Origin: Methylobacterium nonmethylotrophicum
GTDB taxonomy: Bacteria > Pseudomonadota > Alphaproteobacteria > Rhizobiales > Beijerinckiaceae
Length of the DNA: 64,000 nt
Assembly (NCBI RefSeq): GCF_004745635.1
Contig: NZ_SRLB01000005.1
Span: 310,001-374,000 of the forward strand
Direction of reading: 5' to 3'
In this document: in pieces, positions 1 to 64,000 of the stretch
How positions within the stretch are numbered: position 1 is the first letter of the stretch
Layout of the letters: every line of letters begins with the position of its first letter
Program-made: the position numbers and the translations under genes
The notes under the pieces: generated by a model
What the model saw: the letters and a program-made list of their open reading frames with translations, nothing else
What the model was told of the DNA's origin: nothing
Databases searched by the model: none

Positions 1-1628
1 AGCTCGGACGCCGAGGCCAGAACCTGCGAGGCGGCGGCGCCCGTCTCCTCCGCGGCGCCGGCGACGCCGGCGATGTTCGCCGTCACCGCGCCCGTCCCGG
101 CCGCGGCCTGCGAGACGTTGCGGACGATCTCCTGCGTGGCGGCGCCCTGCTCCTCCACTGCCGCAGCGATCGAGGTGGCGACGGCCGAGATCTCGCGGAT
201 GCGTCCGCCGATCGCCCCGATCGCCCCGACCGCCTGCTCCGTCGAGCCCTGGATGCGCCCGATCTGGGCGGTGATCTCCTCGGTCGCCTTGGCGGTCTGG
301 CCGGCCAGTTCCTTGACCTCGGCGGCCACGACCGCGAAGCCGCGGCCGGCCGCCCCGGCGCGCGCCGCCTCGATGGTGGCGTTGAGCGCGAGCAGGTTGG
401 TCTGGCCGGCGATCGACGAGATCAGCCCGACCACGTCGCCGATGCGCGAGACCGCGCTGCTCAGCTCCTGCACCAGGGTGCCGGTCCGGTCGGCTTCCGT
501 TACGGCAGACCGGGCGAGCTCGGCCGAGCCGTCGACCTGGCGGCCGATCTCGGCCACCGAGGCGCCGAGCTCCTCGGCCGCGGCCGCGACCGTGCCGACA
601 TTGCTCGCCGCCTCGTCGGCGGCGGCGGCTGCCGTCGCGGATTGTCCGGCCGTCTGGGTGGCCGTCGCCGTCATGGTCCGGGCCGTGGCCTGCAGTTCGG
701 CGGCGGAGGCGGCGACCCGGCCGACGATGCCGCCGACGGCCTGCTCGAAGGCGTGGGCCATCTGGCGCATGCCGGCCCGGCGCTGCTCCTCCGTCGAGGC
801 GCGCGACAGGGCCGCCTCCTCCTCCAGCGCGCGGCTGCGGATCAGGTTGTCCTTGAACACCTGGACAGCCTGCGCCATCCGGCCGACCTCGTCGCGCCGC
901 TGCGTGCCGGTGACCGCCACCGCGGTGTCGCCGGCGGCGAGTCGCTCCATGGTGCGCGCCATGGCGACGACCGGCCCGGCGACGCCGCGCTGCAGGATCA
1001 GCCAGGCGAGGACGAGCGCCACGGCGCAGGACGCGCTCGCGACCACGACCGTGGTGACCCGGGCGCTCTCGCCCGCCGCCGCCGCGGTCTCGCTCGCCTG
1101 CCGCGTCATCGCCTCGGCGTTCGACTCGATCTCGGTGAGGGTGCGCCGCGCCGCGACGAGCGCCGGATCGACGCGCTCGCGGCCGACCTTGAGGGCCTGG
1201 TCCTGCTGGCTGCCGAAGGTCTTGGTGATGACGTCGTCGGTGGCCTCGAACGCCTGGTTGAACTGGGCGAGGACCCGGTCCGCGCCGCCCCCCGCCTCGG
1301 GCATCAGGCTCTTGAGCCGGTCGAGCCGGACCGGCAGCGCGGCGGCGATCGCCTTGGTCTCCTTCTCGAGGGCGTCGAGCTCGGTCATCGAGCTTTCCGA
1401 GACGATCCGGTTCACGACCGCCCCGTAGCGCGCCAGCTCGAGCTGGACCTCGGAAGCCGCCCGCCCCGCCGCCACCTCGCGGCCGAGCACGTCCTGGTAG
1501 GTCTGGGCAATGAGGCTCATGCGCGACAGGGCGAAGCCGCACAGGCCGGCCAGCATCACCAGCAGCAGGCCGACCGGGATCGAGGCCTTCCCGAGGATGC
1601 GCATGTTGTCGAGGCGCGAACGAGGCAC
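1..1628 (-). CDS. Methyl-accepting chemotaxis protein, C-terminus cut by window edge
   Basis: A membrane chemoreceptor that senses a ligand and signals to CheA/CheW. An N-terminal membrane segment (about residues 9-30, after a short basic stretch) is followed by a helical sensor region, a second hydrophobic stretch, a HAMP-like linker, and a long alanine-rich coiled-coil signalling domain with the typical hairpin tip. By alignment with the paralogue at 44701-46797 only about 20 C-terminal residues are missing. The GTG at 1628 is preferred because GGAG (1636-1639 on the opposite strand) lies 7 nt upstream; an in-frame ATG at 1649 and another at 1604 lack a comparable site. No che genes are adjacent, so it is an orphan receptor and its ligand cannot be told. 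Confidence 0.93.
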   Translation of the reverse strand, partial: MPRSRLDNMRILGKASIPVGLLLVMLAGLCGFALSRMSLIAQTYQDVLGREVAAGRAASEVQLELARYGAVVNRIVSESSMTELDALEKETKAIAAALPVRLDRLKSLMPEAGGGADRVLAQFNQAFEATDDVITKTFGSQQDQALKVGRERVDPALVAARRTLTEIESNAEAMTRQASETAAAAGESARVTTVVVASASCAVALVLAWLILQRGVAGPVVAMARTMERLAAGDTAVAVTGTQRRDEVGRMAQAVQVFKDNLIRSRALEEEAALSRASTEEQRRAGMRQMAHAFEQAVGGIVGRVAASAAELQATARTMTATATQTAGQSATAAAAADEAASNVGTVAAAAEELGASVAEIGRQVDGSAELARSAVTEADRTGTLVQELSSAVSRIGDVVGLISSIAGQTNLLALNATIEAARAGAAGRGFAVVAAEVKELAGQTAKATEEITAQIGRIQGSTEQAVGAIGAIGGRIREISAVATSIAAAVEEQGAATQEIVRNVSQAAAGTGAVTANIAGVAGAAEETGAAASQVLASASE

Positions 1629-2462
1629 GATGCCGCTCCGGTGAGGCATAACTCAACCCGAGGATGGTCCGATATGATTGTCGTTGGGTTAACGAACCGG
1701 CGCCCTGTCCTGCGGGTCGACGGCCTGCGCTCGGGGTTCATGACGGAAGCCGGTCGGGAGCGCGTGGCGCGGCCGTAAACGATGCGGCTGTCGCAGCACC
1801 GCGCGGTGCAGGAGGCCGCCCGCTCCGACCAGGCTGAGATCAACCGCGGCAATGCCGTCCGGCTGATCCGAGAAGCCGCACGAAACCCGGCGGAGCCGGA
1901 GCGGATCATGCTCCCGACGCGATCAGCCGGTGATCTGCGCCGTCGTCGGCTGGCGGCCATCCGTGAGACGGGCCACGGGCGGCGGACGCAGTTCCTCGCC
2001 AGGCGGCGGCGATCGACGGAACGGCCGACCCGACGCGGCGTGACGGGGCAGACCGGGCCGGCGCTTGGCGGGCCTGACACGACACCAAGCGGTTCTCCAA
2101 TCGGCGAACAGGCGGTGCTCGACTGGTGACACGCTCCACAATGCGACGCACTGTAACCCGCGGATTCGTCGACTGCATAATTTAAAATTACAACTTCAGC
2201 CCCACTGCCCTTCAGCAAATCAAATTGATAATAAATCCAATTATTTTGGATATCGCCACAGGCCTTGTCTTTGCGGTCGCCCTACGCAATCTCGACGATT
2301 TAATCGTCGCAATGCTTGCGTGACGGCGATATTTCCATCCAAACTGAGGGATCCGGCACTCTTAGCGTTCGCTCTTCCCAGCCGCAGCTTTTCGCACTTG
2401 TGCGGCCTTGGACCAAAAGCTATTCTTATTTGAGGATCTCTCTCTGAACGATAGGCCGATCC
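1629..2462. other. Intergenic region, partly AT-rich, no convincing gene
   Basis: About 830 bases between the chemoreceptor and the protease/NTPase cassette. Open frames here are short, overlap on both strands and resemble no family I know. From about 2170 to 2460 the composition is clearly more AT-rich than the surroundings, including an AATTG/CAATT inverted repeat around 2223-2242 and the small palindrome CGCACTTGTGCG near 2395. The AT-rich part probably carries the promoter of the downstream cassette, but I cannot assign a -35/-10 pair with confidence. Confidence 0.5.
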
Positions 2463-4214
2463 TTGAATCAAGAAGCGCTGAGAGAGGCGATCGAGGGCTC
2501 CCCCTCAGACGTGGACGAAGCGCTTCGCGTCGCGGTCGATCCCAACCTGACCCTGGCCGCCTTCCGCCTGGTGCTTCACGCCTCCCGCGAGAGCTTGCCC
2601 GGACAGCTGCTCGCCTGGATCGAGCAGGCGGGCAAGCTTCAGGCCTTCGCGGCGGCGCTCGGCGCACGGCGCCTGCCGCCCCCGGTGACGGACGATGTCG
2701 AGGACACCCACCTCGACTCCGCGCGCGCCGCCTTCCATTTCGGGTTCCTGGTGAGCGCCCGCTGCCGCATCCGCCGCAACGGAAAGTTCGAGGGAAGCGG
2801 CTGCCTCCTCGGGCCCAGCCTGGTCCTGACGGCCGCGCATGTGCTGACGACGAATCCGGCCATCCTCGAATTCGAGGATGTCGAGGTCGAATTCCAGGAC
2901 GGGTTGAGGGAGTTCGTCGCGCCCAAGCCGCCCGTCTTCGCGTCCGTATCGCCGCACGACCTGTCCGCGCAGGCGCCCAACGGGAGCCCTCACTACGGCA
3001 ACGAGGACGACTTCGCCCTGCTCCGCCTCACGCGTCCGGCCGGTTCGCGCTACGCCAACGTGCCCCTGCCGGCCGCCATCTGGCCCGGATCGGTCGGCGG
3101 CACGATCTTCGTCTGGCATTTCCCGGACGGCGCGGATCACGGGATCGGGTCCGGCAGGCTGGAGGCGATCACCGACCCCGATGCGCGCTGGCGACACGAC
3201 GTCGTGACCGCGCCCGGCTCGTCCGGCGGCGCGTGCTTCAACAACCGGTTCGACCTCATCGGAATCCACCAGGGCCAATGGCCGCCCCAGCGCAGGCTCG
3301 TGCCCCTGTCGCGCTTCGTCGACCGGATTCGCGCCTGCGTCGCGGAGGATCGTGCGCCGCCCTTCCTGTGGTCGCTGACGGGCGATCCGTCCGGACCCCC
3401 GGTCATCGGGCGCGACGACCTGTTCGAGGCCTTCACCCACCTGGTGAAGCCGCGGACCCGGTGGCGGGGACTGCGCGTCCGGCGCCTGCGGCCCGAGGGC
3501 CCGGATACCGGTCTCGGCTTCACGTTCCAGATCCTGCGGGCGCTCGTCGCCCGCAATGCCGGCCAGCACCGGCTTCTCTCCTACGACTGGCCCACCCCGT
3601 TGGGTCCGACCTTCGACCTGCTGGACGACGTCGAAGCCTGGGCGAGGCGGGCCAAGTGGCTCGACGCGGCGGCGGCGGAGACGGGTCTCGACGGCGCGCG
3701 CGCCGGCGAGACCGGCCGGGCGGGTGCTGTCGGCGCGCGGGCGGAGCGCCTGGCGCGCGCGCTCCACGCGAGGGCCGAGGCGGACCGCGTCATCCGCTGG
3801 ATCGTGTTCGACCAGCCCGTCGAGGCTCTCGGAGCCGCCCGGGAGGCGTTGGAAGCCCTGACGGCGGCGATCCTGCCGTGGCCCAGCTTGCGCGTCGTGC
3901 TGATCGGCCTGGAAACCCTCGGCACGCCGGGCAGCGAACTCGGCCTGGCCGCGGCCGCCCGCCAGCCCGATCAGGGACCGGGCAGCTTCCTCACCGAATG
4001 GTTCGGCGAGTTTACCAGAGAGCAAGTCCGGGCGACGCTCAGCCGCGCGGCCGAGGCCTCGGGGCGGGCGAGGTCCGGGGGCGAGATCGCGCAGGCCCTC
4101 GCGGTGACGCTTGAAGGCCTGCCGGCACGCAATACCTTCTCCACGGCCGAGTTGCCGCGCGTGAGCGCCGCGCTGGTCGACCAGGTGCGCCCCTGGTTCG
4201 AGGGAGGACCATGA
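2463..4214 (+). CDS. Trypsin-like serine protease with helical N-terminal adaptor-like region (583 aa)
   Basis: First gene of the cassette. Residues 1-65 are helical and resemble effector-associated (death-like adaptor) domains that couple NTPases to proteases in bacterial conflict systems; this match is by eye. Residues 85-290 form a chymotrypsin-fold protease with an intact triad: His126 in TAAHV, Asp183 in DDFALL, Ser254 in GSSGG. There is no signal peptide, so it should act in the cytoplasm. Residues 300-583 are unassigned; a hydrophobic strand ending in FDQP and another in VVLIGLE look like the core of a P-loop-type fold that lacks Walker motifs. The start is TTG at 2463 with a weak AGG 8 nt upstream. 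The stop overlaps the next start as ATGA, implying translational coupling with the NTPase. Confidence 0.85.
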   Translation: MNQEALREAIEGSPSDVDEALRVAVDPNLTLAAFRLVLHASRESLPGQLLAWIEQAGKLQAFAAALGARRLPPPVTDDVEDTHLDSARAAFHFGFLVSARCRIRRNGKFEGSGCLLGPSLVLTAAHVLTTNPAILEFEDVEVEFQDGLREFVAPKPPVFASVSPHDLSAQAPNGSPHYGNEDDFALLRLTRPAGSRYANVPLPAAIWPGSVGGTIFVWHFPDGADHGIGSGRLEAITDPDARWRHDVVTAPGSSGGACFNNRFDLIGIHQGQWPPQRRLVPLSRFVDRIRACVAEDRAPPFLWSLTGDPSGPPVIGRDDLFEAFTHLVKPRTRWRGLRVRRLRPEGPDTGLGFTFQILRALVARNAGQHRLLSYDWPTPLGPTFDLLDDVEAWARRAKWLDAAAAETGLDGARAGETGRAGAVGARAERLARALHARAEADRVIRWIVFDQPVEALGAAREALEALTAAILPWPSLRVVLIGLETLGTPGSELGLAAAARQPDQGPGSFLTEWFGEFTREQVRATLSRAAEASGRARSGGEIAQALAVTLEGLPARNTFSTAELPRVSAALVDQVRPWFEGGP

Positions 4215-7200
4215 TGTCCGGCGGTCCTGGTCAGCCCGAGAGAGCGGGGCCGGGCACGACGCCCGGCGGGATCGACGGCCGGGTCGACCGCGCACGTCGC
4301 TTCGCGGCCCTGTCGGTGAGCTACGATCCGGAAAAGGCCCTGGAGATCGCCGGCGTGTCAGGCCTGTCCGACCGGCTCTCGGTGGCCGGAGCGCTCTCGG
4401 TCGAGTCGGACACCGACCAGGCCGATGGCCGCTGGCGCCTCAGGCCGCCGGCGCGCGCGCGCATCCTTCAGGCGCTCAAGGAAGCGGGCGCGCTGGATCA
4501 GGCGCTCGCCGAACGCGAGACGCAACCGGACTACACCGACGCCGCCGATCTCTGCCACGCCCTGGCCGGGCGGGACGTCTACGCCGAGGACAGCATCGCC
4601 CGCCTCGTCGGCGCGGTCGCGGCCGATGCCGGAGCGCTCCAGCGCGCCGCGTCGACCCTGGCCCTGGCCGGGCCGGCCGCGCCGGCGGCCGACCGGCTTC
4701 CGGCGCTCCAGCTTGCCGCCTCGGCGGCCGAGGAGCAGCGGCCCGATCCGCTGCTCCGGCACGGCATCGTCGGGCGGGAACCGGAGCTCGCCCGGATCCT
4801 GGCCCATTGCCGGGCGGCCTGGACGGGCGGGCCGCAGGCGCTCTTCATCGGCGGCGTCGGCGGGGTGGGCAAGTCCACGATCCTGGCCGAAACCGTCCGC
4901 CGCCTCAAGCCGGACGCGCCCCTGGTCGTGTCGCTGGACTTCGATCGGCCGAGCCTGGACGGACTGGACGTCGTCGGCCTCTCCCTCGAGACCGCGCGCC
5001 AGCTCTCCGTGGCTCTCGGGGCGCGGGCCGCGCCGCTGCGCGAGGCGCGCCTCAAGGCCGCGGGCGCACAATCGGGCCTGGTCAAGGCGGAGCGTCGAAC
5101 CCCGCCGACCGCCCTTCTCCAGGAGGTCGGCCGCCTCGTGCAGGCGAGCGGTCGTCCCGTCCTCGTCATCCTGGACACCGTCGAGGTGCTCGCGGCGCGC
5201 GGCGACTCGCACCCGCTCGCCGTGTTCGAGTTCCTCGGCGCGTGCCGTGACGCCGGCGTCGTTCCGCTGGCGATCCTGGCAGCCGGGCGCGGCGATGTCC
5301 CGGCGCTGATCCGCGACCGGGTCGAGGCGCTGCCTCCGCTGACCGGCCTGGACGAGCGGTCGGCGTCGGACCTCGTCCAGCGGCTGGACGTCCCCTCCCC
5401 GGCCCGTCCGGCCCTGCTCGCGCTGGCGCGCGGCAACCCGCTCGTGCTGCGGCTCGGGGCCCGCCTCGTCGCGGAGGCCGGCCCGGGAGCGCTCGACGAG
5501 AGCGGTCTGGCGGGTCACGCCTCGGAGCGGATCGTCGCGGGCCAGCTCTATCGCCTCGTCCTGTCGCGCCTGAGCGATCCGGAGCTGCGCGCCATCGCCC
5601 ATCCCGGGCTGCTGCTCCGCCGGCTCAATGCGGGGCTGATCCGCGAGGTGCTCGCGCCCGAACTCGGCCTGGGCCCGATGACGGAGCCCCGCGCGGCCGA
5701 ACTCCTCGACGAGCTCCGGCGGCACGCCTGGCTGGTCGAGGAGGCCGGAGGATGGGTCTCCCACCGCTCCGATCTGCGCGAGGTGATGCTGCCCCTGCAG
5801 CTCGCGGCCGATCCCGTGCGGGCCAGGCGGCTCAACCGGCTCGCCGCCGCCTGGTTCGACCGTCTGCCGGAGCCGTGGGCGCCGCGCGAAGCGCTCTATC
5901 ACCGGCTCCAGGCCGTCCGGTCCGGAGGGCGCCTGCCGCCGATCGACCCTGCCGTGGCCGAGCAGTTCGACGACGCGATGCTGGCCGACCTCGGCCAGCG
6001 CCCGCGCGACGCCGTGCTTCTCGCCCGCGGCGGGCGCAGCAGCTTCGGGCGGGCCGGGACGAAGGCCGCCCCGACCGCGGGATCGACCCTGCGCGCCGCC
6101 TCCGAGCTCCGCTCGCTCCTCGATCAGGGCGAGGTGTCGGAAGCGGCCGGGCTGGCCAGCCGCACCGTCGCGGAGGAGACCGTCGACCCGCTGTCGTCGG
6201 AGGCCGACGTGCTGATCGAGGCCTTCTGGCGCATCGGCGACTGGGCGCGGGCGCGCCGGCTGCTGCGCAGGAGGGACCAGGCCGCGCCCTCCTGGCCCCT
6301 CCCCCCCGTCGATTCGCATGCACTGGCCCAGATGCAGCTTCGGGCCGAGTTCACACCCGACGCCGTCCGGATCTGGCTCGCACGCCACCGGGACGAGGCC
6401 GCGCGGCTGGCCCGGCTCGTCCCGCACAGCCGGGAGCGGACGTTCGGCGGTCCGCTCGCCTTCCTGCTGCTGGCCGCGGGGGCCGAGGCGCCGCAGACGG
6501 AGGAGGCGGCCATCTGGTCCGTCTGGACGGATGACGCGCGCAGGCAGGCCGATTTCCCCCGCCTGCTCTCCCGCAAGCTCGACCTGGTGCAACGCGAGGC
6601 CAAGCTGCCGCCCGACACGGCCGCGCTCGCGGAGACGCTGATCGCGCAGGCCGAGCGCGAGGGCGGACCGCCCCGCGCGCTGGCCGGCCGCGGGCGAGAC
6701 CTCATGGTCCGGCTCCTCGCCGTCGGATCGCCCTACGCCCAGATCGCCGGCGAGCGGTGGCGGGCGAGCGAGCGGCACCACCTGCAGGACCGCCTCGCCG
6801 CCATCGCCGCGCTCTTCACCGACGGCATCCTGGACGGGGATCCGGACAACCCGGACCCGTCGGCCGGCCCGGACCCGCCGGCCGGGCCGTTCGCGGCCGA
6901 GCGGCTCGACGCGAGAGGCCGCCTGTCCGAGTGGCTGGGCGCGCTGGCCTTCTATCTTCCCGATGCCGACAACCGGCTGCTGGCCAGGGCGGCCGAGCGG
7001 CGCCGGCGCAGCGCGGCGGGCGCCTGGGCGTATGGACGGGCGCCGAAGCCCTGGCGCCCGCGCGCGCTCGACGCAACCCAGGAGCGGCGGCTCGACGCGC
7101 TGCTGGGAGGCGCCGCGCCCGAACGGCGGGCGCTGGAGCGCCTGCGGGCGTGGGGCGACCTGCTGCCCGGCAAGGAGGATCCGGCGCAGCGGGTGCTGCA

Positions 7201-7381
7201 CCGGTTGGAGAGCCTCCTGGGGACGGTCGGTCAGCCGTTGTTCGGATCCCGGCGGGAGCGGGCCCTGGCGGTCGCGGCCGGGCTCGCGAGAGCAGGGGCG
7301 CCGGTCGCGCTGCTGCCGGAACTGGCGATCCACCTGACCGGCAACGGAGCCTCGGCGGGGCCCGGTCCGGGCGCTTCCTGA
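4211..7381 (+). CDS. STAND-type P-loop NTPase (1056 aa)
   Basis: A large ATPase of the kind that acts as a switch and scaffold in bacterial defence and signalling. The N-terminal 190 residues include a possible winged-helix segment. A P-loop GGVGGVGKST lies at residues 214-223 (Lys221) and a Walker B strand ending VLVILDTVE has Asp322. A winged-helix-like section follows, then a long alpha-helical arginine/alanine-rich C-terminal half (about 430-1056) resembling a TPR/superhelical sensor. There is no membrane segment. The start ATG at 4211 overlaps the stop of the upstream protease gene and has GGAGG just before it; the next gene follows after 38 nt. STAND membership comes from domain order and motifs; a profile search would settle the exact clade. 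The trigger it senses is unknown. Confidence 0.82.
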   Translation: MMSGGPGQPERAGPGTTPGGIDGRVDRARRFAALSVSYDPEKALEIAGVSGLSDRLSVAGALSVESDTDQADGRWRLRPPARARILQALKEAGALDQALAERETQPDYTDAADLCHALAGRDVYAEDSIARLVGAVAADAGALQRAASTLALAGPAAPAADRLPALQLAASAAEEQRPDPLLRHGIVGREPELARILAHCRAAWTGGPQALFIGGVGGVGKSTILAETVRRLKPDAPLVVSLDFDRPSLDGLDVVGLSLETARQLSVALGARAAPLREARLKAAGAQSGLVKAERRTPPTALLQEVGRLVQASGRPVLVILDTVEVLAARGDSHPLAVFEFLGACRDAGVVPLAILAAGRGDVPALIRDRVEALPPLTGLDERSASDLVQRLDVPSPARPALLALARGNPLVLRLGARLVAEAGPGALDESGLAGHASERIVAGQLYRLVLSRLSDPELRAIAHPGLLLRRLNAGLIREVLAPELGLGPMTEPRAAELLDELRRHAWLVEEAGGWVSHRSDLREVMLPLQLAADPVRARRLNRLAAAWFDRLPEPWAPREALYHRLQAVRSGGRLPPIDPAVAEQFDDAMLADLGQRPRDAVLLARGGRSSFGRAGTKAAPTAGSTLRAASELRSLLDQGEVSEAAGLASRTVAEETVDPLSSEADVLIEAFWRIGDWARARRLLRRRDQAAPSWPLPPVDSHALAQMQLRAEFTPDAVRIWLARHRDEAARLARLVPHSRERTFGGPLAFLLLAAGAEAPQTEEAAIWSVWTDDARRQADFPRLLSRKLDLVQREAKLPPDTAALAETLIAQAEREGGPPRALAGRGRDLMVRLLAVGSPYAQIAGERWRASERHHLQDRLAAIAALFTDGILDGDPDNPDPSAGPDPPAGPFAAERLDARGRLSEWLGALAFYLPDADNRLLARAAERRRRSAAGAWAYGRAPKPWRPRALDATQERRLDALLGGAAPERRALERLRAWGDLLPGKEDPAQRVLHRLESLLGTVGQPLFGSRRERALAVAAGLARAGAPVALLPELAIHLTGNGASAGPGPGAS

Positions 7382-7419
7382 GGTTGGTCGCAAGGCACAG
7401 AGCGAGGGAGGGAACGGAC

Positions 7420-10143
7420 GTGGCCGACCATGACTCTCACGAAGAGGCGCGCGGACGCCTCGAGTCCCTGTTCAGCGGGATTCCCGGCGCCCGCGAGGCG
7501 GTCGCGGAGGCGATCGCCAGCGGGCAGATCGACCCCACCCGCTTCCGGGTGAACCAGGCCGATCTCGGCACGAGGCTGGAGCACGTCGGCAATCCGCTCG
7601 GCCTCGAAGCCATCATCAGGCGGGTCGTCCGGCCCCCGATGCTGATCCGGAACGACCGGGTGGAGTTCGTGCCCGTTCCCAAATTCCCGGAACTGACGGA
7701 GGCGCATGTGCGGCGCGTCGAGCGCTTCATCCCGTCCGTCGGCCGCGTCGAGTTCGTCAACCACAGCATGCGCTGGGGCGGCACCGGCTTCGTGATCGAC
7801 GGGGCAGGGCGCGGCCGCCGGCGCGTGGTGACCAACCGCCACGTGGCCAAGCTCGTGGCCCGGCGCGGCCGCACGGGAGCGGGCGTATTCCTGCGCTCGC
7901 CGATCGGCATGCCCTACCGGGCCAAGCTCGACATGCGCGAGGAGGTCGACTCGAAGCCCGGCACCGCCTTCGAGCTTCCGGTCAGCACCATCGTGTACCT
8001 CGCCGACGACACCGAGGCCGACGTCGCGCTGCTCGAGATCGAGGTCAACGACCGCCTCGCGCCCGATCCGATCCCGCTCGCCGGCCGGCGGGCGAACGAC
8101 GCCGAGCTGGTCGCGACGGTGGGCTACCCGGCCTTCGACGACCGGAACGACCTGGCCGAGATGCGCGAGTATTTCCAGGACCTCTTCGACGTCAAGCGGT
8201 TCGCGCCCGGCCTGGTGATGACGAGCGGGGCCGGCACGGTCCTGTCGCATGACTGCACGACGCTCGGCGGCAACTCGGGCTCCTGCCTGATCAGCCTTGA
8301 GCAGGAGGGCGTCGTCGGGCTGCATTTCTCCGGCGAGTTCGGGGTGGAGAACGCTGCCGTCAGCGTGGAGACGCTGAAGCGGCTCCTCGCCTCGGGCTCG
8401 CTGGTCGCGCTGCCCGGCGCGGCCGCGCCGGCCGACGTCGAGTCGCGCTCCGACGGCGAGCACGACGCGGACGACCTCAAGGATCGCGGCGGGTACGATC
8501 CGGACTTCCTGGGCGAGGGACTGGCGGTGCCCTGGCCCGACCTCGACGCCGGGATCGGCGACGACCTCGCGCAGCCGTCGGACGCCCTGCCCGGCCGCCC
8601 CTACGAGCTTCGCTACACCCATTTCGGCGTGCTGTTCTCGAAGAGCCGGCGCTCGCCGCGCGTGACCGCCGTCAACATCGACGGGGAGGAGAGCGTCCGC
8701 ATCAAGCGCCGCGACGACCGCTGGTTCTACGACCTGCGCATCCCGCGCGAGCTGCAGCTCGGCCAGAACGCCTACGAGGACCCGGACATCGACCGCGGCC
8801 ACATGGTCCGGCGCGAGGACCCGAACTGGGGCGACGACGCCCAGCAGGCGAACGACGACACCTTCCACTACACCAACTCGGCCTTGCAGCATTCGAGCCT
8901 GAACCAGGGCAAGACGCTCTGGCAGGGGCTCGAGAACTACATCCTCGACAGTTCCCGGACCAAAGGGTTCAAGGCCTGCGTCTTCACCGGCCCGGTGTTC
9001 GACGACGAGGATCCCGAGCTCCCGCCCAGCAACGCCCAGGTCCCGCAGGAATTCTGGAAGATCGTCGCGATGCCGGCGGAAGGCGGCGGCCTGCATGCGA
9101 CGGCCTACCTGCTCAGCCAGGGCGATCTGATCCGCCGCCTCCTCCTCAAGCGGAGCCGGAACGAGGCCGCCGAAGGCTTCGTGCTCGGGCCCTACCGCAC
9201 GTTCCAGGTCGCGATCACGCATATCGAGGAGGTCACGGGGCTCTCGTTCCCGGCCCTGCGCGGCGCCGATCCGCTCAGCCGCACGCTGCGGGCCCAGGAA
9301 GCCCTGGCGGACGGCCGTCCGGCCTACATCCCCCTCGAGAGCGCGGAGGACCTGGTCCTCGCCGCGGCCGGCGAGACGGCGCCGGGCGACGCCGGAGAGG
9401 CCGGGAGCGAGGACGAAGCGCTCGCGGAGGTCGCGTCCAGGGTCGCGCAATTCCCGCCCCCGACCCTGCTGCAGCGCCTCGTCGAGCTGCAGGACGGTAC
9501 GGGCGACCCGGGGCAGGCCGCGGAGGTCGGCGAGCTTCTGCGCGCCTACCAGGCCGCCGTCGCGTCGTACCCGTCGAGGGAGGAGGGACCGGCCCCGAGC
9601 TATGCCAGCCTGAAGCCGGACTACGAAACCCTGTTCGCGTCGTGCCAGGTCCGGCCGGAGCGGGCCGGCGAAGTGGCCTGGCACGTCAAGAAGCTGCGCG
9701 CCTACCAGGCACGCTACGAGGCCGTCGGAGACAAGCTCGGCATCCCCTGGTGGTTCGTGGGCATCACCCACGCCCTCGAGGGCAGCTTCAACTTCAACGG
9801 GCATCTCCATAACGGCGATCCGCTGACCGCCCGCACCGTCCAGATTCCCAAGGGCCGGCCGAAGGTCTGGAACCCGCCCAACGACTGGGAGTCGAGCGCC
9901 GTCGATGCCCTGACCATGAAGGGCTATGCGGGCCAGGAGGATTGGTCGGTTCCCCGGGCGCTCTACCGGTTCGAGGCGTATAACGGCTGGGGGTACCGCG
10001 GCCGGGGCGTGCACACGCCGTACCTGTGGAGCTTCTCCACCCACTACACCCGAGGCAAGTTCGTGAAGGACAAGGTCTACGACGCGAACGCGGTCTCCAA
10101 GCAATGCGGCGCCGCGGTGATGCTGAAGGCGCTCGGGGTGTAG
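7420..10143 (+). CDS. Trypsin-like protease + NUC-family endonuclease + lysozyme-like fusion (907 aa)
   Basis: Three hydrolase modules in one chain. Residues 105-325 are a trypsin-fold protease with His141 (TNRHV), Asp201 (EADVALL) and Ser286 (GGNSGS). Residues 395-640 are a DNA/RNA non-specific (EndoG/NUC type) nuclease: DRGH at 458-461 with the general-base His461, and the metal-binding pattern Asn486, Gln490, Asn495 followed by W..LE. Residues 740-907 match a lysozyme-like module seen in phage and bacterial wall-lytic proteins, with candidate catalytic Glu787 in HALEGSFNF and a later SPYLWS-like stretch. There is no signal peptide or membrane anchor despite a wall-active domain. The start is GTG at 7420, 7 nt after GGAGGG. 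The frame stays open upstream into the NTPase gene, but that stretch has no coding character. Confidence 0.85.
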   Translation: MADHDSHEEARGRLESLFSGIPGAREAVAEAIASGQIDPTRFRVNQADLGTRLEHVGNPLGLEAIIRRVVRPPMLIRNDRVEFVPVPKFPELTEAHVRRVERFIPSVGRVEFVNHSMRWGGTGFVIDGAGRGRRRVVTNRHVAKLVARRGRTGAGVFLRSPIGMPYRAKLDMREEVDSKPGTAFELPVSTIVYLADDTEADVALLEIEVNDRLAPDPIPLAGRRANDAELVATVGYPAFDDRNDLAEMREYFQDLFDVKRFAPGLVMTSGAGTVLSHDCTTLGGNSGSCLISLEQEGVVGLHFSGEFGVENAAVSVETLKRLLASGSLVALPGAAAPADVESRSDGEHDADDLKDRGGYDPDFLGEGLAVPWPDLDAGIGDDLAQPSDALPGRPYELRYTHFGVLFSKSRRSPRVTAVNIDGEESVRIKRRDDRWFYDLRIPRELQLGQNAYEDPDIDRGHMVRREDPNWGDDAQQANDDTFHYTNSALQHSSLNQGKTLWQGLENYILDSSRTKGFKACVFTGPVFDDEDPELPPSNAQVPQEFWKIVAMPAEGGGLHATAYLLSQGDLIRRLLLKRSRNEAAEGFVLGPYRTFQVAITHIEEVTGLSFPALRGADPLSRTLRAQEALADGRPAYIPLESAEDLVLAAAGETAPGDAGEAGSEDEALAEVASRVAQFPPPTLLQRLVELQDGTGDPGQAAEVGELLRAYQAAVASYPSREEGPAPSYASLKPDYETLFASCQVRPERAGEVAWHVKKLRAYQARYEAVGDKLGIPWWFVGITHALEGSFNFNGHLHNGDPLTARTVQIPKGRPKVWNPPNDWESSAVDALTMKGYAGQEDWSVPRALYRFEAYNGWGYRGRGVHTPYLWSFSTHYTRGKFVKDKVYDANAVSKQCGAAVMLKALGV

Positions 10144-10349
10144 CGCGCCGGGGGTCTTCACGCGACGCGGCCGGGACGGGACGAGCCCGGTGACCGCCGT
10201 TCTCTCGAACGGACGTGCGACGGCGTCGTCGCACGAGCCCTGCCTGAGCGAAGCCGGCCTGCGCATCGAGAGTGCGGTCCGGCGGTGTCCTCAGAAGGAC
10301 CGATCGACACTCGGTCGAGATCCGAACTCGAGCCAATGGGAGAGCCGCG

Positions 10350-12062
10350 ATGGCCGGGCAAGCGAAGCCGGATGAGACGACCGACGGCGAGGATGGATCC
10401 GGGGACGCCTCCGGGACGCCGGCCCAGGCCGCCGATGGGGGCGCCGAGGGCGGACCGGGCGTGACGCCGGTGAGCGGCGAGACGACGATCGACGAGAAGA
10501 TGGATTTCGAGGTTGTCGCCCTGACCCTCGACGCCGTCCGGAGGATCGCGGGCGTGATCGCGGATCGCGTGAAGGCGAAGGTCGGCCGGATCGAACCGCC
10601 GGCCCCGGTCGTCCTCGCCGACGAGTCGCTCGTCTCCCGGATGGCCGAGTGGCAGGTGATCGCGGCCCGCATCGGGGCGGTCGAGGAGGGCATCGAGGCC
10701 CTGCTGCTGCCGGTGGAGCCACCGGATGCGCACGAGGAGGGGCTGGTCGCGAGCCTGGGCCAGGCGACCTCGGCGGTCGAGGCCGTCGCCAAGCTGCTGT
10801 CCTTCTTCAAGGCCGAGGCCCGCTACAGCGGCCGGACTGTGGAGCTTCCGGCTGCCGCCCTGTATCCCGCCCTCGCAGGCCGGCTCGCCGAGGCGGGCAT
10901 CGAACCGGTTCTGGTCGAGGCGGCCCGGCCGCTCGGTGCCGGCGCCGCGACGGGGCGCGACCTGATCGGTCGTCTGGAACGCCTGCTGCGCCTGCGCGAG
11001 CAGCTCGCGGCCTTCCTGCCCGATGCCGACGAAGCGGGAGCGGACAGGGACGGTGGCGACGCGAAGGCGGGCCAGGCGGAGGGCGCCGAACCGAACCCGG
11101 ACGACCCGGAGCGGGAGGCGCGGCAGCGCGGCGTCACCCGCATCACGTCGCTGATCGGCGCCGTGGACGCCATCATGACGGACCTCGGCAGCGGCGCGGA
11201 GGGCGGGCACCGCATCGCGCAGATCCAGGCGGCGAGCGCCGTGACCTGCCTCGTCCAGGACGCGCCCGCCGCTTACCTGCTGAGCGCGCAGATCATCAAG
11301 GCGGGCGGTCATTACCGTATCCGGAAACACCTCTTCACGACCTTGTTCACCGGGGACCAGCTCTACTACGGCGGCGGCGCCGCGATCAGCTTCACGCTGA
11401 CCGATCTCAAGCGACTGCGCGTGGTGCTCGGCGACGTGCTCCATCACGCGAGCGGCAATGTCCGGGCCCCGTGGGGATCCGTGGGCGGCCGCCTGAGCAA
11501 CCTGAGAGAGCCGTGCACACCGTCGCCCCTCCAGCCCGTCGCCGTTCCCGACGAGCCTCTCGTCACGCCGAATACCGGCGATGACGAGAAGGCCGACCCG
11601 GAACAGCCGGGACGATTCCTCGCGGAGGGCCTCCGGCACGCCGCCTGGCGGGAGGCCAAGGCCCTCGTCACGCTCCGTGCCCAGGTCAACGCCATGGCAC
11701 CCGGCCGCAGCAAGGCGAGCGACGGGACGATCGGCGACGCCGCGCACCAGAGCCGGGACTCGGACCACAATCCCTGGGTGATCGACGACGGGACAGGCGT
11801 CGTGACGGCGCTCGACATCACCAACGACCCGCGCCACGGATGCAGCGCAGACGCCATCGCCGAAGCGATCCGCCGCAGCCGCGATCCGCGCGTGAAGTAC
11901 ATCATCTGGAACAGGCGCATCGCGAGCTCCACCGCCATCGGCCGGTTTCCGGCTTGGGCGTGGCGGCGCTACACCGGCGACAACCCGCACACCAAGCACG
12001 TCCACATCTCGGTGAAGGCGGACAAGGTCGCTTACGACTCAGACCGAGCATGGAGCCTGTAG
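10350..12062 (+). CDS. Protein with unknown helical N-terminus and C-terminal M15-like DD-peptidase domain (570 aa)
   Basis: Last gene of the cassette, 206 nt after the triple fusion. Residues 1-50 are acidic and low in complexity; residues 60-380 are helical and of unknown family, with a conserved-looking block around FTGDQLYYGGGAAISF. Residues 425-570 resemble peptidoglycan DD-/LD-carboxypeptidase (M15-like) domains of phage endolysins: His466 and His473 in AHQSRDSDH, Asp489 in TALDI, and an HxH (His550, His552) near the end, which together would bind zinc. No secretion signal is visible. ATG 10350 was chosen because GGGAGAG sits about 6 nt upstream; the frame is open to 10272. The wall-hydrolase domain matches the theme of the preceding fusion protein. 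Its N-terminal function is not recognised. Confidence 0.72.
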   Translation: MAGQAKPDETTDGEDGSGDASGTPAQAADGGAEGGPGVTPVSGETTIDEKMDFEVVALTLDAVRRIAGVIADRVKAKVGRIEPPAPVVLADESLVSRMAEWQVIAARIGAVEEGIEALLLPVEPPDAHEEGLVASLGQATSAVEAVAKLLSFFKAEARYSGRTVELPAAALYPALAGRLAEAGIEPVLVEAARPLGAGAATGRDLIGRLERLLRLREQLAAFLPDADEAGADRDGGDAKAGQAEGAEPNPDDPEREARQRGVTRITSLIGAVDAIMTDLGSGAEGGHRIAQIQAASAVTCLVQDAPAAYLLSAQIIKAGGHYRIRKHLFTTLFTGDQLYYGGGAAISFTLTDLKRLRVVLGDVLHHASGNVRAPWGSVGGRLSNLREPCTPSPLQPVAVPDEPLVTPNTGDDEKADPEQPGRFLAEGLRHAAWREAKALVTLRAQVNAMAPGRSKASDGTIGDAAHQSRDSDHNPWVIDDGTGVVTALDITNDPRHGCSADAIAEAIRRSRDPRVKYIIWNRRIASSTAIGRFPAWAWRRYTGDNPHTKHVHISVKADKVAYDSDRAWSL

Positions 12063-12188
12063 GCTCGGTGTATGGTCCCGGAATGAGGTGCTGCGGAGCG
12101 AGCACGAACCGGTCCGGTTCTTTGGTCCAGGCCTGCCCGATGGGCTGGATCGGCGTGTTTCGGCGCGACGCTCTGAGGCACCTGGCGA

Positions 12189-13010
12189 AGAGGCTATCCC
12201 ACTCGGGCGTGTCGCCATGCGACGATGGCAGCTGCGCAGTGGAGCAGGGCGAGGGCGTTCTGCCGCGTCTTGGACCAGCGGATCGGCAAGGCGCGGAAGC
12301 GGTTGACCCAGGAATGGCAGCGCTCCACCACCCAGCGCCTCGCCCGCTTGCCGCATTCGCGCGTCTCGACGATCTCCTCTCCGCGTCGCCGGAGATGCAG
12401 TTCGACGCCGTACTCGCCGGCTGTTTCGCGTGGGCCGGTGTCATCATCGCCCTTCTCCAGGCACAGGTGCTGCGGATCCCAGGCGCTCGGATCAGGCCGG
12501 GAGACCGGGATCGCCTCCAGCGTCTCGCGCGGCAGCAGGTGATCGTCGACGTTGGCGCCGGCGATCACCAGCCCCACCGGCACCCCGCGCCCGTCGGTAG
12601 ACAACCCCTCCCAGTCGATCCCCACCAAGGCGTCGTGGGCCAAACGCCCCTCGCGCCAGAACGCCTCGAACACGCCGGCTTTCGTCCGTTCCTGGAAGCG
12701 GCGGTGGGCCGAGGACGAGGTGCAGATCCCTGTGGCGTTGAGCGCGTTCCACTGGCATCCGGTGCGCAGCACGACGATCGCGTCCATCGCCGCCCGATCG
12801 GGCACCCGCGGATCGTGGCACCCGAGCGGATGGCGCGGACGGGACGGCAGCAGCGGCTCCATCCGCATCCAGAGAGCGTCGGCGATACGCCAGCTGTCGT
12901 CCGCCATCGCAGGACGCCGGCCAGCTTGGCTCTTGAGCGTCGGCATCCTCAAGAGGTGCGAAACCCGAGCCGAGATGCCACCCCCAACCTTCCCTACCGG
13001 GATGGCCTCT
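12189..13010. mobile_element. Decayed IS5-family insertion sequence remnant
   Basis: Bounded by imperfect terminal inverted repeats: AGAGGCTATCCC at 12189-12200 and its complement GGGATGGCCTCT at 12999-13010 (11 of 12 match). The span of about 820 bp and the single minus-strand transposase frame fit the IS5 family. I see no clear target duplication, so the outer limits may be off by a few bases. It sits 126 nt after the protease/NTPase cassette. Confidence 0.7.
12194..12907 (-). pseudogene. IS5-family transposase with internal deletion
   Basis: The frame reads through as 237 residues. The N-terminal DUF4096-like part (DALWMRMEPLLP, then RAAMDAIVVLRTGCQW) and the C-terminal end (KRARRWVVERCHSW, then IVAWRH) are typical of IS5 transposases. 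In the middle, DWEG is joined directly to LSTDGRGVP. In intact relatives I remember, about 30 residues lie here, including the first catalytic Asp (in a WLAMDG-like motif). The DDE triad is therefore incomplete and the enzyme should be dead, although no frameshift is present. An alternative start ATG lies at 12946. The stop falls inside the left terminal repeat. Confidence 0.78.
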
Positions 13011-13049
13011 AAGCGAAGACAGGGACGCGGCACCGTGCGATACGGACCC

Positions 13050-13283
13050 ATGCCTGCAAAGAAGCCGAAACAGACCGCCTTCACCGTCGCCGTCTCGGCC
13101 GCCGACGACGGGGCCAGCCCCCCGGCCACCCGGGTCTACGTCGCCATGGCGGCCGATCCCCTGGCGGCCGTCGCCGCCGTGCAGGCGGTGGCGCCGGAGG
13201 CGGCGGTGGAGTTGAGCGGCACTCTCTCCGACCGCCTCGCCGCCCGATTGAGGCTGCGTCCGGGCGAGGTGCGGCCGATCTGA
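13050..13283 (+). CDS. Small hypothetical protein (77 aa)
   Basis: A lysine-rich start (MPAKKPKQ) is followed by an alanine-rich sequence with a regular strand/helix pattern and a C-terminal arginine-rich end. ATG at 13050 is 40 nt beyond the IS remnant. Ribosome-site support is poor. I cannot name a family. Coding is plausible from codon use, but a spurious frame in GC-rich DNA is possible. Confidence 0.45.
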   Translation: MPAKKPKQTAFTVAVSAADDGASPPATRVYVAMAADPLAAVAAVQAVAPEAAVELSGTLSDRLAARLRLRPGEVRPI

Positions 13284-13528
13284 CGCAAGTCGGGGCCGTT
13301 CGCCGCGGAGGCGGTCCGGCATCTCGGCCAGGATCTCCCCGCGACATCCCGCGGCCGCGAAGGCGGAACCCGGGATCGCTCGTCGCTGACGCTCGGGTCT
13401 GAAGCGGAGGCGTCCCGCTTTCTGCACCGTCAGGCCTCATCGGCCCCGGGTTCTCGCCTGTGACGAGCCCCGGGATGAGGCGGAGATCGCTGGAAGCGGA
13501 ATGACGTCACCAGACTATCAAAAACGAA

Positions 13529-14017
13529 TCATTCCTTCAGGTGATCCAGCGGCAATGCAGTGGTGTACTTCACCTGGTCGAGCGCGAAGCTCGAGCGTAT
13601 CTTCGCGACGCCCGGGATGCGGGTGAGGTGGTCGACGATCAGCCGCTGGTACTCGGCCAGGTCCTCGACCACGACCCGCAGCAGGTAATCGGCCTCGCCG
13701 CTCATCAGGTAGCACTCCATCACCTCCGGGCGGGAGCGGATGGCGTCGGAGAAGGCCTGGAGGGCGGCCTGGGTCTGCTTCTCCAGGGAGACGTGGACGA
13801 AGACGTTGACATGCAGGCCGAGAGCCTGCGGATCGGCCACCGCGACGCAGCGCCGGATGATCCCCTTGGCCTTGAGGTCGTTGACGCGCCGCCAGCACGG
13901 CGAGGTCGAGAGGCCGACCGCCTCGGCGAGGTCGCCGATGCCGATCTCGCTGTCCTGCTGCAGGTGCTCGAGAATGCGGATCGAGGCCGGATCGAGGTCG
14001 ACGGGTCTGGCCGGCAC
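13529..14017 (-). CDS. Lrp/AsnC-family transcriptional regulator
   Basis: A 162-residue DNA-binding protein of the leucine-responsive family, which usually senses an amino acid and controls its metabolism or transport. Residues 5-60 form the N-terminal helix-turn-helix (EAVGLSTSPCWRRVNDL); residues 68-150 form the ligand-binding RAM domain with the G-ADY-L pattern (SGEADYLLRVV). Length is normal. It starts at GTG 14017 with AGGAG about 10 nt upstream. There is no amino-acid enzyme or exporter next door, so its target is not evident. Confidence 0.93.
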   Translation of the reverse strand: MPARPVDLDPASIRILEHLQQDSEIGIGDLAEAVGLSTSPCWRRVNDLKAKGIIRRCVAVADPQALGLHVNVFVHVSLEKQTQAALQAFSDAIRSRPEVMECYLMSGEADYLLRVVVEDLAEYQRLIVDHLTRIPGVAKIRSSFALDQVKYTTALPLDHLKE

Positions 14018-14094
14018 GCGCGTGTCTCCTGGCGGGCTCGAAGGGCCCGCCCTCCGAGCAAACCCGCATCGGCGGCCTCAAGGCAAGGGGCGCC

Positions 14095-14469
14095 TCAGCC
14101 GGACACGCGGTCGACCGCCGCCGCGGTGTCCTCGGGCCGGGTGTTGAAGGCGATGCGGGCGCCCGGCGCGGCCCGGTGCACCGCGTTGAGGATGGCTTCG
14201 AACACCGCGAGATGCGCACGCGACTGGCGCACGCCGGCGCCGATCACCACGCAGTCGTAGGACGCCGACCCGAGCCGCTGCGCCACGATCCCGGCGGCGG
14301 CCGCGTCCGGCCGGACGAGGCAGTGCTCGGCGGTCCAGCCGCGCTGGCGCATGTCGTGGAGAGTGCCCGTGATTCCGGCCCGGACCTTCTCGGCGTCGAG
14401 GCCCGGCGGCAGGGCGGGATCGGAGAAGTCGACCGCGTCGGGCTCGTAGCCGACCAGCAGGATCCGCAT
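14095..14469 (-). CDS. Conserved hypothetical protein (124 aa)
   Basis: A small soluble protein with an alternating strand/helix pattern: MRILLVGYEP, a central CVVIGAGVR strand, and IAFNTRPED near the end. The pattern suggests a Rossmann-like or response-regulator-like fold, and similar short proteins are common in Rhizobiales. No catalytic motif can be named. It follows the ROK kinase gene by 113 nt on the same strand and may be co-transcribed with it. Confidence 0.75.
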   Translation of the reverse strand: MRILLVGYEPDAVDFSDPALPPGLDAEKVRAGITGTLHDMRQRGWTAEHCLVRPDAAAAGIVAQRLGSASYDCVVIGAGVRQSRAHLAVFEAILNAVHRAAPGARIAFNTRPEDTAAAVDRVSG

Positions 14470-14582
14470 CGAACGTCCTCTCGCCCTGTCCTCTCGTGAC
14501 ATCGGAGCGGAACGATACTCGGCGATCCTCACGATGCCCAGGGTCATCCCGCCGTCGCGACGCCCGAGGCGATCCCGCGGCG

Positions 14583-15494
14583 TCACCCCACCCCGTTCCA
14601 CAGCCACGCGGCCCCGCGTACCCCCGAGGCGTCGCCGTGCCGGCTCGGCCGGATCGGGGTGTCGAAGCCGCCGCCGAAGACGTGCGGGGCGACGCGCGCC
14701 GGCAGGGCTTCGTAGATCTCCGGGATGGTCGAGAGGCCGCCGCCGAGCACGATCACGTCGGGGTCGAGCACGTTGACGATGCCGGCGATGCCGCGCCCGA
14801 GCCGGTCGAGCCAGGCGGCGAAGGTTGCCCGCGCCGCCGGGTCGCCGGCCCGCATCGCCGCGATGATCGCCTCGCCGGTGATGGCCCGGTCGGTGCGGCG
14901 GGCGTGGTCGGCGGCGAGGCCGGGGCCGGAGAGCCAGGTCTCGAGGCAGCCGTGCCGGCCGCAATAGCAGGCCGGGCCCGGGCGCTCGTCGTCGCGGGGG
15001 GCAGGCAGCGGGTTGTGGCCCCATTCGCCAGCGATGCGCTGGCGCCCGGAGAGCGCCCGGCCCGACAGCGCGATCCCCGAGCCGACGCCGGTGCCGAGGA
15101 TCACGGCCCAGACCACGGCCGCCCCCTCCCCCGCCCCGTCGACGGCCTCCGAGACGGCGAGGCAGTTGGCGTCGTTCTCGAGCCGCACCGGGCGGCCGAG
15201 AGCGCGTTCGAGATCCTCGCCGAGAGCCCGGCCGTTGAGCCAGGTCGAGTTGGCGTTCTTGACCCGGCCGGTCTGCGGCACCAGGGCGCCGGGGATCCCG
15301 AGTCCGACCGTGCCGGTGCCGCCGCCTTGCGCCTCCAGCGCCGCGACGAGGCCCGCGATGGCGCGAAGCGAGGCGTCGTAATCGCCCCGCGGGGTCGCGA
15401 CCCGCTGCTCGGCCAGGACCCGGCCGGCCCCGTCGAGGACGATCCCGGCGATCTTGGTGCCGCCGAGATCGATGCCGATGCGGAGCGGGCCCAT
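14583..15494 (-). CDS. ROK-family sugar kinase
   Basis: A 303-residue kinase of the ROK family, which phosphorylates hexoses or amino sugars such as glucose, fructose or N-acetylglucosamine. Visible motifs are the phosphate-binding DLGGTK at 9-14, catalytic Asp108 in ENDAN, the GEWGH signature (His160), and a zinc site with Cys176, Cys178 and Cys183 in CYCGRHGC. The complete zinc motif indicates a kinase rather than an ROK repressor, and there is no helix-turn-helix. Its start lies 4 nt after the stop of dctA, so the two form an operon. Which sugar it uses cannot be told; pairing with a dicarboxylate carrier gives no clue. Confidence 0.92.
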   Translation of the reverse strand: MGPLRIGIDLGGTKIAGIVLDGAGRVLAEQRVATPRGDYDASLRAIAGLVAALEAQGGGTGTVGLGIPGALVPQTGRVKNANSTWLNGRALGEDLERALGRPVRLENDANCLAVSEAVDGAGEGAAVVWAVILGTGVGSGIALSGRALSGRQRIAGEWGHNPLPAPRDDERPGPACYCGRHGCLETWLSGPGLAADHARRTDRAITGEAIIAAMRAGDPAARATFAAWLDRLGRGIAGIVNVLDPDVIVLGGGLSTIPEIYEALPARVAPHVFGGGFDTPIRPSRHGDASGVRGAAWLWNGVG

Positions 15495-15498
15495 CCGG

Positions 15499-16836
15499 TC
15501 AGGGCGCGACCGGGACCGGCTTCTCGTCCGCGATCTCGGTGCCGATGGCGACGGGGTTGGCCATCACCTCGCGCAGCTTGACCGGGTCGAGCTCGCCCTC
15601 CCAGCGGCTCACCACCACGCAGGCGACGCCGTTGCCGACGAGGTTGGTGAGCGCCCGGCATTCCGACATGAACTTGTCGATGCCGAGGATCAGCGCCATC
15701 GCGGCGACCGGGACCGGGTTGCCGGGAATGGCACCGAGCGTCGCCGCGAGCGTCACGAAGCCGGCGCCGGTGACGCCCGACGCGCCCTTCGAGGTCAGCA
15801 TCGCGACCGCGATGATGGTGGCGTACTGGCCGAAGCTGAGGTCGGCCCCGACGGCCTGCGCCAGGAACAGCGTCGCCAGCGTCATGTAGATGTTGGTGCC
15901 GTCGAGGTTGAACGAGTAGCCGGTCGGAATGACGAGGCCGACGACCGAATCCGAGGCGCCGAGCCGCTTCATCTTCTGCATCATGTGCGGCAGCACCGTC
16001 TCGGACGAGGAGGTGCCGAGCACGATCAGGAGCTCGTCCTTGATGTAGGCCAGGAACTTGAGGATCGAGAAGCCGGAGAAGCGCGCGATCAGGCCGAGGA
16101 CCACGAGCACGAACAGCAGGCTGGTGAGGTAGAAGGTGGCGACGAGGCCGATCAGGTTGCCGAGCTTGCCGATGCCGTACTCGCCGATCGTGTAGGCCAT
16201 GGCCCCGAAGGCGCCGATCGGCGCGAGCTTCACGATCATGCCGATGATGCGGAAGAAGATCTCGCCCGCCGCCTCGATGGCGTGCATCGCCGGCTTGCCG
16301 CGCTCGCCGAGCCCCGTGATGACGACGCCGGTCAGCACCGAGATCAGCAGGATCTGCAGGAGGTCGCCGCCCGCGAAGGCGTCGAAGTAGCTTTTGGGAA
16401 TGATCGCCATGATGTGGGCGACGGTGGAATCCGCCTGCGCCTTGCTGGCGTAGCCGGCGACCGCCTTGGCGTCGAGCTTCGCGGGATCGACGCCGAAGCC
16501 GGCGCCCGGCTGCACGATCTCGCCGACGACGACGCCGATGACGAGGGCGAGCGACGACACCACCTCGAAGTAGATCAGCGCCTTCAGGCCGACGCGGCCG
16601 ACCTTCTTGAGGTCGCCGATCGACGCGATGCCGTGCACGATGGTGCAGAAGATGATCGGCGCGATCATCATCTTGATGAGCGCGATGAAGGCGTCCCCGA
16701 GCCACTTCATCGCCTTGGCGGTGTCGGGCGCGGCATAGCCGAGCACGACGCCGACCGCGATGGCGATCAGGACCTGGATGTAGAGGACCCTGTACCAGGG
16801 CTGCGACGAGCCCGGGGCCGACGCGGCGTGCTGCAT
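15499..16836 (-). CDS. dctA: C4-dicarboxylate transporter DctA
   Basis: A secondary transporter of the DAACS family that imports succinate, fumarate and malate with cations across the inner membrane. The 445-residue chain has eight or more hydrophobic segments and the family's hallmark re-entrant loop motifs: serine-rich [11 protein letters not shown], then the NLDGTNIY region and [15 protein letters not shown] 16836 was chosen over an upstream in-frame start because GGGAGGGAACG lies just before it. The downstream ROK kinase starts 4 nt after the stop. DctB/DctD sensor genes are not in the window. Confidence 0.95.
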
Positions 16837-17216
16837 GATCGTTCCCTCCCCACGGTGCCGGCCGCCGCCTGGCATCGGCCGTCGCGCTGCGGCCTTCGCC
16901 GCGTCTGCATTCTGGAATGGTCCGCGGCCCGGACAGTGTAGGAAGTCCGTCCCGAGAGTTCCAAGTCGAAATTCGCCGTAACCCTTCGGCGTGTCCCGTC
17001 TCGACCCGGTGCCCCTGGGACAAACGGAATCGAGGCCGCCCGATGGCTGCCGCCCGCGCGGCCGCCGTCACCGGCGGCCGGTGGACGACCGGATGCAGGA
17101 CCGGGTGGAGCGCGGCATGCCGCGTGGGCGCCGCCAGGTCAACGGTCTGCCGGATTAACGGGAGGGGTTCAACCGTGCAAAGCCGCCCAGGCGCCGCCCG
17201 AGACCAACGACTTGAC
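16837..17216. other. Intergenic region upstream of dctA
   Basis: About 380 bases between dctA and the terminator of the CYTH-like gene. It must hold the dctA promoter and leader, but I see no clear sigma-54 site (GG-N10-GC in a TGGCAC/TTGCA context) nor a convincing sigma-70 pair. The plus-strand frame running through here has no recognisable product. Confidence 0.4.
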
Positions 17217-17252
17217 AAAAAAATCCCGGGCTCCGGCAGGCGGAACCCGGGA
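17217..17252 (-). terminator. Rho-independent terminator of the CYTH-like gene
   Basis: On the minus strand a stem of CCCGGG plus further pairing (TTCCG with CGGAG) is closed by a short loop and followed directly by seven T residues. It lies 34 nt beyond the stop codon at 17286. Confidence 0.9.
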
Positions 17253-17285
17253 CGGGTCGTCGGGCGGTCGCGGAGGTTGCGCGGC

Positions 17286-18164
17286 TCAGGGCGTCGGCTG
17301 GGTCCGGCGCGGGCGCACCGTCCAGCGCTCGAAGGCCGGGGTGCCGTCGTCCCGGGCCGCATCCCCGCCCGGCACCGCGGCGCCGAGGGCCTGGGACAGG
17401 CTCTCGATCACGTCGTCGATGCGAGTGTCCTGGTGCGGCTCCGGCGGCGGGGGCGGGGACGGCTCGGGGGCGGCCTCGGCCTGGGGCGGCGGAGGCGCCG
17501 GCTCGTGATGGACGGGCTCGGGCTCCGGCGGGGGCGGCGGCGCCGGCTCGGGGGCCGGCGGCGTCGCGATGCGGCGCAGCGCATTGACCACCCCGCCATC
17601 GTCGCCGTTGCGGCTCGGCGCGGCGTAGCGGCCGAAGCCGTAGCGCGGCTCGATCAGGTCGAGCACGGCGTCGAGGGCGGCGTTGGACAGGCCGATCTCG
17701 CCGGGCTGCGGCACCCCCTGGAGGGCGATGCTGCGGCCCTCATAGGCCGGGTCGGCGCTGACCTCCGGGCCGAACCAGGGCGGGACCGGGAAGCCGCTCG
17801 CCTCGTCGGGATTGTCGAACACCACCGAGACGACGTCGACGGCGCCCGGGGCGACGTAGCGGTCGAGCAGGGCGTCGCGGCCGTTGCCGAGCGCGACCTG
17901 GGTACGGTCGTAGGCGGCGCGGCCGGCGCAGACGTCGAGGAGCGCGTCGCCGTGGGCGCGCGGCACCTCGGTGCGCTCCTCGTTGGCCGAGCCGCCGTCG
18001 GAGGTCACCAGCACGAGGTGGCACTGCCCGCCGTCGACGCGCACGAACGAGGTCCGGCCGGCCTGGGGCGGGAAATAGCCCTCGGTGATGCGGGAGGAGC
18101 CGCGCTCCTTGCGGATCAGGCGGACCAGCGCCGGCGCAACCTGGAAACGTCGTACGAGGGTCAT
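17286..18164 (-). CDS. CYTH-like domain protein with proline-rich C-terminus (292 aa)
   Basis: Residues 1-185 resemble a CYTH (adenylate cyclase class IV/thiamine triphosphatase) fold: a basic strand MTLVRRFQV in place of the usual ExExK start, then RLIRKERG, EGYF and later RYVAPGAVDVVSVVF. The acidic metal-binding pattern of true CYTH enzymes is not evident, so catalytic activity is doubtful. From about residue 200 there is a proline/glutamate-rich spacer of more than 50 residues, then a short helical tail. ATG 18164 has GGAGTGGAG upstream; an extension to 18254 has no supporting site. It stands alone between a TetR gene and a strong terminator. Confidence 0.7.
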   Translation of the reverse strand: MTLVRRFQVAPALVRLIRKERGSSRITEGYFPPQAGRTSFVRVDGGQCHLVLVTSDGGSANEERTEVPRAHGDALLDVCAGRAAYDRTQVALGNGRDALLDRYVAPGAVDVVSVVFDNPDEASGFPVPPWFGPEVSADPAYEGRSIALQGVPQPGEIGLSNAALDAVLDLIEPRYGFGRYAAPSRNGDDGGVVNALRRIATPPAPEPAPPPPPEPEPVHHEPAPPPPQAEAAPEPSPPPPPEPHQDTRIDDVIESLSQALGAAVPGGDAARDDGTPAFERWTVRPRRTQPTP

Positions 18165-18346
18165 ACGCTCCACTCCACGGGGGTCGCGGCCGTGTGCCGC
18201 GATCGGCGTCAATTCTCGCGTATCGACCGATCGAGGTGACGGAATCAAGTCCACCCGCCCGCCTAGCCCGGTTTATTGACGGAATTCTATGGCGTGCCGT
18301 TGCGGGCGGCCGCGATGCTGGCGGCGATCCCGGGCGGGCCAGGGCC

Positions 18347-18940
18347 TCATTTGATGCTCGCGGCGATCAGGGCGTCGGCGGCGGCACCGAGCGAGCGGTT
18401 CGGCCCCTCGGCGCCGAAGATCTGCCCGCACGCGAAGGCGCCCTCGAGGAGGAGGAGCAGGGAATCGGCGAGGCGCTCGGGCGCCCGGGCGCCGATCGTC
18501 CCGGCCACCTCGGCGAGGCGCGCGTGCAGGGCGCGCTTGCTGTCGAGCACCGCGGCGCGGGCGGGATGGTCCGGCTCCGGGTACTCGACCAGGGCGTTGG
18601 TGAGGCCGCAGCCGCGAAAGCCCGGGCGGGCGCTGCGCGCGGCGACGCCGGCGAGGAACGCCACGAGGCCGGCCCGGGGATCGCCCGGATGGGCGGCCAG
18701 CGCCTCGTCGAGGCGGCCGCGCAGGGTCGCGTCGTAATCGGCCAGGCAGGCGACCACGAGGGCGTCCTTCGAGGCGAAGCCGCGATACAGGCTCGGCTTC
18801 GTCACCCCGGCCCGGGCCACGATCTCGTCGACCCCGACGCCGCGGATGCCGCGGCTGTAGAACAGCTCGCGCGCGGCCGCCCGGATCCGGTCGCCGGCCC
18901 GGGCCGGCTCGTTCCCGTCGCGACCGCTGCCCTGTGCCAT
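18347..18940 (-). CDS. TetR-family transcriptional repressor
   Basis: A 197-residue regulator. Residues 15-60 form the TetR helix-turn-helix (SRGIRGVGVDEIVARAGV, then SLYRGFASK), followed by a helical ligand-binding domain with two cysteines. ATG 18940 has AAGG 6 nt upstream; an in-frame GTG at 18946 is the alternative. It is divergent from an MFS transporter gene with only 68 nt between starts, and a palindrome lies there. It most likely represses the transporter and itself until an unknown ligand binds. Confidence 0.92.
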   Translation of the reverse strand: MAQGSGRDGNEPARAGDRIRAAARELFYSRGIRGVGVDEIVARAGVTKPSLYRGFASKDALVVACLADYDATLRGRLDEALAAHPGDPRAGLVAFLAGVAARSARPGFRGCGLTNALVEYPEPDHPARAAVLDSKRALHARLAEVAGTIGARAPERLADSLLLLLEGAFACGQIFGAEGPNRSLGAAADALIAASIK

Positions 18941-18948
18941 GTTCACCC

Positions 18949-18978
18949 TTGACGATGTTACTGACCGGTACGTATCGT
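18949..18978 (+). promoter_or_regulatory. Promoter of the MFS gene with embedded TetR operator
   Basis: TTGACG at 18949-18954 and TATCGT at 18973-18978 are 18 nt apart and could form a sigma-70 promoter for the MFS gene. Between them lies the palindrome TACTGACCGGTACGTA (18959-18974), symmetric at 12 of 16 positions around ACCGGT. This is the size and place of a TetR operator. The match is by eye. Confidence 0.6.
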
Positions 18979-19008
18979 CGTAGCACGATTCGGGGAGGAT
19001 GTTCCAGC

Positions 19009-20322
19009 ATGAGTTCGACCGTGTCGCCGCGGGGCATCGCGCCCCCGGCCCCTCTCTCTCCCCGACAGCGCCCGTTCGGCCAGAACTACGCCTTCGTGGT
19101 CGTCGGCGTGATCTTCCTGTGCCTGCTCGCGGCGGCGGGCCTCAGGGCCTCGCCGGGCGTGCTGATCCTGCCGCTCGAGCAGGCCTTCGGCTGGAACCGC
19201 GGCGTCACCTCGTTCGCGGCCGGGCTCGGCATCTTCCTGTACGGGCTGGTCGGTCCCTTCGCCGCCGCGCTGATGCAGAGCTTCGGCATCCGCCGCACGC
19301 TGCTCTGCGCGCTGGCCCTCATGGCCGGCTCGACGGCGCTCAGCGCGCTGATGAGCGAGCCCTGGCACCTCGTCGCCACCTGGGGCGTGCTGTCGGGCCT
19401 CGGCAGCGGCTGCGTCGCCATCGTGCTCGGCGCCACGGTCGTCAACCGCTGGTTTGCCGTGCGCCGCGGCCTGTTCATGGGTCTCCTCACCGCCAGCACC
19501 GCCACCGGCACCCTGATCTTCCTCCCCGGCCTCGCGGCGATCGCGCAAGCCGGCGGCTGGCGGCCGGTGGTGCTCACGGTGGCCTGCGCCATCGCGGCGC
19601 TGATCCCCCTCGTCGCCTGGCTCCTGCCGGAGCGGCCCTCCGATATCGGGCTCACCCCCTATGGTGCGGCTCCCGGCACCGCCTCCGAGCCGCCCCGGCG
19701 CGCCAATCCGTTCCGCGCCGCGATCGACGGGCTGGTGCGGGCGAGCGCCAAGGGCGATTTCTGGCTGCTCTTCGGCACCTTCTTCATCTGCGGGCTCACC
19801 ACCAACGGGCTGGTGGGCACCCACCTGATCTCGTTCTGCGCCGACCAGGGCATCCCGGAGGTGCGGGCCGCGGGGCTCCTCGCGCTGATGGGCGTGTTCG
19901 ACCTCATCGGCACCACCGGCTCAGGCTGGCTCACCGACCGCTACGACCCGCGCAAGCTCCTGTTCGTGTATTACGGCCTGCGCGGGCTGTCGCTGATGGC
20001 GCTGCCCTTCACCGATTTCTCGTTCTACAGCCTGTCGATCTTCGCGGTGTTCTACGGCCTCGACTGGATCGCCACGGTGCCGCCGACGGTGCGGCTCGCC
20101 AACGAGGCCTTCGGCGAGCGCGACGCCCCGATCGTGTTCGGCTGGATCGCCGCCGGCCACCAGCTCGGCGCCGCGACCGCGGCCTTCGGGGCGGGCCTGG
20201 TGCGGGCGTCCGAGGGCCGCTACCTCGAGGCGTTCCTGGCCGCAGGGCTCACTGCCGTGATGGCGGCGCTGATGTCGCTGATGATCGGCCGGATGCGCCA
20301 GGCGGCGCCGGCGGCGGCCTGA
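19009..20322 (+). CDS. MFS transporter (OFA/monocarboxylate-type)
   Basis: A 437-residue major facilitator with about 12 hydrophobic segments starting at residue 27. It has the loop-2/3 type GIRRTLL and a DRYDPRK loop between the two halves. The layout fits the oxalate/formate antiporter-like or CynX-like group that moves small organic anions. ATG 19009 follows GGGGAGG with a 10-nt gap. Transcription should be controlled by the divergent TetR gene. The substrate cannot be read from the sequence. Confidence 0.88.
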   Translation: MSSTVSPRGIAPPAPLSPRQRPFGQNYAFVVVGVIFLCLLAAAGLRASPGVLILPLEQAFGWNRGVTSFAAGLGIFLYGLVGPFAAALMQSFGIRRTLLCALALMAGSTALSALMSEPWHLVATWGVLSGLGSGCVAIVLGATVVNRWFAVRRGLFMGLLTASTATGTLIFLPGLAAIAQAGGWRPVVLTVACAIAALIPLVAWLLPERPSDIGLTPYGAAPGTASEPPRRANPFRAAIDGLVRASAKGDFWLLFGTFFICGLTTNGLVGTHLISFCADQGIPEVRAAGLLALMGVFDLIGTTGSGWLTDRYDPRKLLFVYYGLRGLSLMALPFTDFSFYSLSIFAVFYGLDWIATVPPTVRLANEAFGERDAPIVFGWIAAGHQLGAATAAFGAGLVRASEGRYLEAFLAAGLTAVMAALMSLMIGRMRQAAPAAA

Positions 20323-20483
20323 GACGGCGCCGGGCGCGTCGCAAGGGCGCGTCCGGCCTCCCGTTTGTCCTGGTCCCGTCCGGGCTTATCACGCCTTGCC
20401 CTGGCCGGGGCGGCCGGTCTACCCCATCTGTCTGGCGGGCCGTCCGGGCTCGCGACGTGAAGGCCGTTCTCCCGAGGTCATCG

Positions 20484-21392
20484 ATGCTCACCGACACTCC
20501 TGCGGCCGGCCAGCCCCCCGCGGGCGCCCTGATCAAGGACACCACCACCGCGACCTTCCGGCAGGACGTGATGCAGGAATCCCTGCAGCAGCCGGTGCTG
20601 GTCGATTTCTGGGCGCCGTGGTGCGGGCCGTGCAAGCAGCTCACGCCGATCATCGAGAAGGCCGTCAAGGACGCCGGCGGCAAGGTGAAGCTCGTCAAGA
20701 TGAACATCGACGAGCATCCCCAGATCGCCGGCCAGCTCGGCATCCAGTCGATCCCGGCGGTGATCGCGTTCCAGCGCGGCCAGCCGGTCGACGGCTTCAT
20801 GGGCGCCCTGCCCGAGAGCCAGGTGAAGGCCTTCATCGAGCGGCTGGTCGGCCCCCTCGGGCCCACCGCGGTCGAGGACCTGATGGCGGAGGCGCAAGCC
20901 GCCGCCGAGGCCGGCGACCCGGATGCGGCGGCCGAGATCTACGCCGCGGTGCTGGGCCAGGAGCCGGGACATGCCGGCGCGATCGCGGCGCTCGCCCGCC
21001 TCCTCCTCGACCGGGACGACCTCGAGGGCGCCCGCCGCTTCCTCGAGGCGGCGCCCCCCGAGGCCGCCAAGGACCCGGCGATCGCCGCGGTGAAGGCGGC
21101 GATCGAGCTCGCCGAGCAGGCGGCCTCCCTCGGCGACCTCGCCGGCCTGCAGCAGCGGATCGAGGCCGACCCGGCCGATTACCAGGCCCGGTTCGACCTC
21201 GCCCTCGGGCTCAACGCCAAGGGCAAGCAGCAGGAAGCGATCGACCAGCTGATCGAGATCGTCCGTCGCGACCGGTCGTGGAACGAGGACGGCGCCCGCA
21301 AGCAGCTGCTGCAGCTGTTCGAGGCCTGGGGCCCGATGGACCCGATGACCATCCGCGGCCGGCGCAAGCTGTCGGCGCTGATGTTCTCCTGA
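20484..21392 (+). CDS. cnoX: Thioredoxin-TPR co-chaperone (CnoX/YbbN type)
   Basis: A 302-residue protein. Residues 15-120 are a thioredoxin fold with the active dithiol WCGPC at 46-50 (Cys47, Cys50) and the cis-proline segment SIPAVIAF. Residues 130-302 are tandem helical TPR-like repeats. This domain order defines CnoX/YbbN, which binds unfolded, oxidation-sensitive proteins and hands them to GroEL or DnaK. Unlike the E. coli protein, both catalytic cysteines are present, as in other alphaproteobacteria, so it may also reduce disulfides. It is followed at 21536 by a LON-domain gene, another protein-quality factor. Confidence 0.93.
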   Translation: MLTDTPAAGQPPAGALIKDTTTATFRQDVMQESLQQPVLVDFWAPWCGPCKQLTPIIEKAVKDAGGKVKLVKMNIDEHPQIAGQLGIQSIPAVIAFQRGQPVDGFMGALPESQVKAFIERLVGPLGPTAVEDLMAEAQAAAEAGDPDAAAEIYAAVLGQEPGHAGAIAALARLLLDRDDLEGARRFLEAAPPEAAKDPAIAAVKAAIELAEQAASLGDLAGLQQRIEADPADYQARFDLALGLNAKGKQQEAIDQLIEIVRRDRSWNEDGARKQLLQLFEAWGPMDPMTIRGRRKLSALMFS

Positions 21393-21535
21393 CGCCCGCT
21401 CAAGTCCATCCGGCGCGGCATTTACGCCGGAGAGGTATCCACGCCGGAGGCGAGCGCCCTAGAACGTCAGGGATGAGCCCGGGCCCGAGAACAAGAGGCC
21501 CGGAACCCCCTTCGATCCGCGCGGGAGCGACGCCG

Positions 21536-22204
21536 ATGAGCATGAACGTCGCCTACAAGGGCCCGGCCGACTGCCCGGCCGTGATCCCGGTCTTTCCGCT
21601 CCCCGGTGCCCTGCTGCTGCCGCGGGGCCAGATGCCGCTCAACATCTTCGAGCCGCGCTACCTCGCGATGGTGGACGACGCGCTGCGCACCGACCGGGTG
21701 ATCGGCATGATCCAGCCGGATGCCGAGTCCGGCGAGACCCCGCTGTCGCCGAAGCTCTTCCGGGTCGGCTGCGCCGGCCGGGTCACCCAGTTCGCCGAGA
21801 CCGGCGACGGCCGCTACCTGATCTCGCTCACCGGCATCGCCCGGTTCCGGATCGAGGAGGAGCTGTCGACCACCACCGGCTACCGGCGCTGCCGCGTCAC
21901 CTTCGCGCCGTTCGAGAGCGACTTCCACGCCCGCGCCGGCGAGGAGGCGGTCGACCGGGCCGGCGTGCTGCGGGCTTTGCGCGATTTCGTCGAGGCCAAC
22001 GACCTCAAGGTCGACTGGGCCGGCATCGAGGAGGCGCCGAACGAGGCACTGGTCAACGCGCTCTGCATGATGAGCCCGTTCGGCCCGCGGGAGAAGCAGG
22101 CGATGCTGGAGGCCCCCGACCTCAAGACCCGGGCCGAGGTGCTGATCGCCGTCACCGAGATGGAGCTGGTGCGCGGCTCGGGCAGCGAGCCGACGCTGCA
22201 ATAG
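21536..22204 (+). CDS. LON peptidase substrate-binding (N-terminal) domain protein
   Basis: A 222-residue stand-alone version of the N-terminal domain of Lon protease, without ATPase or protease parts. The typical start is seen (VIPVFPLPGALLLP, then LNIFEPRY), then the FRVGCAGRV strand and a helical end. It is thought to bind unfolded segments, but its role is not established. ATG 21536 has GGGAG about 8 nt upstream. It lies between the CnoX-type thioredoxin and the Trm112-like gene on the same strand, a common alphaproteobacterial order. Confidence 0.93.
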   Translation: MSMNVAYKGPADCPAVIPVFPLPGALLLPRGQMPLNIFEPRYLAMVDDALRTDRVIGMIQPDAESGETPLSPKLFRVGCAGRVTQFAETGDGRYLISLTGIARFRIEEELSTTTGYRRCRVTFAPFESDFHARAGEEAVDRAGVLRALRDFVEANDLKVDWAGIEEAPNEALVNALCMMSPFGPREKQAMLEAPDLKTRAEVLIAVTEMELVRGSGSEPTLQ

Positions 22205-22267
22205 GCGGCGCTTTGGGCTAAAGCCTCCGGGCAAAGTCCCGCACCGGACCGTTCGGAAGGATTCGTC

Positions 22268-22471
22268 GTGACCGATTCCCCCTCCCCTCTCGATGCCACC
22301 CGCATCGACCCGAAGCTGCTCGAGCTCCTGGTCTGCCCGCTCACCAAGGAGCGGCTCGAGTACGATTCCGGGCGCCAGGAGCTGATCAGCCGCTCGGCCA
22401 AGCTCGCCTACCCGATCCGCGACGGTATCCCGATCATGCTGCCGGAAGAGGCGCGGCCGCTGGCGGATTGA
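22268..22471 (+). CDS. Trm112-like (UPF0434) protein
   Basis: A 67-residue protein with the core [11 protein letters not shown]...RLEYD and a C-terminal [16 protein letters not shown], the UPF0434 signature. Homologues of Trm112 bind and activate methyltransferases in other domains of life; the bacterial role is unclear. Only one cysteine remains, so a zinc site is not expected. The start is GTG 22268 after GGAAGG. It is 63 nt downstream of the LON-domain gene and probably in the same operon. Confidence 0.92.
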
Positions 22472-22839
22472 GGGCGGGGGCGCACAGTGCTGAAGGGCGG
22501 GACGCGCGCCTGCGCGCCCGCCCCGCAATATCGGTACCTGGGCGGCTCGGCTGCGCGCGTGCCTGCCGGGAGTGGAATGCAGCGGTCGAGCTGATCGGTG
22601 ACGGGCGCCGGAATCGCGGCCGTCACCGCTTGCGGCGTACCGGCAGGCAGCCTCGACGTCGTGCCTCTCCTCGTGTCCCGCGGCGTTGCGGCCTGTCCGA
22701 GACACTCTGAAACGGCGCGGAGCCAGTCAGCGTTCGCGTTTCCACGATAGTCGGCAACTGACCTCCACGGTCCTACCGCGGACAGGTCGAACGAGCCGGG
22801 CACCACTTCCCGAGAAAGGGCGATCGCCTTTTTCCCGCC
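22472..22839. other. Intergenic region, no gene seen
   Basis: About 370 bases between convergent genes. No open frame here resembles a protein family. The only structure is the hairpin next to the ABC substrate-binding gene, listed separately. Confidence 0.5.
22816..22834 (-). terminator. Possible terminator hairpin
   Basis: The self-complementary core GCGATCGC is extended by AAAGG and CTTTT arms. It lies about 6-24 nt beyond the stop of the ABC substrate-binding gene and between convergent genes. T-tracts are short on the minus strand, so it is only a candidate. Confidence 0.45.
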
Positions 22840-23835
22840 TTACTCGAGGACTTCGTCCGTGCGAGCAAGCATGGCATTTGGGATCGAAAGTCCGAACGCG
22901 GCGAATGTCACGAGGTTGAGGACGAGTTTGAATTTCGTCGGATTCTGAACTGGCAATTCCGCCGCACGTTCCCCTCTTAACAAACGATCCACGTATTCTG
23001 CCGTTCTTATATATGGTTCATTCGGCTCTATCCCGTAGGACATGAGGCCGCTCGCTCTGGCGAAGGTGCTCGAATAGGCGATCGCGGGAACCTTGAACGC
23101 CCTGCTCATCTCCGCCAACTTATCGAGATGTCCGGTCGTGAACGGATCCGGCAGTATGATCGCGCCACTTTGTGCGCGTGCCGCCTCAGCAAACGCCTGT
23201 TGCGCTTCTCGTTCCGAGCGTACTCGAGCGATGACGAGGCGAATGTCCGTCGCTGCCGCCGCCTCGCTTATCGTGGCAAGATAGTACTCGCCCCGGCCGG
23301 CAGCGAGATCGGGGTTGAACAGGATGACGACGCTGCGGAGGCGAGGACAGGCTTCGTGAAGCAAGTTCAGCCATTTCCCGCCAAGCGCGGCCATATTGTT
23401 GCTGAACCCAGTCACGTTGCGGCCAGGACGAGAAAGGCTCGCGACGAACCCGCTCCCGACCGGATCGCCGGAGAACGCGAACACGACCGGAATGGTGCTG
23501 GTGCGTGTGACGATGGCGCGAGTGTCGGGCGTCGAGCCGGTCACGATCACGTCCGGCTTCGATGAAACGATGCTTTCGGCGAGAACCTCCCGAAGATCAT
23601 CCCGTCCTTCGGCCCAACGCACGTTCATCTCGAGCGCGTCAGTGCCTGGCCCCCAGCCAAGCTCCCGGAGCCGTGCTTCGAACGCCGCAAGTCTCTGTCC
23701 GGCTGCGGGATCGGTTGCGGCGTAGCTCAGAAGGACAGCAAGCTGCCGGGGGCGACCGTGTTCCCCGGCGAAGACCGGCTCGGGAGTGAGCCAAGCGGCG
23801 GCGGGCAAAAGCATCAAGACGTCACGCCGGTTCAC
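22840..23835 (-). CDS. ABC transporter substrate-binding protein (PF04392 type), solitary
   Basis: A 331-residue protein with a signal peptide ending in VFA (about residues 1-23), then a periplasmic-binding fold: LAVLLSYAATDP, VTGSTPD, the IPVVFAFSGDPVGSGFV block and VTGFSN. This matches the ABC_sub_bind family (TrpX-like), some of which bind amino acids; many in Rhizobiales have no permease nearby, as here. Composition is slightly less GC-rich than the neighbours. The C-terminal ML-RTDEVLE end is normal. The ligand is unknown. Confidence 0.88.
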   Translation of the reverse strand: MNRRDVLMLLPAAAWLTPEPVFAGEHGRPRQLAVLLSYAATDPAAGQRLAAFEARLRELGWGPGTDALEMNVRWAEGRDDLREVLAESIVSSKPDVIVTGSTPDTRAIVTRTSTIPVVFAFSGDPVGSGFVASLSRPGRNVTGFSNNMAALGGKWLNLLHEACPRLRSVVILFNPDLAAGRGEYYLATISEAAAATDIRLVIARVRSEREAQQAFAEAARAQSGAIILPDPFTTGHLDKLAEMSRAFKVPAIAYSSTFARASGLMSYGIEPNEPYIRTAEYVDRLLRGERAAELPVQNPTKFKLVLNLVTFAAFGLSIPNAMLARTDEVLE

Positions 23836-24295
23836 GCGACCCTCCGCGAAGTGGATCCGTTTGCGCCGCGCATCAACTCCGGAAGGCTGTGGCGAGCCGG
23901 TGAGGCGCGAACGCGACGATGCCGACCTTGGTGGCGGAACTCCAGTCTCCCCTGGATCGATGCCGGCGGGAACTGCTCTCCTCGGCCTGTCTCGGCGAAG
24001 ACAGACCCAAAGACGCTCTTGGTAACAAGACGCTCTTGGCAGGAAGTCGCGGCTTCCGGTCCAGGTAGCCGAGACATAGAACGATGGAGGGTGATCTCCT
24101 GGAGAGGGACGTGAGCCCTTCCTCGCTCTCGTCTTGAAGAACGCGCGCCTCCGGTTTCCAGGCTGCGCTGCGCGGCCCCGACATGACTATGGCGGACGGC
24201 AATCCGTCAGGAACGCATCACGATCGCGTCAGCTCACCCCACCTGCGACGTCCGCGCGAGTTCAATCGCGGGTGGCTGCAGCCGGCGGCCCCCGC
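23836..24295. other. Intergenic region, no gene seen
   Basis: About 460 bases between the substrate-binding protein start and the Anbu stop. Short overlapping frames on both strands show no family resemblance. The direct repeat AAGACGCTCTTGG(C/T)A at 24010-24040 is the only small-scale structure noticed. Confidence 0.45.
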
Positions 24296-25045
24296 CTACT
24301 TCGCCCCCGGCCCGTAAGGCGGCCGCGGGATCGCCCGGTGGGCCGCCCGCAGGGCCGCCGACCAGCGCTCGCGCAGGTCGTGGAAATAGGGCTCGCCGGC
24401 CTCGATCCGGTGCAGCACCTCGGTGTCGCAGATGTTGCGGCGGATCACCGTGAGGTCGATCGGCAGGCCGACGCCGAGATTCGAGCGCATGGTCGAGTCC
24501 ATCGAGACCAGGCCGACCTTCAGCGCGTCGTAGATGTCGGTCCGGAAGGTCACCGCGCGGTCGAGGATCGGCTTGCCGTATTTGTGCTCGCCGATCTGCA
24601 GGAAGGGCGCGTCCTGGCTGCAGGCGATGAAGTTGCCGGCCGAATAGATCATGTAGAGCCGCATCGGCCCGTCGCCGATCTGGCCGCCGAACAGGAACGA
24701 CACCTCGAAGCGCAGCTGCGCCGCCTCGAAGCCGGCGCGCTCGATCGCCCGGACCTTGCGGATCGCCCGCCCGATCAGCTGCGCGGCGCGGAACATCGTC
24801 GGGGCGTCGTAGATCGTCTCGAGCTTCGCCGTATCGGGATCCTCGACGCCCTCGACCAGGAGCGAGAGCACCGACTGGGTCACCGAGAGGTTGCCGGCCG
24901 AGGCGAGCGCCAGCACCCGCTCGCCGGGCTTGGTGAACATGTGGAGCTTGCGGTAGGTCGAGATGTCGTCGAGGCCCGCATTCGTGCGGGTGTCGGCGAT
25001 CATGACGAGACCCTCCTCCACCAGGATCCCGACGCAGTAGGTCAT
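24296..25045 (-). CDS. Anbu-type proteasome-related peptidase
   Basis: A 249-residue Ntn-hydrolase related to HslV and proteasome beta subunits (ancestral beta subunit). After Met removal Thr2 would be the nucleophile (MTYCVG), with Asp18 in IADTRTN and Lys33 in YRKL completing the usual Ntn set. The later FLFGGQIGDGP and AVTFRTDIYDALKVGLVSMDSTMRSN-type helix match the family. Known Anbu proteins form helical or ring oligomers without a dedicated ATPase. It is last in a four-gene minus-strand set with ATP-grasp, alpha-E and transglutaminase-like genes, the classical Anbu neighbourhood linked by others to making and trimming a peptide-like modification. Confidence 0.95.
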   Translation of the reverse strand: MTYCVGILVEEGLVMIADTRTNAGLDDISTYRKLHMFTKPGERVLALASAGNLSVTQSVLSLLVEGVEDPDTAKLETIYDAPTMFRAAQLIGRAIRKVRAIERAGFEAAQLRFEVSFLFGGQIGDGPMRLYMIYSAGNFIACSQDAPFLQIGEHKYGKPILDRAVTFRTDIYDALKVGLVSMDSTMRSNLGVGLPIDLTVIRRNICDTEVLHRIEAGEPYFHDLRERWSAALRAAHRAIPRPPYGPGAK

Positions 25046-25187
25046 CGCTCGCCACCCCCCTGCGAGCGACCCGATACCGCTCACGGGCGCCACCCTGACG
25101 CAGCCCGTCGCCCGAATCCAGCCGAATCCGCTGCCGCCGGGTGAGGTGGGCCACGCCTATCGCGGCGCCGCCACAGGGAGCCGCGGG

Positions 25188-26069
25188 TCAGCCCTGCGCC
25201 TGCGCCTGGGCCGGCCGGGCTTTCGCCTGCTGGGCCTGGGCCTGGGCCTGGGCCTGGGCCTGGGCGCGGGCATCGTCGACCCGGACCCGGACCGTCATGG
25301 TCTCGGTGCCGCCGCCGGTGCGGCTGCCGCGGACCGGCGCGGCGTCGAGGTAGTCGAGGCCGACCGCCACCCGCAGGTGGGCCTCCGTGACGGCAATGCC
25401 GTGAGCGGGATCGAACCCGACCCAGCCGAGATCCGGCACCCGGGCCTCGACCCAGGCGTGGCCGGCCTCCTGCACCGACACGTCCGGCCGCCAGAAATAG
25501 CCCGAGACGTAGCGCACGGGGATCTCGAGATGGCGCGCCGCCGCGATGAAGACATGGGCGAGGTCCTGCCCCACGCCCTTGCGCAAGGCGAAGGCCTCCG
25601 CCGCGGTGGTGCTGGCGCCGGTCGGGCCGGGGGCGTAGTCGACCGCCTGATGGACGGCGGCGAGCAGGCGGTGGAGCCGGTCGAGGCGGTCGGCGCTGGC
25701 GCCGACCGCCTCGTCGGCGAAGGCCCGGATCGCCTCGTCGGCGACGGCGAAGCGCGATTCGCGCAGGTAGAACGGGTCGGGCAGCCACTCGGCCGTGCCG
25801 CGCATCACCCCGTGGGTCTCGGTGGTCTCGACCTCGCCGGTGACCCGGATGGTCAGCGCCTCCTCCGGGCCGTCGGCACTGAAGACGTGGACGACGTTGC
25901 CGAAGCCGTCCTCGCGCCGGCTCAGGCGACCGTCGACGGTCGGCTCGATGCGCCAGGCGCGCACGTGCTGGCCGTCATGGTCCCGCGGCGTGAGCCGCAG
26001 CATCTGGATCAGGCCCCGGGCCGGGCTGTCGTACTGGTAGACCGTCTCGTGGACGACGCAGATGCGCAT
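25188..26069 (-). CDS. Transglutaminase-like protein, catalytic Cys replaced by Gly
   Basis: A 293-residue member of the transglutaminase-like family found in Anbu operons. Residues 1-90 are the bacterial transglutaminase N-terminal domain (ETVYQYDSPARGLIQ); residues 145-240 are the papain-like core. The core normally reads GVCQD; here it is GVGQD with Gly167 (codon GGG, 25569-25571), while His (GHAWVEA) and Asp (GFDPAHG) are present. Loss of the nucleophile suggests a binding or scaffolding role. The C-terminus is an Ala-Gln dipeptide run encoded by a hexanucleotide repeat. Spacing to the alpha-E gene upstream is 106 nt and to Anbu downstream 142 nt. Confidence 0.9.
   Translation of the reverse strand: MRICVVHETVYQYDSPARGLIQMLRLTPRDHDGQHVRAWRIEPTVDGRLSRREDGFGNVVHVFSADGPEEALTIRVTGEVETTETHGVMRGTAEWLPDPFYLRESRFAVADEAIRAFADEAVGASADRLDRLHRLLAAVHQAVDYAPGPTGASTTAAEAFALRKGVGQDLAHVFIAAARHLEIPVRYVSGYFWRPDVSVQEAGHAWVEARVPDLGWVGFDPAHGIAVTEAHLRVAVGLDYLDAAPVRGSRTGGGTETMTVRVRVDDARAQAQAQAQAQAQQAKARPAQAQAQG
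25231..25265. repeat. Hexanucleotide tandem repeat (CTGGGC)n
   Basis: Nearly six uninterrupted copies of CTGGGC, with imperfect copies on both sides (25195-25215). On the coding strand it reads as alternating Ala-Gln at the end of the transglutaminase-like protein. Change in copy number would alter tail length without shifting the frame. Confidence 0.9.
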
Positions 26070-26175
26070 GGTGTCGCGAAGCTCGCTGTCACGCTGAAAG
26101 CGGGGCCGTGGGGGCGGTCTACACCGTCCCGCGGGACGGCGAAACCTGGCCGGATCCGGGCCCTCCGGCCGACGC

Positions 26176-27120
26176 TCAACCCAGGTACTGCTCGATCACC
26201 GCCGCCCCGAGGCGGTTGTTCTCGGCGATGAACTCCTGGATGAACTCGTGCAGGCCGGAGGCGAAGATCTCGTCGACCGAGAGGTCGTCGAGCTTCGCCG
26301 CCATGCCGCGGGCGAGGCGCTGGCTCGGGCCGCGCCGGCCATAGGCGTCGGCGATGCGGTCGAGGTTGAGCACCAGCATCTCGTAGCAATTGGCGAGGGA
26401 GCGCGGCATCTCGCGGTTGAGGATCAGGAGGTCGGCCACCAGCCAGGGCTTGATGCTCTCGCGGTAGACCCAGTGATAGGCGGTGAGCGCCGAGACCTCG
26501 CGCAGGATCGTGGTCCACTGGAAGTAGTCGAGGCTGCCGCCGACCCGCTCGGTCTCGGGCAGGAGCACGTGGTACTTCACGTCGAGGATGCGGGCGGTGT
26601 TGTCGGCGCGCTCGATGGCGATGCCGAGGCGCGTGAACCAGTAGGAATCGTTGCGCAGCATCGTGCGGTAGGCCGAGCCGTCGAAGGCGAGCGACACGCC
26701 CTTCACCCAGTCGAGGAAGCGGGCGAACTCCTCCCGCGTCATGTCCCGGCCCTCGAAGCTGCGCAGGTGCAGGAAGGCCTCGTTGATCGCCTCCCACATC
26801 TCGCTGGTCAGGGCCGTGCGCACGGAGCGGGCGTTCTCCCGGGCGGTCTGCAGGCAGGAGCGGATCGAGGACGGGTTGTTGGGGCTGAAGGCCAGGAAGT
26901 CGCGGACCGTGTGCTCGTTGACGCTGTCGTAATGCTGCCGGAACAGGTCGATGTTGCCGGCCGAGGCCAAAGCCGATTCCCACTCGTTGGCGTCGGCGCC
27001 GCCGTAATTGGCCGGCAGGGCGGAGAGGCGCAGGGCGGCGTCGAGGATGCGGGCGACGAAGTCGGCGCGCTCGGCGTAGCGCGAGAGCCAGTACAGGTTG
27101 TCGGCGGTGCGGGAGAGCAT
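26176..27120 (-). CDS. Alpha-E domain protein of the Anbu operon
   Basis: A 314-residue all-helical protein of the alpha-E superfamily. It starts MLSRTADNLYWLSRYAERAD, has a conserved TRLGIAIERADNTARI block that mirrors the start (two related halves), and ends in helices with NRLGAAVIEQYLG. Such proteins almost always neighbour or are fused to the circularly permuted ATP-grasp and are assumed to help it act. ATG 27120 is the only start that begins with the family's conserved helix. It lies 107 nt downstream of the ATP-grasp gene. Confidence 0.94.
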   Translation of the reverse strand: MLSRTADNLYWLSRYAERADFVARILDAALRLSALPANYGGADANEWESALASAGNIDLFRQHYDSVNEHTVRDFLAFSPNNPSSIRSCLQTARENARSVRTALTSEMWEAINEAFLHLRSFEGRDMTREEFARFLDWVKGVSLAFDGSAYRTMLRNDSYWFTRLGIAIERADNTARILDVKYHVLLPETERVGGSLDYFQWTTILREVSALTAYHWVYRESIKPWLVADLLILNREMPRSLANCYEMLVLNLDRIADAYGRRGPSQRLARGMAAKLDDLSVDEIFASGLHEFIQEFIAENNRLGAAVIEQYLG

Positions 27121-27227
27121 GGCGGGACTTGAGGGCTCACGCTGTGGCGGTGCGGTCGGACCCGGCCGGGCGCGCCGTGGCGCACGGCCGGGTCCTGGGT
27201 CTCGAGGGCGGATCGTCGCGGCGGCGC

Positions 27228-28667
27228 TCAGCCGTCGAGCACCCAGGTGTCCTTGGTGCCGCCGCCCTGGCTCGAATTGACCACGAGCGAGCCTTCCTTG
27301 AGGGCGACCCGGGTCAGCCCGCCCGGCACGATCCGGATCTCCTCGGCGCCCGAGAGCACGAAGGGCCTGAGGTCCACGTGGCGGGGCGCGACGCCCGAGG
27401 CGACGAAGGTCGGGCAGGTCGAGAGCGCCAGGGTCGGCTGGGCGATGAAGCCGTCCGGCGCGTGGCGCAGCTTGCGGCCGAACTCCTCGATCTCGCGCTT
27501 GGTGGCGTGGGGCCCCACCAGCATGCCGTAGCCGCCCGAGCCGTTGACCTCCTTGACCACGAGGTCGCCGAGGTTCGACAGCACGTAGGAGAGTGCCTCC
27601 TTCTCGCGGCAGCGCCAGGTCGGGACGTTGTGCAGGATCGGCTCCTCGCCGGTGAAGAAGCGCACGATCTCCGGCATGTAGCTGTAGACCGCCTTGTCGT
27701 CGGCGATGCCGGTGCCGACCGCGTTGGCGAGCGTGACGCTGCCGCTCTGGTAGGCGCTCATCAGCCCCGGCACGCCCAGCACCGAGTCGGGCCGGAACAC
27801 CAGGGGATCGAGGAAGTCGTCGTCGATGCGCCGGTAGATCACGTCGACCCGCCGCGGCCCCTCGGTGGTCCGCATGTAGACCACGTCGTCCTTGGTGAAG
27901 AGGTCGGACGCCTCCACCAATTCGACGCCGAGCTTGTCGGCCAGGAACGAGTGCTCGTAGAAGGCCGAGTTGAAGCGGCCGGGCGTGAGCAGCACCACCG
28001 TCGGGTCGCGGGCCGCGCTCATCGGCGCGAGGCTGCGCAGGGTGGCGAGCAGCGCGTCCGGATAAGCCTCCACCGGCGACACCCGGTGCTTGGAGAACAG
28101 CTCGGGGAAGAGCCGCAGCATCACCTCGCGGTTCTCCAGCATGTAGGAGACCCCGGACGGCGTGCGGGCATTGTCCTCCAGCACGAAGAACTGGTCCTCG
28201 CCGGTGCGCACGATGTCGATGCCGGCGATGTGGACGTACTTGCCGTGCGGCACCTCGAAGTCCCGCATCTCGAGCCGGTAATGCGGGTTGCGGTAGACGA
28301 GGTCGCCCGGGATGATGCCGGCCTTGATGCATTCCTGCGGGCCGTAGACGTCGGCCAGGAACATGTTGAGCGCGGTGACGCGCTGCTTGAGGCCGCGCTC
28401 GAGGAACCCCCATTCGGGCTTGGTCAGCACCCGCGGGATGATGTCGAACGGGATCAGGCGCTCGGTCGATTCGTTGTCGCCGTAGACCGCGAAGGTGATG
28501 CCGATCCGGCGGAAGAACAGCTCGGCCTGGCTGCGCCGCGTGTCGAAATGCTCCGGCGGGGTGGTGTCGAGCCAGGTCTTGAGCGCCGCGTACGCCTCGC
28601 GCACGGCGGCCTGGCTCAGTCCGCTCTCCTGGACTCCGGTCATCTCGTCGAACGCGCTGAGCGGCAT
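27228..28667 (-). CDS. Circularly permuted ATP-grasp protein (type 2)
   Basis: A 479-residue ATP-grasp ligase of the CP_ATPgrasp family, predicted to join amino acids or peptides by ATP-dependent amide bonds. Motifs include IPFDIIPRVL, ALNMFLADVYGPQEC, the central EDNARTPSGVSYMLENRE segment, LVVKEVNGSGGYGMLVG (glycine-rich nucleotide loop) and the C-terminal NSSQGGGTKDTWVL. It is the first gene of the Anbu operon, which continues with the alpha-E, transglutaminase-like and Anbu genes. ATG 28667 was taken because MPLSAFDEM starts the conserved part; an upstream in-frame start at 28730 is unsupported. The true product is unknown in any organism as far as I know. Confidence 0.94.
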   Translation of the reverse strand: MPLSAFDEMTGVQESGLSQAAVREAYAALKTWLDTTPPEHFDTRRSQAELFFRRIGITFAVYGDNESTERLIPFDIIPRVLTKPEWGFLERGLKQRVTALNMFLADVYGPQECIKAGIIPGDLVYRNPHYRLEMRDFEVPHGKYVHIAGIDIVRTGEDQFFVLEDNARTPSGVSYMLENREVMLRLFPELFSKHRVSPVEAYPDALLATLRSLAPMSAARDPTVVLLTPGRFNSAFYEHSFLADKLGVELVEASDLFTKDDVVYMRTTEGPRRVDVIYRRIDDDFLDPLVFRPDSVLGVPGLMSAYQSGSVTLANAVGTGIADDKAVYSYMPEIVRFFTGEEPILHNVPTWRCREKEALSYVLSNLGDLVVKEVNGSGGYGMLVGPHATKREIEEFGRKLRHAPDGFIAQPTLALSTCPTFVASGVAPRHVDLRPFVLSGAEEIRIVPGGLTRVALKEGSLVVNSSQGGGTKDTWVLDG

Positions 28668-28805
28668 GGGCGTCCCTCTGTTTGCCCCGAAGCTAGACGC
28701 AAGACGGGGGCCAAGGCAAAGGAAATGCACCTTGAGCCCTTCCGTTGCACCGATCCTCGCGCAAGGTCAGGCAGGTCGTGCCGGGACGCGTCGGGGACGG
28801 GGCGG

Positions 28806-28828
28806 ATCTGCTTACATTTTGAGCAGAT
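28806..28828. repeat. Perfect 7-bp inverted repeat upstream of the ATP-grasp operon
   Basis: ATCTGCT and AGCAGAT are separated by 9 AT-rich bases. It lies about 140 nt upstream of the ATP-grasp start and about 100 nt beyond the radC stop side. It could be an operator or a weak hairpin; there is no T-tract on either strand. Confidence 0.5.
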
Positions 28829-28928
28829 GACTTGGGGCGACCCGGCTCGGCGGCGAGTTCGACGCGCCCCGTCGTCCCGGGGCCGCGCCGCGGGGAACCC
28901 GGCGGGAGGTCGTCCCGGGAGGTCGCCC

Positions 28929-29675
28929 TCAGATCAGCTTCAGCCCCCGGAAGCTCGCATGCCCGTCGCGCCCGACGATGATGTGGTCGTGCACCACGAT
29001 GCCGAGGGGACCGGCGACCGCGACGATGTCGCGGGTCATCTTGATGTCGGCCTGGGACGGCGTCGGGTCGCCGGAGGGGTGGTTGTGGACGAGGATCAGG
29101 GCGGTGGCGGAGAGTTCGAGGGCCCGGCGCACCACCTCGCGGGGATAGACCGGGGTGTGGTCGACGGTGCCGCGGCCCTGCACCTCGTCGGCGATCAGGC
29201 GGTTGCGCTTGTCGAGGAAGAGGAGGCGGAACTCCTCCCGCGGCGCGAAGGCCATCGCGGCCCGGCAGTAATCGATCACGGCCGCCCAGGAGGAGAGGAG
29301 CGGGCGCTCCGCCACCGCGCCGCGGGCCAGGCGGCGGCCGGCCGCCTCCATGATCTTGAGGTCGGTGACCACCGCGGGCCCGATGCCGTCGACCTCGAGC
29401 AGGCGCTCGGTGGGAGCGCTGATGACTTCGGCGAAGCTGCCGAAGCGGGCGATCAGCGCCTTGGCGATCGGCTTGACGTCCCGGCGCGGGATGGCGCGGA
29501 AGAGCACGAGCTCCAGGAACTCGTAGTCCGGCAGCGTGTCCCCTTGCGCGAAGCGGGCGCGCAGGCGGTCGCGGTGGCCGTGGTAATGCGGCTCCTCGGC
29601 CTTCGCCCCGGGCTGCGCGCCCCCTGGCGCCGGCCCGCCGGCCTCCGCGAAACCGGGGCTGCTGCGGCGGGCCAT
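28929..29675 (-). CDS. radC: RadC family protein (JAB/MPN domain)
   Basis: A 248-residue protein. Residues 35-100 hold a helix-hairpin-helix-like DNA-binding part ([17 protein letters not shown]). Residues 125-248 are a JAB metalloprotease-like domain with the zinc pattern [14 protein letters not shown]. Despite the old name, a role in DNA repair is not firmly established. The N-terminal 30 residues are low-complexity. It sits 7 nt downstream of map on the same strand, so the two are co-transcribed. Confidence 0.94.
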
Positions 29676-29682
29676 GGCGGGC

Positions 29683-30510
29683 TCAGGCTGCGGTGTCGCG
29701 CGGCTTGTCCAGGCCCTTGGGGGAGAGCGTGAAGATCTCGACGCCGGTCTCGGTCACCGCGACGGTGTGCTCGAACTGGGCCGAGAGCGAGCGGTCGCGG
29801 GTGACCGCGGTCCAGCCGTCGGCCAGGACCTTCACGGCCGGGCGGCCGAGATTGATCATCGGCTCGACGGTGAAGAACTGGCCGGGACGCAAGGTGACGC
29901 TGTAGCTCGGCTCGACGTAGTGCAGGATGGTCGGCGCGTCGTGGTAGGTGCGGCCGAGGCCGTGGCCGCAGAAGTCGCGCACCACCGAGCAGCGCTCGCC
30001 CTCGGCATAGGCCTGGATCGCCGCCCCGATGTCGTTGGTGGTGCCGCCGGGCCTGATCGCCGCGATGCCGCGCATCATCGCCTCGTGGGTGATCTCGCAC
30101 AGCCGTGCCGCCTTGCGGGACACCTCGCCCACATAGGCCATGCGGCTCGAATCGCCGTGCCAGCCGTCGACGATCAGGCAGATGTCGAGGTTGACGATGT
30201 CGCCCTCGCGCAGCGGCTTGTCGTTGGGGATGCCGTGGCAGACGACGTGGTTGATCGAGGTGCAGATCGATTTCGGGTAGCCGCGGTAGTGCAGCGAGGC
30301 CGGGTAGGCGCCGTGATCCATCGCGAAGGTGTAGGCGAGGCGGTCGAGGGCCTCGGTGGTGACGCCGGGCGCCACCGCCTCCATCAGCAGGTCGAGGGCC
30401 TCGGCGGTGAGGCGGCCGGCCTTGCGCATCCCCTCGAAGGCCTCGGGGCCGTGGATCGGCGGTTCCTGCCGGCGGCTGTCCTTGACCGCGCTCTGCTCGT
30501 CACGACTCAT
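29683..30510 (-). CDS. map: Methionine aminopeptidase, type I
   Basis: A 275-residue enzyme that removes the initiator methionine from new proteins. The pita-bread fold is complete with metal ligands in [16 protein letters not shown] (two Asp), GHGLG (His), FTVEPMI (Glu) and FEHTV (Glu). There is no SH3-binding extension, so it is the plain bacterial form with a slightly longer N-terminus. ATG 30510 (MSRDEQ) has no strong ribosome site upstream, and a frame extension to 30582 is unsupported. The next gene, radC, follows after 7 nt. Confidence 0.96.
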
Positions 30511-30651
30511 CGGGGGTCCGGAACATGCTGCTGGCGCTCGACGGGGTGTTCGTGATGTAGGCGCTTCCGGCCCCGAAGCCAAGGACGAAGCCGAGGAGGA
30601 CGCAACGCACGACCCCGAGCGCGCCTCGGCGCGGATCGACCCGTGCGCGCC

Positions 30652-30993
30652 TCAGCGCGGATCGACCCAGGCCCGCGGCCGCGCCGGCTCGGCGGCGGGC
30701 GCGCGCTGGGCGACCCGCGTCGCGGCCGGACGCGCGGGAGCGGGCCGGGCCGCGATGTGGCGCCGCACCCGGCGGCCGGCCCGGCGCGGGCGCCTCGACG
30801 ATTCGCCCCAGGCGGCGCCGACGACGCCCCCCACCACGGCGCCGATCGGCCCGGCCACGAGGGCGCCCGCCACCACGCCGGCCCCGGCGCCGACCACGGT
30901 GCGGCTCTGGGCCCGGGCGGCCGGGGCGGCGCCGAGGGCGGCGCCGGCGCTGAGCGCGGCCAGAAGAGCGAGCCTCGGCAGGAAGCGGGTCAC
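30652..30993 (-). CDS. Small secreted glycine-zipper protein (113 aa)
   Basis: A signal peptide (basic MTRFLPR, hydrophobic core, cleavage after ARA near residue 28) is followed by a glycine-zipper-like hydrophobic stretch (VVGAGAGVVAGALVAGPIGAVV) broken as 20-residue repeats of G-x3-G. It ends in an arginine/alanine/proline-rich tail. Such proteins are probably envelope-associated; function unknown. It is transcribed toward map, whose start lies 142 nt further on. Confidence 0.7.
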   Translation of the reverse strand: MTRFLPRLALLAALSAGAALGAAPAARAQSRTVVGAGAGVVAGALVAGPIGAVVGGVVGAAWGESSRRPRRAGRRVRRHIAARPAPARPAATRVAQRAPAAEPARPRAWVDPR

Positions 30994-31164
30994 GGGCGAT
31001 CCTCTCGTGTCTCTCGTCGTGTCTCTCGACGGTCCTGCGGGCCCCGGTGCCGCAAGACCGTGACCAAACGGCGGCGGGCGGTCGCCTGCGCCAGCGGCAC
31101 CCCTAGGCGCGGCGGCGCCGAGGGGCTAGGAGAACCCGAGATCGGGGGCCGGCAGGCTCCCGCA

Positions 31165-31234
31165 GGCAAGGTCCCAACGGGCAAGTCCCCGTGGGCAACT
31201 CCCCGTGGGCAAGTCCCCACGGGCAAGCCCCGCA
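31165..31234. repeat. Five 14-bp tandem repeats upstream of the zinc-finger gene
   Basis: Consecutive units of consensus GGGCAAGTCCCCGT begin at 31165, 31179, 31193, 31207 and 31221, differing at one to five positions. The array ends 18 nt before the ATG of the CHCC protein, so it lies in its leader or promoter. Confidence 0.85.
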
Positions 31235-31252
31235 GGCAGGAACTCGGACGCG

Positions 31253-31510
31253 ATGGCAGACAAGGCGGTCCCGCACTTCCACAACCAGGACGGCGTTCCG
31301 GTCATCCAGGTCGGCTCGAAGGAGTTCATGTGCATCGGCGCGCTGCCGCCGTTCGACCACCCCCACGTCTTCCTGGACATGGGCGCCGACCACGAGATCA
31401 TCTGCCAGTACTGCTCGACCCTGTACCGCTACAGCCCGGGCCTGAAGGCCGGCACGGCGGAGCCGGCCTCGAGCGTCTGGGACGACCGCGCCCGCCTCGC
31501 CGCCGAGTAA
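31253..31510 (+). CDS. CHCC zinc-finger protein (NDUFS6-like)
   Basis: An 85-residue protein with the C-x(n)-H-x(n)-C-x2-C arrangement: Cys in EFMCIG, His in FDHPHVFLDMG and CQYC in IICQYCSTLYRY. This is the zf-CHCC family, related to the zinc subunit NDUFS6 of complex I in alphaproteobacteria and mitochondria. The gene stands alone, far from any nuo genes in view. ATG 31253 is preceded by the 14-bp tandem repeats, and the FAD monooxygenase start lies 3 nt after its stop. Confidence 0.92.
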   Translation: MADKAVPHFHNQDGVPVIQVGSKEFMCIGALPPFDHPHVFLDMGADHEIICQYCSTLYRYSPGLKAGTAEPASSVWDDRARLAAE

Positions 31511-31513
31511 GCC

Positions 31514-32761
31514 TTGCCGGGAAGAGAGTCGCCGCCCCGCACCCTGCCCGGGAGCCGTCCGGTCCCGGACCGGCCGGGCCTGCGCGTCGCGATCGTCGGG
31601 GCCGGCATCGGCGGGCTGACGGCGGCGTTGTGCCTGAGCGCGCGGGGCCACGACGTCACGCTGATCGAGCGGCGCACCGCCTTCAGCGAGGTCGGCGCCG
31701 GGCTGCAGCTCTCGCCCAATGCCAGCCGGATCCTGACCGATCTCGGCCTCGGGCTCCCCCTGCGCCGCGTCGCCGGCGAGCCGGCCCGGGTGCGGATCCG
31801 GGCGCTGACGACCGGCCGCGGCATCGGCGAGATCGCGCTCGGCGAGGCGATGCGCGAGCGCTTCGGCGCGCCCTACTGGGTGGTGCACCGGGCCGACCTC
31901 CAGACCATCCTGCTCGACGCCGCCCGCAGCCGCCCGGGCATCCGCCTGACGATCGGGCGCGCCGTCACGGCCGTGCAGGAGAGCCGGGTGGGCGTCACCC
32001 TGACGCTCGCCAGCGACGGCGGCCGCACCGAGACCCTGGAGGCCGACCTCGTGATCGCCGCCGACGGCGTGCGCTCCGCCCTGCGCGCCGGCCTCGACCG
32101 GCAGCCCCTGCGCCCCCGCGGCGAGGCCGCCTGGCGCGCCACCCTGCCCCGCGAGGCGCTGCCGCCCGAATTCCTGGCCGACGAGACCGGCCTGTGGCTC
32201 GGCCCCGGCCGGCACGTGGTGCATTATCCGATCAACGGCGGGCGCCGGCTCAACCTCGTGGCGGTGGTGCCGGACAGGAGCGGCAGCGAGGATTGGGGCG
32301 CGAGCGGCGAGCCCGCGCGCCTGCGCGCCGCCTTTAGCGATGCCGCCCCGCCGCTCGCCGGCCTGCTCGCCCGGCCCGACTCGTGGCTGGTCTGGTCGCT
32401 CGTCGACCGGCCGGCGGCGCGCCCGATGGCCCGCGGCCGCATCGCGCTGCTCGGCGACGCCGCCCACCCGGTGCTGCCGTTCCTGGCGCAGGGCGCGGCG
32501 CTCGCGATCGAGGACGCCGCGGTGCTCGCCGCCTGCCTCGCTCCCGGCCAGCCGGTGCCGGCGGCGCTCGCGGCCTATGCCCGCGCCCGGACCGAGCGGG
32601 TGCGCACCATCCAGGCCCATGCCCGCCGCAACGGCCGGATCTACCACGCCGGCACCCTGGTCTCCGCCGCCCGCGACGCGGTGATGGGCCGCCTCGGCCC
32701 GGCCCGGATGACCGAGCGCTACGCCTGGCTCTACGGCTGGCGCCCGCTCGGGCCGGCCTGA
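31514..32761 (+). CDS. FAD-dependent monooxygenase (salicylate hydroxylase-like)
   Basis: A 415-residue class A flavoprotein hydroxylase. The Rossmann nucleotide motif VAIVGAGIGGLTAAL lies at residues 25-39, a conserved DG (LVIAADGVRS) in the middle, and the second FAD motif GDAAHPVLPFLAQGAA near residue 315. The group hydroxylates small aromatic rings with NAD(P)H and oxygen; the substrate is not evident. A TTG start at 31514, just after the zinc-finger stop, gives an extra 20 residues before the FAD domain; the ribosome site is weak, so the start is uncertain. Confidence 0.88.
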   Translation: MPGRESPPRTLPGSRPVPDRPGLRVAIVGAGIGGLTAALCLSARGHDVTLIERRTAFSEVGAGLQLSPNASRILTDLGLGLPLRRVAGEPARVRIRALTTGRGIGEIALGEAMRERFGAPYWVVHRADLQTILLDAARSRPGIRLTIGRAVTAVQESRVGVTLTLASDGGRTETLEADLVIAADGVRSALRAGLDRQPLRPRGEAAWRATLPREALPPEFLADETGLWLGPGRHVVHYPINGGRRLNLVAVVPDRSGSEDWGASGEPARLRAAFSDAAPPLAGLLARPDSWLVWSLVDRPAARPMARGRIALLGDAAHPVLPFLAQGAALAIEDAAVLAACLAPGQPVPAALAAYARARTERVRTIQAHARRNGRIYHAGTLVSAARDAVMGRLGPARMTERYAWLYGWRPLGPA

Positions 32762-32831
32762 GGGCTCTTGATCTGAGCCCTTGATCTGAGCCCTTGCCAC
32801 GGCTAACCCGGACCGGCTGGGCAGCGCCCGC

Positions 32832-32917
32832 GCGGACGTGGCGGAATCGGTAGACGCACGAGACTTAAAATCTTGCGACCTCTGGTCGTGCGGGTTCGAG
32901 TCCCGCCGTCCGCACCA
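32832..32917 (+). tRNA. tRNA-Leu (anticodon UAA), CCA encoded
   Basis: The acceptor stem GCGGACG pairs with CGTCCGC (32907-32913), followed by discriminator A and an encoded CCA. The anticodon loop CTTAAAA has TAA at 32866-32868 in a 5-bp stem. The long variable arm (class II) and the GGTTCGAGTCC T-arm are present. It borders the AT-rich islet to its right, a usual type of integration site. Confidence 0.97.
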
Positions 32918-33760
32918 GCACTTAGCTCGATGTCATGGGTTGCGGTCGAGAGCCAGCATAACGCTACGGGAATGGCGAACCCCAGCCCTGATGGTTCAAA
33001 ATGCCTCATCCGATCGGCCCTCCCCACAGATCGTCAGCATCAGCGTCCGTGAGAGGCACGCCAGCCGCCGAGAGGATGACCGGCGCCCATCGCTGAGCTT
33101 CAGCTTGGGTCCGCTTCCAGTTGCCGAAGTCGTGCCAATGCGCGCCGGGGTTGGCGCAGGGCTGGACTTCGCTCGTCGATAAGCTCCTCGCCGATCACCT
33201 CAACGCAAAGGGCCACCTGAAGTGATCGGCACAAGCCGGCGAAGATGCCGGACACGGTGCCAATCTGAGAGTTCAAGAAGTGATCACCCGCCTGAGGCGG
33301 TAGTGGCGGCCCGCGTGGTCACCACACTGACGCTTGGCGCTAAGCGCGCCGATGGCCGGGATGCTGATGATCCCCGCACTCATCGGCGAGCGTGCCACTG
33401 GAGGAAACCGATCGGAGACAGCGCGTGAACGGGGGCGAGGCCTACAAGGGGAAATTCTTGACCGCCGGCGCGCTTAACTTGCAATATTATTTCAATATTT
33501 GGCTGCAATAATATGCTATCATTATATATTCTATTTTTTCGTAGCGCGAAGCGCTTATGCTCTATATCGCACTGCCAGTTACATCTGTGCATTTGACTAA
33601 AAAGGGCGAATAAGTTAGTTACATTGAAACATTCGACGCGGGGGCGTGTCCAATGAAATATCATAAAAATGCAAATATATGTCTTTATTTAAGTTGGTAG
33701 ATTGGTCAAAAATCCTGTAGCGGAAATTTTGTCTCACATTAGTTTCATCGGAGAAATGCC
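32918..33760. other. Gene-poor region after tRNA-Leu, becoming AT-rich
   Basis: From 32918 to about 33430 the DNA has ordinary composition but only short frames without family resemblance, possibly remnants of lost genes. From about 33470 the sequence becomes strongly AT-rich and includes stretches such as TATATATTC and TTTTTTC near 33530, probably the promoter region of the repeat protein gene. No copy of the tRNA 3' end (attachment repeat) was found within the islet. Confidence 0.5.
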
Positions 33761-34762
33761 ATGAAAGCTCCTTATATTAACAAGGATAAGTATTCTGATA
33801 TCTTATAGAAGAACAAGAATATTGGAGAAGTTGAATACTGGTTGTTGCAATCTGAAAATTCAGCTTCGACAATCATAGGCTATAATAGTCAGGGCGTTGT
33901 TGGTCCAGGCTGGAACGTCGTTAATTATGGTGATTATAATTCTAATGGCATCACTGATATACTATGGGCGAATGAAAATTCAGGTCAGGTTGTCTGGTGG
34001 GATTTGGCCGATGGTGGCCAAAACACAGTTCACTCATTAGGGAACATTGGCCCGGAGTGGAAGGCAATCCCGTCCTACGGCAATAATGCGTCGACCTACA
34101 GCCCTACTCCACCCCTTTGGTATAACACATCAACTTGCCAAGTCGTTCGATGGGAAATCTCCAATGGAGAAGTCGTTTCGACTACGGAAGTAGGAAGAGC
34201 AGATCCGAATGCTGGCTGGGAAGCACTTGGGTCAAGCAGCGGAAAAATTTATTGGAGAAATCAACAGACCGGCGAGACGGGCTATTGGAGCGGATCCTCT
34301 TCCGCAAACCAGTCATGGACCAGACTTGAGAATAGAGGATCTGACTGGAAATTCCTGGGTCTTGGGGATTTTGCCAATGATGACTCATCTACTTCATCAT
34401 ATCCTCAATATAGTACTAATAGAGTTAATGGCACTTTGTGGCAAAACATGAAAACCGGCGAAGTCTCAACCGGCTATGATATAGTCACATTCACTGTCTA
34501 CAGTTGGTTTTATACAACCGTGAGCCAGTCGTACGCAACTCGGACTTTGGGATATGCAGCGCCAGGATGGGAAGCGACTATAGGACAGTTTACATCTCAA
34601 CCATCAGGTCAAATTCTCGGCAATCCACCAAGAGGCAGTGTCACAGATAGTATAATCTGGCACAATCAGCAAACCGGCGAGATTCTTGTCTGGGATGTTG
34701 GGAATGGACCAGGAGCTTTTCATACACTAAACACCGTCTCCTCAGAATGGAATATTCTATAA
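33761..34762 (+). pseudogene. FG-GAP/VCBS-like repeat protein interrupted by amber codon at residue 16
   Basis: The reading frame from ATG 33761 (GGAGAA 6 nt upstream) runs to 34762 with a single in-frame TAG at 33806-33808. Six related units follow one another, each with a W-x-N-x-x-[ST]-G-[EQ]-[VT] core: DILW before ANENSGQVVWW, LWYNTSTCQVVRW, IYWRNQQTGETGYW, LWQNMKTGEVSTG and IIWHNQQTGEILVW. In the first unit the text is DIL*KNKNIGEVEYW, so the stop occupies the Trp position; TGG to TAG is one base change. There is no signal peptide. The gene is far more AT-rich than its surroundings, a sign of transfer. If translation restarts, TTG at 33842 is a possible start for a 306-residue form. Confidence 0.8.
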
Positions 34763-34772
34763 TATCGACCTC

Positions 34773-34788
34773 GACCTTTAGAAAGGTC
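34773..34788 (+). terminator. Short hairpin after the repeat protein gene
   Basis: GACCTTT and AAAGGTC are exact complements with a 2-nt spacer, 10 nt beyond the stop. There is no T-run, so it is a weak or factor-dependent terminator at best. Confidence 0.4.
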
Positions 34789-34829
34789 AGATATTAATCG
34801 ACTGACGCTCGTCGTAGCCGTCTTCACGT

Positions 34830-34865
34830 GACGCCAGGCAGGCTCATGAAAGCCTCACTGGCGTC
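34830..34865. repeat. Strong stem-loop at the edge of the AT-rich islet
   Basis: Arms GACGCCAG and CTGGCGTC enclose a second exact stem GGCT/AGCC around a 6-nt loop, with 3-nt internal bulges on both sides. No T-tract follows. It marks a return to GC-rich sequence within the islet and could be a transcript end or a mobile-element end. Confidence 0.6.
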
Positions 34866-34974
34866 TCGTCGTCGGGCAGGTTTGCCGTCGCTGTACCCGC
34901 AGTGCAAGGGGAACTTAAAATGTTTATAATATTTCAATTATATATCTTGAATATTTTACATAAGATCATAATAT

Positions 34975-35589
34975 TCATAACATATTGAAGCTTTGCGCGA
35001 TGGCCGATTGTACATCACTCACGTTCGGCGCCCGCATCACCGCCCCCATCACGGCCACGCTAGCAGCCCCAGCCGCGCGACAAGCCGGGGCCGTCCCAGA
35101 ATCAACGCCCCCCAGCGCCACCACCGGCATCACCCCCGCCGCCTCCCGCAACACCCCCAACCCGAGCGCGGGCCCATAGCCCGGCTTGCTGGCCGTCAGA
35201 AAAATCGGGCTCAAGGTCACGTAATCCGCCCCTGCCTCCCGCGCCGCCCGCACCTCCGCGAGGGAGTGGGCCGAGACGCCGAGCAACGCCCCCCGCCCCA
35301 GCCGCGCCCGGGCCGGGGCCACCGCCGCCGCGTCGCCGAGCTGGACGCCGGCCGCCCCCACCCGCGCCGCGAGGTCCACGTCGCGGCCGATGGTGAGCGC
35401 GCCGCCGACCCGGGCCACCTGCCCGGCCAGGGCCTCGGCGAGGGCCGCCCGCTCGGGGGCGGGCAGGTCGCGGTCGCGCAGCCAGATCCAGCGGGCGCCG
35501 GCAGCGAGGCAGGCGGCGATGCGGGTCTCCAGGGGTTCGGGGCAGCCGTGCCGGTCGGTGACGATCAGCAGGCGGGCGGGCAGGCTCAC
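34975..35589 (-). CDS. thiE: Thiamine phosphate synthase
   Basis: A 204-residue TIM-barrel enzyme that joins the pyrimidine and thiazole phosphates to thiamine phosphate. Typical strands are seen: LLIVTDRHG at the start, [46 protein letters not shown] and MPVVALGGV. The start is GTG 35589, overlapping the thiG stop as GTGA, so translation is coupled. It is the last gene of the thi operon. The stop falls in AT-rich islet sequence, meaning the islet boundary lies exactly at the gene end. Confidence 0.95.
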
Positions 35590-36365
35590 GAGCCGACGAG
35601 GCCGAGCTGCGGGCTCGACGGCTCGGCGCGGGCGCGACGCGGGATGCGGCCGGCGAGGTGGGCGAGGCGGCCGGCCTCGACGGCGTGGCGCATGGCGCGG
35701 GCCATCCGGACCGGGTCGTCCGCCTTGGCGACGGCGGTGTTGAGGAGCACCGCGCTCGCGCCGAGCTCCATCGCGATCACCGCGTCGGAGGCGGTGCCGA
35801 TGCCGGCATCCACGATCACCGGCACGGGCGAGCGCCGGCAGATCAGCTCGAGGTTGGCCGGGTTGGCGACGCCCATGCCGGAGCCGATCAGCGAGCCCAT
35901 CGGCATCACGGCGGCGGCGCCGAGATCGGCGAGCCGGCTGCACACGACGGGGTCGTCGTTGCAGTAGGGCAGGACTTTGAACCCGGATTCGACCAGCTGG
36001 CGGGTGGCCTCGATCGTCTCGGCGACGTCGGGATAGAGCGTCTCGCGGTCGCCGATCACCTCGACCTTGATCCAGTCGGTGCCGAGCGCCTCGCGGGCGA
36101 GCTCCGCCGTCATCACGGCGTCGCGGGCGGTCTCGCAGCCGGCGGTGTTGGGCAGGAAGCGCGCGCCTTTCAGGCGCGCGACGGTGTCCGAGCCGTGGCC
36201 GTGGAGCGAGATGCGGCGGATCGAGACCGTCACCACCTCGGCGCCGCTCGCCCGCACCGCCTCGCTCATGATCGCTTGCGTCGGGTAGCCGGCAGTGCCG
36301 ATGAGGAGGCGCGAGGACAGGGTCGTGCCGGCGATGACGAGGGGATCGTCGTGGGAGTGGGTCAT
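35586..36365 (-). CDS. thiG: Thiazole synthase
   Basis: A 259-residue TIM-barrel enzyme that builds the thiazole phosphate of thiamine from deoxyxylulose phosphate, dehydroglycine and ThiS thiocarboxylate. The Schiff-base Lys is in [10 protein letters not shown]; the [21 protein letters not shown] and VIVDAGIGT segments are typical. A C-terminal extension of about 10 residues is rich in Ser and Pro. ATG 36365 has GGAGGAA upstream. It is separated from thiS by the inserted GIY-YIG gene and palindrome but lies on the same strand. Confidence 0.96.
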
Positions 36366-36418
36366 GGGATTCCTCCGCGTCTCGTTGGACAGTTGGTTTG
36401 GACAGGCTGCTGCCCGCT

Positions 36419-36799
36419 TCACGATGAGGCACTGGGCGTGCAGCAACCCGCATCGTCGAGCATCGGTGTCGATCCATGCTCATCGATCATGATCGAACTC
36501 GTCTCGTCCTGCAGATGAGATCTTTTGGCCAGCTGCTTGAGGCGATCCCAATCGCTTTGAATCAGCGCTTCCTTCTTCGCCCTGCTCCAACCTTTGACGC
36601 GCCTCTCCATCGCAATGGCATCGGTGATGCGCTCAAACATTTCGGCGTAGACGAGCGTGACGGGCCGACGCTGGCGTGTATGGCCGGGATAGGTGCCGGC
36701 CTGATGCTCGCCAATCCGCTTGTCGAGGCTCGTCCCACGCGCCGATCCGACGTAATAGCTGTTGTCGGCGCATCGCAGGATATAGACGAAGGCATTCAT
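36419..36799 (-). CDS. GIY-YIG nuclease-like protein (UPF0213 type)
   Basis: A 126-residue single-domain protein. The GIY-YIG signature appears as VYI (5-7) and YYVGS (15-19), followed by conserved Arg28, His32 and metal-binding Glu65 ([11 protein letters not shown]). It could cleave branched or structured DNA. It sits between thiS and thiG on the operon strand, next to a 134-bp palindrome at 36846-36979, so the pair looks like one inserted unit. The C-terminal 25 residues lie outside the domain. The start context is AT-rich and without a clear ribosome site. Confidence 0.9.
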
Positions 36800-36845
36800 A
36801 GTAGAAGATCTCCGCCAAATTATTGTTGCTGAACGATTTGTGATT

Positions 36846-36979
36846 TCCCATTTTCGACCTCATCCTGAGGTGCGACCGTAGGGAGCCTCGAAGGAGGGCT
36901 CCAGAGGCCTCAGCGATTTCTGGAGCCCTCCTTCGAGGCCCACTGACGTGGGCACCTCAGGATGAGGTCGAGAATGGGA
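36846..36979. repeat. 134-bp palindromic repeat, copy A (in the thi operon)
   Basis: The outer arms TCCCATT(T/C)TCGACC and the CCTCATCCTGAGGTG block pair over 27 bases with one mismatch. Inner arms CCTCGAAGGAGGGCTCCAG pair exactly, around a short loop. Both arms are also present in copy B at 58056-58200. Transcribed, it would fold into a long cruciform-like hairpin inside the thi mRNA. Confidence 0.95.
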
Positions 36980-37025
36980 GGCACGACGCGTTCGTGATGC
37001 TGCGCAATCACGTCGAACGCCCCCA

Positions 37026-37238
37026 CTACCCGCCCTGCATGGCGCGCACGATCTCGACGCGGTCGCCCTCGGCGAGCGCCGTCGCGGCCCAGTCGCGCTG
37101 GCGCACCACGGCGCCGTTGAGCGCGATGGCGAAGCCTTGCGGCCCGGGGAGGTCGAGGTCGGCGGTCTCCTGGCGCCACAGGGCGTCGAGGGTGGCGGCC
37201 TCGCTGTCGCGGGGCTCGCCGTTGACGTGGAGCTTCAT
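37026..37238 (-). CDS. thiS: Sulfur carrier protein ThiS
   Basis: A 70-residue ubiquitin-like protein ending in Gly-Gly (AMQGG), whose C-terminal thiocarboxylate donates sulfur to ThiG. The start MKLHVNGEPR and the ALNGAVVRQRDW segment are typical. ATG 37238 overlaps the thiO stop by 4 nt (ATGA). ThiF, which activates it, is not in the window. Confidence 0.95.
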   Translation of the reverse strand: MKLHVNGEPRDSEAATLDALWRQETADLDLPGPQGFAIALNGAVVRQRDWAATALAEGDRVEIVRAMQGG

Positions 37239-38431
37239 GCGGGGTCTCCGGACGCGCGCGCGAACCGGGCGAGGCCGAAGGGGGCGGCCACCGGCAGCGT
37301 CTCGCCGCGCAGGATCAGGGTGGACACGGCCTCGGCGGTGACCGGGGCGAGGAGATAGCCGTTGCGGTGGTGGCCGGCGGCGAGGACCAGGCCGGGCAAA
37401 GCCTCGCCGAGGATCGGGGCATCGTCGTCGGAGGTCGGGCGAAAGCCGCTCCAGACGCCCGCCACCCGCATCTCCTCGACCCCGGGGAGCGCCCGGCGGG
37501 CGCCCTCCAGCAGGGCGTAGAGGCCGCCGGCGGTGAGGTGGGGGTCGAAGCCGGTCTCCTCGACGGTGGCGCCGACGATGAGCGTGCCGTCGCCCTTCGG
37601 TGCCATGTGGACCTGCTCGGTCCAGACCACGTGCGCGAGGGAGCCGCTGCGGGGCGTCATCTGCAGGGCCATCGACTGGCCTTTCAGCGGGCGCACCGGC
37701 AGGGCGAGGTCGGGCACCAGGCTCCCATCCCCGGCCCAGGCGCCGGAGGCGAGCACGACGGTGCCGGCCCGCAACGCGCCCGCAGCGGTCTCGACGCCGG
37801 CGACCCGGCCGCCCTCGCGGGTGAGCGCGGTGACGGCGGTCTCCTCGATCAGGCGCCCGCCGGCGGCGCGGAACGCAAGGCGCAGGGCGGCCATCACCCG
37901 GGCCGGGTCGACCTGGTGGTCGTCGGGGCAGAACAGGCCGGCGGTGACGGTGGGGCGCAGGCCCGGCTCGCGGGCGCGGATGGCGGGGCCGGACAGCCAC
38001 TCGGCGGCGAGGCCGTCGCGGCGCTGCAGGTCGTGGCGGAAGCGCAGGCGCTCGACCTCGTCGCGGCCGAGCGCGACGACGAGGGTGCCCTCGCGGCGGT
38101 AATCGATGGTGAGGCCCGATTCGGCCTCGAGGTCGTCGCGAAACGGGTGCCAGAGACGCTGGCTCGCGAGGCAGAGCGGCGACAGGGTCTCGGCCCCGGG
38201 CTCGTGCTCGGCCGCCGCCGCCAGCATGCCGGTGGCCGCGAGGCTCGCCCCGTCCCCGGCCCGGCCCCGCTCGATCACCGCGACGGCGAGGCCGGCGCGC
38301 GCCAGGCGCCAGCCGACCGAGAGGCCGATCAGCCCGGCGCCGATCACGGCCACGTCCGCGCGCTCCGGCAGCCGGTCCCTGCCCGGCTCCGCCTGCGGCC
38401 CGCTCCGCCGTCCGATCGTCTGCGCGTGCAC
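37235..38431 (-). CDS. thiO: Glycine oxidase
   Basis: A 398-residue FAD enzyme (DAO family) that oxidises glycine to the dehydroglycine needed by ThiG. The FAD motif VAVIGAGLIGLSVGW lies near residues 28-42; the central TGMLAAAAEHE and C-terminal WSGFRPTSDDDAPILG and GHHRNGYLLAP match ThiO. GTG 38431 has GGAG 6 nt upstream; an in-frame GTG at 38443 is the alternative start. It is the first gene of thiO-thiS-(GIY-YIG)-thiG-thiE and lies 80 nt after the TPP riboswitch. Confidence 0.94.
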   Translation of the reverse strand: MHAQTIGRRSGPQAEPGRDRLPERADVAVIGAGLIGLSVGWRLARAGLAVAVIERGRAGDGASLAATGMLAAAAEHEPGAETLSPLCLASQRLWHPFRDDLEAESGLTIDYRREGTLVVALGRDEVERLRFRHDLQRRDGLAAEWLSGPAIRAREPGLRPTVTAGLFCPDDHQVDPARVMAALRLAFRAAGGRLIEETAVTALTREGGRVAGVETAAGALRAGTVVLASGAWAGDGSLVPDLALPVRPLKGQSMALQMTPRSGSLAHVVWTEQVHMAPKGDGTLIVGATVEETGFDPHLTAGGLYALLEGARRALPGVEEMRVAGVWSGFRPTSDDDAPILGEALPGLVLAAGHHRNGYLLAPVTAEAVSTLILRGETLPVAAPFGLARFARASGDPA

Positions 38432-38510
38432 CCTCGTCTCCACGGTGGCCCGAAGAGAGTGGACTGCGCCCGGTGGCCGGATGATGCGCGCGGATCCTGG
38501 AGGACCCTGT

Positions 38511-38632
38511 CCAATCCCTACGCCGGTATGAGCCGGATCAGGTTCGAAGGATTTCCGCGCCGACCGGGCCTGACGAAGGCCATCGGTCCAGCGGTGTCTC
38601 AGCCCCTTGCCGGGGATCTCCCTGGAACACCC
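38511..38632 (-). promoter_or_regulatory. TPP riboswitch controlling the thi operon
   Basis: Read on the minus strand, the aptamer has the P2/P3 signature GGGGCTGAGACACC, then after a variable P3 arm the P4/P5 signature CCTTCGAACCTGATCCGG, and ends in CCGGCGTAGGGA, which pairs with the start. All hallmarks of the THI element are present. It lies about 80 nt upstream of thiO; bound thiamine pyrophosphate would reduce thi expression, probably by blocking the ribosome site. Confidence 0.95.
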
Positions 38633-38672
38633 GGTATTTGGCGAGGGACGGGCCGGCCGTCAACCACCCGGA

Positions 38673-39920
38673 TCAGCCACCCTTGCCCGGACGGTAGATC
38701 GCCATCTCCTCGGCGAAGCCGTCGAGGGGGTGGGTGCCGAGCAGCTCGGGGTCGCCCCACAGGAAGTCGACGAAAGGCTTCGACATCAGGAGCGGCTCGG
38801 ACAGGACCTTGTTGAGCTTGGCCAGGCGGCTGGCCAGGTTCACGTCGCGGCCGATCACCGTGAAGTCGAGGCGCGCGCCCGAGCCGACATTGCCGTAGGC
38901 CGCCTCGCCGTGGTGGAGCGCGATGCCGACCTCGATGCGGGTCGGGAAGCGCCCGGCGCGGTTGGCCTCCTCGACCCGGCGCAGCGCGGTCTGGGCGGCG
39001 GAGAGCGCGCCCTGCGCGGCGCCGCCGAGATCGTCGCCGCTCTCGCGGAAGATCGCCAGCAGGCCGTCGCCCATGTATTTCAGCACCTCGCCGCCCTCGC
39101 TCTCGATCGGCGGCACCAGGCAATCGAAATAGGTGTTGAGGAGCTCCACCGAGGCCTCCGGCGGGAGCGCATCGGTGAGGCGGGTATAGCCGCGCATGTC
39201 GGCGAAGAGGATCGCCGAGCGGATCCGCTCGACCTGGCCCCGGCGGATGAAGCCAGCCAGGATCGCCTGGTGCGGCCCGTCGCCGACATAGACCCGCAGC
39301 ACGTGGTCGAGGCGGGCGTTGAGGCCGCGCATCTCCATCACGGCGGAGAGGGTCGGCACGATGAAGCGCAGGATCGCCAGGTCGTCGTCGCGAAACCCCC
39401 GCGGGTCGCGGGTCGCGAAGGTGACGCCGTTCTTTGTGCCGTTGGTGAAGAACAGCGGCACGGTGATGTAGTGGGTGTAGCCCGCCGCCTTCAGCTCCGG
39501 GATGATGCTGAAGCGGTCGTCCGGCGTCTCGCGCAGGTCGAGGATCAGCCACTGGCCGGTGGCGTAGACATGCGCGAAGGGGCTGCGGGCGAGCGCCTGC
39601 TCGGTCGCCTCGCCGTGCGGGAAGAGGCGGAAGCTGACCCCGTCCTCCCGGGTCCAGAACCGGCCGACGCCGGAATAGTCCGAGTGCAGCGCGTCGATGG
39701 CGGTGGTGGCCCGGTCGACCGGCACGCCGAGGTCGATCAGCCGCTCGGCCATGCCGGCGAGGAGGTCGCCGGATTCGGGAAGCCGCGCGCCCTCGCTGAG
39801 CAGCCAGTCGCGCAGGGCCACGCAGTCGCGGAACAGGCCGATCGGGATGTCGCTCGCCTCCGATCCGTCCGCCGCGGCCGTGGGCGTCGGGGCAGCGTTG
39901 AGGCGAGGCTGGTCGTGCAT
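38673..39920 (-). CDS. Class III adenylate/guanylate cyclase with N-terminal sensor region
   Basis: A 415-residue protein. Residues 30-210 resemble a GAF-like or DUF-type sensor (HYITVPLFFTNG, VTFATRDPRGF). Residues 240-400 are a class III nucleotide cyclase: SAILFADMRGYTRL with a metal-binding Asp, YMGDGLLAIF with the second Asp, and GRDVNLASRLAKL for nucleotide binding. The product is probably cAMP. There is no membrane segment, so it acts in the cytoplasm. ATG 39920 was chosen because MHDQP starts the coding composition. It is 41 nt from the riboswitch, upstream of the thi operon on the same strand, but functionally separate. Confidence 0.93.
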   Translation of the reverse strand: MHDQPRLNAAPTPTAAADGSEASDIPIGLFRDCVALRDWLLSEGARLPESGDLLAGMAERLIDLGVPVDRATTAIDALHSDYSGVGRFWTREDGVSFRLFPHGEATEQALARSPFAHVYATGQWLILDLRETPDDRFSIIPELKAAGYTHYITVPLFFTNGTKNGVTFATRDPRGFRDDDLAILRFIVPTLSAVMEMRGLNARLDHVLRVYVGDGPHQAILAGFIRRGQVERIRSAILFADMRGYTRLTDALPPEASVELLNTYFDCLVPPIESEGGEVLKYMGDGLLAIFRESGDDLGGAAQGALSAAQTALRRVEEANRAGRFPTRIEVGIALHHGEAAYGNVGSGARLDFTVIGRDVNLASRLAKLNKVLSEPLLMSKPFVDFLWGDPELLGTHPLDGFAEEMAIYRPGKGG

Positions 39921-40183
39921 GGCTCTGACATGGGCGCTGGCCCGCGGGACGGCAAGGCTTGGCGGCGGGCAACCGACGGCATCCCGGCGGCAGGCCTTCG
40001 AGCATCCCGGCGACCGCCTCTTGGCGCCTGACCTTGCGTCTGCTACGGATTGTGTCGCCCCCGGGACCCGCGTCCCGCTCGGCCGTAAGCGTCTCACGTC
40101 AAGCAACGCGCTCCCTGGGTGGTTCCACCGGGCGGGTGCGCGTCGCCTCGCACGGGCGGATCCGCCGTTCCGAAAGACGTGGC

Positions 40184-40435
40184 ATGCACTCCCTTCCGTC
40201 CCCGAAGCGGCTCCCGGCCCGCTACGCGCCGCTGGTGACCGCGTTCCTGCTGTCGGTGATGATGACCGGCATCGTCTCCGCCATTGCGACCCTGCTCAGC
40301 CTCGGCGTCACGCCCGATGCGCTGCTGCACTGGCCGCGGGCCTGGGGCTTCTCCTGGCTGGTCGCCTTCCCGACGCTGCTGCTCGTCCTGCCGCTGGTCC
40401 GTCGCGTCGCGGCGCGGATCGTGGCGCCGCGTTAG
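40184..40435 (+). CDS. DUF2798 family small membrane protein (83 aa)
   Basis: Two hydrophobic segments (about residues 16-40 and 50-72) in a short protein with a basic C-terminus. The conserved core PLVTAFLLSVMMTGIVSAIATL and the AWGFSWLVAFP part match the DUF2798 family pattern. Function unknown. It converges on rpoD with a shared hairpin terminator. Confidence 0.88.
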   Translation: MHSLPSPKRLPARYAPLVTAFLLSVMMTGIVSAIATLLSLGVTPDALLHWPRAWGFSWLVAFPTLLLVLPLVRRVAARIVAPR

Positions 40436-40451
40436 CGCCGCGCCCAGCAAA

Positions 40452-40482
40452 GAAGCCCGGGACGCGATGCGTCCCGGGCTTC
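40452..40482. terminator. Bidirectional terminator between the DUF2798 gene and rpoD
   Basis: A perfect 14-bp stem GAAGCCCGGGACGC with a 3-nt loop. On the minus strand it is followed by TTTGCTG (rpoD side); on the plus strand by TCGCG. It lies 17 nt from one stop and 22 nt from the other. Confidence 0.88.
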
Positions 40483-40503
40483 TCGCGTCCTCGTCGTCCG
40501 GCC

Positions 40504-42501
<1,998 letters not shown>

Positions 42502-42711
42502 GCTCAGCCTATGCTTCCCGGTGTCGGCAGTGCCCGGGCGGGGGAGGCTCCCGCCGTGCCGGCACCGTGATGTCTCGTCGGACGGCGCACGAGCCGTCCC
42601 AGGATCTCACGCAAATGTGCAAGCCATTCGATCGACTTGCCGTTAACTAGTCCGGGCGGAAGCCGCAAGCCGCGCGTGGCGTCAGGACGGTTCCGTCACG
42701 ATCCGGCCTCT

Positions 42712-44604
42712 TCATGGTTCGGCCTCTTGGGCCGCCTCGGCCTCGGCCTCGGCGCCCGCCACCACGGAGAGGCGGTTCTTCACGTCGCGAAGCCAAGCGA
42801 AATTGGCTTCCGTCTCCTCTGCCGCCAGGGCGCGCTCGGCGGCCCGGAGTTCGCTATGTAGCGTTCCGGCCTTGCGGTGCAAGATCACGGCCTGCCGGAG
42901 CGCGTCCTCCAGCCGCACCGGATCGGCGTGGGGATCGAGCACCCAGCGGTCGCCGGGCCGCACCAGGCCGGCGATCCGGCCGGCCGCCGCCGCGAGCCCG
43001 GCGCGCTCGAGCCGCGCGTCGAGGAGCGCGGTGTCGCCCGCGCCGCCCTCGGCGGCGAAGTCGAGGAGCGCGCCGCGCAGCGCCCGGGCGTCGGCCCCCT
43101 CGAACTCGACCTCGGCCAGCTCCTCGGCCTCGCGGGCGAGAAGCTCGGGATGGACGAGCAGGGCCGCGACGATCAGGGCCTCGCGGGAGGACGAGCCGCC
43201 GGAGAACAGCGACGAGCGGGCAAGCAGCGGGCTCGCCCGGGCGGTGAGCCGCGGCGAGACGGGGGCCGCCGGCACGCCGCGTCCGCGCGGCACGAAGGGC
43301 GCGCGCTCCCGCCCCGGCTGCGGCGGGCGGGCGCCGCTGGGGCTCAAGGACCGCAGCCGGGCCTCGATCTCGTCGCGGTAGTAGCGCTTCAGGGTCTCGT
43401 CGCGGATGCCGCCGACGATCTCGCGCAGGCGCTGGGCGAGGCCGGCCCGGCGCTCCGGCGTATCGACCGGGCTCAACTCGGTCTCGCGCGACCACAGGAC
43501 GTCGACGAGGGGCCGGGCGCCGTCGAGCACCCGGTCGATGGCGCCCGGGCCGCCGGTGCGCAGGAGGTCGTCCGGGTCCTGGCCCTCGGGCATCAGGGCG
43601 AAGCGCAGGGACTTTCCGGGCTGGAGCGCCGGCAGGGCCACGTCGAGGGCCCGGTAGGCGGCGCGCCGGCCGGCGCCGTCGCCGTCGAAGCACAGGATCG
43701 GCTCGTCGGCCATGCGCCAGAGCAGGGCGAGCTGGTCCTCCGTCAGCGCCGTGCCGAGGGAGGCGACCACCTCCGGGTGGCCGGCGAGCGTCATTGCGAT
43801 CGCGTCGACGTAGCCCTCGACCGCGATCACCCGGCCGGTCTCGTGGGCGGGCTTTCGCGCGGCGTGGTGGTTGTAGAGCATCCGCCCCTTGTGGAAGAGC
43901 GGCGTCTCGGAGGAGTTGAGGTATTTGGGCTTGGCGTCCGGGCTCATGCCGCGGCCGCCGAAGGCGACGACCCGGCCGCGCACGTCGCGGATCGGGAAGA
44001 TCACGCGGTCGCGGAAGCGGTCGAACGGCACCTTGATGTCGTCGCCGGTGGTGAGCAGGTTCAGCTCCACCATCAGCTCGGCCGGCACGTCGCGGGCGGC
44101 GAGGTGGTCGCGGAGCGCGTAGCGCTCCGGCGGCGCGTAGCCGAGGCGGAAGGTGCGGCGGACCTCGCCGTCGAGCCCGCGGCCGGCGAGGTAGTCGCGG
44201 GCGCGCGCTCCCGGCCGGCCTGCGAGCTGCTCCTCGAAGAAGGCGCAGGCCAGCTCCATCACCTCGAGGGCGCCGCGCCGGCGCGTCTCGCTCTCGCGCG
44301 AGGCCTCGGAGGGCGCCGGCAGCGCCACCCCGGCCTCGGAGGCGAGCCGCTCGACGGCCTCGGGGAACGAGACGCCTTCGGTCTCCATCAGGAAGGTGAA
44401 GATGTCGCCATGCTTGCCGGACGAGAAGCAGTGGTAGAACTGCTTCTGGTCGTTGACGTAGAACGACGGCGACTTCTCGGCGTTGAACGGCGACAGGCCG
44501 CGCCATTCCCGCCCCGCCTTCTTGAGGCGCACGCGTCGGCCGACGACCTCGGAGGCCGGCAGGCGGGAGCGGATCTCTTCGAGCAGGTGGGGCGGATAGC
44601 GCAA
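42712..44604 (-). CDS. dnaG: DNA primase DnaG
   Basis: A 630-residue primase that lays down RNA primers at replication forks. The N-terminal zinc-finger region has SPFN and CFSSG where many bacteria have CPFH and CFGCG, so most zinc ligands are gone, a form I recall from other Rhizobiales. The TOPRIM core is complete (VEGYVDAIAMT, then DGDGAGRRAAYRAL). The C-terminal helicase-binding part is divergent and alanine-rich. The start is TTG 44604, giving the conserved MRYPPHLLEEIRSRLP; no Shine-Dalgarno is visible. rpoD follows. Confidence 0.97.
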   Translation of the reverse strand: MRYPPHLLEEIRSRLPASEVVGRRVRLKKAGREWRGLSPFNAEKSPSFYVNDQKQFYHCFSSGKHGDIFTFLMETEGVSFPEAVERLASEAGVALPAPSEASRESETRRRGALEVMELACAFFEEQLAGRPGARARDYLAGRGLDGEVRRTFRLGYAPPERYALRDHLAARDVPAELMVELNLLTTGDDIKVPFDRFRDRVIFPIRDVRGRVVAFGGRGMSPDAKPKYLNSSETPLFHKGRMLYNHHAARKPAHETGRVIAVEGYVDAIAMTLAGHPEVVASLGTALTEDQLALLWRMADEPILCFDGDGAGRRAAYRALDVALPALQPGKSLRFALMPEGQDPDDLLRTGGPGAIDRVLDGARPLVDVLWSRETELSPVDTPERRAGLAQRLREIVGGIRDETLKRYYRDEIEARLRSLSPSGARPPQPGRERAPFVPRGRGVPAAPVSPRLTARASPLLARSSLFSGGSSSREALIVAALLVHPELLAREAEELAEVEFEGADARALRGALLDFAAEGGAGDTALLDARLERAGLAAAAGRIAGLVRPGDRWVLDPHADPVRLEDALRQAVILHRKAGTLHSELRAAERALAAEETEANFAWLRDVKNRLSVVAGAEAEAEAAQEAEP

Positions 44605-44700
44605 GGGGAGGGTCCGGTGGAGGAGTCTGCCTTCTAGCGCGTCTTGGTCAGCGGAGTCCTAACGAATCGGCGCCGGCGTCCCCCGTCCCCTCGGAGGCGG

Positions 44701-46797
44701 TCACGCCGCCCGCACGGTGGCGAGGAAGCGCGCCACCTCGGCGGAAAGCTGCTCGGATTGCCGCGACAGCTCGGAGGAGGCCGCCAGGACCTGCGTCGCC
44801 GCAGCCCCGGTCTCCTCCGCCGCCCCGGCCACCGCCGTGATCGTGTGGGTGACCTCGGTGGTGCCGGTGGCCGCCGCCGCGACGTTGCGGACGATCTCCT
44901 GGGTGGCCGCGCCCTGCTCCTCGACCGCCGCCGCGATCCCCACGGACGCCCGGCTGATCTCGGCGATGCGCCCGGTGATCGCCTCGATCGCCGCGACCGC
45001 GTCGCCGGTCTTGCCCTGGATCCGGCCGATCTGCCCGGTGATCTCCTCGGTGGCCTTGGCGGTCTGGCCGGCGAGCGCCTTGACCTCGGCGGCCACCACC
45101 GCGAAGCCGCGGCCCGCCGCCCCGGCCCGCGCCGCCTCGATGGTGGCGTTGAGCGCCAGCAAATTGGTCTGCGAGGCGATCGACGAGATCAGCCCGACCA
45201 CGTCGCCGATGCGGGAGACCGCCTCGCTCAGCTCGCGCATGTGGCCGGCGGTGCCGGCCGCCTCGTCCACGGCGGTACGGGCCAGCGAGGCCGAGCCGGA
45301 GACCTGGCGGCTGATCTCCTGCACGGAGGTCCCCAGCTCCTCGGCCGCCGCCGCCACCGTGCCGACATTGTCGGCGGTGTGCCCGGCAGCCGCCGCGACG
45401 GTGGCGGAGCGGCCGGCCGTGAGGGTGGCGCCGTCGGTCATGGTCTGGGCCGTGGCCTGCAGCTCGGTGGCGGACGCCGCGACCTGGCCGACGACCCCGC
45501 CGACCGCCCGCTCGAAGGCATCGGCCATCTGGCGCATGCCGGCCCGGCGCTGCTCTTCGGCCGAGGCGCGGGCGAGGGCCGTCTCCTTCTCGAGCGCCCG
45601 GGTGCGGATCAGCGTGTCGCGAAACACCTGCACGGTGGCGGCCATCGCGCCGATCTCGTCGCGCCGGCCCACCGCCGGCACCTGCACCGCGGTGTCGCCC
45701 TCCGCGAGAGCCTGCATCGCACCGGTCATGCGCCGGATCGGCCGGGCGATCCGAACATGCGCCATCGTGCAGCTGAATCCGACGAGCAGCATCGCCGCGA
45801 GGAACAGGCCGGCATGGACGGCGAGCTGCTGCCTTGCCGCCTCGGCCGCGGCGTCGGCCCTTTCCACCACGACGCTCAGGGCCTCGTTCGCGGCGGCCGC
45901 GATCGTGTCGAGCCGCGGTGCGACGAACTTCTGCCACTCGGGCAGCGTCATCACCGCCTCGGCCCCGGGCGTGAAGGCGCGCAGGTTGCGCTGGATCGCG
46001 GCCCCCACCTCCGGGGTGAAGTAGCGGGCCTTGGCGGTGGCGATCGCGGCGGTGATGCGGGGCGGAAGGTCGGCGATCGCTGCCTCGACGAGCTTCCACG
46101 TCGCTTCGGAGCGGCCGCGCAGGACCTGCACCATCTCGGCCTGCTCCGGCGTCAGCGGCTTCTGGCTCGACAGCAGGTTGTTGACCATCACCGCCAGCGA
46201 ACCGAGAGTGGCCCGGGTCGCCCAGATGTTGTTCTTCGCGTCGGTCAGGAACCGGATCTCCGGATCGAGGCGCGCCATCTGCCGCTCGAGCACGATGGCG
46301 ACCCGATCGAGCCGGGCGAGGACGGCGTCGCCGGTCTGAAGCATCCGCGGGGCCAGGGCCTTGTCGCGCAGGCCGGGCTCGAGGCCGAAGGCGTCGTCGG
46401 CGAGGCCGCGCAGGGCGACCTGGTCGCGGTAGCCGGGATCGAGCTCCTTCAGCGCCTCGGGCAGGCCCGGCACGTCGAGGTCGGCGGGCGCGGCGAGCAC
46501 CGCCTGGACCGCCTTGTCGACCCGGCTGCGATGGCCGGCGATCACCCGCCGCATCGCCGCGAGCTGATCGCCCGACAGGTTCAGCAAGGTCGCGGCGGTG
46601 TCGGCACGCTCGACGCGGAAGGCCTGCAAGGCCTCGAGGATGAGCTGGTCGAACTTCGCCGCCGCCGCGACGGTCCCGGCCTTGCGATAGCCGATCCAGG
46701 CCGTGACGACGCCGTCGAGCGTCATCGCGCCGACGATGCCGCCCAATGCGAGACTGATCCCGAGCACCAGCACCCGGATGGACAACAGAGACCTCAC
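44701..46797 (-). CDS. Methyl-accepting chemotaxis protein
   Basis: A 698-residue chemoreceptor. It has a membrane segment at about 12-35 and a large periplasmic sensor (about 40-315) with helical repeats, possibly nitrate/nitrite-sensing (NIT)-like by its helix pattern. A second membrane segment near 320-340 is followed by a HAMP domain with RPIRRM. The signalling domain contains the conserved tip (about residues 560-600). It ends ARFLATVRAA without a CheR-binding pentapeptide. GTG 46797 has GGAGG 6 nt upstream; ATG 46839 is the longer alternative. The signalling domain is closely similar to the receptor at the left edge. No che genes are adjacent. Confidence 0.94.
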   Translation of the reverse strand: MRSLLSIRVLVLGISLALGGIVGAMTLDGVVTAWIGYRKAGTVAAAAKFDQLILEALQAFRVERADTAATLLNLSGDQLAAMRRVIAGHRSRVDKAVQAVLAAPADLDVPGLPEALKELDPGYRDQVALRGLADDAFGLEPGLRDKALAPRMLQTGDAVLARLDRVAIVLERQMARLDPEIRFLTDAKNNIWATRATLGSLAVMVNNLLSSQKPLTPEQAEMVQVLRGRSEATWKLVEAAIADLPPRITAAIATAKARYFTPEVGAAIQRNLRAFTPGAEAVMTLPEWQKFVAPRLDTIAAAANEALSVVVERADAAAEAARQQLAVHAGLFLAAMLLVGFSCTMAHVRIARPIRRMTGAMQALAEGDTAVQVPAVGRRDEIGAMAATVQVFRDTLIRTRALEKETALARASAEEQRRAGMRQMADAFERAVGGVVGQVAASATELQATAQTMTDGATLTAGRSATVAAAAGHTADNVGTVAAAAEELGTSVQEISRQVSGSASLARTAVDEAAGTAGHMRELSEAVSRIGDVVGLISSIASQTNLLALNATIEAARAGAAGRGFAVVAAEVKALAGQTAKATEEITGQIGRIQGKTGDAVAAIEAITGRIAEISRASVGIAAAVEEQGAATQEIVRNVAAAATGTTEVTHTITAVAGAAEETGAAATQVLAASSELSRQSEQLSAEVARFLATVRAA

Positions 46798-47155
46798 CAC
46801 CGACCTCCCCTGGGCGGCAACCGGTCGAGGAACCGCCATACAACCAGAGGAGTTAACGACAGCGATCCTAACGAACGCCTAATCGTCGCGACCACGACCG
46901 TTACGTCAAGAGAGATAACTGCAGAGTTCGCGTGAGTGTCGCAAGTGCACCGCACTTTGAGTTGTAATCGCTCCGAAGCGGTATCCTGCGGTACGGCCGA
47001 AGAACGCTTCTCGCCCGTGGCGCCGGTGGGCGCGCCTGCCCGGCGGAGCGCGGCGGCCCTCATCCCGAGAGCGGACGCCCCGCCAGCGGGGCGCGGACCC
47101 ACGAGAGGAGCGGGGCGTCGCGGGGCGCGGCGCCCCCGTCACGCCGGCGTCGTCC
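46798..47155. other. Intergenic region upstream of the chemoreceptor
   Basis: About 360 bases. On the minus strand TTGACG at 46906-46911 may be a -35 element for the chemoreceptor, but no good -10 lies at the right distance. Short frames here have no family match. Confidence 0.4.
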
Positions 47156-47608
47156 TCAGGCCAGCATCGCCTTCACGAGGCCGCTCGCCTTGCCGAAATC
47201 CATCCGGCCGGCATAGGCGCCCTTCAGGGCGGCGATGACCTTGCCCATGTCCTTCGGGGAGGCGGCACCGGTCTCCGCGATCGCGGCCTTGATCGCCGCG
47301 CGGGTCTCGTCCTCGCCCATCTGCTGGGGCAGGAACGCCGCGATGATCGCGGCCTCCGCGCGCTCGCCCTCGGCGAGTTCGGGGCGGCCGCCCTGGTCGT
47401 AGACGCTCGCCGATTCGTTGCGCTGCTTGATCATCTTCTGGAGCAGCGCGAAGATCTCCTCGTCGGCGAGGGGCTCCTTGCCGAGGCCGCGGGCCTCGAT
47501 GTCCCTGTCCTTGAGGGCGGCCTGGATCAGCCGGACGGTGGCGAGCTTCGCCTTGTCGCCGGCCTTCATGGCCTCCTTCATCTCGGCGGTGAGGCGCTGG
47601 CGCAGCAT
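47156..47608 (-). CDS. GatB/YqeY domain protein
   Basis: A 150-residue helical protein that resembles the tail domain of GatB, the tRNA amidotransferase subunit. It starts MLRQRLTAEMKEAMKAGDK, has the EEIFALLQKMIKQR helix and ends in GRMDFGKASGLVKAML. It may bind tRNA; the exact role is unknown. It is divergent from carA with about 146 nt between the starts, a common alphaproteobacterial arrangement. Confidence 0.95.
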   Translation of the reverse strand: MLRQRLTAEMKEAMKAGDKAKLATVRLIQAALKDRDIEARGLGKEPLADEEIFALLQKMIKQRNESASVYDQGGRPELAEGERAEAAIIAAFLPQQMGEDETRAAIKAAIAETGAASPKDMGKVIAALKGAYAGRMDFGKASGLVKAMLA

Positions 47609-47754
47609 GCCGGTCTCCTGGTCTTCTGGTGTGGCGCGAGGCACTTGAGCGGGACGCGGCCCGTCCCCAGATTGACCGGGCCGCCGCCGGCCCCGTAAAC
47701 AGCCGGCCGCGCCCGTCGGCCGTGCCCGGCCGCGACATAAGCGAGTTCACGATC

Positions 47755-48969
47755 ATGCTGCAAGACGACGCGGCCGCCCCCGCGCAACCCGAAGGCTGGG
47801 CCGAGCCCGTCGCGACCGCCCTCCTGGTGCTCGCCGACGGCACGGTCCTGGAGGGGTTCGGCATCGGTGCCACCGGCGAGGCCGCCGGCGAGGTCTGCTT
47901 CAACACCGCGATGACCGGCTACCAGGAGATCCTGACCGATCCGTCCTATGCCGGGCAGATCGTCACCTTCACCTTCCCGCATATCGGCAATGTCGGCACC
48001 AATGACGAGGATCTCGAGAGCCTCGACGCGGCGCCCGCCTCCGGCGTGCGCGGCGCGGTGATCGCCTCGGCCGTGACCAACCCCTCGAACTGGCGCTCGT
48101 CCAGCCATCTCGACGGCTGGCTGAAGGCCCGCGGCATCGTCGGCATCACGGGCGTCGACACAAGGGCCCTGACCGCCCTCATCCGCGACCGCGGCATGCC
48201 GAACGCGATCCTGGCGAACGATCCGCACGGCCGCTTCGACCGCGAGGCACTCAAGGCCAGGGCCGCGACGCTCCCGCCGATGGAGGGCCTCGACCTGGTG
48301 CCGCCGGTGACGAGCCGCGAGTCCAAGAGCTGGGGCGAGACCGTGTGGCAGCACGGCGCCGGCTACGGCAGCCGGGCGCCGGGCGAGGGCCTCAAGGTCG
48401 TGGCGATCGATTACGGCGTGAAGCGCAACATCCTGCGCCTCCTGGCGAAGGCCGGCTGCGACGTCACCGTGGTGCCGGCGACCGCGAGCGCCGAGGAGGT
48501 GCTGGCGCTCAAGCCCGACGGCGTCTTCCTGTCGAACGGCCCCGGCGACCCGGCGGCGACCGGCGAATACGCCGTGCCGGTGATCCGCGCCCTCCTCGAC
48601 AGGAAGGTCCCGACCTTCGGCATCTGCCTCGGCCACCAGCTGATGGGCCTAGCGCTCGGCGGCCGCACGGTGAAGATGAGCCAGGGCCACCACGGCGCCA
48701 ACCACCCGGTGAAGGACCACACCACCGGCAAGGTCGAGATCGTGTCGATGAACCACGGCTTCGCGGTCGACCCGAAGAGCCTGCCCGAGAACGCGGTCGA
48801 GACCCACGTCTCGCTGTTCGACGGCTCGAATTGCGGCCTGTCGCTGACCGATCGCCCGGCCTTCTCGGTGCAGCACCACCCCGAGGCCTCGCCGGGCCCG
48901 CAGGACAGCCACTACCTGTTCGACCGCTTCGTCAGCCTGATGCGCGAGACGAAAGTCGGCAACGCGTAA
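47755..48969 (+). CDS. carA: Carbamoyl-phosphate synthase small subunit
   Basis: A 404-residue glutamine amidotransferase subunit that supplies ammonia to CarB for arginine and pyrimidine synthesis. The N-terminal domain has the FNTAMTGYQEILTDPSY signature; the class I amidotransferase part has nucleophile Cys in FGICLGHQLMG and the His-Glu pair in QHHPEASPGP. ATG 47755 begins the coding pattern. carB is not in the window. Confidence 0.97.
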   Translation: MLQDDAAAPAQPEGWAEPVATALLVLADGTVLEGFGIGATGEAAGEVCFNTAMTGYQEILTDPSYAGQIVTFTFPHIGNVGTNDEDLESLDAAPASGVRGAVIASAVTNPSNWRSSSHLDGWLKARGIVGITGVDTRALTALIRDRGMPNAILANDPHGRFDREALKARAATLPPMEGLDLVPPVTSRESKSWGETVWQHGAGYGSRAPGEGLKVVAIDYGVKRNILRLLAKAGCDVTVVPATASAEEVLALKPDGVFLSNGPGDPAATGEYAVPVIRALLDRKVPTFGICLGHQLMGLALGGRTVKMSQGHHGANHPVKDHTTGKVEIVSMNHGFAVDPKSLPENAVETHVSLFDGSNCGLSLTDRPAFSVQHHPEASPGPQDSHYLFDRFVSLMRETKVGNA

Positions 48970-48982
48970 CTCGGAAAAAGGT

Positions 48983-49002
48983 TGCGGCCGGACCCGGCCG
49001 CA
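48983..49002. terminator. Hairpin after carA
   Basis: TGCGGCCGG and CCGGCCGCA pair around a 2-nt spacer 14 nt after the carA stop. A T-run is found only when read on the minus strand (CCTTTTTCC), so for carA it would be an imperfect terminator. Confidence 0.5.
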
Positions 49003-49109
49003 GCCACAAAAAACCCGAACTCGCGGCCGATTCTCCCGGCCGTCCACGGGCCTTGGAGCGACGACGGCGCAACGATCGTCGCGGGGCCGCGAATTCGGGG
49101 GTTTGCCCA

Positions 49110-49481
49110 GTGACCGACCACGCCGCGACCGACAGCTTCTCGCGCCTGCACCGCACCTTCACCACCCATCTCGGCATCGCCGTGGGTCTGGCCTGGGTGA
49201 CCACGCTGGCGGCGGCGACGCAGGCGCCGTGGGTGCGCAACATCCGGGCGCTGATGGACCCGATGGCCAGCCGCGTCGAGAGCACCTGGTCGTTCCTGTT
49301 CGCGATGCCGGTGGTGCTGACGCTCGCCTGGCTCGGCGCCGTCTACGGCCGCGAGTCCCTGCGCGAGCTGCGCGCCCTGCCGAACGACGCCGCCGAGTTC
49401 GCGCTCGCCGCCCTGGTCGCCTTCGCGGTGTTCTACCTCTCGATCGACCGGGCCGTCTCGGTCCTGCTGATCGGCGGCTGA
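49110..49481 (+). CDS. Small membrane protein (123 aa)
   Basis: Two or three hydrophobic segments: THLGIAVGLAWVTTLAAA, FLFAMPVVLTLAWLGAVYG and FALAALVAFAVFYL. Polar loops between them carry WVRNIRALMDP. I do not recognise a family. The start is GTG 49110. The methyltransferase-like gene begins 17 nt after its stop, so the two are probably an operon. Confidence 0.65.
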   Translation: MTDHAATDSFSRLHRTFTTHLGIAVGLAWVTTLAAATQAPWVRNIRALMDPMASRVESTWSFLFAMPVVLTLAWLGAVYGRESLRELRALPNDAAEFALAALVAFAVFYLSIDRAVSVLLIGG

Positions 49482-49498
49482 CGCGCCAGGGCCGGCAG

Positions 49499-50203
49499 GT
49501 GGTCGCCTCCTGGCGCGAGTTCTGGGACCGGGACACCCCGATCTACGTCAATGCGCGCCACAAAGCCCGGCACTATGCCGGGCTGGCGCGGGACATCGCC
49601 GCCCTGGTGCCGCATCCGGACGCGGCGATCCTCGATCACGGAAGCGGCGAGGCCCTCTCCGCCGACCAGGTCGCGTCGGCCTGCGGCCGGCTCCTCCTCT
49701 GCGAATCCTCCCCGCGCCAGCGCGACGCCCTCCGGCAGCGTTTCGCCGGCATCCCGACGATCACGATCCTGGCGCCCGAGGAGGTCGCGGAGCTGCCCGC
49801 GGCGAGCCTCGACCTCGTGGTGGCGAACTCCCTGGCGCAGTACCTCACCGCCTCCGAGCTCGACGCCTGCCTGCGGGACTGGCGCCGCGCGCTCAGGCCC
49901 GGCGGCCGCCTGATCCTCGCCGACGTGATCCCGCCGCATCTCGGCGCCGTGGCGGATGCCGCCGCGCTCCTCGCCTTCGCGCGGCGCGACGGCTTCCTCC
50001 TCGCGGCGCTCCTGGGCCTCGCCCGCACCGTCGTGTCGGATTACCGCTCCCTGCGCCAGCGGCTCGGCCTGACGCGGCACGGCGAGGCCGAGATGCTGGC
50101 ACGGCTCACGGCCGCCGGATTCGCGGCGGAGCGGATGCCGCGCAATCTCGGGCACAATCAGGGACGGATGGCGTTCGTGGCGCGGGTCGGAGGTGACGTG
50201 TGA
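49499..50203 (+). CDS. SAM-dependent methyltransferase-like protein
   Basis: A 234-residue protein with a class I methyltransferase pattern: motif I degenerate as ILDHGSGEA, a strand LLLCESSP in place of the usual acidic ribose-binding strand, and ASLDLVVANSLAQYL at motif IV, then LRPGGRLILADVIPP at motif V/VI. The Glycine-rich loop is weak but present. The start is GTG 49499 with little ribosome-site support. It forms a pair with the small membrane protein gene upstream. The substrate is unknown. Confidence 0.82.
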   Translation: MVASWREFWDRDTPIYVNARHKARHYAGLARDIAALVPHPDAAILDHGSGEALSADQVASACGRLLLCESSPRQRDALRQRFAGIPTITILAPEEVAELPAASLDLVVANSLAQYLTASELDACLRDWRRALRPGGRLILADVIPPHLGAVADAAALLAFARRDGFLLAALLGLARTVVSDYRSLRQRLGLTRHGEAEMLARLTAAGFAAERMPRNLGHNQGRMAFVARVGGDV

Positions 50204-50430
50204 CCGGCCGGGGGAGGCGAGGCCCGGCCTGCAACCGCACGCGACCGCTCATCATGATCTCTCCCGGCTGGATCTCTCTCGACCGGGCCTGCGCACGATC
50301 CCGCGACCGGTGGCCGGCGACGAACGACGCCTGCACCGAACGACCGGGTGTTATTTTGCCGCGCTGGCTTGCCGGCGCGCCCGCGGCGCCGAGGTGAGAC
50401 GGCTCGGAGTGACACAGACGGAGACCCGGG

Positions 50431-51744
50431 ATGACGCTCTCGCGTCGCTCCCTCCTGGCCGGCGCGGCGATCCTCGCGGCCTCGACCAAAGCCCGTGCGG
50501 CGGCTGACGCCGACGTCGCGGTGATCGGCGCCGGGGCGGCCGGCCTCGCCGCCGCGGCGGCGATCCGCCGGGGCGGCCACAGCGTCGTGGTGCTGGAGGC
50601 GCGCGACCGCATCGGCGGGCGGGCCTACACCGATACGGGCCTTGGGGCCGGCCGCAGCTTCGATGCCGGTGGGCAATACGTGCACTGGGCCGAGCGCAAT
50701 CCCTGGCGGGAGATCGCGCGGGCGGCGGGGGTGCGCACGACGGACGATGCCGCCAGCCCGTGGCCGGTGCTGGTGAGGGACGGGGTCCGGGCGAGCGAGG
50801 CCGAGCGGCGGCAGCGCCGGGCGGGGTTTACCCGGGTGAGCAGCCTCCTCGATCACCCGGCGCCCCCCGACCGCTCGGTCGCGCAGGCCGTGGCGGGCGA
50901 GGACGAGGCGGCGCGGGCCGCCGCCGCGGGGCTGACCCGCCTTACCCTCGGCGAGGAGCCGGACCGGGTCTCCTGCGCCGATTACGACCAGCTCTGGTCC
51001 GGCGACGACATCTGGGTCGACGGCTACGGCGCCCTCGTGGCCGGCCACTATGCCGACCTGCCGGTGCGCCTGGGTACGCCCGTCAGCGCGATCGACTGGC
51101 GCGGCGCGGGCGTCGCGATCGAGACGCCGGGGGGCACCCTGCGGACGGCCTGCGCCATCGTCACGGTGCCGATCGGCGTGCTGGCGTCGGGCGCCTTGCG
51201 CTTCATGCCCGACCTGCCGGCGGCGACTGCGGAGGCGGTGGCGGGCCTGCGCATGGGGGCCTACACCAAGATCGGGATCGCCCTCGATCCGTCGCTGTTT
51301 CCGGGTCAGGACCTGCGCGACGCGGTGATCCTCAGGAGCGGCATTCCGGGCCTCACCGCGTATCTCGAGATGCAGCCGTTCGGGAAGCCGCTGGCGGTGC
51401 TGCATTGCGGCGGCGACGGCGCCCGGTCCTTGTGCGAGGCCGGGGAGGCCGCCGCGCTCGCGGCGGCGAGCGACCATCTGGTGAGCGTCTTCGGCGCCGG
51501 CATCCGGGCCGCCGTGACGGCGGGCCGCCTCGCCCCCTGGTGGACCGACCCTTTCGCCCGCGGCAGCTACTCCCTCGCCCGGCCCGGCCACCTTCCCGCC
51601 CGCGAGGCCCTGCGGGTGCCGGTGGCCGAGCGGATCTTCTTGTCCGGCGAGGCCACGGCCGGCGGCGGTGCCATGACGGTGGGGGGTGCGACCCTCGACG
51701 GCGAGCGGGCGGCCGCGGAGGTGCTGAGACGGCTGGGATCGTGA
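50431..51744 (+). CDS. FAD-dependent amine oxidase-like protein with Tat signal
   Basis: A 437-residue flavin monoamine oxidase family protein. A twin-arginine signal SRRSLLAGAAILAAS (residues 4-18) indicates export of the folded, FAD-loaded enzyme. The dinucleotide motif VAVIGAGAAGLAAA begins at about residue 29, GGRAYTD and ERNPW follow, and the C-terminal FLSGEATAGGGAMTVGG binds the flavin. The amine substrate cannot be inferred. It is 227 nt after the methyltransferase-like gene. Confidence 0.9.
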   Translation: MTLSRRSLLAGAAILAASTKARAAADADVAVIGAGAAGLAAAAAIRRGGHSVVVLEARDRIGGRAYTDTGLGAGRSFDAGGQYVHWAERNPWREIARAAGVRTTDDAASPWPVLVRDGVRASEAERRQRRAGFTRVSSLLDHPAPPDRSVAQAVAGEDEAARAAAAGLTRLTLGEEPDRVSCADYDQLWSGDDIWVDGYGALVAGHYADLPVRLGTPVSAIDWRGAGVAIETPGGTLRTACAIVTVPIGVLASGALRFMPDLPAATAEAVAGLRMGAYTKIGIALDPSLFPGQDLRDAVILRSGIPGLTAYLEMQPFGKPLAVLHCGGDGARSLCEAGEAAALAAASDHLVSVFGAGIRAAVTAGRLAPWWTDPFARGSYSLARPGHLPAREALRVPVAERIFLSGEATAGGGAMTVGGATLDGERAAAEVLRRLGS

Positions 51745-51762
51745 GGGCGGAGCGTCGCAGGC

Positions 51763-52119
51763 TCAGTGCAGCGTCAGCCGCGGGCCGTCCGCCGGCAGGC
51801 GCTCCCAGGCCTGCACCAGGGTACCGGCGACGCCGCCGTCGCACAGGCGGCTGCTGAGGTCGCAGAACACCCGCTCGCTCACCGCGAACTCGGTCGCCAT
51901 CTGGGCGTCGTCGGCCTCCTCGTCGGTGGACGCCGTGAAGCGGTCGAAGGCGGCCGACATCTCGGCGAACGCGAAGGCGACCGGCATGGTGCGGAAGACC
52001 GTGGCGCAATCCTCGTCGAGGTCGCCGGTGTCGAGGTCGCGCATCCGGACCACGTAGCCGTCGGCGTGCTCGACGATCTCGTACTGCCAGTGCCGGCCCT
52101 CGCAGGCTGCAAGGATCAT
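51763..52119 (-). CDS. Hypothetical acidic protein (118 aa)
   Basis: A soluble acidic protein with strand-like start (HWQYEIVEHADGYVVRMRDL) and a helical middle rich in Asp and Glu. ATG 52119 has GGGGAGGG about 5 nt upstream, which supports it as a real gene. It converges on the amine oxidase gene. I do not recognise a family. Confidence 0.65.
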   Translation of the reverse strand: MILAACEGRHWQYEIVEHADGYVVRMRDLDTGDLDEDCATVFRTMPVAFAFAEMSAAFDRFTASTDEEADDAQMATEFAVSERVFCDLSSRLCDGGVAGTLVQAWERLPADGPRLTLH

Positions 52120-52242
52120 CGTGCCCTCCCCGTCTCGCCTCAGAGGCGAATGCGGCGGCGGCCCCGAGGGTTCCGGCGCGGCAGGCGCAGAGCGTGCGAT
52201 TCTCGACCAAGGGCGGAGGCGGCTCCGCCCGACGGAGGGATC

Positions 52243-52518
52243 TTAGCGCCCGCGGACCCCGACCTCGTAGGCGGCGCGGCCGCTGACGCGCAACGCGGTG
52301 CCGTTGCCGAGATCGATGAAGCCGGGGGCGGTGGCCCGCAAAGAGGCCGGGGGCGCCTCGCGGCATCCGGGCCGATCGGGCAGGCGGACGCCGGGCGGCG
52401 CGTCCTGGGGGCACAGGCGCGGCACAGGGGCGCCGCGTTGAGGGGCGCCGCGTTTGCCCGCGACGGCCGGCAGCGCGGCGGCCGCGAGGAGGAGGGCGGC
52501 GAGGAGGCGGGGGGTCAC
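52243..52518 (-). CDS. Small secreted hypothetical protein (91 aa)
   Basis: A signal peptide at the N-terminus (MTPRLLAALLLAAAALPAVAG, cleavage after AVA) is split from a short mature part with two cysteines that could form one disulfide. GTG start at 52518. No ribosome site is visible. The gene lies 70 nt downstream of the HtrA-like protease gene on the same strand. Not recognised. Confidence 0.6.
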   Translation of the reverse strand: MTPRLLAALLLAAAALPAVAGKRGAPQRGAPVPRLCPQDAPPGVRLPDRPGCREAPPASLRATAPGFIDLGNGTALRVSGRAAYEVGVRGR

Positions 52519-52588
52519 GGGGATGGGGCTCCGGCGCGTCGATCGCGCGCCAGGATAGCGCCTCCGGCGCCGCGGGGCGATCGTCGCG

Positions 52589-53719
52589 TCACCGCCGGGC
52601 CTGGCCCATGTCGGCCGGGGTGACCGGGACCGTCACCGCCCGCCCGTCGCGCTCGATCTGCAGCTGGGCGCTGCGGCCGAGGCCCGCGGCTTCGAGCGCC
52701 GCCGTGAGATCGGCCAGGCGGCGCACCGGCCGCCCGTTCACCCCCATGATGATGTCGCCGAGGTCGCCCGAGGCCGGATCGATGCCCTGCAGCCCGGCCG
52801 CGGCGGCGGGCGAGCCCGGCAACACCCGCACCACCACGATGCCGTCGATGCCGAGCCGCGCCGCCGCGTCCTCGCTCGCCGCCACGATGCCGATGCCCGG
52901 CGTCGGGGTGCGGCCGGTGCGGATCAGGTTCGGCACGACCCGGTTGACCACGTCGACGGGAATGGCGAAGCCGATGCCGGCGCTCGCCCCCGAGGGCGAG
53001 AAGATCGCGGTGTTGACCCCGATCAAGCGCCCGGCGGAATCGAGCAGCGGCCCGCCGGAATTGCCCGGGTTGATCGCCGCGTCGGTCTGGATCACGCCGG
53101 AGAGCTCCCGCCCCTCGGCGGTGGGCAGCCGGCGCTGGAGCGCGCTCACCACCCCGGTCGTCAGGGTGTGGTCGAGGCCGAACGGGTTGCCGATGGCGTA
53201 GGTGAACTGCCCGACCTTGAGGTCGGCGGAGGTGCCGATGGCGATCGGCGGCGGGCTGGCGCTGACGCGGCCGAGCTGCAGCACCGCGAGGTCGTAGTTC
53301 GGCGCGGTGCCGACCACGGTCGCCGGCACCGTCTCGCCGGTGGAGAGCCGGACCTGGATGTCGCCGCCGCCCTGGATGACGTGGTTGTTGGTGACGACGT
53401 GGCCGGCCGCGTCCCAGACGAAGCCCGAGCCGGTCTGCTCGCCCCCGCCCTGCCGCGGCTCGCCGGTCTGGGGGTCGAACGACACCGCCCCCTGCCGCGC
53501 CCGGGCGAAGACGTAGACCACGGACGGCGCGGCGCGCTCGAACAGGGCCACGGTCGAGGTCTCCGCCGGCGCGAGGTCGCCCCGCGCCGTCACCGTCCGG
53601 GGCGTGTCGGCGGAGAACAGCAGGCTCGTGACGTAGGGCTGCGCCACGAACAGCGCGAGCAGCACCAGGGCGGCGGCGAGGGCGACCCGCAGGAAGCGAT
53701 CGGGCACTGGTCTCGTCAC
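52589..53719 (-). CDS. DegS/HtrA-like S1C serine protease
   Basis: A 376-residue periplasmic quality-control protease anchored by an N-terminal membrane helix (residues 12-30). The trypsin-fold part has His113 (TNNHVI), Asp143 (YDLAVLQL) and Ser221 (GNSGGP). A single PDZ domain follows (about 275-370, with [19 protein letters not shown]). One PDZ plus an uncleaved anchor fits DegS rather than DegP. GTG start at 53719. It is divergent from the methylmalonyl-CoA mutase gene. Confidence 0.94.
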
Positions 53720-53898
53720 TCCGGGAAGGAACGGGCTGGCGACGAAGTGGGCCGGGCGGGCGCCGCGTCAATGGCGGTCCGGGGCGGAGAGGAAGCGCGC
53801 TGATCGGCGCGCGCCCGACCGTCGACCCATTGGCCGCAGCGGCACCCGCGCCTATAAGTCTGAGGCTTAGGAACGCCAGCAACGAGAGCCGCAGGCCG

Positions 53899-56061
53899 AT
53901 GACCCGCATCCCGGATTTCTCGGAGATCGCCTACCGGGCGACCAGCCCCGCCGCCGCGGCCGCCGGGGCCGCCGAGCCGTGGATGACGCCCGAGGGCATC
54001 CCGGTGAAGCCGGCCTACGGCCCGCAGGATCGGGACGGGCTGGACCTCGCCGGCTCCTATCCGGGCATCGCGCCGTTCCTGCGCGGCCCCTACCCCACCA
54101 TGTACGCGACCCAGCCCTGGACGATCCGGCAATATGCCGGCTTCTCCACGGCGGAGGATTCGAACGCCTTCTACCGCCGCAACCTCGCGGCCGGGCAGAA
54201 GGGGCTGTCGGTCGCCTTCGACCTCGCCACCCACCGCGGCTACGATTCCGACCATCCGCGGGTCTCGGGCGACGTAGGTATGGCGGGCGTCGCGATCGAC
54301 TCGATCTACGACATGCGGACGCTGTTCTCCGGCATTCCGCTCGACCAGATGACCGTGTCGATGACGATGAACGGCGCGGTGCTGCCGGTGCTGGCCCTCT
54401 ACATCGTCGCGGCCGAGGAGCAGGGCGTGCCGCCCGAAAAGCTCGCCGGCACGATCCAGAACGACATCCTCAAGGAGTTCATGGTCCGCAACACCTACAT
54501 CTACCCGCCAGCCGGGTCGATGCGGATCATCTCGGACATCTTTGCCTATACCTCGGCCCACATGCCGAAGTTCAACTCGATCTCGATCTCCGGCTACCAC
54601 ATGCAGGAGGCCGGGGCGACGCAGGACCTTGAGCTCGCCTACACGCTGGCCGACGGCGTCGAGTACATCCGCGCCGGCCTGGCGGCGGGGCTCGACATCG
54701 ACAAGTTCGCACCCCGCCTGTCGTTCTTCTGGGCGATCGGGATGAACTTCTTCATGGAGGTGGCCAAGATGCGGGCGGCGCGCCTGCTCTGGGCCTCCCT
54801 CGTCAAGGACTTTTCCCCGAAATCCGACAAGTCCCTGGCCCTGCGCACCCACTCGCAGACGTCGGGCTGGTCGCTCACCGCCCAGGACGTGTTCAACAAC
54901 GTCACCCGCACCTGCGTCGAGGCGATGGCGGCGACGCAGGGCGGCACCCAGTCGCTGCACACCAACGCCCTCGACGAGGCGCTGGCGCTGCCGACCGACT
55001 TCTCGGCCCGCATCGCCCGCAACACCCAGCTCTTCCTGCAGCAGGAGAGCGGCACCACCCGGATCATCGATCCGTGGGGCGGCTCCTACTACGTCGAGCG
55101 GCTGACGCAGGACCTCGCGGCCCGGGCCTCGGCCCATATCCGCGAGGTCGAGGCGCTCGGCGGCATGGCCAAGGCGATCGAGGCCGGCATCCCGAAGCTG
55201 CGCATCGAGGAGGCGGCGGCCCGCACCCAGGCGCGGATCGATTCCGGCCAGCAGGTCATCGTCGGCGTCAACCGCTACAAGCCCGACGGCGACCGGGCGA
55301 TCGATCTCCTGCGGGTCGACAACGGCAACGTCCGCACCCTGCAGATCGACAAGCTCAAGCGCCTGCGCGCCGAGCGCGACGGGCAGGCGGTGGAGGCCCG
55401 GCTCGCGGCCCTGACCGAGGCGGCCAAGGGAAGCGGCAACCTGCTGGCGCTCGCGGTGGACGCGGCGCGGGCCAAGGCCACGGTCGGCGAGATCTCGGAG
55501 GCGCTGGAGCGGGCCTGGGGCCGGCACCGGGCCGAGATCCGGGCGATCTCGGGCGTCTACAAGCGGGAGATGGGCGGCATGTCGGCGGCGGTCGAGCGGG
55601 TGCGGGGCTTGGTCGAGACCTTCGAGGAGGCGGATGGGCGCCGCCCCCGCATCCTGGTCGCCAAGATGGGCCAGGACGGTCACGACCGCGGCCAGAAGGT
55701 GATCGCGTCGGCCTTCGCCGATCTCGGCTTCGACGTCGATATCGGCCCGCTCTTCGCCACCCCCGAGGAGGCGGCGCGCCAGGCGGTGGAGAACGACGTC
55801 CACATCGTCGGCGTGTCCTCGCTCGCCGCCGGCCACCTCACCCTGGTGCCGGAATTGAAGCGCGCGCTCGACGCGGCCGGCCGGCCCGACGTGATGATCG
55901 TGGTGGGCGGCGTGATCCCGCCGGGCGACTTCGCGGCCCTGCGCCAGGCCGGTGCCTCGGCGATCTTCCCGCCCGGCACCGTCATCGCGGAGGCCGCGGC
56001 CTCGCTGATCGAGGAGCTGAACGCGCGGCTCGGCTACGCGCCCCGGGCCGCGGCCGAGTAG
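53899..56061 (+). CDS. scpA: Methylmalonyl-CoA mutase (large chain)
   Basis: A 720-residue adenosylcobalamin enzyme that interconverts methylmalonyl-CoA and succinyl-CoA, needed for propionyl-CoA use and, in Methylobacterium, the ethylmalonyl-CoA pathway. The catalytic barrel has [19 protein letters not shown] and [18 protein letters not shown]; the C-terminal B12 domain has the cobalamin-ligating [10 protein letters not shown], with GVSSLAAGH and VVGGVIPP further on. Length matches the B12-binding chain (mcmA/mutB in other naming). The small chain and meaB are not in the window. ATG 53899 has CAGG close upstream. Confidence 0.97.
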
Positions 56062-56143
56062 GAGCGGCGCGCGTCTCAAAACGGTCACGGTTTCGGCGCC
56101 AAGGGCGGACCTTGGCCACCCGCCTGAGTCAGGGCCCGATTCC

Positions 56144-58009
56144 TTGTCCGTGCTCGCCGACGCGACCTCCCTCCCCGGCTCCGCCCCGGCGGCTCCGCCG
56201 CGCCAGGCCCTCAACCTGCGCTGGCTCGCCGGCTGCCTGCTCACCGGCGTGACCGGCGCCGGGCTGATCGGCGTCGCGCTCATCCTCGCGGCCGCCGACG
56301 GCATCGTGCCGGCGCCCCCGGAGCGGGCCCTGCCGCCCCACGGCGAGGGGCAGGGCGCCGTCGCCCGCAAGGGCGACCGGCTGGTGCGCGACGAGATGAT
56401 CGTGGCGGCCAGGACCGCCTTCAAGGCGCCGATGACCGAGCGCGCCGGCGAGCGCGAGGCGATCCGCGTCCACGCCTACGTGCAGCTCGCCACCGACCTG
56501 CCGCTGCGCGCCCCCGACGCGCCGGTACCGCCCTTCGATCCCCTGCGCAGCGCCCGGATCGAGGCGCCGGCGGTGCAGGACGGCGATTCGGACCCGGCCG
56601 AGACCGCCGTGACCCTGACCCGCAGCCCGCTCGCCGAGGCGCCGCTCGAAGGAGGCGCGCCGGCCCTCTCGGACGACGAGGTCGACGCGCTCGTGGCCGA
56701 GACGCAGGCGCCCGGCGGGGCGCTGCCGCCGGCCTTCCCGGCCGAGCGCCTGCTGTCCCGCGCCCTGCGGCCGGCCGCGCTTCCGGACGACGATCCGGGG
56801 GCGGAAGCGCGCTTTCGCGCCATCGAGGTCCGGATCCTGCCCGAGAACCTGACCGAGATCGCCGAGACCAGCACCGGCGCCGCCCCTGCGCTGTTCGAGG
56901 AGCGCGACCTCGTCCTCGCCAAGGACCAGAGCCTGGAGGACCTGCTCAGGCGCAACGGCGCCGGGCCGGCGCGGCTCTCCGCCCTGCTGGCGAGCCTCAG
57001 CGCCCGGGCGAGGGGCGATCTGCCCGAGGGCCAGCACGTGCGCCTCCTCATCGCCCCCGAGGTTGTAGGCCGAGATGGGGAGGGCCGCGGCATCGCCCGG
57101 GTCACGCTCTACGGCGAGGACGGCATCCAGGAGATCGTGGCGGCCAACGACCGCGGCGGCTTCGTCTCGGTGGCGCCGCCCCGGCCCGGCCGCGCGCCGG
57201 AGGAGGACGAGGAATCCGGCGTCACCCTCTACGAGAGCCTGTACGGCACCGCGCTCAAGAACGGCGTGCCGCGCCCGATCATCGAGGAGATGGTCATGGC
57301 GCTCGCGACCTCGACCGACCTGCAGCAGCGCACGACGCCCGGCGACCGGGCCGAACTGTTCTTCACCGAGGACGAGGATGCCCGGCCGGAGCTGCTCTAT
57401 GTGGGCCTGCGCGTCCACGACGAGACCTTCGGCCTCTACCGCTACCGGGTGCCGGGCTCGGGCGAGGTCGATTACCTCGACCCGTCCGGCCGCTCGAGCC
57501 AGAAATTCCTGATGCGCCGGCCGGTGGCGGAGGGGCGGATCTCATCGCCCTTCGGCGCCCGCCTGCACCCGATCCTCGGCTATTACCGGCCCCATAACGG
57601 CGTCGACTGGGCGGCGACCCGCGGCACGCCGATCATGGCGACCGGCGACGGCACGATCGTGGCGGCGGGTGCCCGGTCGGGCTACGGCAACCGGGTCGAG
57701 ATCCAGCACGCCAACGGCTACACCACCGCCTACAACCACATGGCCCGGATCGCCCGCGGCGTCGCGCCGGGCACCCGGGTGCGCCTCGGCCAGGTGATCG
57801 GGGCGGTGGGCACCACCGGCCTCTCGACCGGCCCGCACGTGCATTACGAGGTCGCGATCAACGGCCGCTTCGTCGACCCGATGAAGATCCGCCTGCCGAG
57901 CGCCCGCGAGCTCACCGGCCCGAACCTCGCCGCCTTCCGCCAGGCCGAGGAGCAGATCGACGCGCTGCGCCAGCGCCACGGCGGCAAGAACGTGGCAGAG
58001 CGGACGTAG
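56144..58009 (+). CDS. Membrane-anchored M23 peptidase (LytM family)
   Basis: A 621-residue protein with one membrane segment (about 26-50) and a large periplasmic part. Residues 240-330 contain a LysM/opacity-like region (LAKDQSLEDLLRRNG). Residues 470-590 hold the zinc peptidase domain: RPHNGVDWAA (His, Asp) and GPHVHYEV (HxH), all needed residues present, so it likely cuts peptidoglycan cross-links or activates amidases. The start is TTG 56144 with a poor ribosome site; a GTG two codons later is possible. It converges on the LysR gene across palindrome copy B. Confidence 0.92.
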   Translation: MSVLADATSLPGSAPAAPPRQALNLRWLAGCLLTGVTGAGLIGVALILAAADGIVPAPPERALPPHGEGQGAVARKGDRLVRDEMIVAARTAFKAPMTERAGEREAIRVHAYVQLATDLPLRAPDAPVPPFDPLRSARIEAPAVQDGDSDPAETAVTLTRSPLAEAPLEGGAPALSDDEVDALVAETQAPGGALPPAFPAERLLSRALRPAALPDDDPGAEARFRAIEVRILPENLTEIAETSTGAAPALFEERDLVLAKDQSLEDLLRRNGAGPARLSALLASLSARARGDLPEGQHVRLLIAPEVVGRDGEGRGIARVTLYGEDGIQEIVAANDRGGFVSVAPPRPGRAPEEDEESGVTLYESLYGTALKNGVPRPIIEEMVMALATSTDLQQRTTPGDRAELFFTEDEDARPELLYVGLRVHDETFGLYRYRVPGSGEVDYLDPSGRSSQKFLMRRPVAEGRISSPFGARLHPILGYYRPHNGVDWAATRGTPIMATGDGTIVAAGARSGYGNRVEIQHANGYTTAYNHMARIARGVAPGTRVRLGQVIGAVGTTGLSTGPHVHYEVAINGRFVDPMKIRLPSARELTGPNLAAFRQAEEQIDALRQRHGGKNVAERT

Positions 58010-58055
58010 CCTGCGCAGCGGGGCTCAGAGCCTGTTCGACGTGCTTGGCAAATTT

Positions 58056-58200
58056 ATCCCAACCTCATCCTCATCCTGAGGTGTCAGTCGATCGAAGATC
58101 GACTGACCTCGAAGGAGGGCTCCAGCAATCACTGTGATATCTGGAGCCCTCCTTCGAGGCTCCTTTCAGTCGCACCTCAGGATGAGGTCGTGATTGGGAT
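58056..58200. repeat. Palindromic repeat, copy B (145 bp)
   Basis: Shares both core arms with copy A: CCTCATCCTGAGGTG outside and CTCGAAGGAGGGCTCCAG inside, each mirrored on the other side. In the left arm it has an extra exact hairpin of two 11-base arms (GTCAGTCGATC, 58083-58107). It lies between convergent genes and may act there as a transcript end. Confidence 0.93.
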
Positions 58201-58244
58201 GGATCAGGTCCATGCGATATCGTTCTCGGCAGTCAAACAGGCTC

Positions 58245-59153
58245 TCACACCCCGAACCGCAGACCCTCCCGCTCGTAATCCTCCTTCACGCATTGCAGGA
58301 TCAGCCCGATCTCGGGCGAGGGATCGTTCTTGCGGTAGCTCATGATGACCGGGATCAGCGCCCGCTCCTCGTCCAGCGGCCGGTAGGCGACGCCGTCGCG
58401 GCGCAGGCGCTCGATCGAGGCCGGCACCACGCATACCCCCGCTTCCGCCGCGACGAGGCCGAGCGCGGTCTGGAGCTCGCGCACCTCGTGGATCATCGCC
58501 GGGCGCACGGCGTGCTCGCGAAACAGCGCCAGGATGCGGTCGGCATTGTTGGGCCGCGCGCTCTTCGGGTAGAGGATCAGCGCCGAATCGGCGAGGTCGC
58601 GCAAGCGCAAGGGGCCGGGCGGGCGGGCGGCATCCCAGGCCATCGGCACGGCGACGATCAACTTCTCGTTGCGCAGGAGCACCCGGGTGATCGCCGGATC
58701 CTCGATCTCGACCCGGCCGAAGCCGACATCGATCCGGCCCTCCTTCAGCGCCGCGATCTGCTCCAGCGTCAGGAGTTCGAGCAGGGTCATGTCGACGTCC
58801 GGGCGCTTCAACCGGTAGCCGCGCAGGATCTCCGGCAGGCGGCCGTAGAGCGTCGAGGCGACGAAGCCGATGCGGAAGCTGTTGCGCTCGGCGACGCGCA
58901 GGCGCCGGCCGGTCTCGCGCAGGTCGTCGACCCGCTCCAGGATCTGCAACGCCTGCTCGTAGATCACCCGGCCCGGCTCGGTCAGCCGCACCGGGCGCGA
59001 GCCGCGCTCGATCAGGGCGAGGCCGAACTCCTCCTCGAATTGCTGCACCTGCTTGCTCAGCGCCGGCTGGGCGACGTGCATCGCCTCGGCCGCCCGGGTG
59101 AAGCTCTGCTCGCGGGCGACGGCCACGAAGTAGCGCAGGTGGCGCAGCTCCAA
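58245..59153 (-). CDS. LysR-family regulator of the ben/cat cluster (CatR/BenM-like)
   Basis: A 302-residue regulator. Residues 1-60 form the winged helix-turn-helix ([31 protein letters not shown]); residues 90-295 form the inducer-binding domain. The gene is divergent from benA with 240 nt between the starts, so it most likely activates benABCD-catA in response to benzoate or cis,cis-muconate as CatM/BenM do. The start is TTG 59153 with GGAGG 5 nt upstream. The inducer is inferred from context only. Confidence 0.92.
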
Positions 59154-59154
59154 T

Positions 59155-59171
59155 CATTCCTCCCAGGAATG
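59155..59171. promoter_or_regulatory. Inverted repeat CATTCC-N5-GGAATG in the regulator/benA interval
   Basis: Perfect 6-bp arms start 1 nt upstream of the LysR start and overlap its ribosome site. The inner ATTCC-N5-GGAAT matches the T-N11-A shape of LysR sites, so it may be an autoregulatory operator. It is far from benA (about 225 nt), so a second site for activation would be expected. Confidence 0.45.
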
Positions 59172-59393
59172 GTTTTGTTCCCAATCGGTCTTGGACGCCG
59201 GTATGCCCGCTCCTTAGAACTGGAGAAAGAGGAAACGCTCAGGGAGCGAGCGGGGACCGGGACGAGACAGTCCAGAACGCACGCCCTGCCACCCTGTGCA
59301 AGACGAGACACGGATCCGAACCGGCCCCGCACCCCGTGGACCGGCAGCGATCCCCCTCGTCCCGAACACAGCCCAGGCGGCAGGGAGGATGGC

Positions 59394-60722
59394 ATGCTGG
59401 ACGATCTGCATCAGGTGGTCGAGACCGCGGTCGAGGAGAACCCGGAGACCGGGATCTATCGCTGCCGGCGGGACATTTTTACCGATCCCGACATCTTCGA
59501 GCTGGAGATGCAGCACATCTTCGAGGGCAACTGGATCTACATGGCCCACGAGAGCCAGATCCCGAACCCCAACGACTACTTCACCACCTTCATGGGCCGC
59601 CAGCCGGTGGTCATCACCCGCAGCCGCAAGGGCGAGTTGCAGGCCTTCGTCAATGCCTGCAGCCACCGCGGCGCGATGGTGTGCCGGCACAAGCGCGGCA
59701 ACAAGGCGACCTTCACCTGCCCGTTCCACGGCTGGACCTTCAGCAACGGCGGCAAGCTCCTCAAGGTCAAGGATCCGGACGGCGCCGGCTATCCCGAGAG
59801 CTTCAACCGCGACGGCTCGCACGACCTGACCAAGGTGGCCCGGTTCGAGAACTACCGCGGCTTCCTGTTCGGCTCCCTCAACCCCGACGTGAAACCGCTG
59901 ACCGAGCATCTCGGCGAGGCGACGAAGATCATCGACATGATCGTCGACCAGTCGCCGGACGGGCTCGAGGTGCTGCGCGGCAACTCGACCTACGTGTACG
60001 ACGGCAACTGGAAGCTCCAGACCGAGAACGGCGCCGACGGCTACCACGTCAGCGCGACGCACTGGAACTACGCCGCCACGACGAGCCGGCGCAAGGAAGC
60101 GCACGTCGTCGACAAGACCCGCGCCATGGATGCGGGCGGCTGGGCCAAGCAGGGCGGCGGCTTCTACTCGTTCGAGCACGGCCACCTGCTGCTCTGGACG
60201 ACCTGGGCGAACCCGGAGGACCGGCCGAACTGGGACCGGCGCGGCGAGCTGGCGGAGCAATACGGGCAGGCGATGGCGGACTGGATGATCAGCCGCTCGC
60301 GCAACCTCTGCCTCTACCCGAACGTCTACCTGATGGACCAGTTCTCGTCGCAGATCCGCACCTACCGGCCGATCGCGGTCGATAAGACCGAGGTGACGAT
60401 CTATTGCATCGCGCCCCGCGGCGAGGCGCCGGAGGCGCGGGCCCGGCGCATCCGCCAGTACGAGGACTTCTTCAACGCCAGCGGCATGGCGACCCCGGAC
60501 GACCTCGAGGAGTTCCGCGCCTGCCAGATCGGCTATCGCGGCCGCGCCGCCCAATGGAACGACCTCTGCCGCGGTGCCGCCCACTGGATCGAGGGGGCGG
60601 ACGAGGGCGCGCGTGCGATCGGGCTGAAGCCGCTCCTGAGCGGCGCCAAGACCGAGGACGAGGGCCTGTTCGCGATCCAGCACCGCTACTGGATGGACAC
60701 GATGCGCCGGCACCTGCCGTAG
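59394..60722 (+). CDS. benA: Benzoate 1,2-dioxygenase, large (alpha) subunit
   Basis: A 442-residue ring-hydroxylating oxygenase that adds O2 to benzoate, giving the cis-diol. The Rieske cluster ligands are Cys89, His91, Cys109 and His112; the mononuclear iron is held by His218 and His223 with bridging Asp215 ([14 protein letters not shown]). The long similarity to Pseudomonas BenA that I remember ([37 protein letters not shown]) supports benzoate over anthranilate or toluate, though toluate XylX is close. ATG 59394 follows GGGAGGA. Confidence 0.95.
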
Positions 60723-60734
60723 CGCATCGCCCCT

Positions 60735-60907
60735 GAACCCTCCCCCCTCCGCGGGGGAGGGTGCCCCGCGGATGCGGGGCGGGAGAGGGGAGCGCGACGG
60801 TGCTTCAGGTGGCGCCCTTCATCGAGCGCGCGACCTTTCCGGAAGCGGCGTCCCCTCTCCCGGCTCGCTCCGCTCGCCACCCTCCCCCGCAGAGGGGGGA
60901 GGGTTCG
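60735..60907. repeat. Compound inverted repeat between benA and benB
   Basis: GAACCCTCCCCCCTCCGC-type arms at 60735-60763 and 60878-60906 are near-exact reverse complements, as are GGGAGAGGGGA (about 60781) and TCCCCTCTCCC (about 60851). The gap between benA and benB is 270 nt; the element could fold in the mRNA. No gene in the interval. Confidence 0.85.
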
Positions 60908-60992
60908 GGAGCCAGACTCAAGAACGCTCAACACCGACGGCGCCGGCCCCCAGGTCGCCGAACGCGCCCGCACGCCCTCAAGGAGCCCTCCG

Positions 60993-61484
60993 ATGCCCCT
61001 CACCCTGGAGCAGGTGCAGCAATTCCTCTACCGCGAGGCCCGCTACCTCGACGACCGCGACTTCGACGCCTGGCTGGCGCTCTACGCCCCCGACGTCGAG
61101 TTCTGGATGCCGTCCTGGGACGACGACGACCAGCTCGTCACGGACCCGCAGACCGACGTCTCGCTGATCTACTACGACAGCCGCAGCGGCCTGGAGGACC
61201 GGGTCTTCCGCATCCGCACCGAGCGCTCCAGCGCCACCAGCCTGCCGGAGCCGCGCACCTCGCACAACATCGCGAACGTCGAGATCCTCGCGCAGGACGA
61301 GGCGACCTGCAAGCTTCGCTTCAACTGGCTCACCTTCAACTACCGCTACAAGACCGTCGATACGCATTTCGGGACGTCGTTCTACACCCTCGACACCAGT
61401 GGCGGGACCCCGCTGATCAAGAACAAGAAGGTCATCCTCAAGAACGACTACATCCATCACGTCATCGACGTCTATCACATCTAG
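60993..61484 (+). CDS. benB: Benzoate 1,2-dioxygenase, small (beta) subunit
   Basis: A 163-residue structural subunit of the oxygenase. The family start LTLEQVQQFLYREARYLDDRDFDAWLALY is seen in shortened form (EQVQQFLYREARYLDDRDF), with the FWMPSWDDD and LYYDSR-like middle and the C-terminal FYTLDT. It is separated from benA by the compound inverted repeat and is followed by benC after 10 nt. Confidence 0.96.
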   Translation: MPLTLEQVQQFLYREARYLDDRDFDAWLALYAPDVEFWMPSWDDDDQLVTDPQTDVSLIYYDSRSGLEDRVFRIRTERSSATSLPEPRTSHNIANVEILAQDEATCKLRFNWLTFNYRYKTVDTHFGTSFYTLDTSGGTPLIKNKKVILKNDYIHHVIDVYHI

Positions 61485-61494
61485 GGAGGGCGCC

Positions 61495-62508
61495 GTGTCG
61501 ACTGTCGCGCTCAATTTCGAGGACGGGGTCACCCGGTTCATCGCCTGCCGGCCCGGCGAGACGGTGGCGGACGCCTCCTACCGCCTCGGCATCAACATCC
61601 CGCTCGACTGCCGGGACGGCGCCTGCGGCACCTGCCGGGTCCATTGCGAATCCGGCCGGTTCGATCCGGGCAGCTACATCGAGGATGCCCTCTCCGACGA
61701 GGAGGCGGCGCAAGGCTACGGCCTCGCCTGCCAGATGCGGCCGAAGACCGACCTGGTGCTCGCGGTGGCGGCCTCCTCGGAGGTCTGCAAGACCAAGGCC
61801 GCCGCCCTCAAGGGCACGGTCGCGGCGGTGCGCCGGCTCTCGGACACCACCTTCGGGCTCAGCCTGGAGACCGAGGAGCCGGTCGGCTTCCTGCCGGGGC
61901 AGTACGTCAACATCGCGGTGCCGGGCAGCGCACAGACCCGCTCCTACTCGTTCAGCTCGGTCCCGGGCAGCCGCCAAGCCGAGTTCCTGATCCGCAACAT
62001 CCCGGGCGGGCTGATGAGCACCTACCTCGCACAAGCCGCGCGGGAGGGCGCGAGCCTCGACCTGACAGGTCCCTCGGGCAGCTTCTACCTGCGCGAGATC
62101 CGCCGCCCGGTCCTGATGCTCGCCGGCGGCACCGGCCTGGCGCCGTTCCTGTCGATGCTGGGCCGGATCGGCGAGACCGGCGCCGACCAGCCGATCCACC
62201 TCGTCTACGGCGTCACGCACGACGCCGACCTCGTCGAGACCGACGCCCTCGAAGACGCCGCCGCGAAGATCCCGGGATTCAGCTTCGAGACCTGCGTCGC
62301 CTCTCCCGAGAGCCGTCACGCGAGGAAGGGCTACGTCACCGAGCATCTGGCCGATGCGCACCTGCATGGCGGCGACATCGACACGTATCTGTGCGGCCCG
62401 CCCGCGATGGTCGACGCGGTCCGCAGGACCTTCGCCGAGCGGGGGCTGACGCCTGCGAGCTTCCACTACGAGAAATTCTCGGCAAGCGGCGTCGGGGGTG
62501 GGGCATGA
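61495..62508 (+). CDS. benC: Benzoate 1,2-dioxygenase reductase
   Basis: A 337-residue electron carrier from NADH to the oxygenase. The N-terminal 2Fe-2S ferredoxin has Cys39, Cys44 and Cys47 plus a later Cys in GYGLACQMRP. The FAD-binding RTYSF-like motif reads RSYSFSSVPG and the NAD-binding motif is LAGGTGLAPFLSML. The start is GTG 61495. The stop overlaps the benD start as ATGA. Confidence 0.96.
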   Translation: MSTVALNFEDGVTRFIACRPGETVADASYRLGINIPLDCRDGACGTCRVHCESGRFDPGSYIEDALSDEEAAQGYGLACQMRPKTDLVLAVAASSEVCKTKAAALKGTVAAVRRLSDTTFGLSLETEEPVGFLPGQYVNIAVPGSAQTRSYSFSSVPGSRQAEFLIRNIPGGLMSTYLAQAAREGASLDLTGPSGSFYLREIRRPVLMLAGGTGLAPFLSMLGRIGETGADQPIHLVYGVTHDADLVETDALEDAAAKIPGFSFETCVASPESRHARKGYVTEHLADAHLHGGDIDTYLCGPPAMVDAVRRTFAERGLTPASFHYEKFSASGVGGGA

Positions 62509-63314
62509 ACGACCCCGGCCTGAGCGGTATCGTCTCGCCCGGCCGCTTCGACGGCAAGATCGCGGTGGTGACCGGCGCCGCGCAGGGGATCGGCCGCGAG
62601 GTCGCCCTGCGGCTCGCCCGCGAGGGCGCCGCCCTCCTCCTCACCGATCGCTCGGAGATCGTCGAGGAGACGGCAGCCGAGGCCCGCGACCTCGGCGCGA
62701 GGGCGGCGGTGCAGCGCGCCGATGCCGAGACGTTCGAGGGCTGCGAGAGCGTGATGGCGGCGGCGGTCGCCCGGTTCGGCCGGCTCGACGTGCTGGTCAA
62801 CAATGTCGGCGGCTCGATCTGGTTCAAGCCGTTCGCGCATTACGCCCCGCACGAGGTCGAGGCCGAGATCCGGCGCTCGCTCTTCCCGACCCTGTGGTGC
62901 TGCCGGGCGGCGCTGCCGCACATGCTGGCGAACGGCGCCGGCAGCATCGTCAACGTCTCGTCGGTGGCGACCCGCGGCGTCAACCGGGTGCCTTACGCGG
63001 CCGCCAAGGGCGGGGTGAACGCGCTCACCGCCTGCCTCGCGTGGGAATATGCCGGGCACGGCATCCGGGTGAACGCGGTCGCCCCCGGCGGCACCGAGGC
63101 GCCGCCCCGGCGCGTGCCCCGCAACCCTGCCCCGCCGAGCGACCAGGAGCGCGCCTGGATCGCCGAGGTGGTGGCCCAGACCAAGGCCTCGAGCCTGATG
63201 CACCGCTACGGCACCGCCGCCGAGCAGGCCGCCGCGATCCTGTTCCTCGCCTCCGACGAGGCCTCCTACGTCACCGGCGTGACCTTGCCGGTGGCCGGCG
63301 GCGACCTCGGCTGA
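62505..63314 (+). CDS. benD: 1,6-dihydroxycyclohexa-2,4-diene-1-carboxylate dehydrogenase
   Basis: A 269-residue short-chain dehydrogenase that oxidises and decarboxylates the benzoate cis-diol to catechol. NAD-binding TGAAQGIGREVA, the NNVGG strand, catalytic Ser in NVSSVATRG and Tyr/Lys in YAAAKGG are all present. The chain length and place directly after benC identify the step. ATG 62505. Confidence 0.96.
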   Translation: MNDPGLSGIVSPGRFDGKIAVVTGAAQGIGREVALRLAREGAALLLTDRSEIVEETAAEARDLGARAAVQRADAETFEGCESVMAAAVARFGRLDVLVNNVGGSIWFKPFAHYAPHEVEAEIRRSLFPTLWCCRAALPHMLANGAGSIVNVSSVATRGVNRVPYAAAKGGVNALTACLAWEYAGHGIRVNAVAPGGTEAPPRRVPRNPAPPSDQERAWIAEVVAQTKASSLMHRYGTAAEQAAAILFLASDEASYVTGVTLPVAGGDLG

Positions 63315-63347
63315 CCGCAACTCCCAAGCAGAAGAGAGGAAACACCC

Positions 63348-64000
63348 ATGTCCAAGATCACCGACTCCGCCGAAGCCCAGGCCCTGTTCGACAAGGTCGC
63401 GGGCCTCTCCACCGAGAGCGGCAATCCGCGCATCAAGCAGATCGTGCGCCGCGTCGTCGAGGATGCCTGCCGGATCGTCGAGGATCTCGACGTGACCCCG
63501 AGCGAGTTCTGGACCGCGATGAGCTACCTGACGGAGACCGGCCAGGCCAACGAGTTCGGCCTGCTGATGCCGGGGCTCGGGATCGAGCACTTCATCGACC
63601 TGTGCATCGACGCCAAGGAGCGGGCGGCGGGCATCGAAGGCGGCACGCCGCGCACCATCGAGGGCCCGCTCTACGTCGCCGGCGCGCCGCTGACCAAGGG
63701 CGAGGCGCGCCTCGACGACGACCCGGAGGACGGCGAGGTGCTGATCGTCGAGGGCCAGGTGACCGGGCAGGGCGGCGCGCCGGTCGCGGGCGCCATCGTC
63801 GATGTCTGGCACGCCAACACGCTCGGCAACTACTCGGTCTTCGACAAGAGCCAGAGCACCTGGAACCTGCGCCGGCGCATCGAGACGGACGCCGAGGGCC
63901 GCTACCGCTTCCGCAGCCTCCTGCCGAAGGGCTACGGCTGCCCGCCGCACGGCCAGACCCAGAAGCTCCTCGACCAGCTCGGCCGCCACGGCCAGCGCCC
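63348..64000 (+). CDS. catA: Catechol 1,2-dioxygenase, 3' end beyond the window
   Basis: An intradiol ring-cleavage enzyme turning catechol to cis,cis-muconate. 217 residues are in view. The N-terminal helical linker domain (IKQIVRRVVEDACRI) and the catalytic barrel start (VEGQVTGQGGAPVAGAIVDVWHANTLGNYS) are seen. Iron-binding tyrosines are in EGPLYVAGAP and LPKGYGCPPHG; the two His ligands fall just past the edge. ATG 63348 has GAGAGGAAA upstream. It follows benD by 33 nt, so the operon runs from benzoate to muconate. Confidence 0.96.
   Translation, partial: MSKITDSAEAQALFDKVAGLSTESGNPRIKQIVRRVVEDACRIVEDLDVTPSEFWTAMSYLTETGQANEFGLLMPGLGIEHFIDLCIDAKERAAGIEGGTPRTIEGPLYVAGAPLTKGEARLDDDPEDGEVLIVEGQVTGQGGAPVAGAIVDVWHANTLGNYSVFDKSQSTWNLRRRIETDAEGRYRFRSLLPKGYGCPPHGQTQKLLDQLGRHGQR

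Follow-up and report, generated by a model that had tools for sequence, protein, structure and literature searches.

The window, a stretch of 64,000 nucleotides from Methylobacterium nonmethylotrophicum (contig NZ_SRLB01000005.1), contains a cluster of four genes, the features of which are listed in Table 1. They encode, in this order, a trypsin protein, a STAND-type ATPase, the protein P0001 and a protein ending in a VldE-like domain. Gene 2 overlaps gene 1 by 4 bases. P0001 occupies a single open frame with a GTG start, preceded by a stretch which we take to be Shine–Dalgarno-like. The start of gene 4 was placed at an ATG with GGGAGA ahead of it, and the longest frame begins at GTG 10272; as the gap between genes 3 and 4 is 206 bases (128 with the longest frame), their co-transcription is not certain. 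Besides its peptidase domain, P0003 has a C-terminal part of approximately 280 residues without a family assignment. P0004 also has a long C-terminal part and carries, by eye, the motifs GGVGKST at 217 and VLVILD at 317, presumably Walker A and Walker B-like, respectively. The probable second wall enzyme (gene 4) and the neighboring genes did not figure in the preliminary description of this DNA. A scan of six proteins against NCBIfam gave zero matches, and PADLOC returned two partial matches, ‘nacht’ on P0001 (211-320) and ‘LmuA’ on P0003 (101-190), both over the trypsin parts.

Table 1. Genes and domains of the cluster, with positions in the window
Feature	Position	Strand	Details
Gene 1, P0003, trypsin-like peptidase	2463..4214	+	583 aa; Trypsin_2 E 9.6e-13
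Gene 2, P0004, AAA_16/STAND-type ATPase	4211..7381	+	1056 aa; AAA_16 E 1.8e-13
Gene 3, P0001	7420..10143	+	907 aa; N-terminal part, HtrA-like trypsin, Endonuclease_NS, linker, lysozyme-like domain
Trypsin_2 domain of P0001	7780..8322	+	aa 121-301; His141, Asp201, Ser286; Pfam E 2.3e-12
Endonuclease_NS domain of P0001	8560..9252	+	aa 381-611; DRGH 458-461; Pfam E 1.2e-45
Linker of P0001	9391..9591	+	aa 658-724; matches linker between VldE-like and lysozyme-like domains of two-domain proteins
Lysozyme-like domain of P0001	9592..10134	+	aa 725-905; His784, Glu787, Asn798, Gly799 invariant
Gene 4, P0006	10350..12062	+	N-terminal helical part and C-terminal VldE-like zinc L,D-endopeptidase domain (predicted)
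VldE-like domain of P0006	11634..12059	+	aa 455-596; His499, Asp515, His573, His576, His578
IS4/5-family transposase	12194..13129	-	directly downstream of gene 4; DUF4096 E 1.4e-16

Domains of P0001

P0001 had been described beforehand as a triple fusion of trypsin, NUC nuclease and lysozyme-like domains, with three seemingly intact active sites and without a secretion signal. The first two domains are recovered by Pfam. The trypsin domain can be assigned with confidence as HtrA/DegS-like, with active-site residues that are intact by sequence: His141, Asp201 and Ser286 are invariant in all eight rows of an alignment of P0001 with seven trypsin-nuclease relatives, and the best Foldseek matches of the P0001 model are DegS/HtrA (E 1.1e-07). 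The Endonuclease_NS domain is equally firmly predicted to have intact active-site residues. Its DRGH motif is followed by Asn486, Gln490, Asn495 and Glu505 and is kept in seven of the same eight rows, being lost in Paracoccus sp. MA. These two active sites stand as described. EndoG is a phmmer match of the nuclease domain (E 5.4e-06). EndoG is mitochondrial and NucA is an exported nuclease; P0001 shares the Endonuclease_NS domain with DRGH with these enzymes, but in P0001 the nuclease is flanked by a protease on one side and a probable wall domain on the other.

Export signals were called from Kyte–Doolittle hydropathy. By this measure P0001 has no signal-peptide-like or membrane-helix-like stretch (highest 19-residue mean 1.33), in agreement with the preliminary description, and none of P0003, P0004, P0006 and ten two-domain wall proteins shows an export signal. 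The window offers no visible path to the periplasm.

The third domain of P0001 is genuine and widespread, as judged from its alignment, and is probably a cell-wall cutter. All 172 rows of the alignment have Glu787 (five or more of these rows are second copies of a locus), and the other three residues in Table 1 are conserved to the same extent. The invariance of Glu787 upholds part of what had been proposed, but the lysozyme identity of residues 740-907, and with it the third member of the triple fusion, found no support from Pfam, the PDB or family profiles. No Pfam family matches these residues, and a profile search of the domain against the PDB gave no match; a radial spoke protein (E 6.2) was dismissed as chance. 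In profile–profile comparisons, SLT, GH24, GH108 and Muramidase each scored below 5% probability, about as five unrelated controls did, the comparison profiles being shallow (19, 15, 13 and 2 rows, respectively) and built from the relatives' genomes in frames chosen by script. Of 62 scanned proteins, a few match PHROGs endolysin families (at most three proteins per family), with the matches not assigned to a part of the protein. Structure prediction of the whole chain (mean pLDDT 48.5, from a 12-row alignment) provided the DegS/HtrA fold match for the protease, but the lysozyme-like part came out as helical and mostly of low confidence. Proteases fill all 50 top matches listed in the fold search with this model.

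The VldE-like partner and the two-domain wall proteins

VldE (Spr1875) from S. pneumoniae is an L,D-endopeptidase involved in cell-wall remodeling. Its description gives H301, D308 and H375 as zinc ligands, H370 and H373 as catalytic residues and Asp372 as required for activity (PMC11667670). In its predicted model, the C-terminus of P0006 has the VldE fold: residues 455-596 match VldE at Foldseek rank 1 (E 7.4e-04) and align in VIA with a Z of 10.9 over 108 positions (rmsd 2.8). The pLDDT of this domain is mostly 91-98 and drops to 58-77 at 481-500, which includes His499. As in VldE, there are His/Asp/His zinc ligands and two further histidines. His573, His576 and His578 align with H370, H373 and H375, and His499 and Asp515 were assigned by motif and order only. 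The zinc ligands and both catalytic histidines are invariant in all 26 rows. Unlike VldE, P0006 has no counterpart of Asp372, with Lys575 at this position, which is variable among the relatives; it also differs in its immune-type context and in that hydropathy reveals no export signal. This model makes P0006 a probable second wall enzyme beside P0001. Arg495 is invariant in 26/26 rows as well, with a spacing that differs from that of VldE Arg294. Within the set of sequences examined, the helical N-terminus of P0006 is confined to the window and S. meliloti, whose P0006 counterpart is 40.8% identical over 86%. VIA matches of this part (Z up to 6.9) are of a size usual for helical bundles and were set aside.

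VldE-like and lysozyme-like domains are combined in one chain in 10 relatives. In a genome scan, all nine loci of such two-domain proteins have trypsin, nuclease or ATPase relatives within the flanks examined, compared to 0 of 71 loci with a lysozyme-like but no VldE-like domain (drawn from the best 80 of 249 relatives; Fisher p 4e-12), the partner HMMs having been grown from the window genes with the very loci that then entered this count. For loci of at least 15 kb, the comparison is 9/9 vs. 0/53. The two-domain profile, with few candidates per genome scored, matches P0001 at 658-905 (profile 151-392 of 395), from contig base 319391 (aa 658) onward. Positions 2-148 of the profile separately match the 3' end of gene 4, extending a few residues beyond its stop. 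In the window and on a Sinorhizobium plasmid, the two-domain chain is cut at the linker and its back half is fused to the nuclease. This re-sorting of the wall domains over one protein or two is evidence that nuclease, protease and the two wall domains act in a common process. That the wall is the target of the P0001 system is supported indirectly, as the lysozyme-like domain travels with a predicted VldE-like L,D-endopeptidase. Several two-domain wall proteins have, by eye, a short motif, roughly D-x-H-x-D-P, in their acidic N-termini.

In a phylogeny of lysozyme-like domains, those of the window and of S. meliloti group as sisters (99/94). They fall within a set of 36 rows (support 86/90) that comprises seven of the nine two-domain rows and 27 other rows, and two Caulobacter two-domain proteins lie outside it; a single origin of the wall-domain pairing is therefore not demonstrated. 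The tree omits viral rows, second copies (loci L001 and L026-L029) and L032, in which the domain is parted over two frames.

Conserved neighborhood and relation to known systems

A database search for the exact domain order, as had been suggested beforehand, found it again on the S. meliloti plasmid pCpl (62% identity over 94%) among the plasmid matches listed, which are 30 of 122 records with 11 of those examined. This recurrence indicates that the three-domain order is more than chance. The S. meliloti stretch examined lacks the trypsin-ATPase pair. The order trypsin, ATPase, trypsin-nuclease is present in six of eight examined loci with a long trypsin-nuclease protein, namely the window, L016, L017, L032, L035 and L043; in the latter five, the gene preceding the ATPase is a gene 1 relative. 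The order is missing in L015 and L034. One of the six regions also holds TcmP and CBASS genes, L034 (Novosphingobium) contains an EAD1-trypsin within the same locus and a phospholipase-D-like domain occurs in one locus.

A NucA-trypsin conflict system (‘System 3’) with a proteolytic cascade has been predicted computationally (Kaur et al., 2020, PMC7159879). In that survey, lysozyme-like and papain-like peptidoglycan effectors are mentioned for part of these systems, EAD1 is placed on a trypsin paralog in a subset only, and certain operons are reported to have a STAND NTPase fused to a Death-like domain and a trypsin. The window cluster shares with System 3 an Endonuclease_NS and a trypsin in one protein (P0001), a further trypsin (P0003), a STAND-type NTPase and a proposed proteolytic cascade; an S8 peptidase is present in L017 and L015. 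It differs in that the trypsin-nuclease itself carries the lysozyme-like domain, that the STAND ATPase and the trypsin are separate genes, that the partner wall enzyme is a predicted VldE-like zinc peptidase and that no EAD1 was found. EAD1 is absent from P0001, P0003 and P0004, and it was not found in a genome scan whose own controls stayed silent, although the same Pfam model matches in L034. The lysozyme effector of Kaur et al. and the lysozyme-like domain of P0001 are likened here by published description only. Our literature search found no paper on a trypsin-nuclease-lysozyme-like fusion and no phage-defense assay of a P0001-type system, and among the literature matches listed, the term ‘NucA-trypsin’ is used in PMC7159879 and PMC8195603 only. 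We regard the cluster as a previously undescribed form of the NucA-trypsin system predicted by Kaur et al.

Gated nuclease-protease pairs have been reported in Hachiman, AVAST, Lamassu and DRT, with protease activation of the nuclease shown for Hachiman and reported for AVAST (Tuck et al., 2025, PMC12799240). P0001 similarly joins a trypsin-like protease to a nuclease. In those pairs the nuclease is of metallo-beta-lactamase type and encoded by a separate gene, whereas in the window it is an Endonuclease_NS, fused, with wall domains. By analogy with these protease-activated nucleases, the earlier suggestion that the P0001 protease is a self-releasing inhibitor or a timer is plausible.

Possible role of the cluster

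Known bacterial immune effectors mostly hit nucleic acids, NAD, membranes or proteins. The present cluster resembles a predicted immune system in rearranged form, with death of the infected cell brought about through its nucleic acids and its wall at once, and we consider it fairly probable that P0001 is the executioner of a protease-driven intracellular conflict system. In its likely role, a protease triggers the breakdown of the infected cell's nucleic acid and wall; we infer the trigger, the function and the route to the wall as follows. The ATPase of gene 2 would, as expected from its class, sense an invader or damage and oligomerize, and may then switch on its partner trypsin (gene 1). 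This trypsin, or the HtrA-like domain of P0001 itself, could cut the linkers flanking the nuclease, releasing the nuclease and the lysozyme-like domain. The former would destroy nucleic acid, as its family suggests; the latter, together with the putative L,D-endopeptidase of gene 4, might cut peptidoglycan after a breach of the inner membrane. The cell would die or burst before the phage is ready. The abortive infection role proposed in the preliminary description fits this context, given the trypsin-ATPase pair upstream in six loci, the region with TcmP and CBASS and the NucA-trypsin make-up.

A broader idea, offered tentatively, is that some bacteria hold a phage-like lysis program, ready for use, as an immune weapon. 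A protease-triggered precursor would free, in the cytoplasm and simultaneously, a nuclease and two matched peptidoglycan hydrolases, one cutting glycan and one cutting L,D-stem peptides. The pair may come as one protein or two, possibly with different killers (Endonuclease_NS, phospholipase-D-like), and genome and wall would be demolished before the phage matures. If coupled to trypsins and a STAND-type ATPase, a conserved pair of wall-cutting enzymes would amount to a cell-autonomous lysis effector. In the 2020 survey (PMC7159879), the lysozyme effector takes up one sentence; here it becomes a defined module with a partner assigned from its predicted structure. Genes 1-4 form a compact, testable four-gene set.

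The domains could also act at another time or place. After lysis, the released protease, nuclease and wall enzymes might clear phage DNA and debris or attack neighbors rather than the producer, which would account for cytoplasmic wall enzymes without export signals; both kinds of enzyme, nuclease and wall-cutting, might be of use outside the cell. The two proteases and the conserved STAND-type ATPase point instead to a triggered intracellular switch, making action after lysis unlikely. We rate it as very unlikely that P0001 is a toxin against other bacteria, exported through a secretion or contractile-injection machine. Toxins often contain nuclease and peptidoglycan hydrolase domains, and such machines need no signal peptide, so that the missing signal peptide or membrane helix in P0001 (by hydropathy) still allows machine delivery, but Pfam finds no delivery adaptor domain in P0001, and its company consists of trypsins and a STAND-type ATPase. 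Alternatively, the C-terminal domain of P0001 and the VldE-like domain may be sensors that bind peptidoglycan or muropeptides without cutting, through which the system would detect phage damage to the wall. The missing counterpart of Asp372 and the lack of a profile match to known lysozymes agree with a sensor; the full conservation of Glu787 and of the zinc ligands and catalytic histidines of the VldE-like domain argues for cutting, and we regard a purely sensory function as distinctly unlikely.

Membership of a prophage lysis cassette is barely credible and now disfavored, even though viral contigs frequently carry lysozyme-like domains (99 relatives) and VldE-like domains (128 relatives). 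A pattern-based scan of such contigs gave 22 candidate stretches, among which no trypsin-nuclease relative could be confirmed; none of 80 viral loci with the lysozyme-like domain (the best 80 of 99) holds a trypsin, nuclease, ATPase or VldE-like relative at E < 1e-8; and ten downstream window proteins scanned with Pfam include one transposase and zero phage proteins. The four phage records found match either the nuclease part only or the lysozyme-like part only, and the lytic release role considered earlier loses its footing with these results. A ‘peptidoglycan-binding protein’ of a Bradyrhizobium phage matches the lysozyme-like domain, and its neighbors are all annotated as ‘hypothetical protein’.

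The trypsin–nuclease chain and its third domain

Gene 3, which encodes P0001, is a genuine gene; a purine-rich stretch lies ahead of its start, and the third-position GC is high (0.87, measured on the longer frame starting upstream). Pfam places Trypsin_2 at residues 121–301 and Endonuclease_NS at residues 381–611, both well over the cut-off. As the preliminary description had held, the protease triad is intact (His141/Asp201/Ser286, unchanged in all eight aligned rows including the window) and the nuclease motif DRGH is present at 458–461, being retained in seven of the eight rows. The hydropathy of P0001 likewise bears out the claimed lack of a secretion signal, as no signal-peptide-like or membrane-helix-like stretch was seen. 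In a fold search the structure model, poor overall, resembles DegS/HtrA proteases. The relative on the Paracoccus sp. MA plasmid retains the triad and lacks DRGH; judging from its sequence, its nuclease looks dead.

Residues 725–905 form a separate domain without a Pfam name, for which "lysozyme-like" serves as a working name and not as a fold assignment. Scans with a four-copy alignment yielded 249 genomic and 99 viral stretches encoding this domain, from each of which the best 80 were retained. His784, Glu787, Asn798, Gly799, Thr806, Pro810 and others are unvarying in 172 aligned rows, which include second copies of some loci, a pattern compatible with an enzyme. The C-terminal lysozyme proposed earlier survives in part: the domain is real and Glu787 invariant, but no lysozyme was matched in a PDB profile search, nor did the domain match SLT, GH24, GH108 or Muramidase profiles. 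For this stretch the structure model shows helices, mostly at low confidence. Peptidase_M15_3 and PG_binding_1 each occur in three of 62 scanned proteins (35 bacterial, 27 viral), drawn from 152 that have this domain without the VldE-like domain described below.

Features of the window and of related loci
Feature	Location	Strand	Description
Gene 1 (P0003)	2463-4214		trypsin-like peptidase with C-terminal part of no known family
Gene 2 (P0004)	4211-7381		STAND-type AAA_16 ATPase; overlaps gene 1 by four bases
tRNA-Val call	5080-5176	-	ARAGORN, antisense within the ATPase gene; probably spurious
Gene 3 (P0001)	7420-10143	+	907 residues, GTG start
Gene 4 (P0006)	10350 or 10272 to 12062		no Pfam name
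P0006 N-terminal part	10350-11600		~350 residues
Transposase	after gene 4	opposite	IS4/5-type
Other gene group	24296-29675		consecutive transglutaminase, circularly permuted ATP-grasp, RadC and weak proteasome-subunit match; outside the finding
Paracoccus sp. MA plasmid	L017:8887-10863		trypsin–nuclease relative
Rhodopseudomonas rhenobacensis	L032:7541-8977		split two-domain wall protein
Sphingobium sp. AS12	L037:10486-13359		trypsin–phospholipase-D-like fusion
Same-genus genome G008	L030:7513-19738		trypsin–nuclease locus

Wall domains in one chain or two

The last 140 residues of P0006 are modelled with pLDDT mostly of 91–98, but of 58–77 at 481–500, which includes His499. In this predicted structure, the first-ranked Foldseek match is the catalytic domain of VldE (VIA Z 10.9, rmsd 2.8, 108 residues), a pneumococcal zinc L,D-endopeptidase acting on peptidoglycan (PMC11667670). 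In the alignment with VldE, His573, His576 and His578 of P0006 stand opposite H370, H373 and H375; motif and order pair H301 and D308 with His499 and Asp515. All five P0006 residues are unvarying in 26 of 26 rows; Asp372, required for VldE activity according to the same text, is without a counterpart. The N-terminal part of P0006, predicted to be helical with low confidence, has its sole relative among the examined sequences in S. meliloti.

At ten loci, of which nine come from the 80 genomic ones and one is a Caulobacter rhizosphaerae plasmid, VldE-like and lysozyme-like domains share one frame of 404–558 codons, stop to stop, and hydropathy indicates no signal peptide in these ten two-domain wall proteins. 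Their profile matches P0001 at 658–905 and gives a second, separate match at the end of gene 4, where it extends a few residues beyond the stop. The window accordingly holds both halves of the two-domain protein, split at the linker, with the front half ending gene 4 and the back half plus linker ending the trypsin–nuclease. The S. meliloti plasmid pCpl has the same split arrangement, and its lysozyme-like domain is sister to that of the window (support 99/94) in a tree from which the order of appearance of the two arrangements is not read.

Trypsin/nuclease/ATPase relatives occur in the fetched flanks of 9/9 two-domain genomic loci versus 0/71 others with a lysozyme-like domain (Fisher p 4e-12), and of 9/9 versus 0/53 when only loci of at least 15 kb are counted; their detection relied on HMMs that started from genes of the window and were extended over the same loci, so that remoter proteases would escape in both groups.

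In Rhodopseudomonas rhenobacensis the two-domain protein is split, its lysozyme-like part running on in a second frame, perhaps through a sequencing error or decay. The N-termini of two-domain proteins are acidic (L022, L031-L035, L038) and probably disordered; several carry, by eye, a D-x-H-x-D-P-like motif, which may serve for docking or cleavage.

Gene order and relation to known systems

A long trypsin–nuclease protein is present in eight of the examined loci, themselves recovered via this protein or the lysozyme-like domain. Relatives of genes 1 and 2 precede it in the same order in six of these (window, Paraburkholderia L016, Paracoccus L017, Rhodopseudomonas L032, Sphingobium L035, Caulobacter L043). 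The gene 2 ATPase carries a Walker A motif. TcmP genes lie a few kb upstream in L016 and CBASS genes ~7 kb downstream, beyond transposases; L034 holds an EAD1-trypsin. In Sphingobium sp. AS12, a trypsin–phospholipase-D-like fusion (PLDc_2, E 1.8e-24) stands directly behind the two-domain protein, which suggests that the killer part may be exchangeable, with this fusion as a possible alternative killer. Downstream, S. meliloti has instead a weak alpha/beta-hydrolase match, a PAS/GAF protein, a CHAT protein and an S8 peptidase.

By its composition the finding belongs to the NucA-trypsin systems, defined by computation and mostly from alphaproteobacteria (Kaur et al., 2020; PMC7159879). In these systems trypsin and NucA are either fused or separate; S8 peptidases, STAND NTPases and wall effectors linked to EAD1, both lysozyme-like and papain-like, are further parts, and a proteolytic cascade was proposed. 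The lysozyme domain described there need not be the one in P0001; EAD1, there an optional part, was not found for the present system. Protease activation of a different nuclease has been demonstrated in Hachiman and is reported for AVAST (Tuck et al., 2025; PMC12799240). As far as the literature searched extends, it is new that a lysozyme-like domain is fused directly to trypsin–nuclease, that its partner is VldE-like, and that the two wall domains are re-sorted.

Proposed action and distribution

The ATPase may be the sensor, upon which the proteases would be activated and the nuclease and wall enzymes set free. The latter might reach the periplasm through the holin of the phage itself or through membrane-damaging partners, such as the phospholipase-D-like domain in L037 or the possible lipase in S. 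meliloti, none being seen in the window; alternatively, the nuclease might kill the cell first. Abortive death is the reading that we somewhat favor, while the bolder one, a true immune lysis programme, is tentative and less likely than not.

The sample searched contains few instances of the system. Some trypsin–nuclease profile match occurs in 25 of 385 genomes of the class, and a whole-length match in one piece only in the window's genome, with G008 giving two pieces in one frame. The two-domain wall profile matches two of the 385, namely the window's genome (in two pieces) and one with the lysozyme-like part only. The G008 locus comprises the trypsin–nuclease, three more trypsin-type genes and an ATPase, without the lysozyme-like domain.
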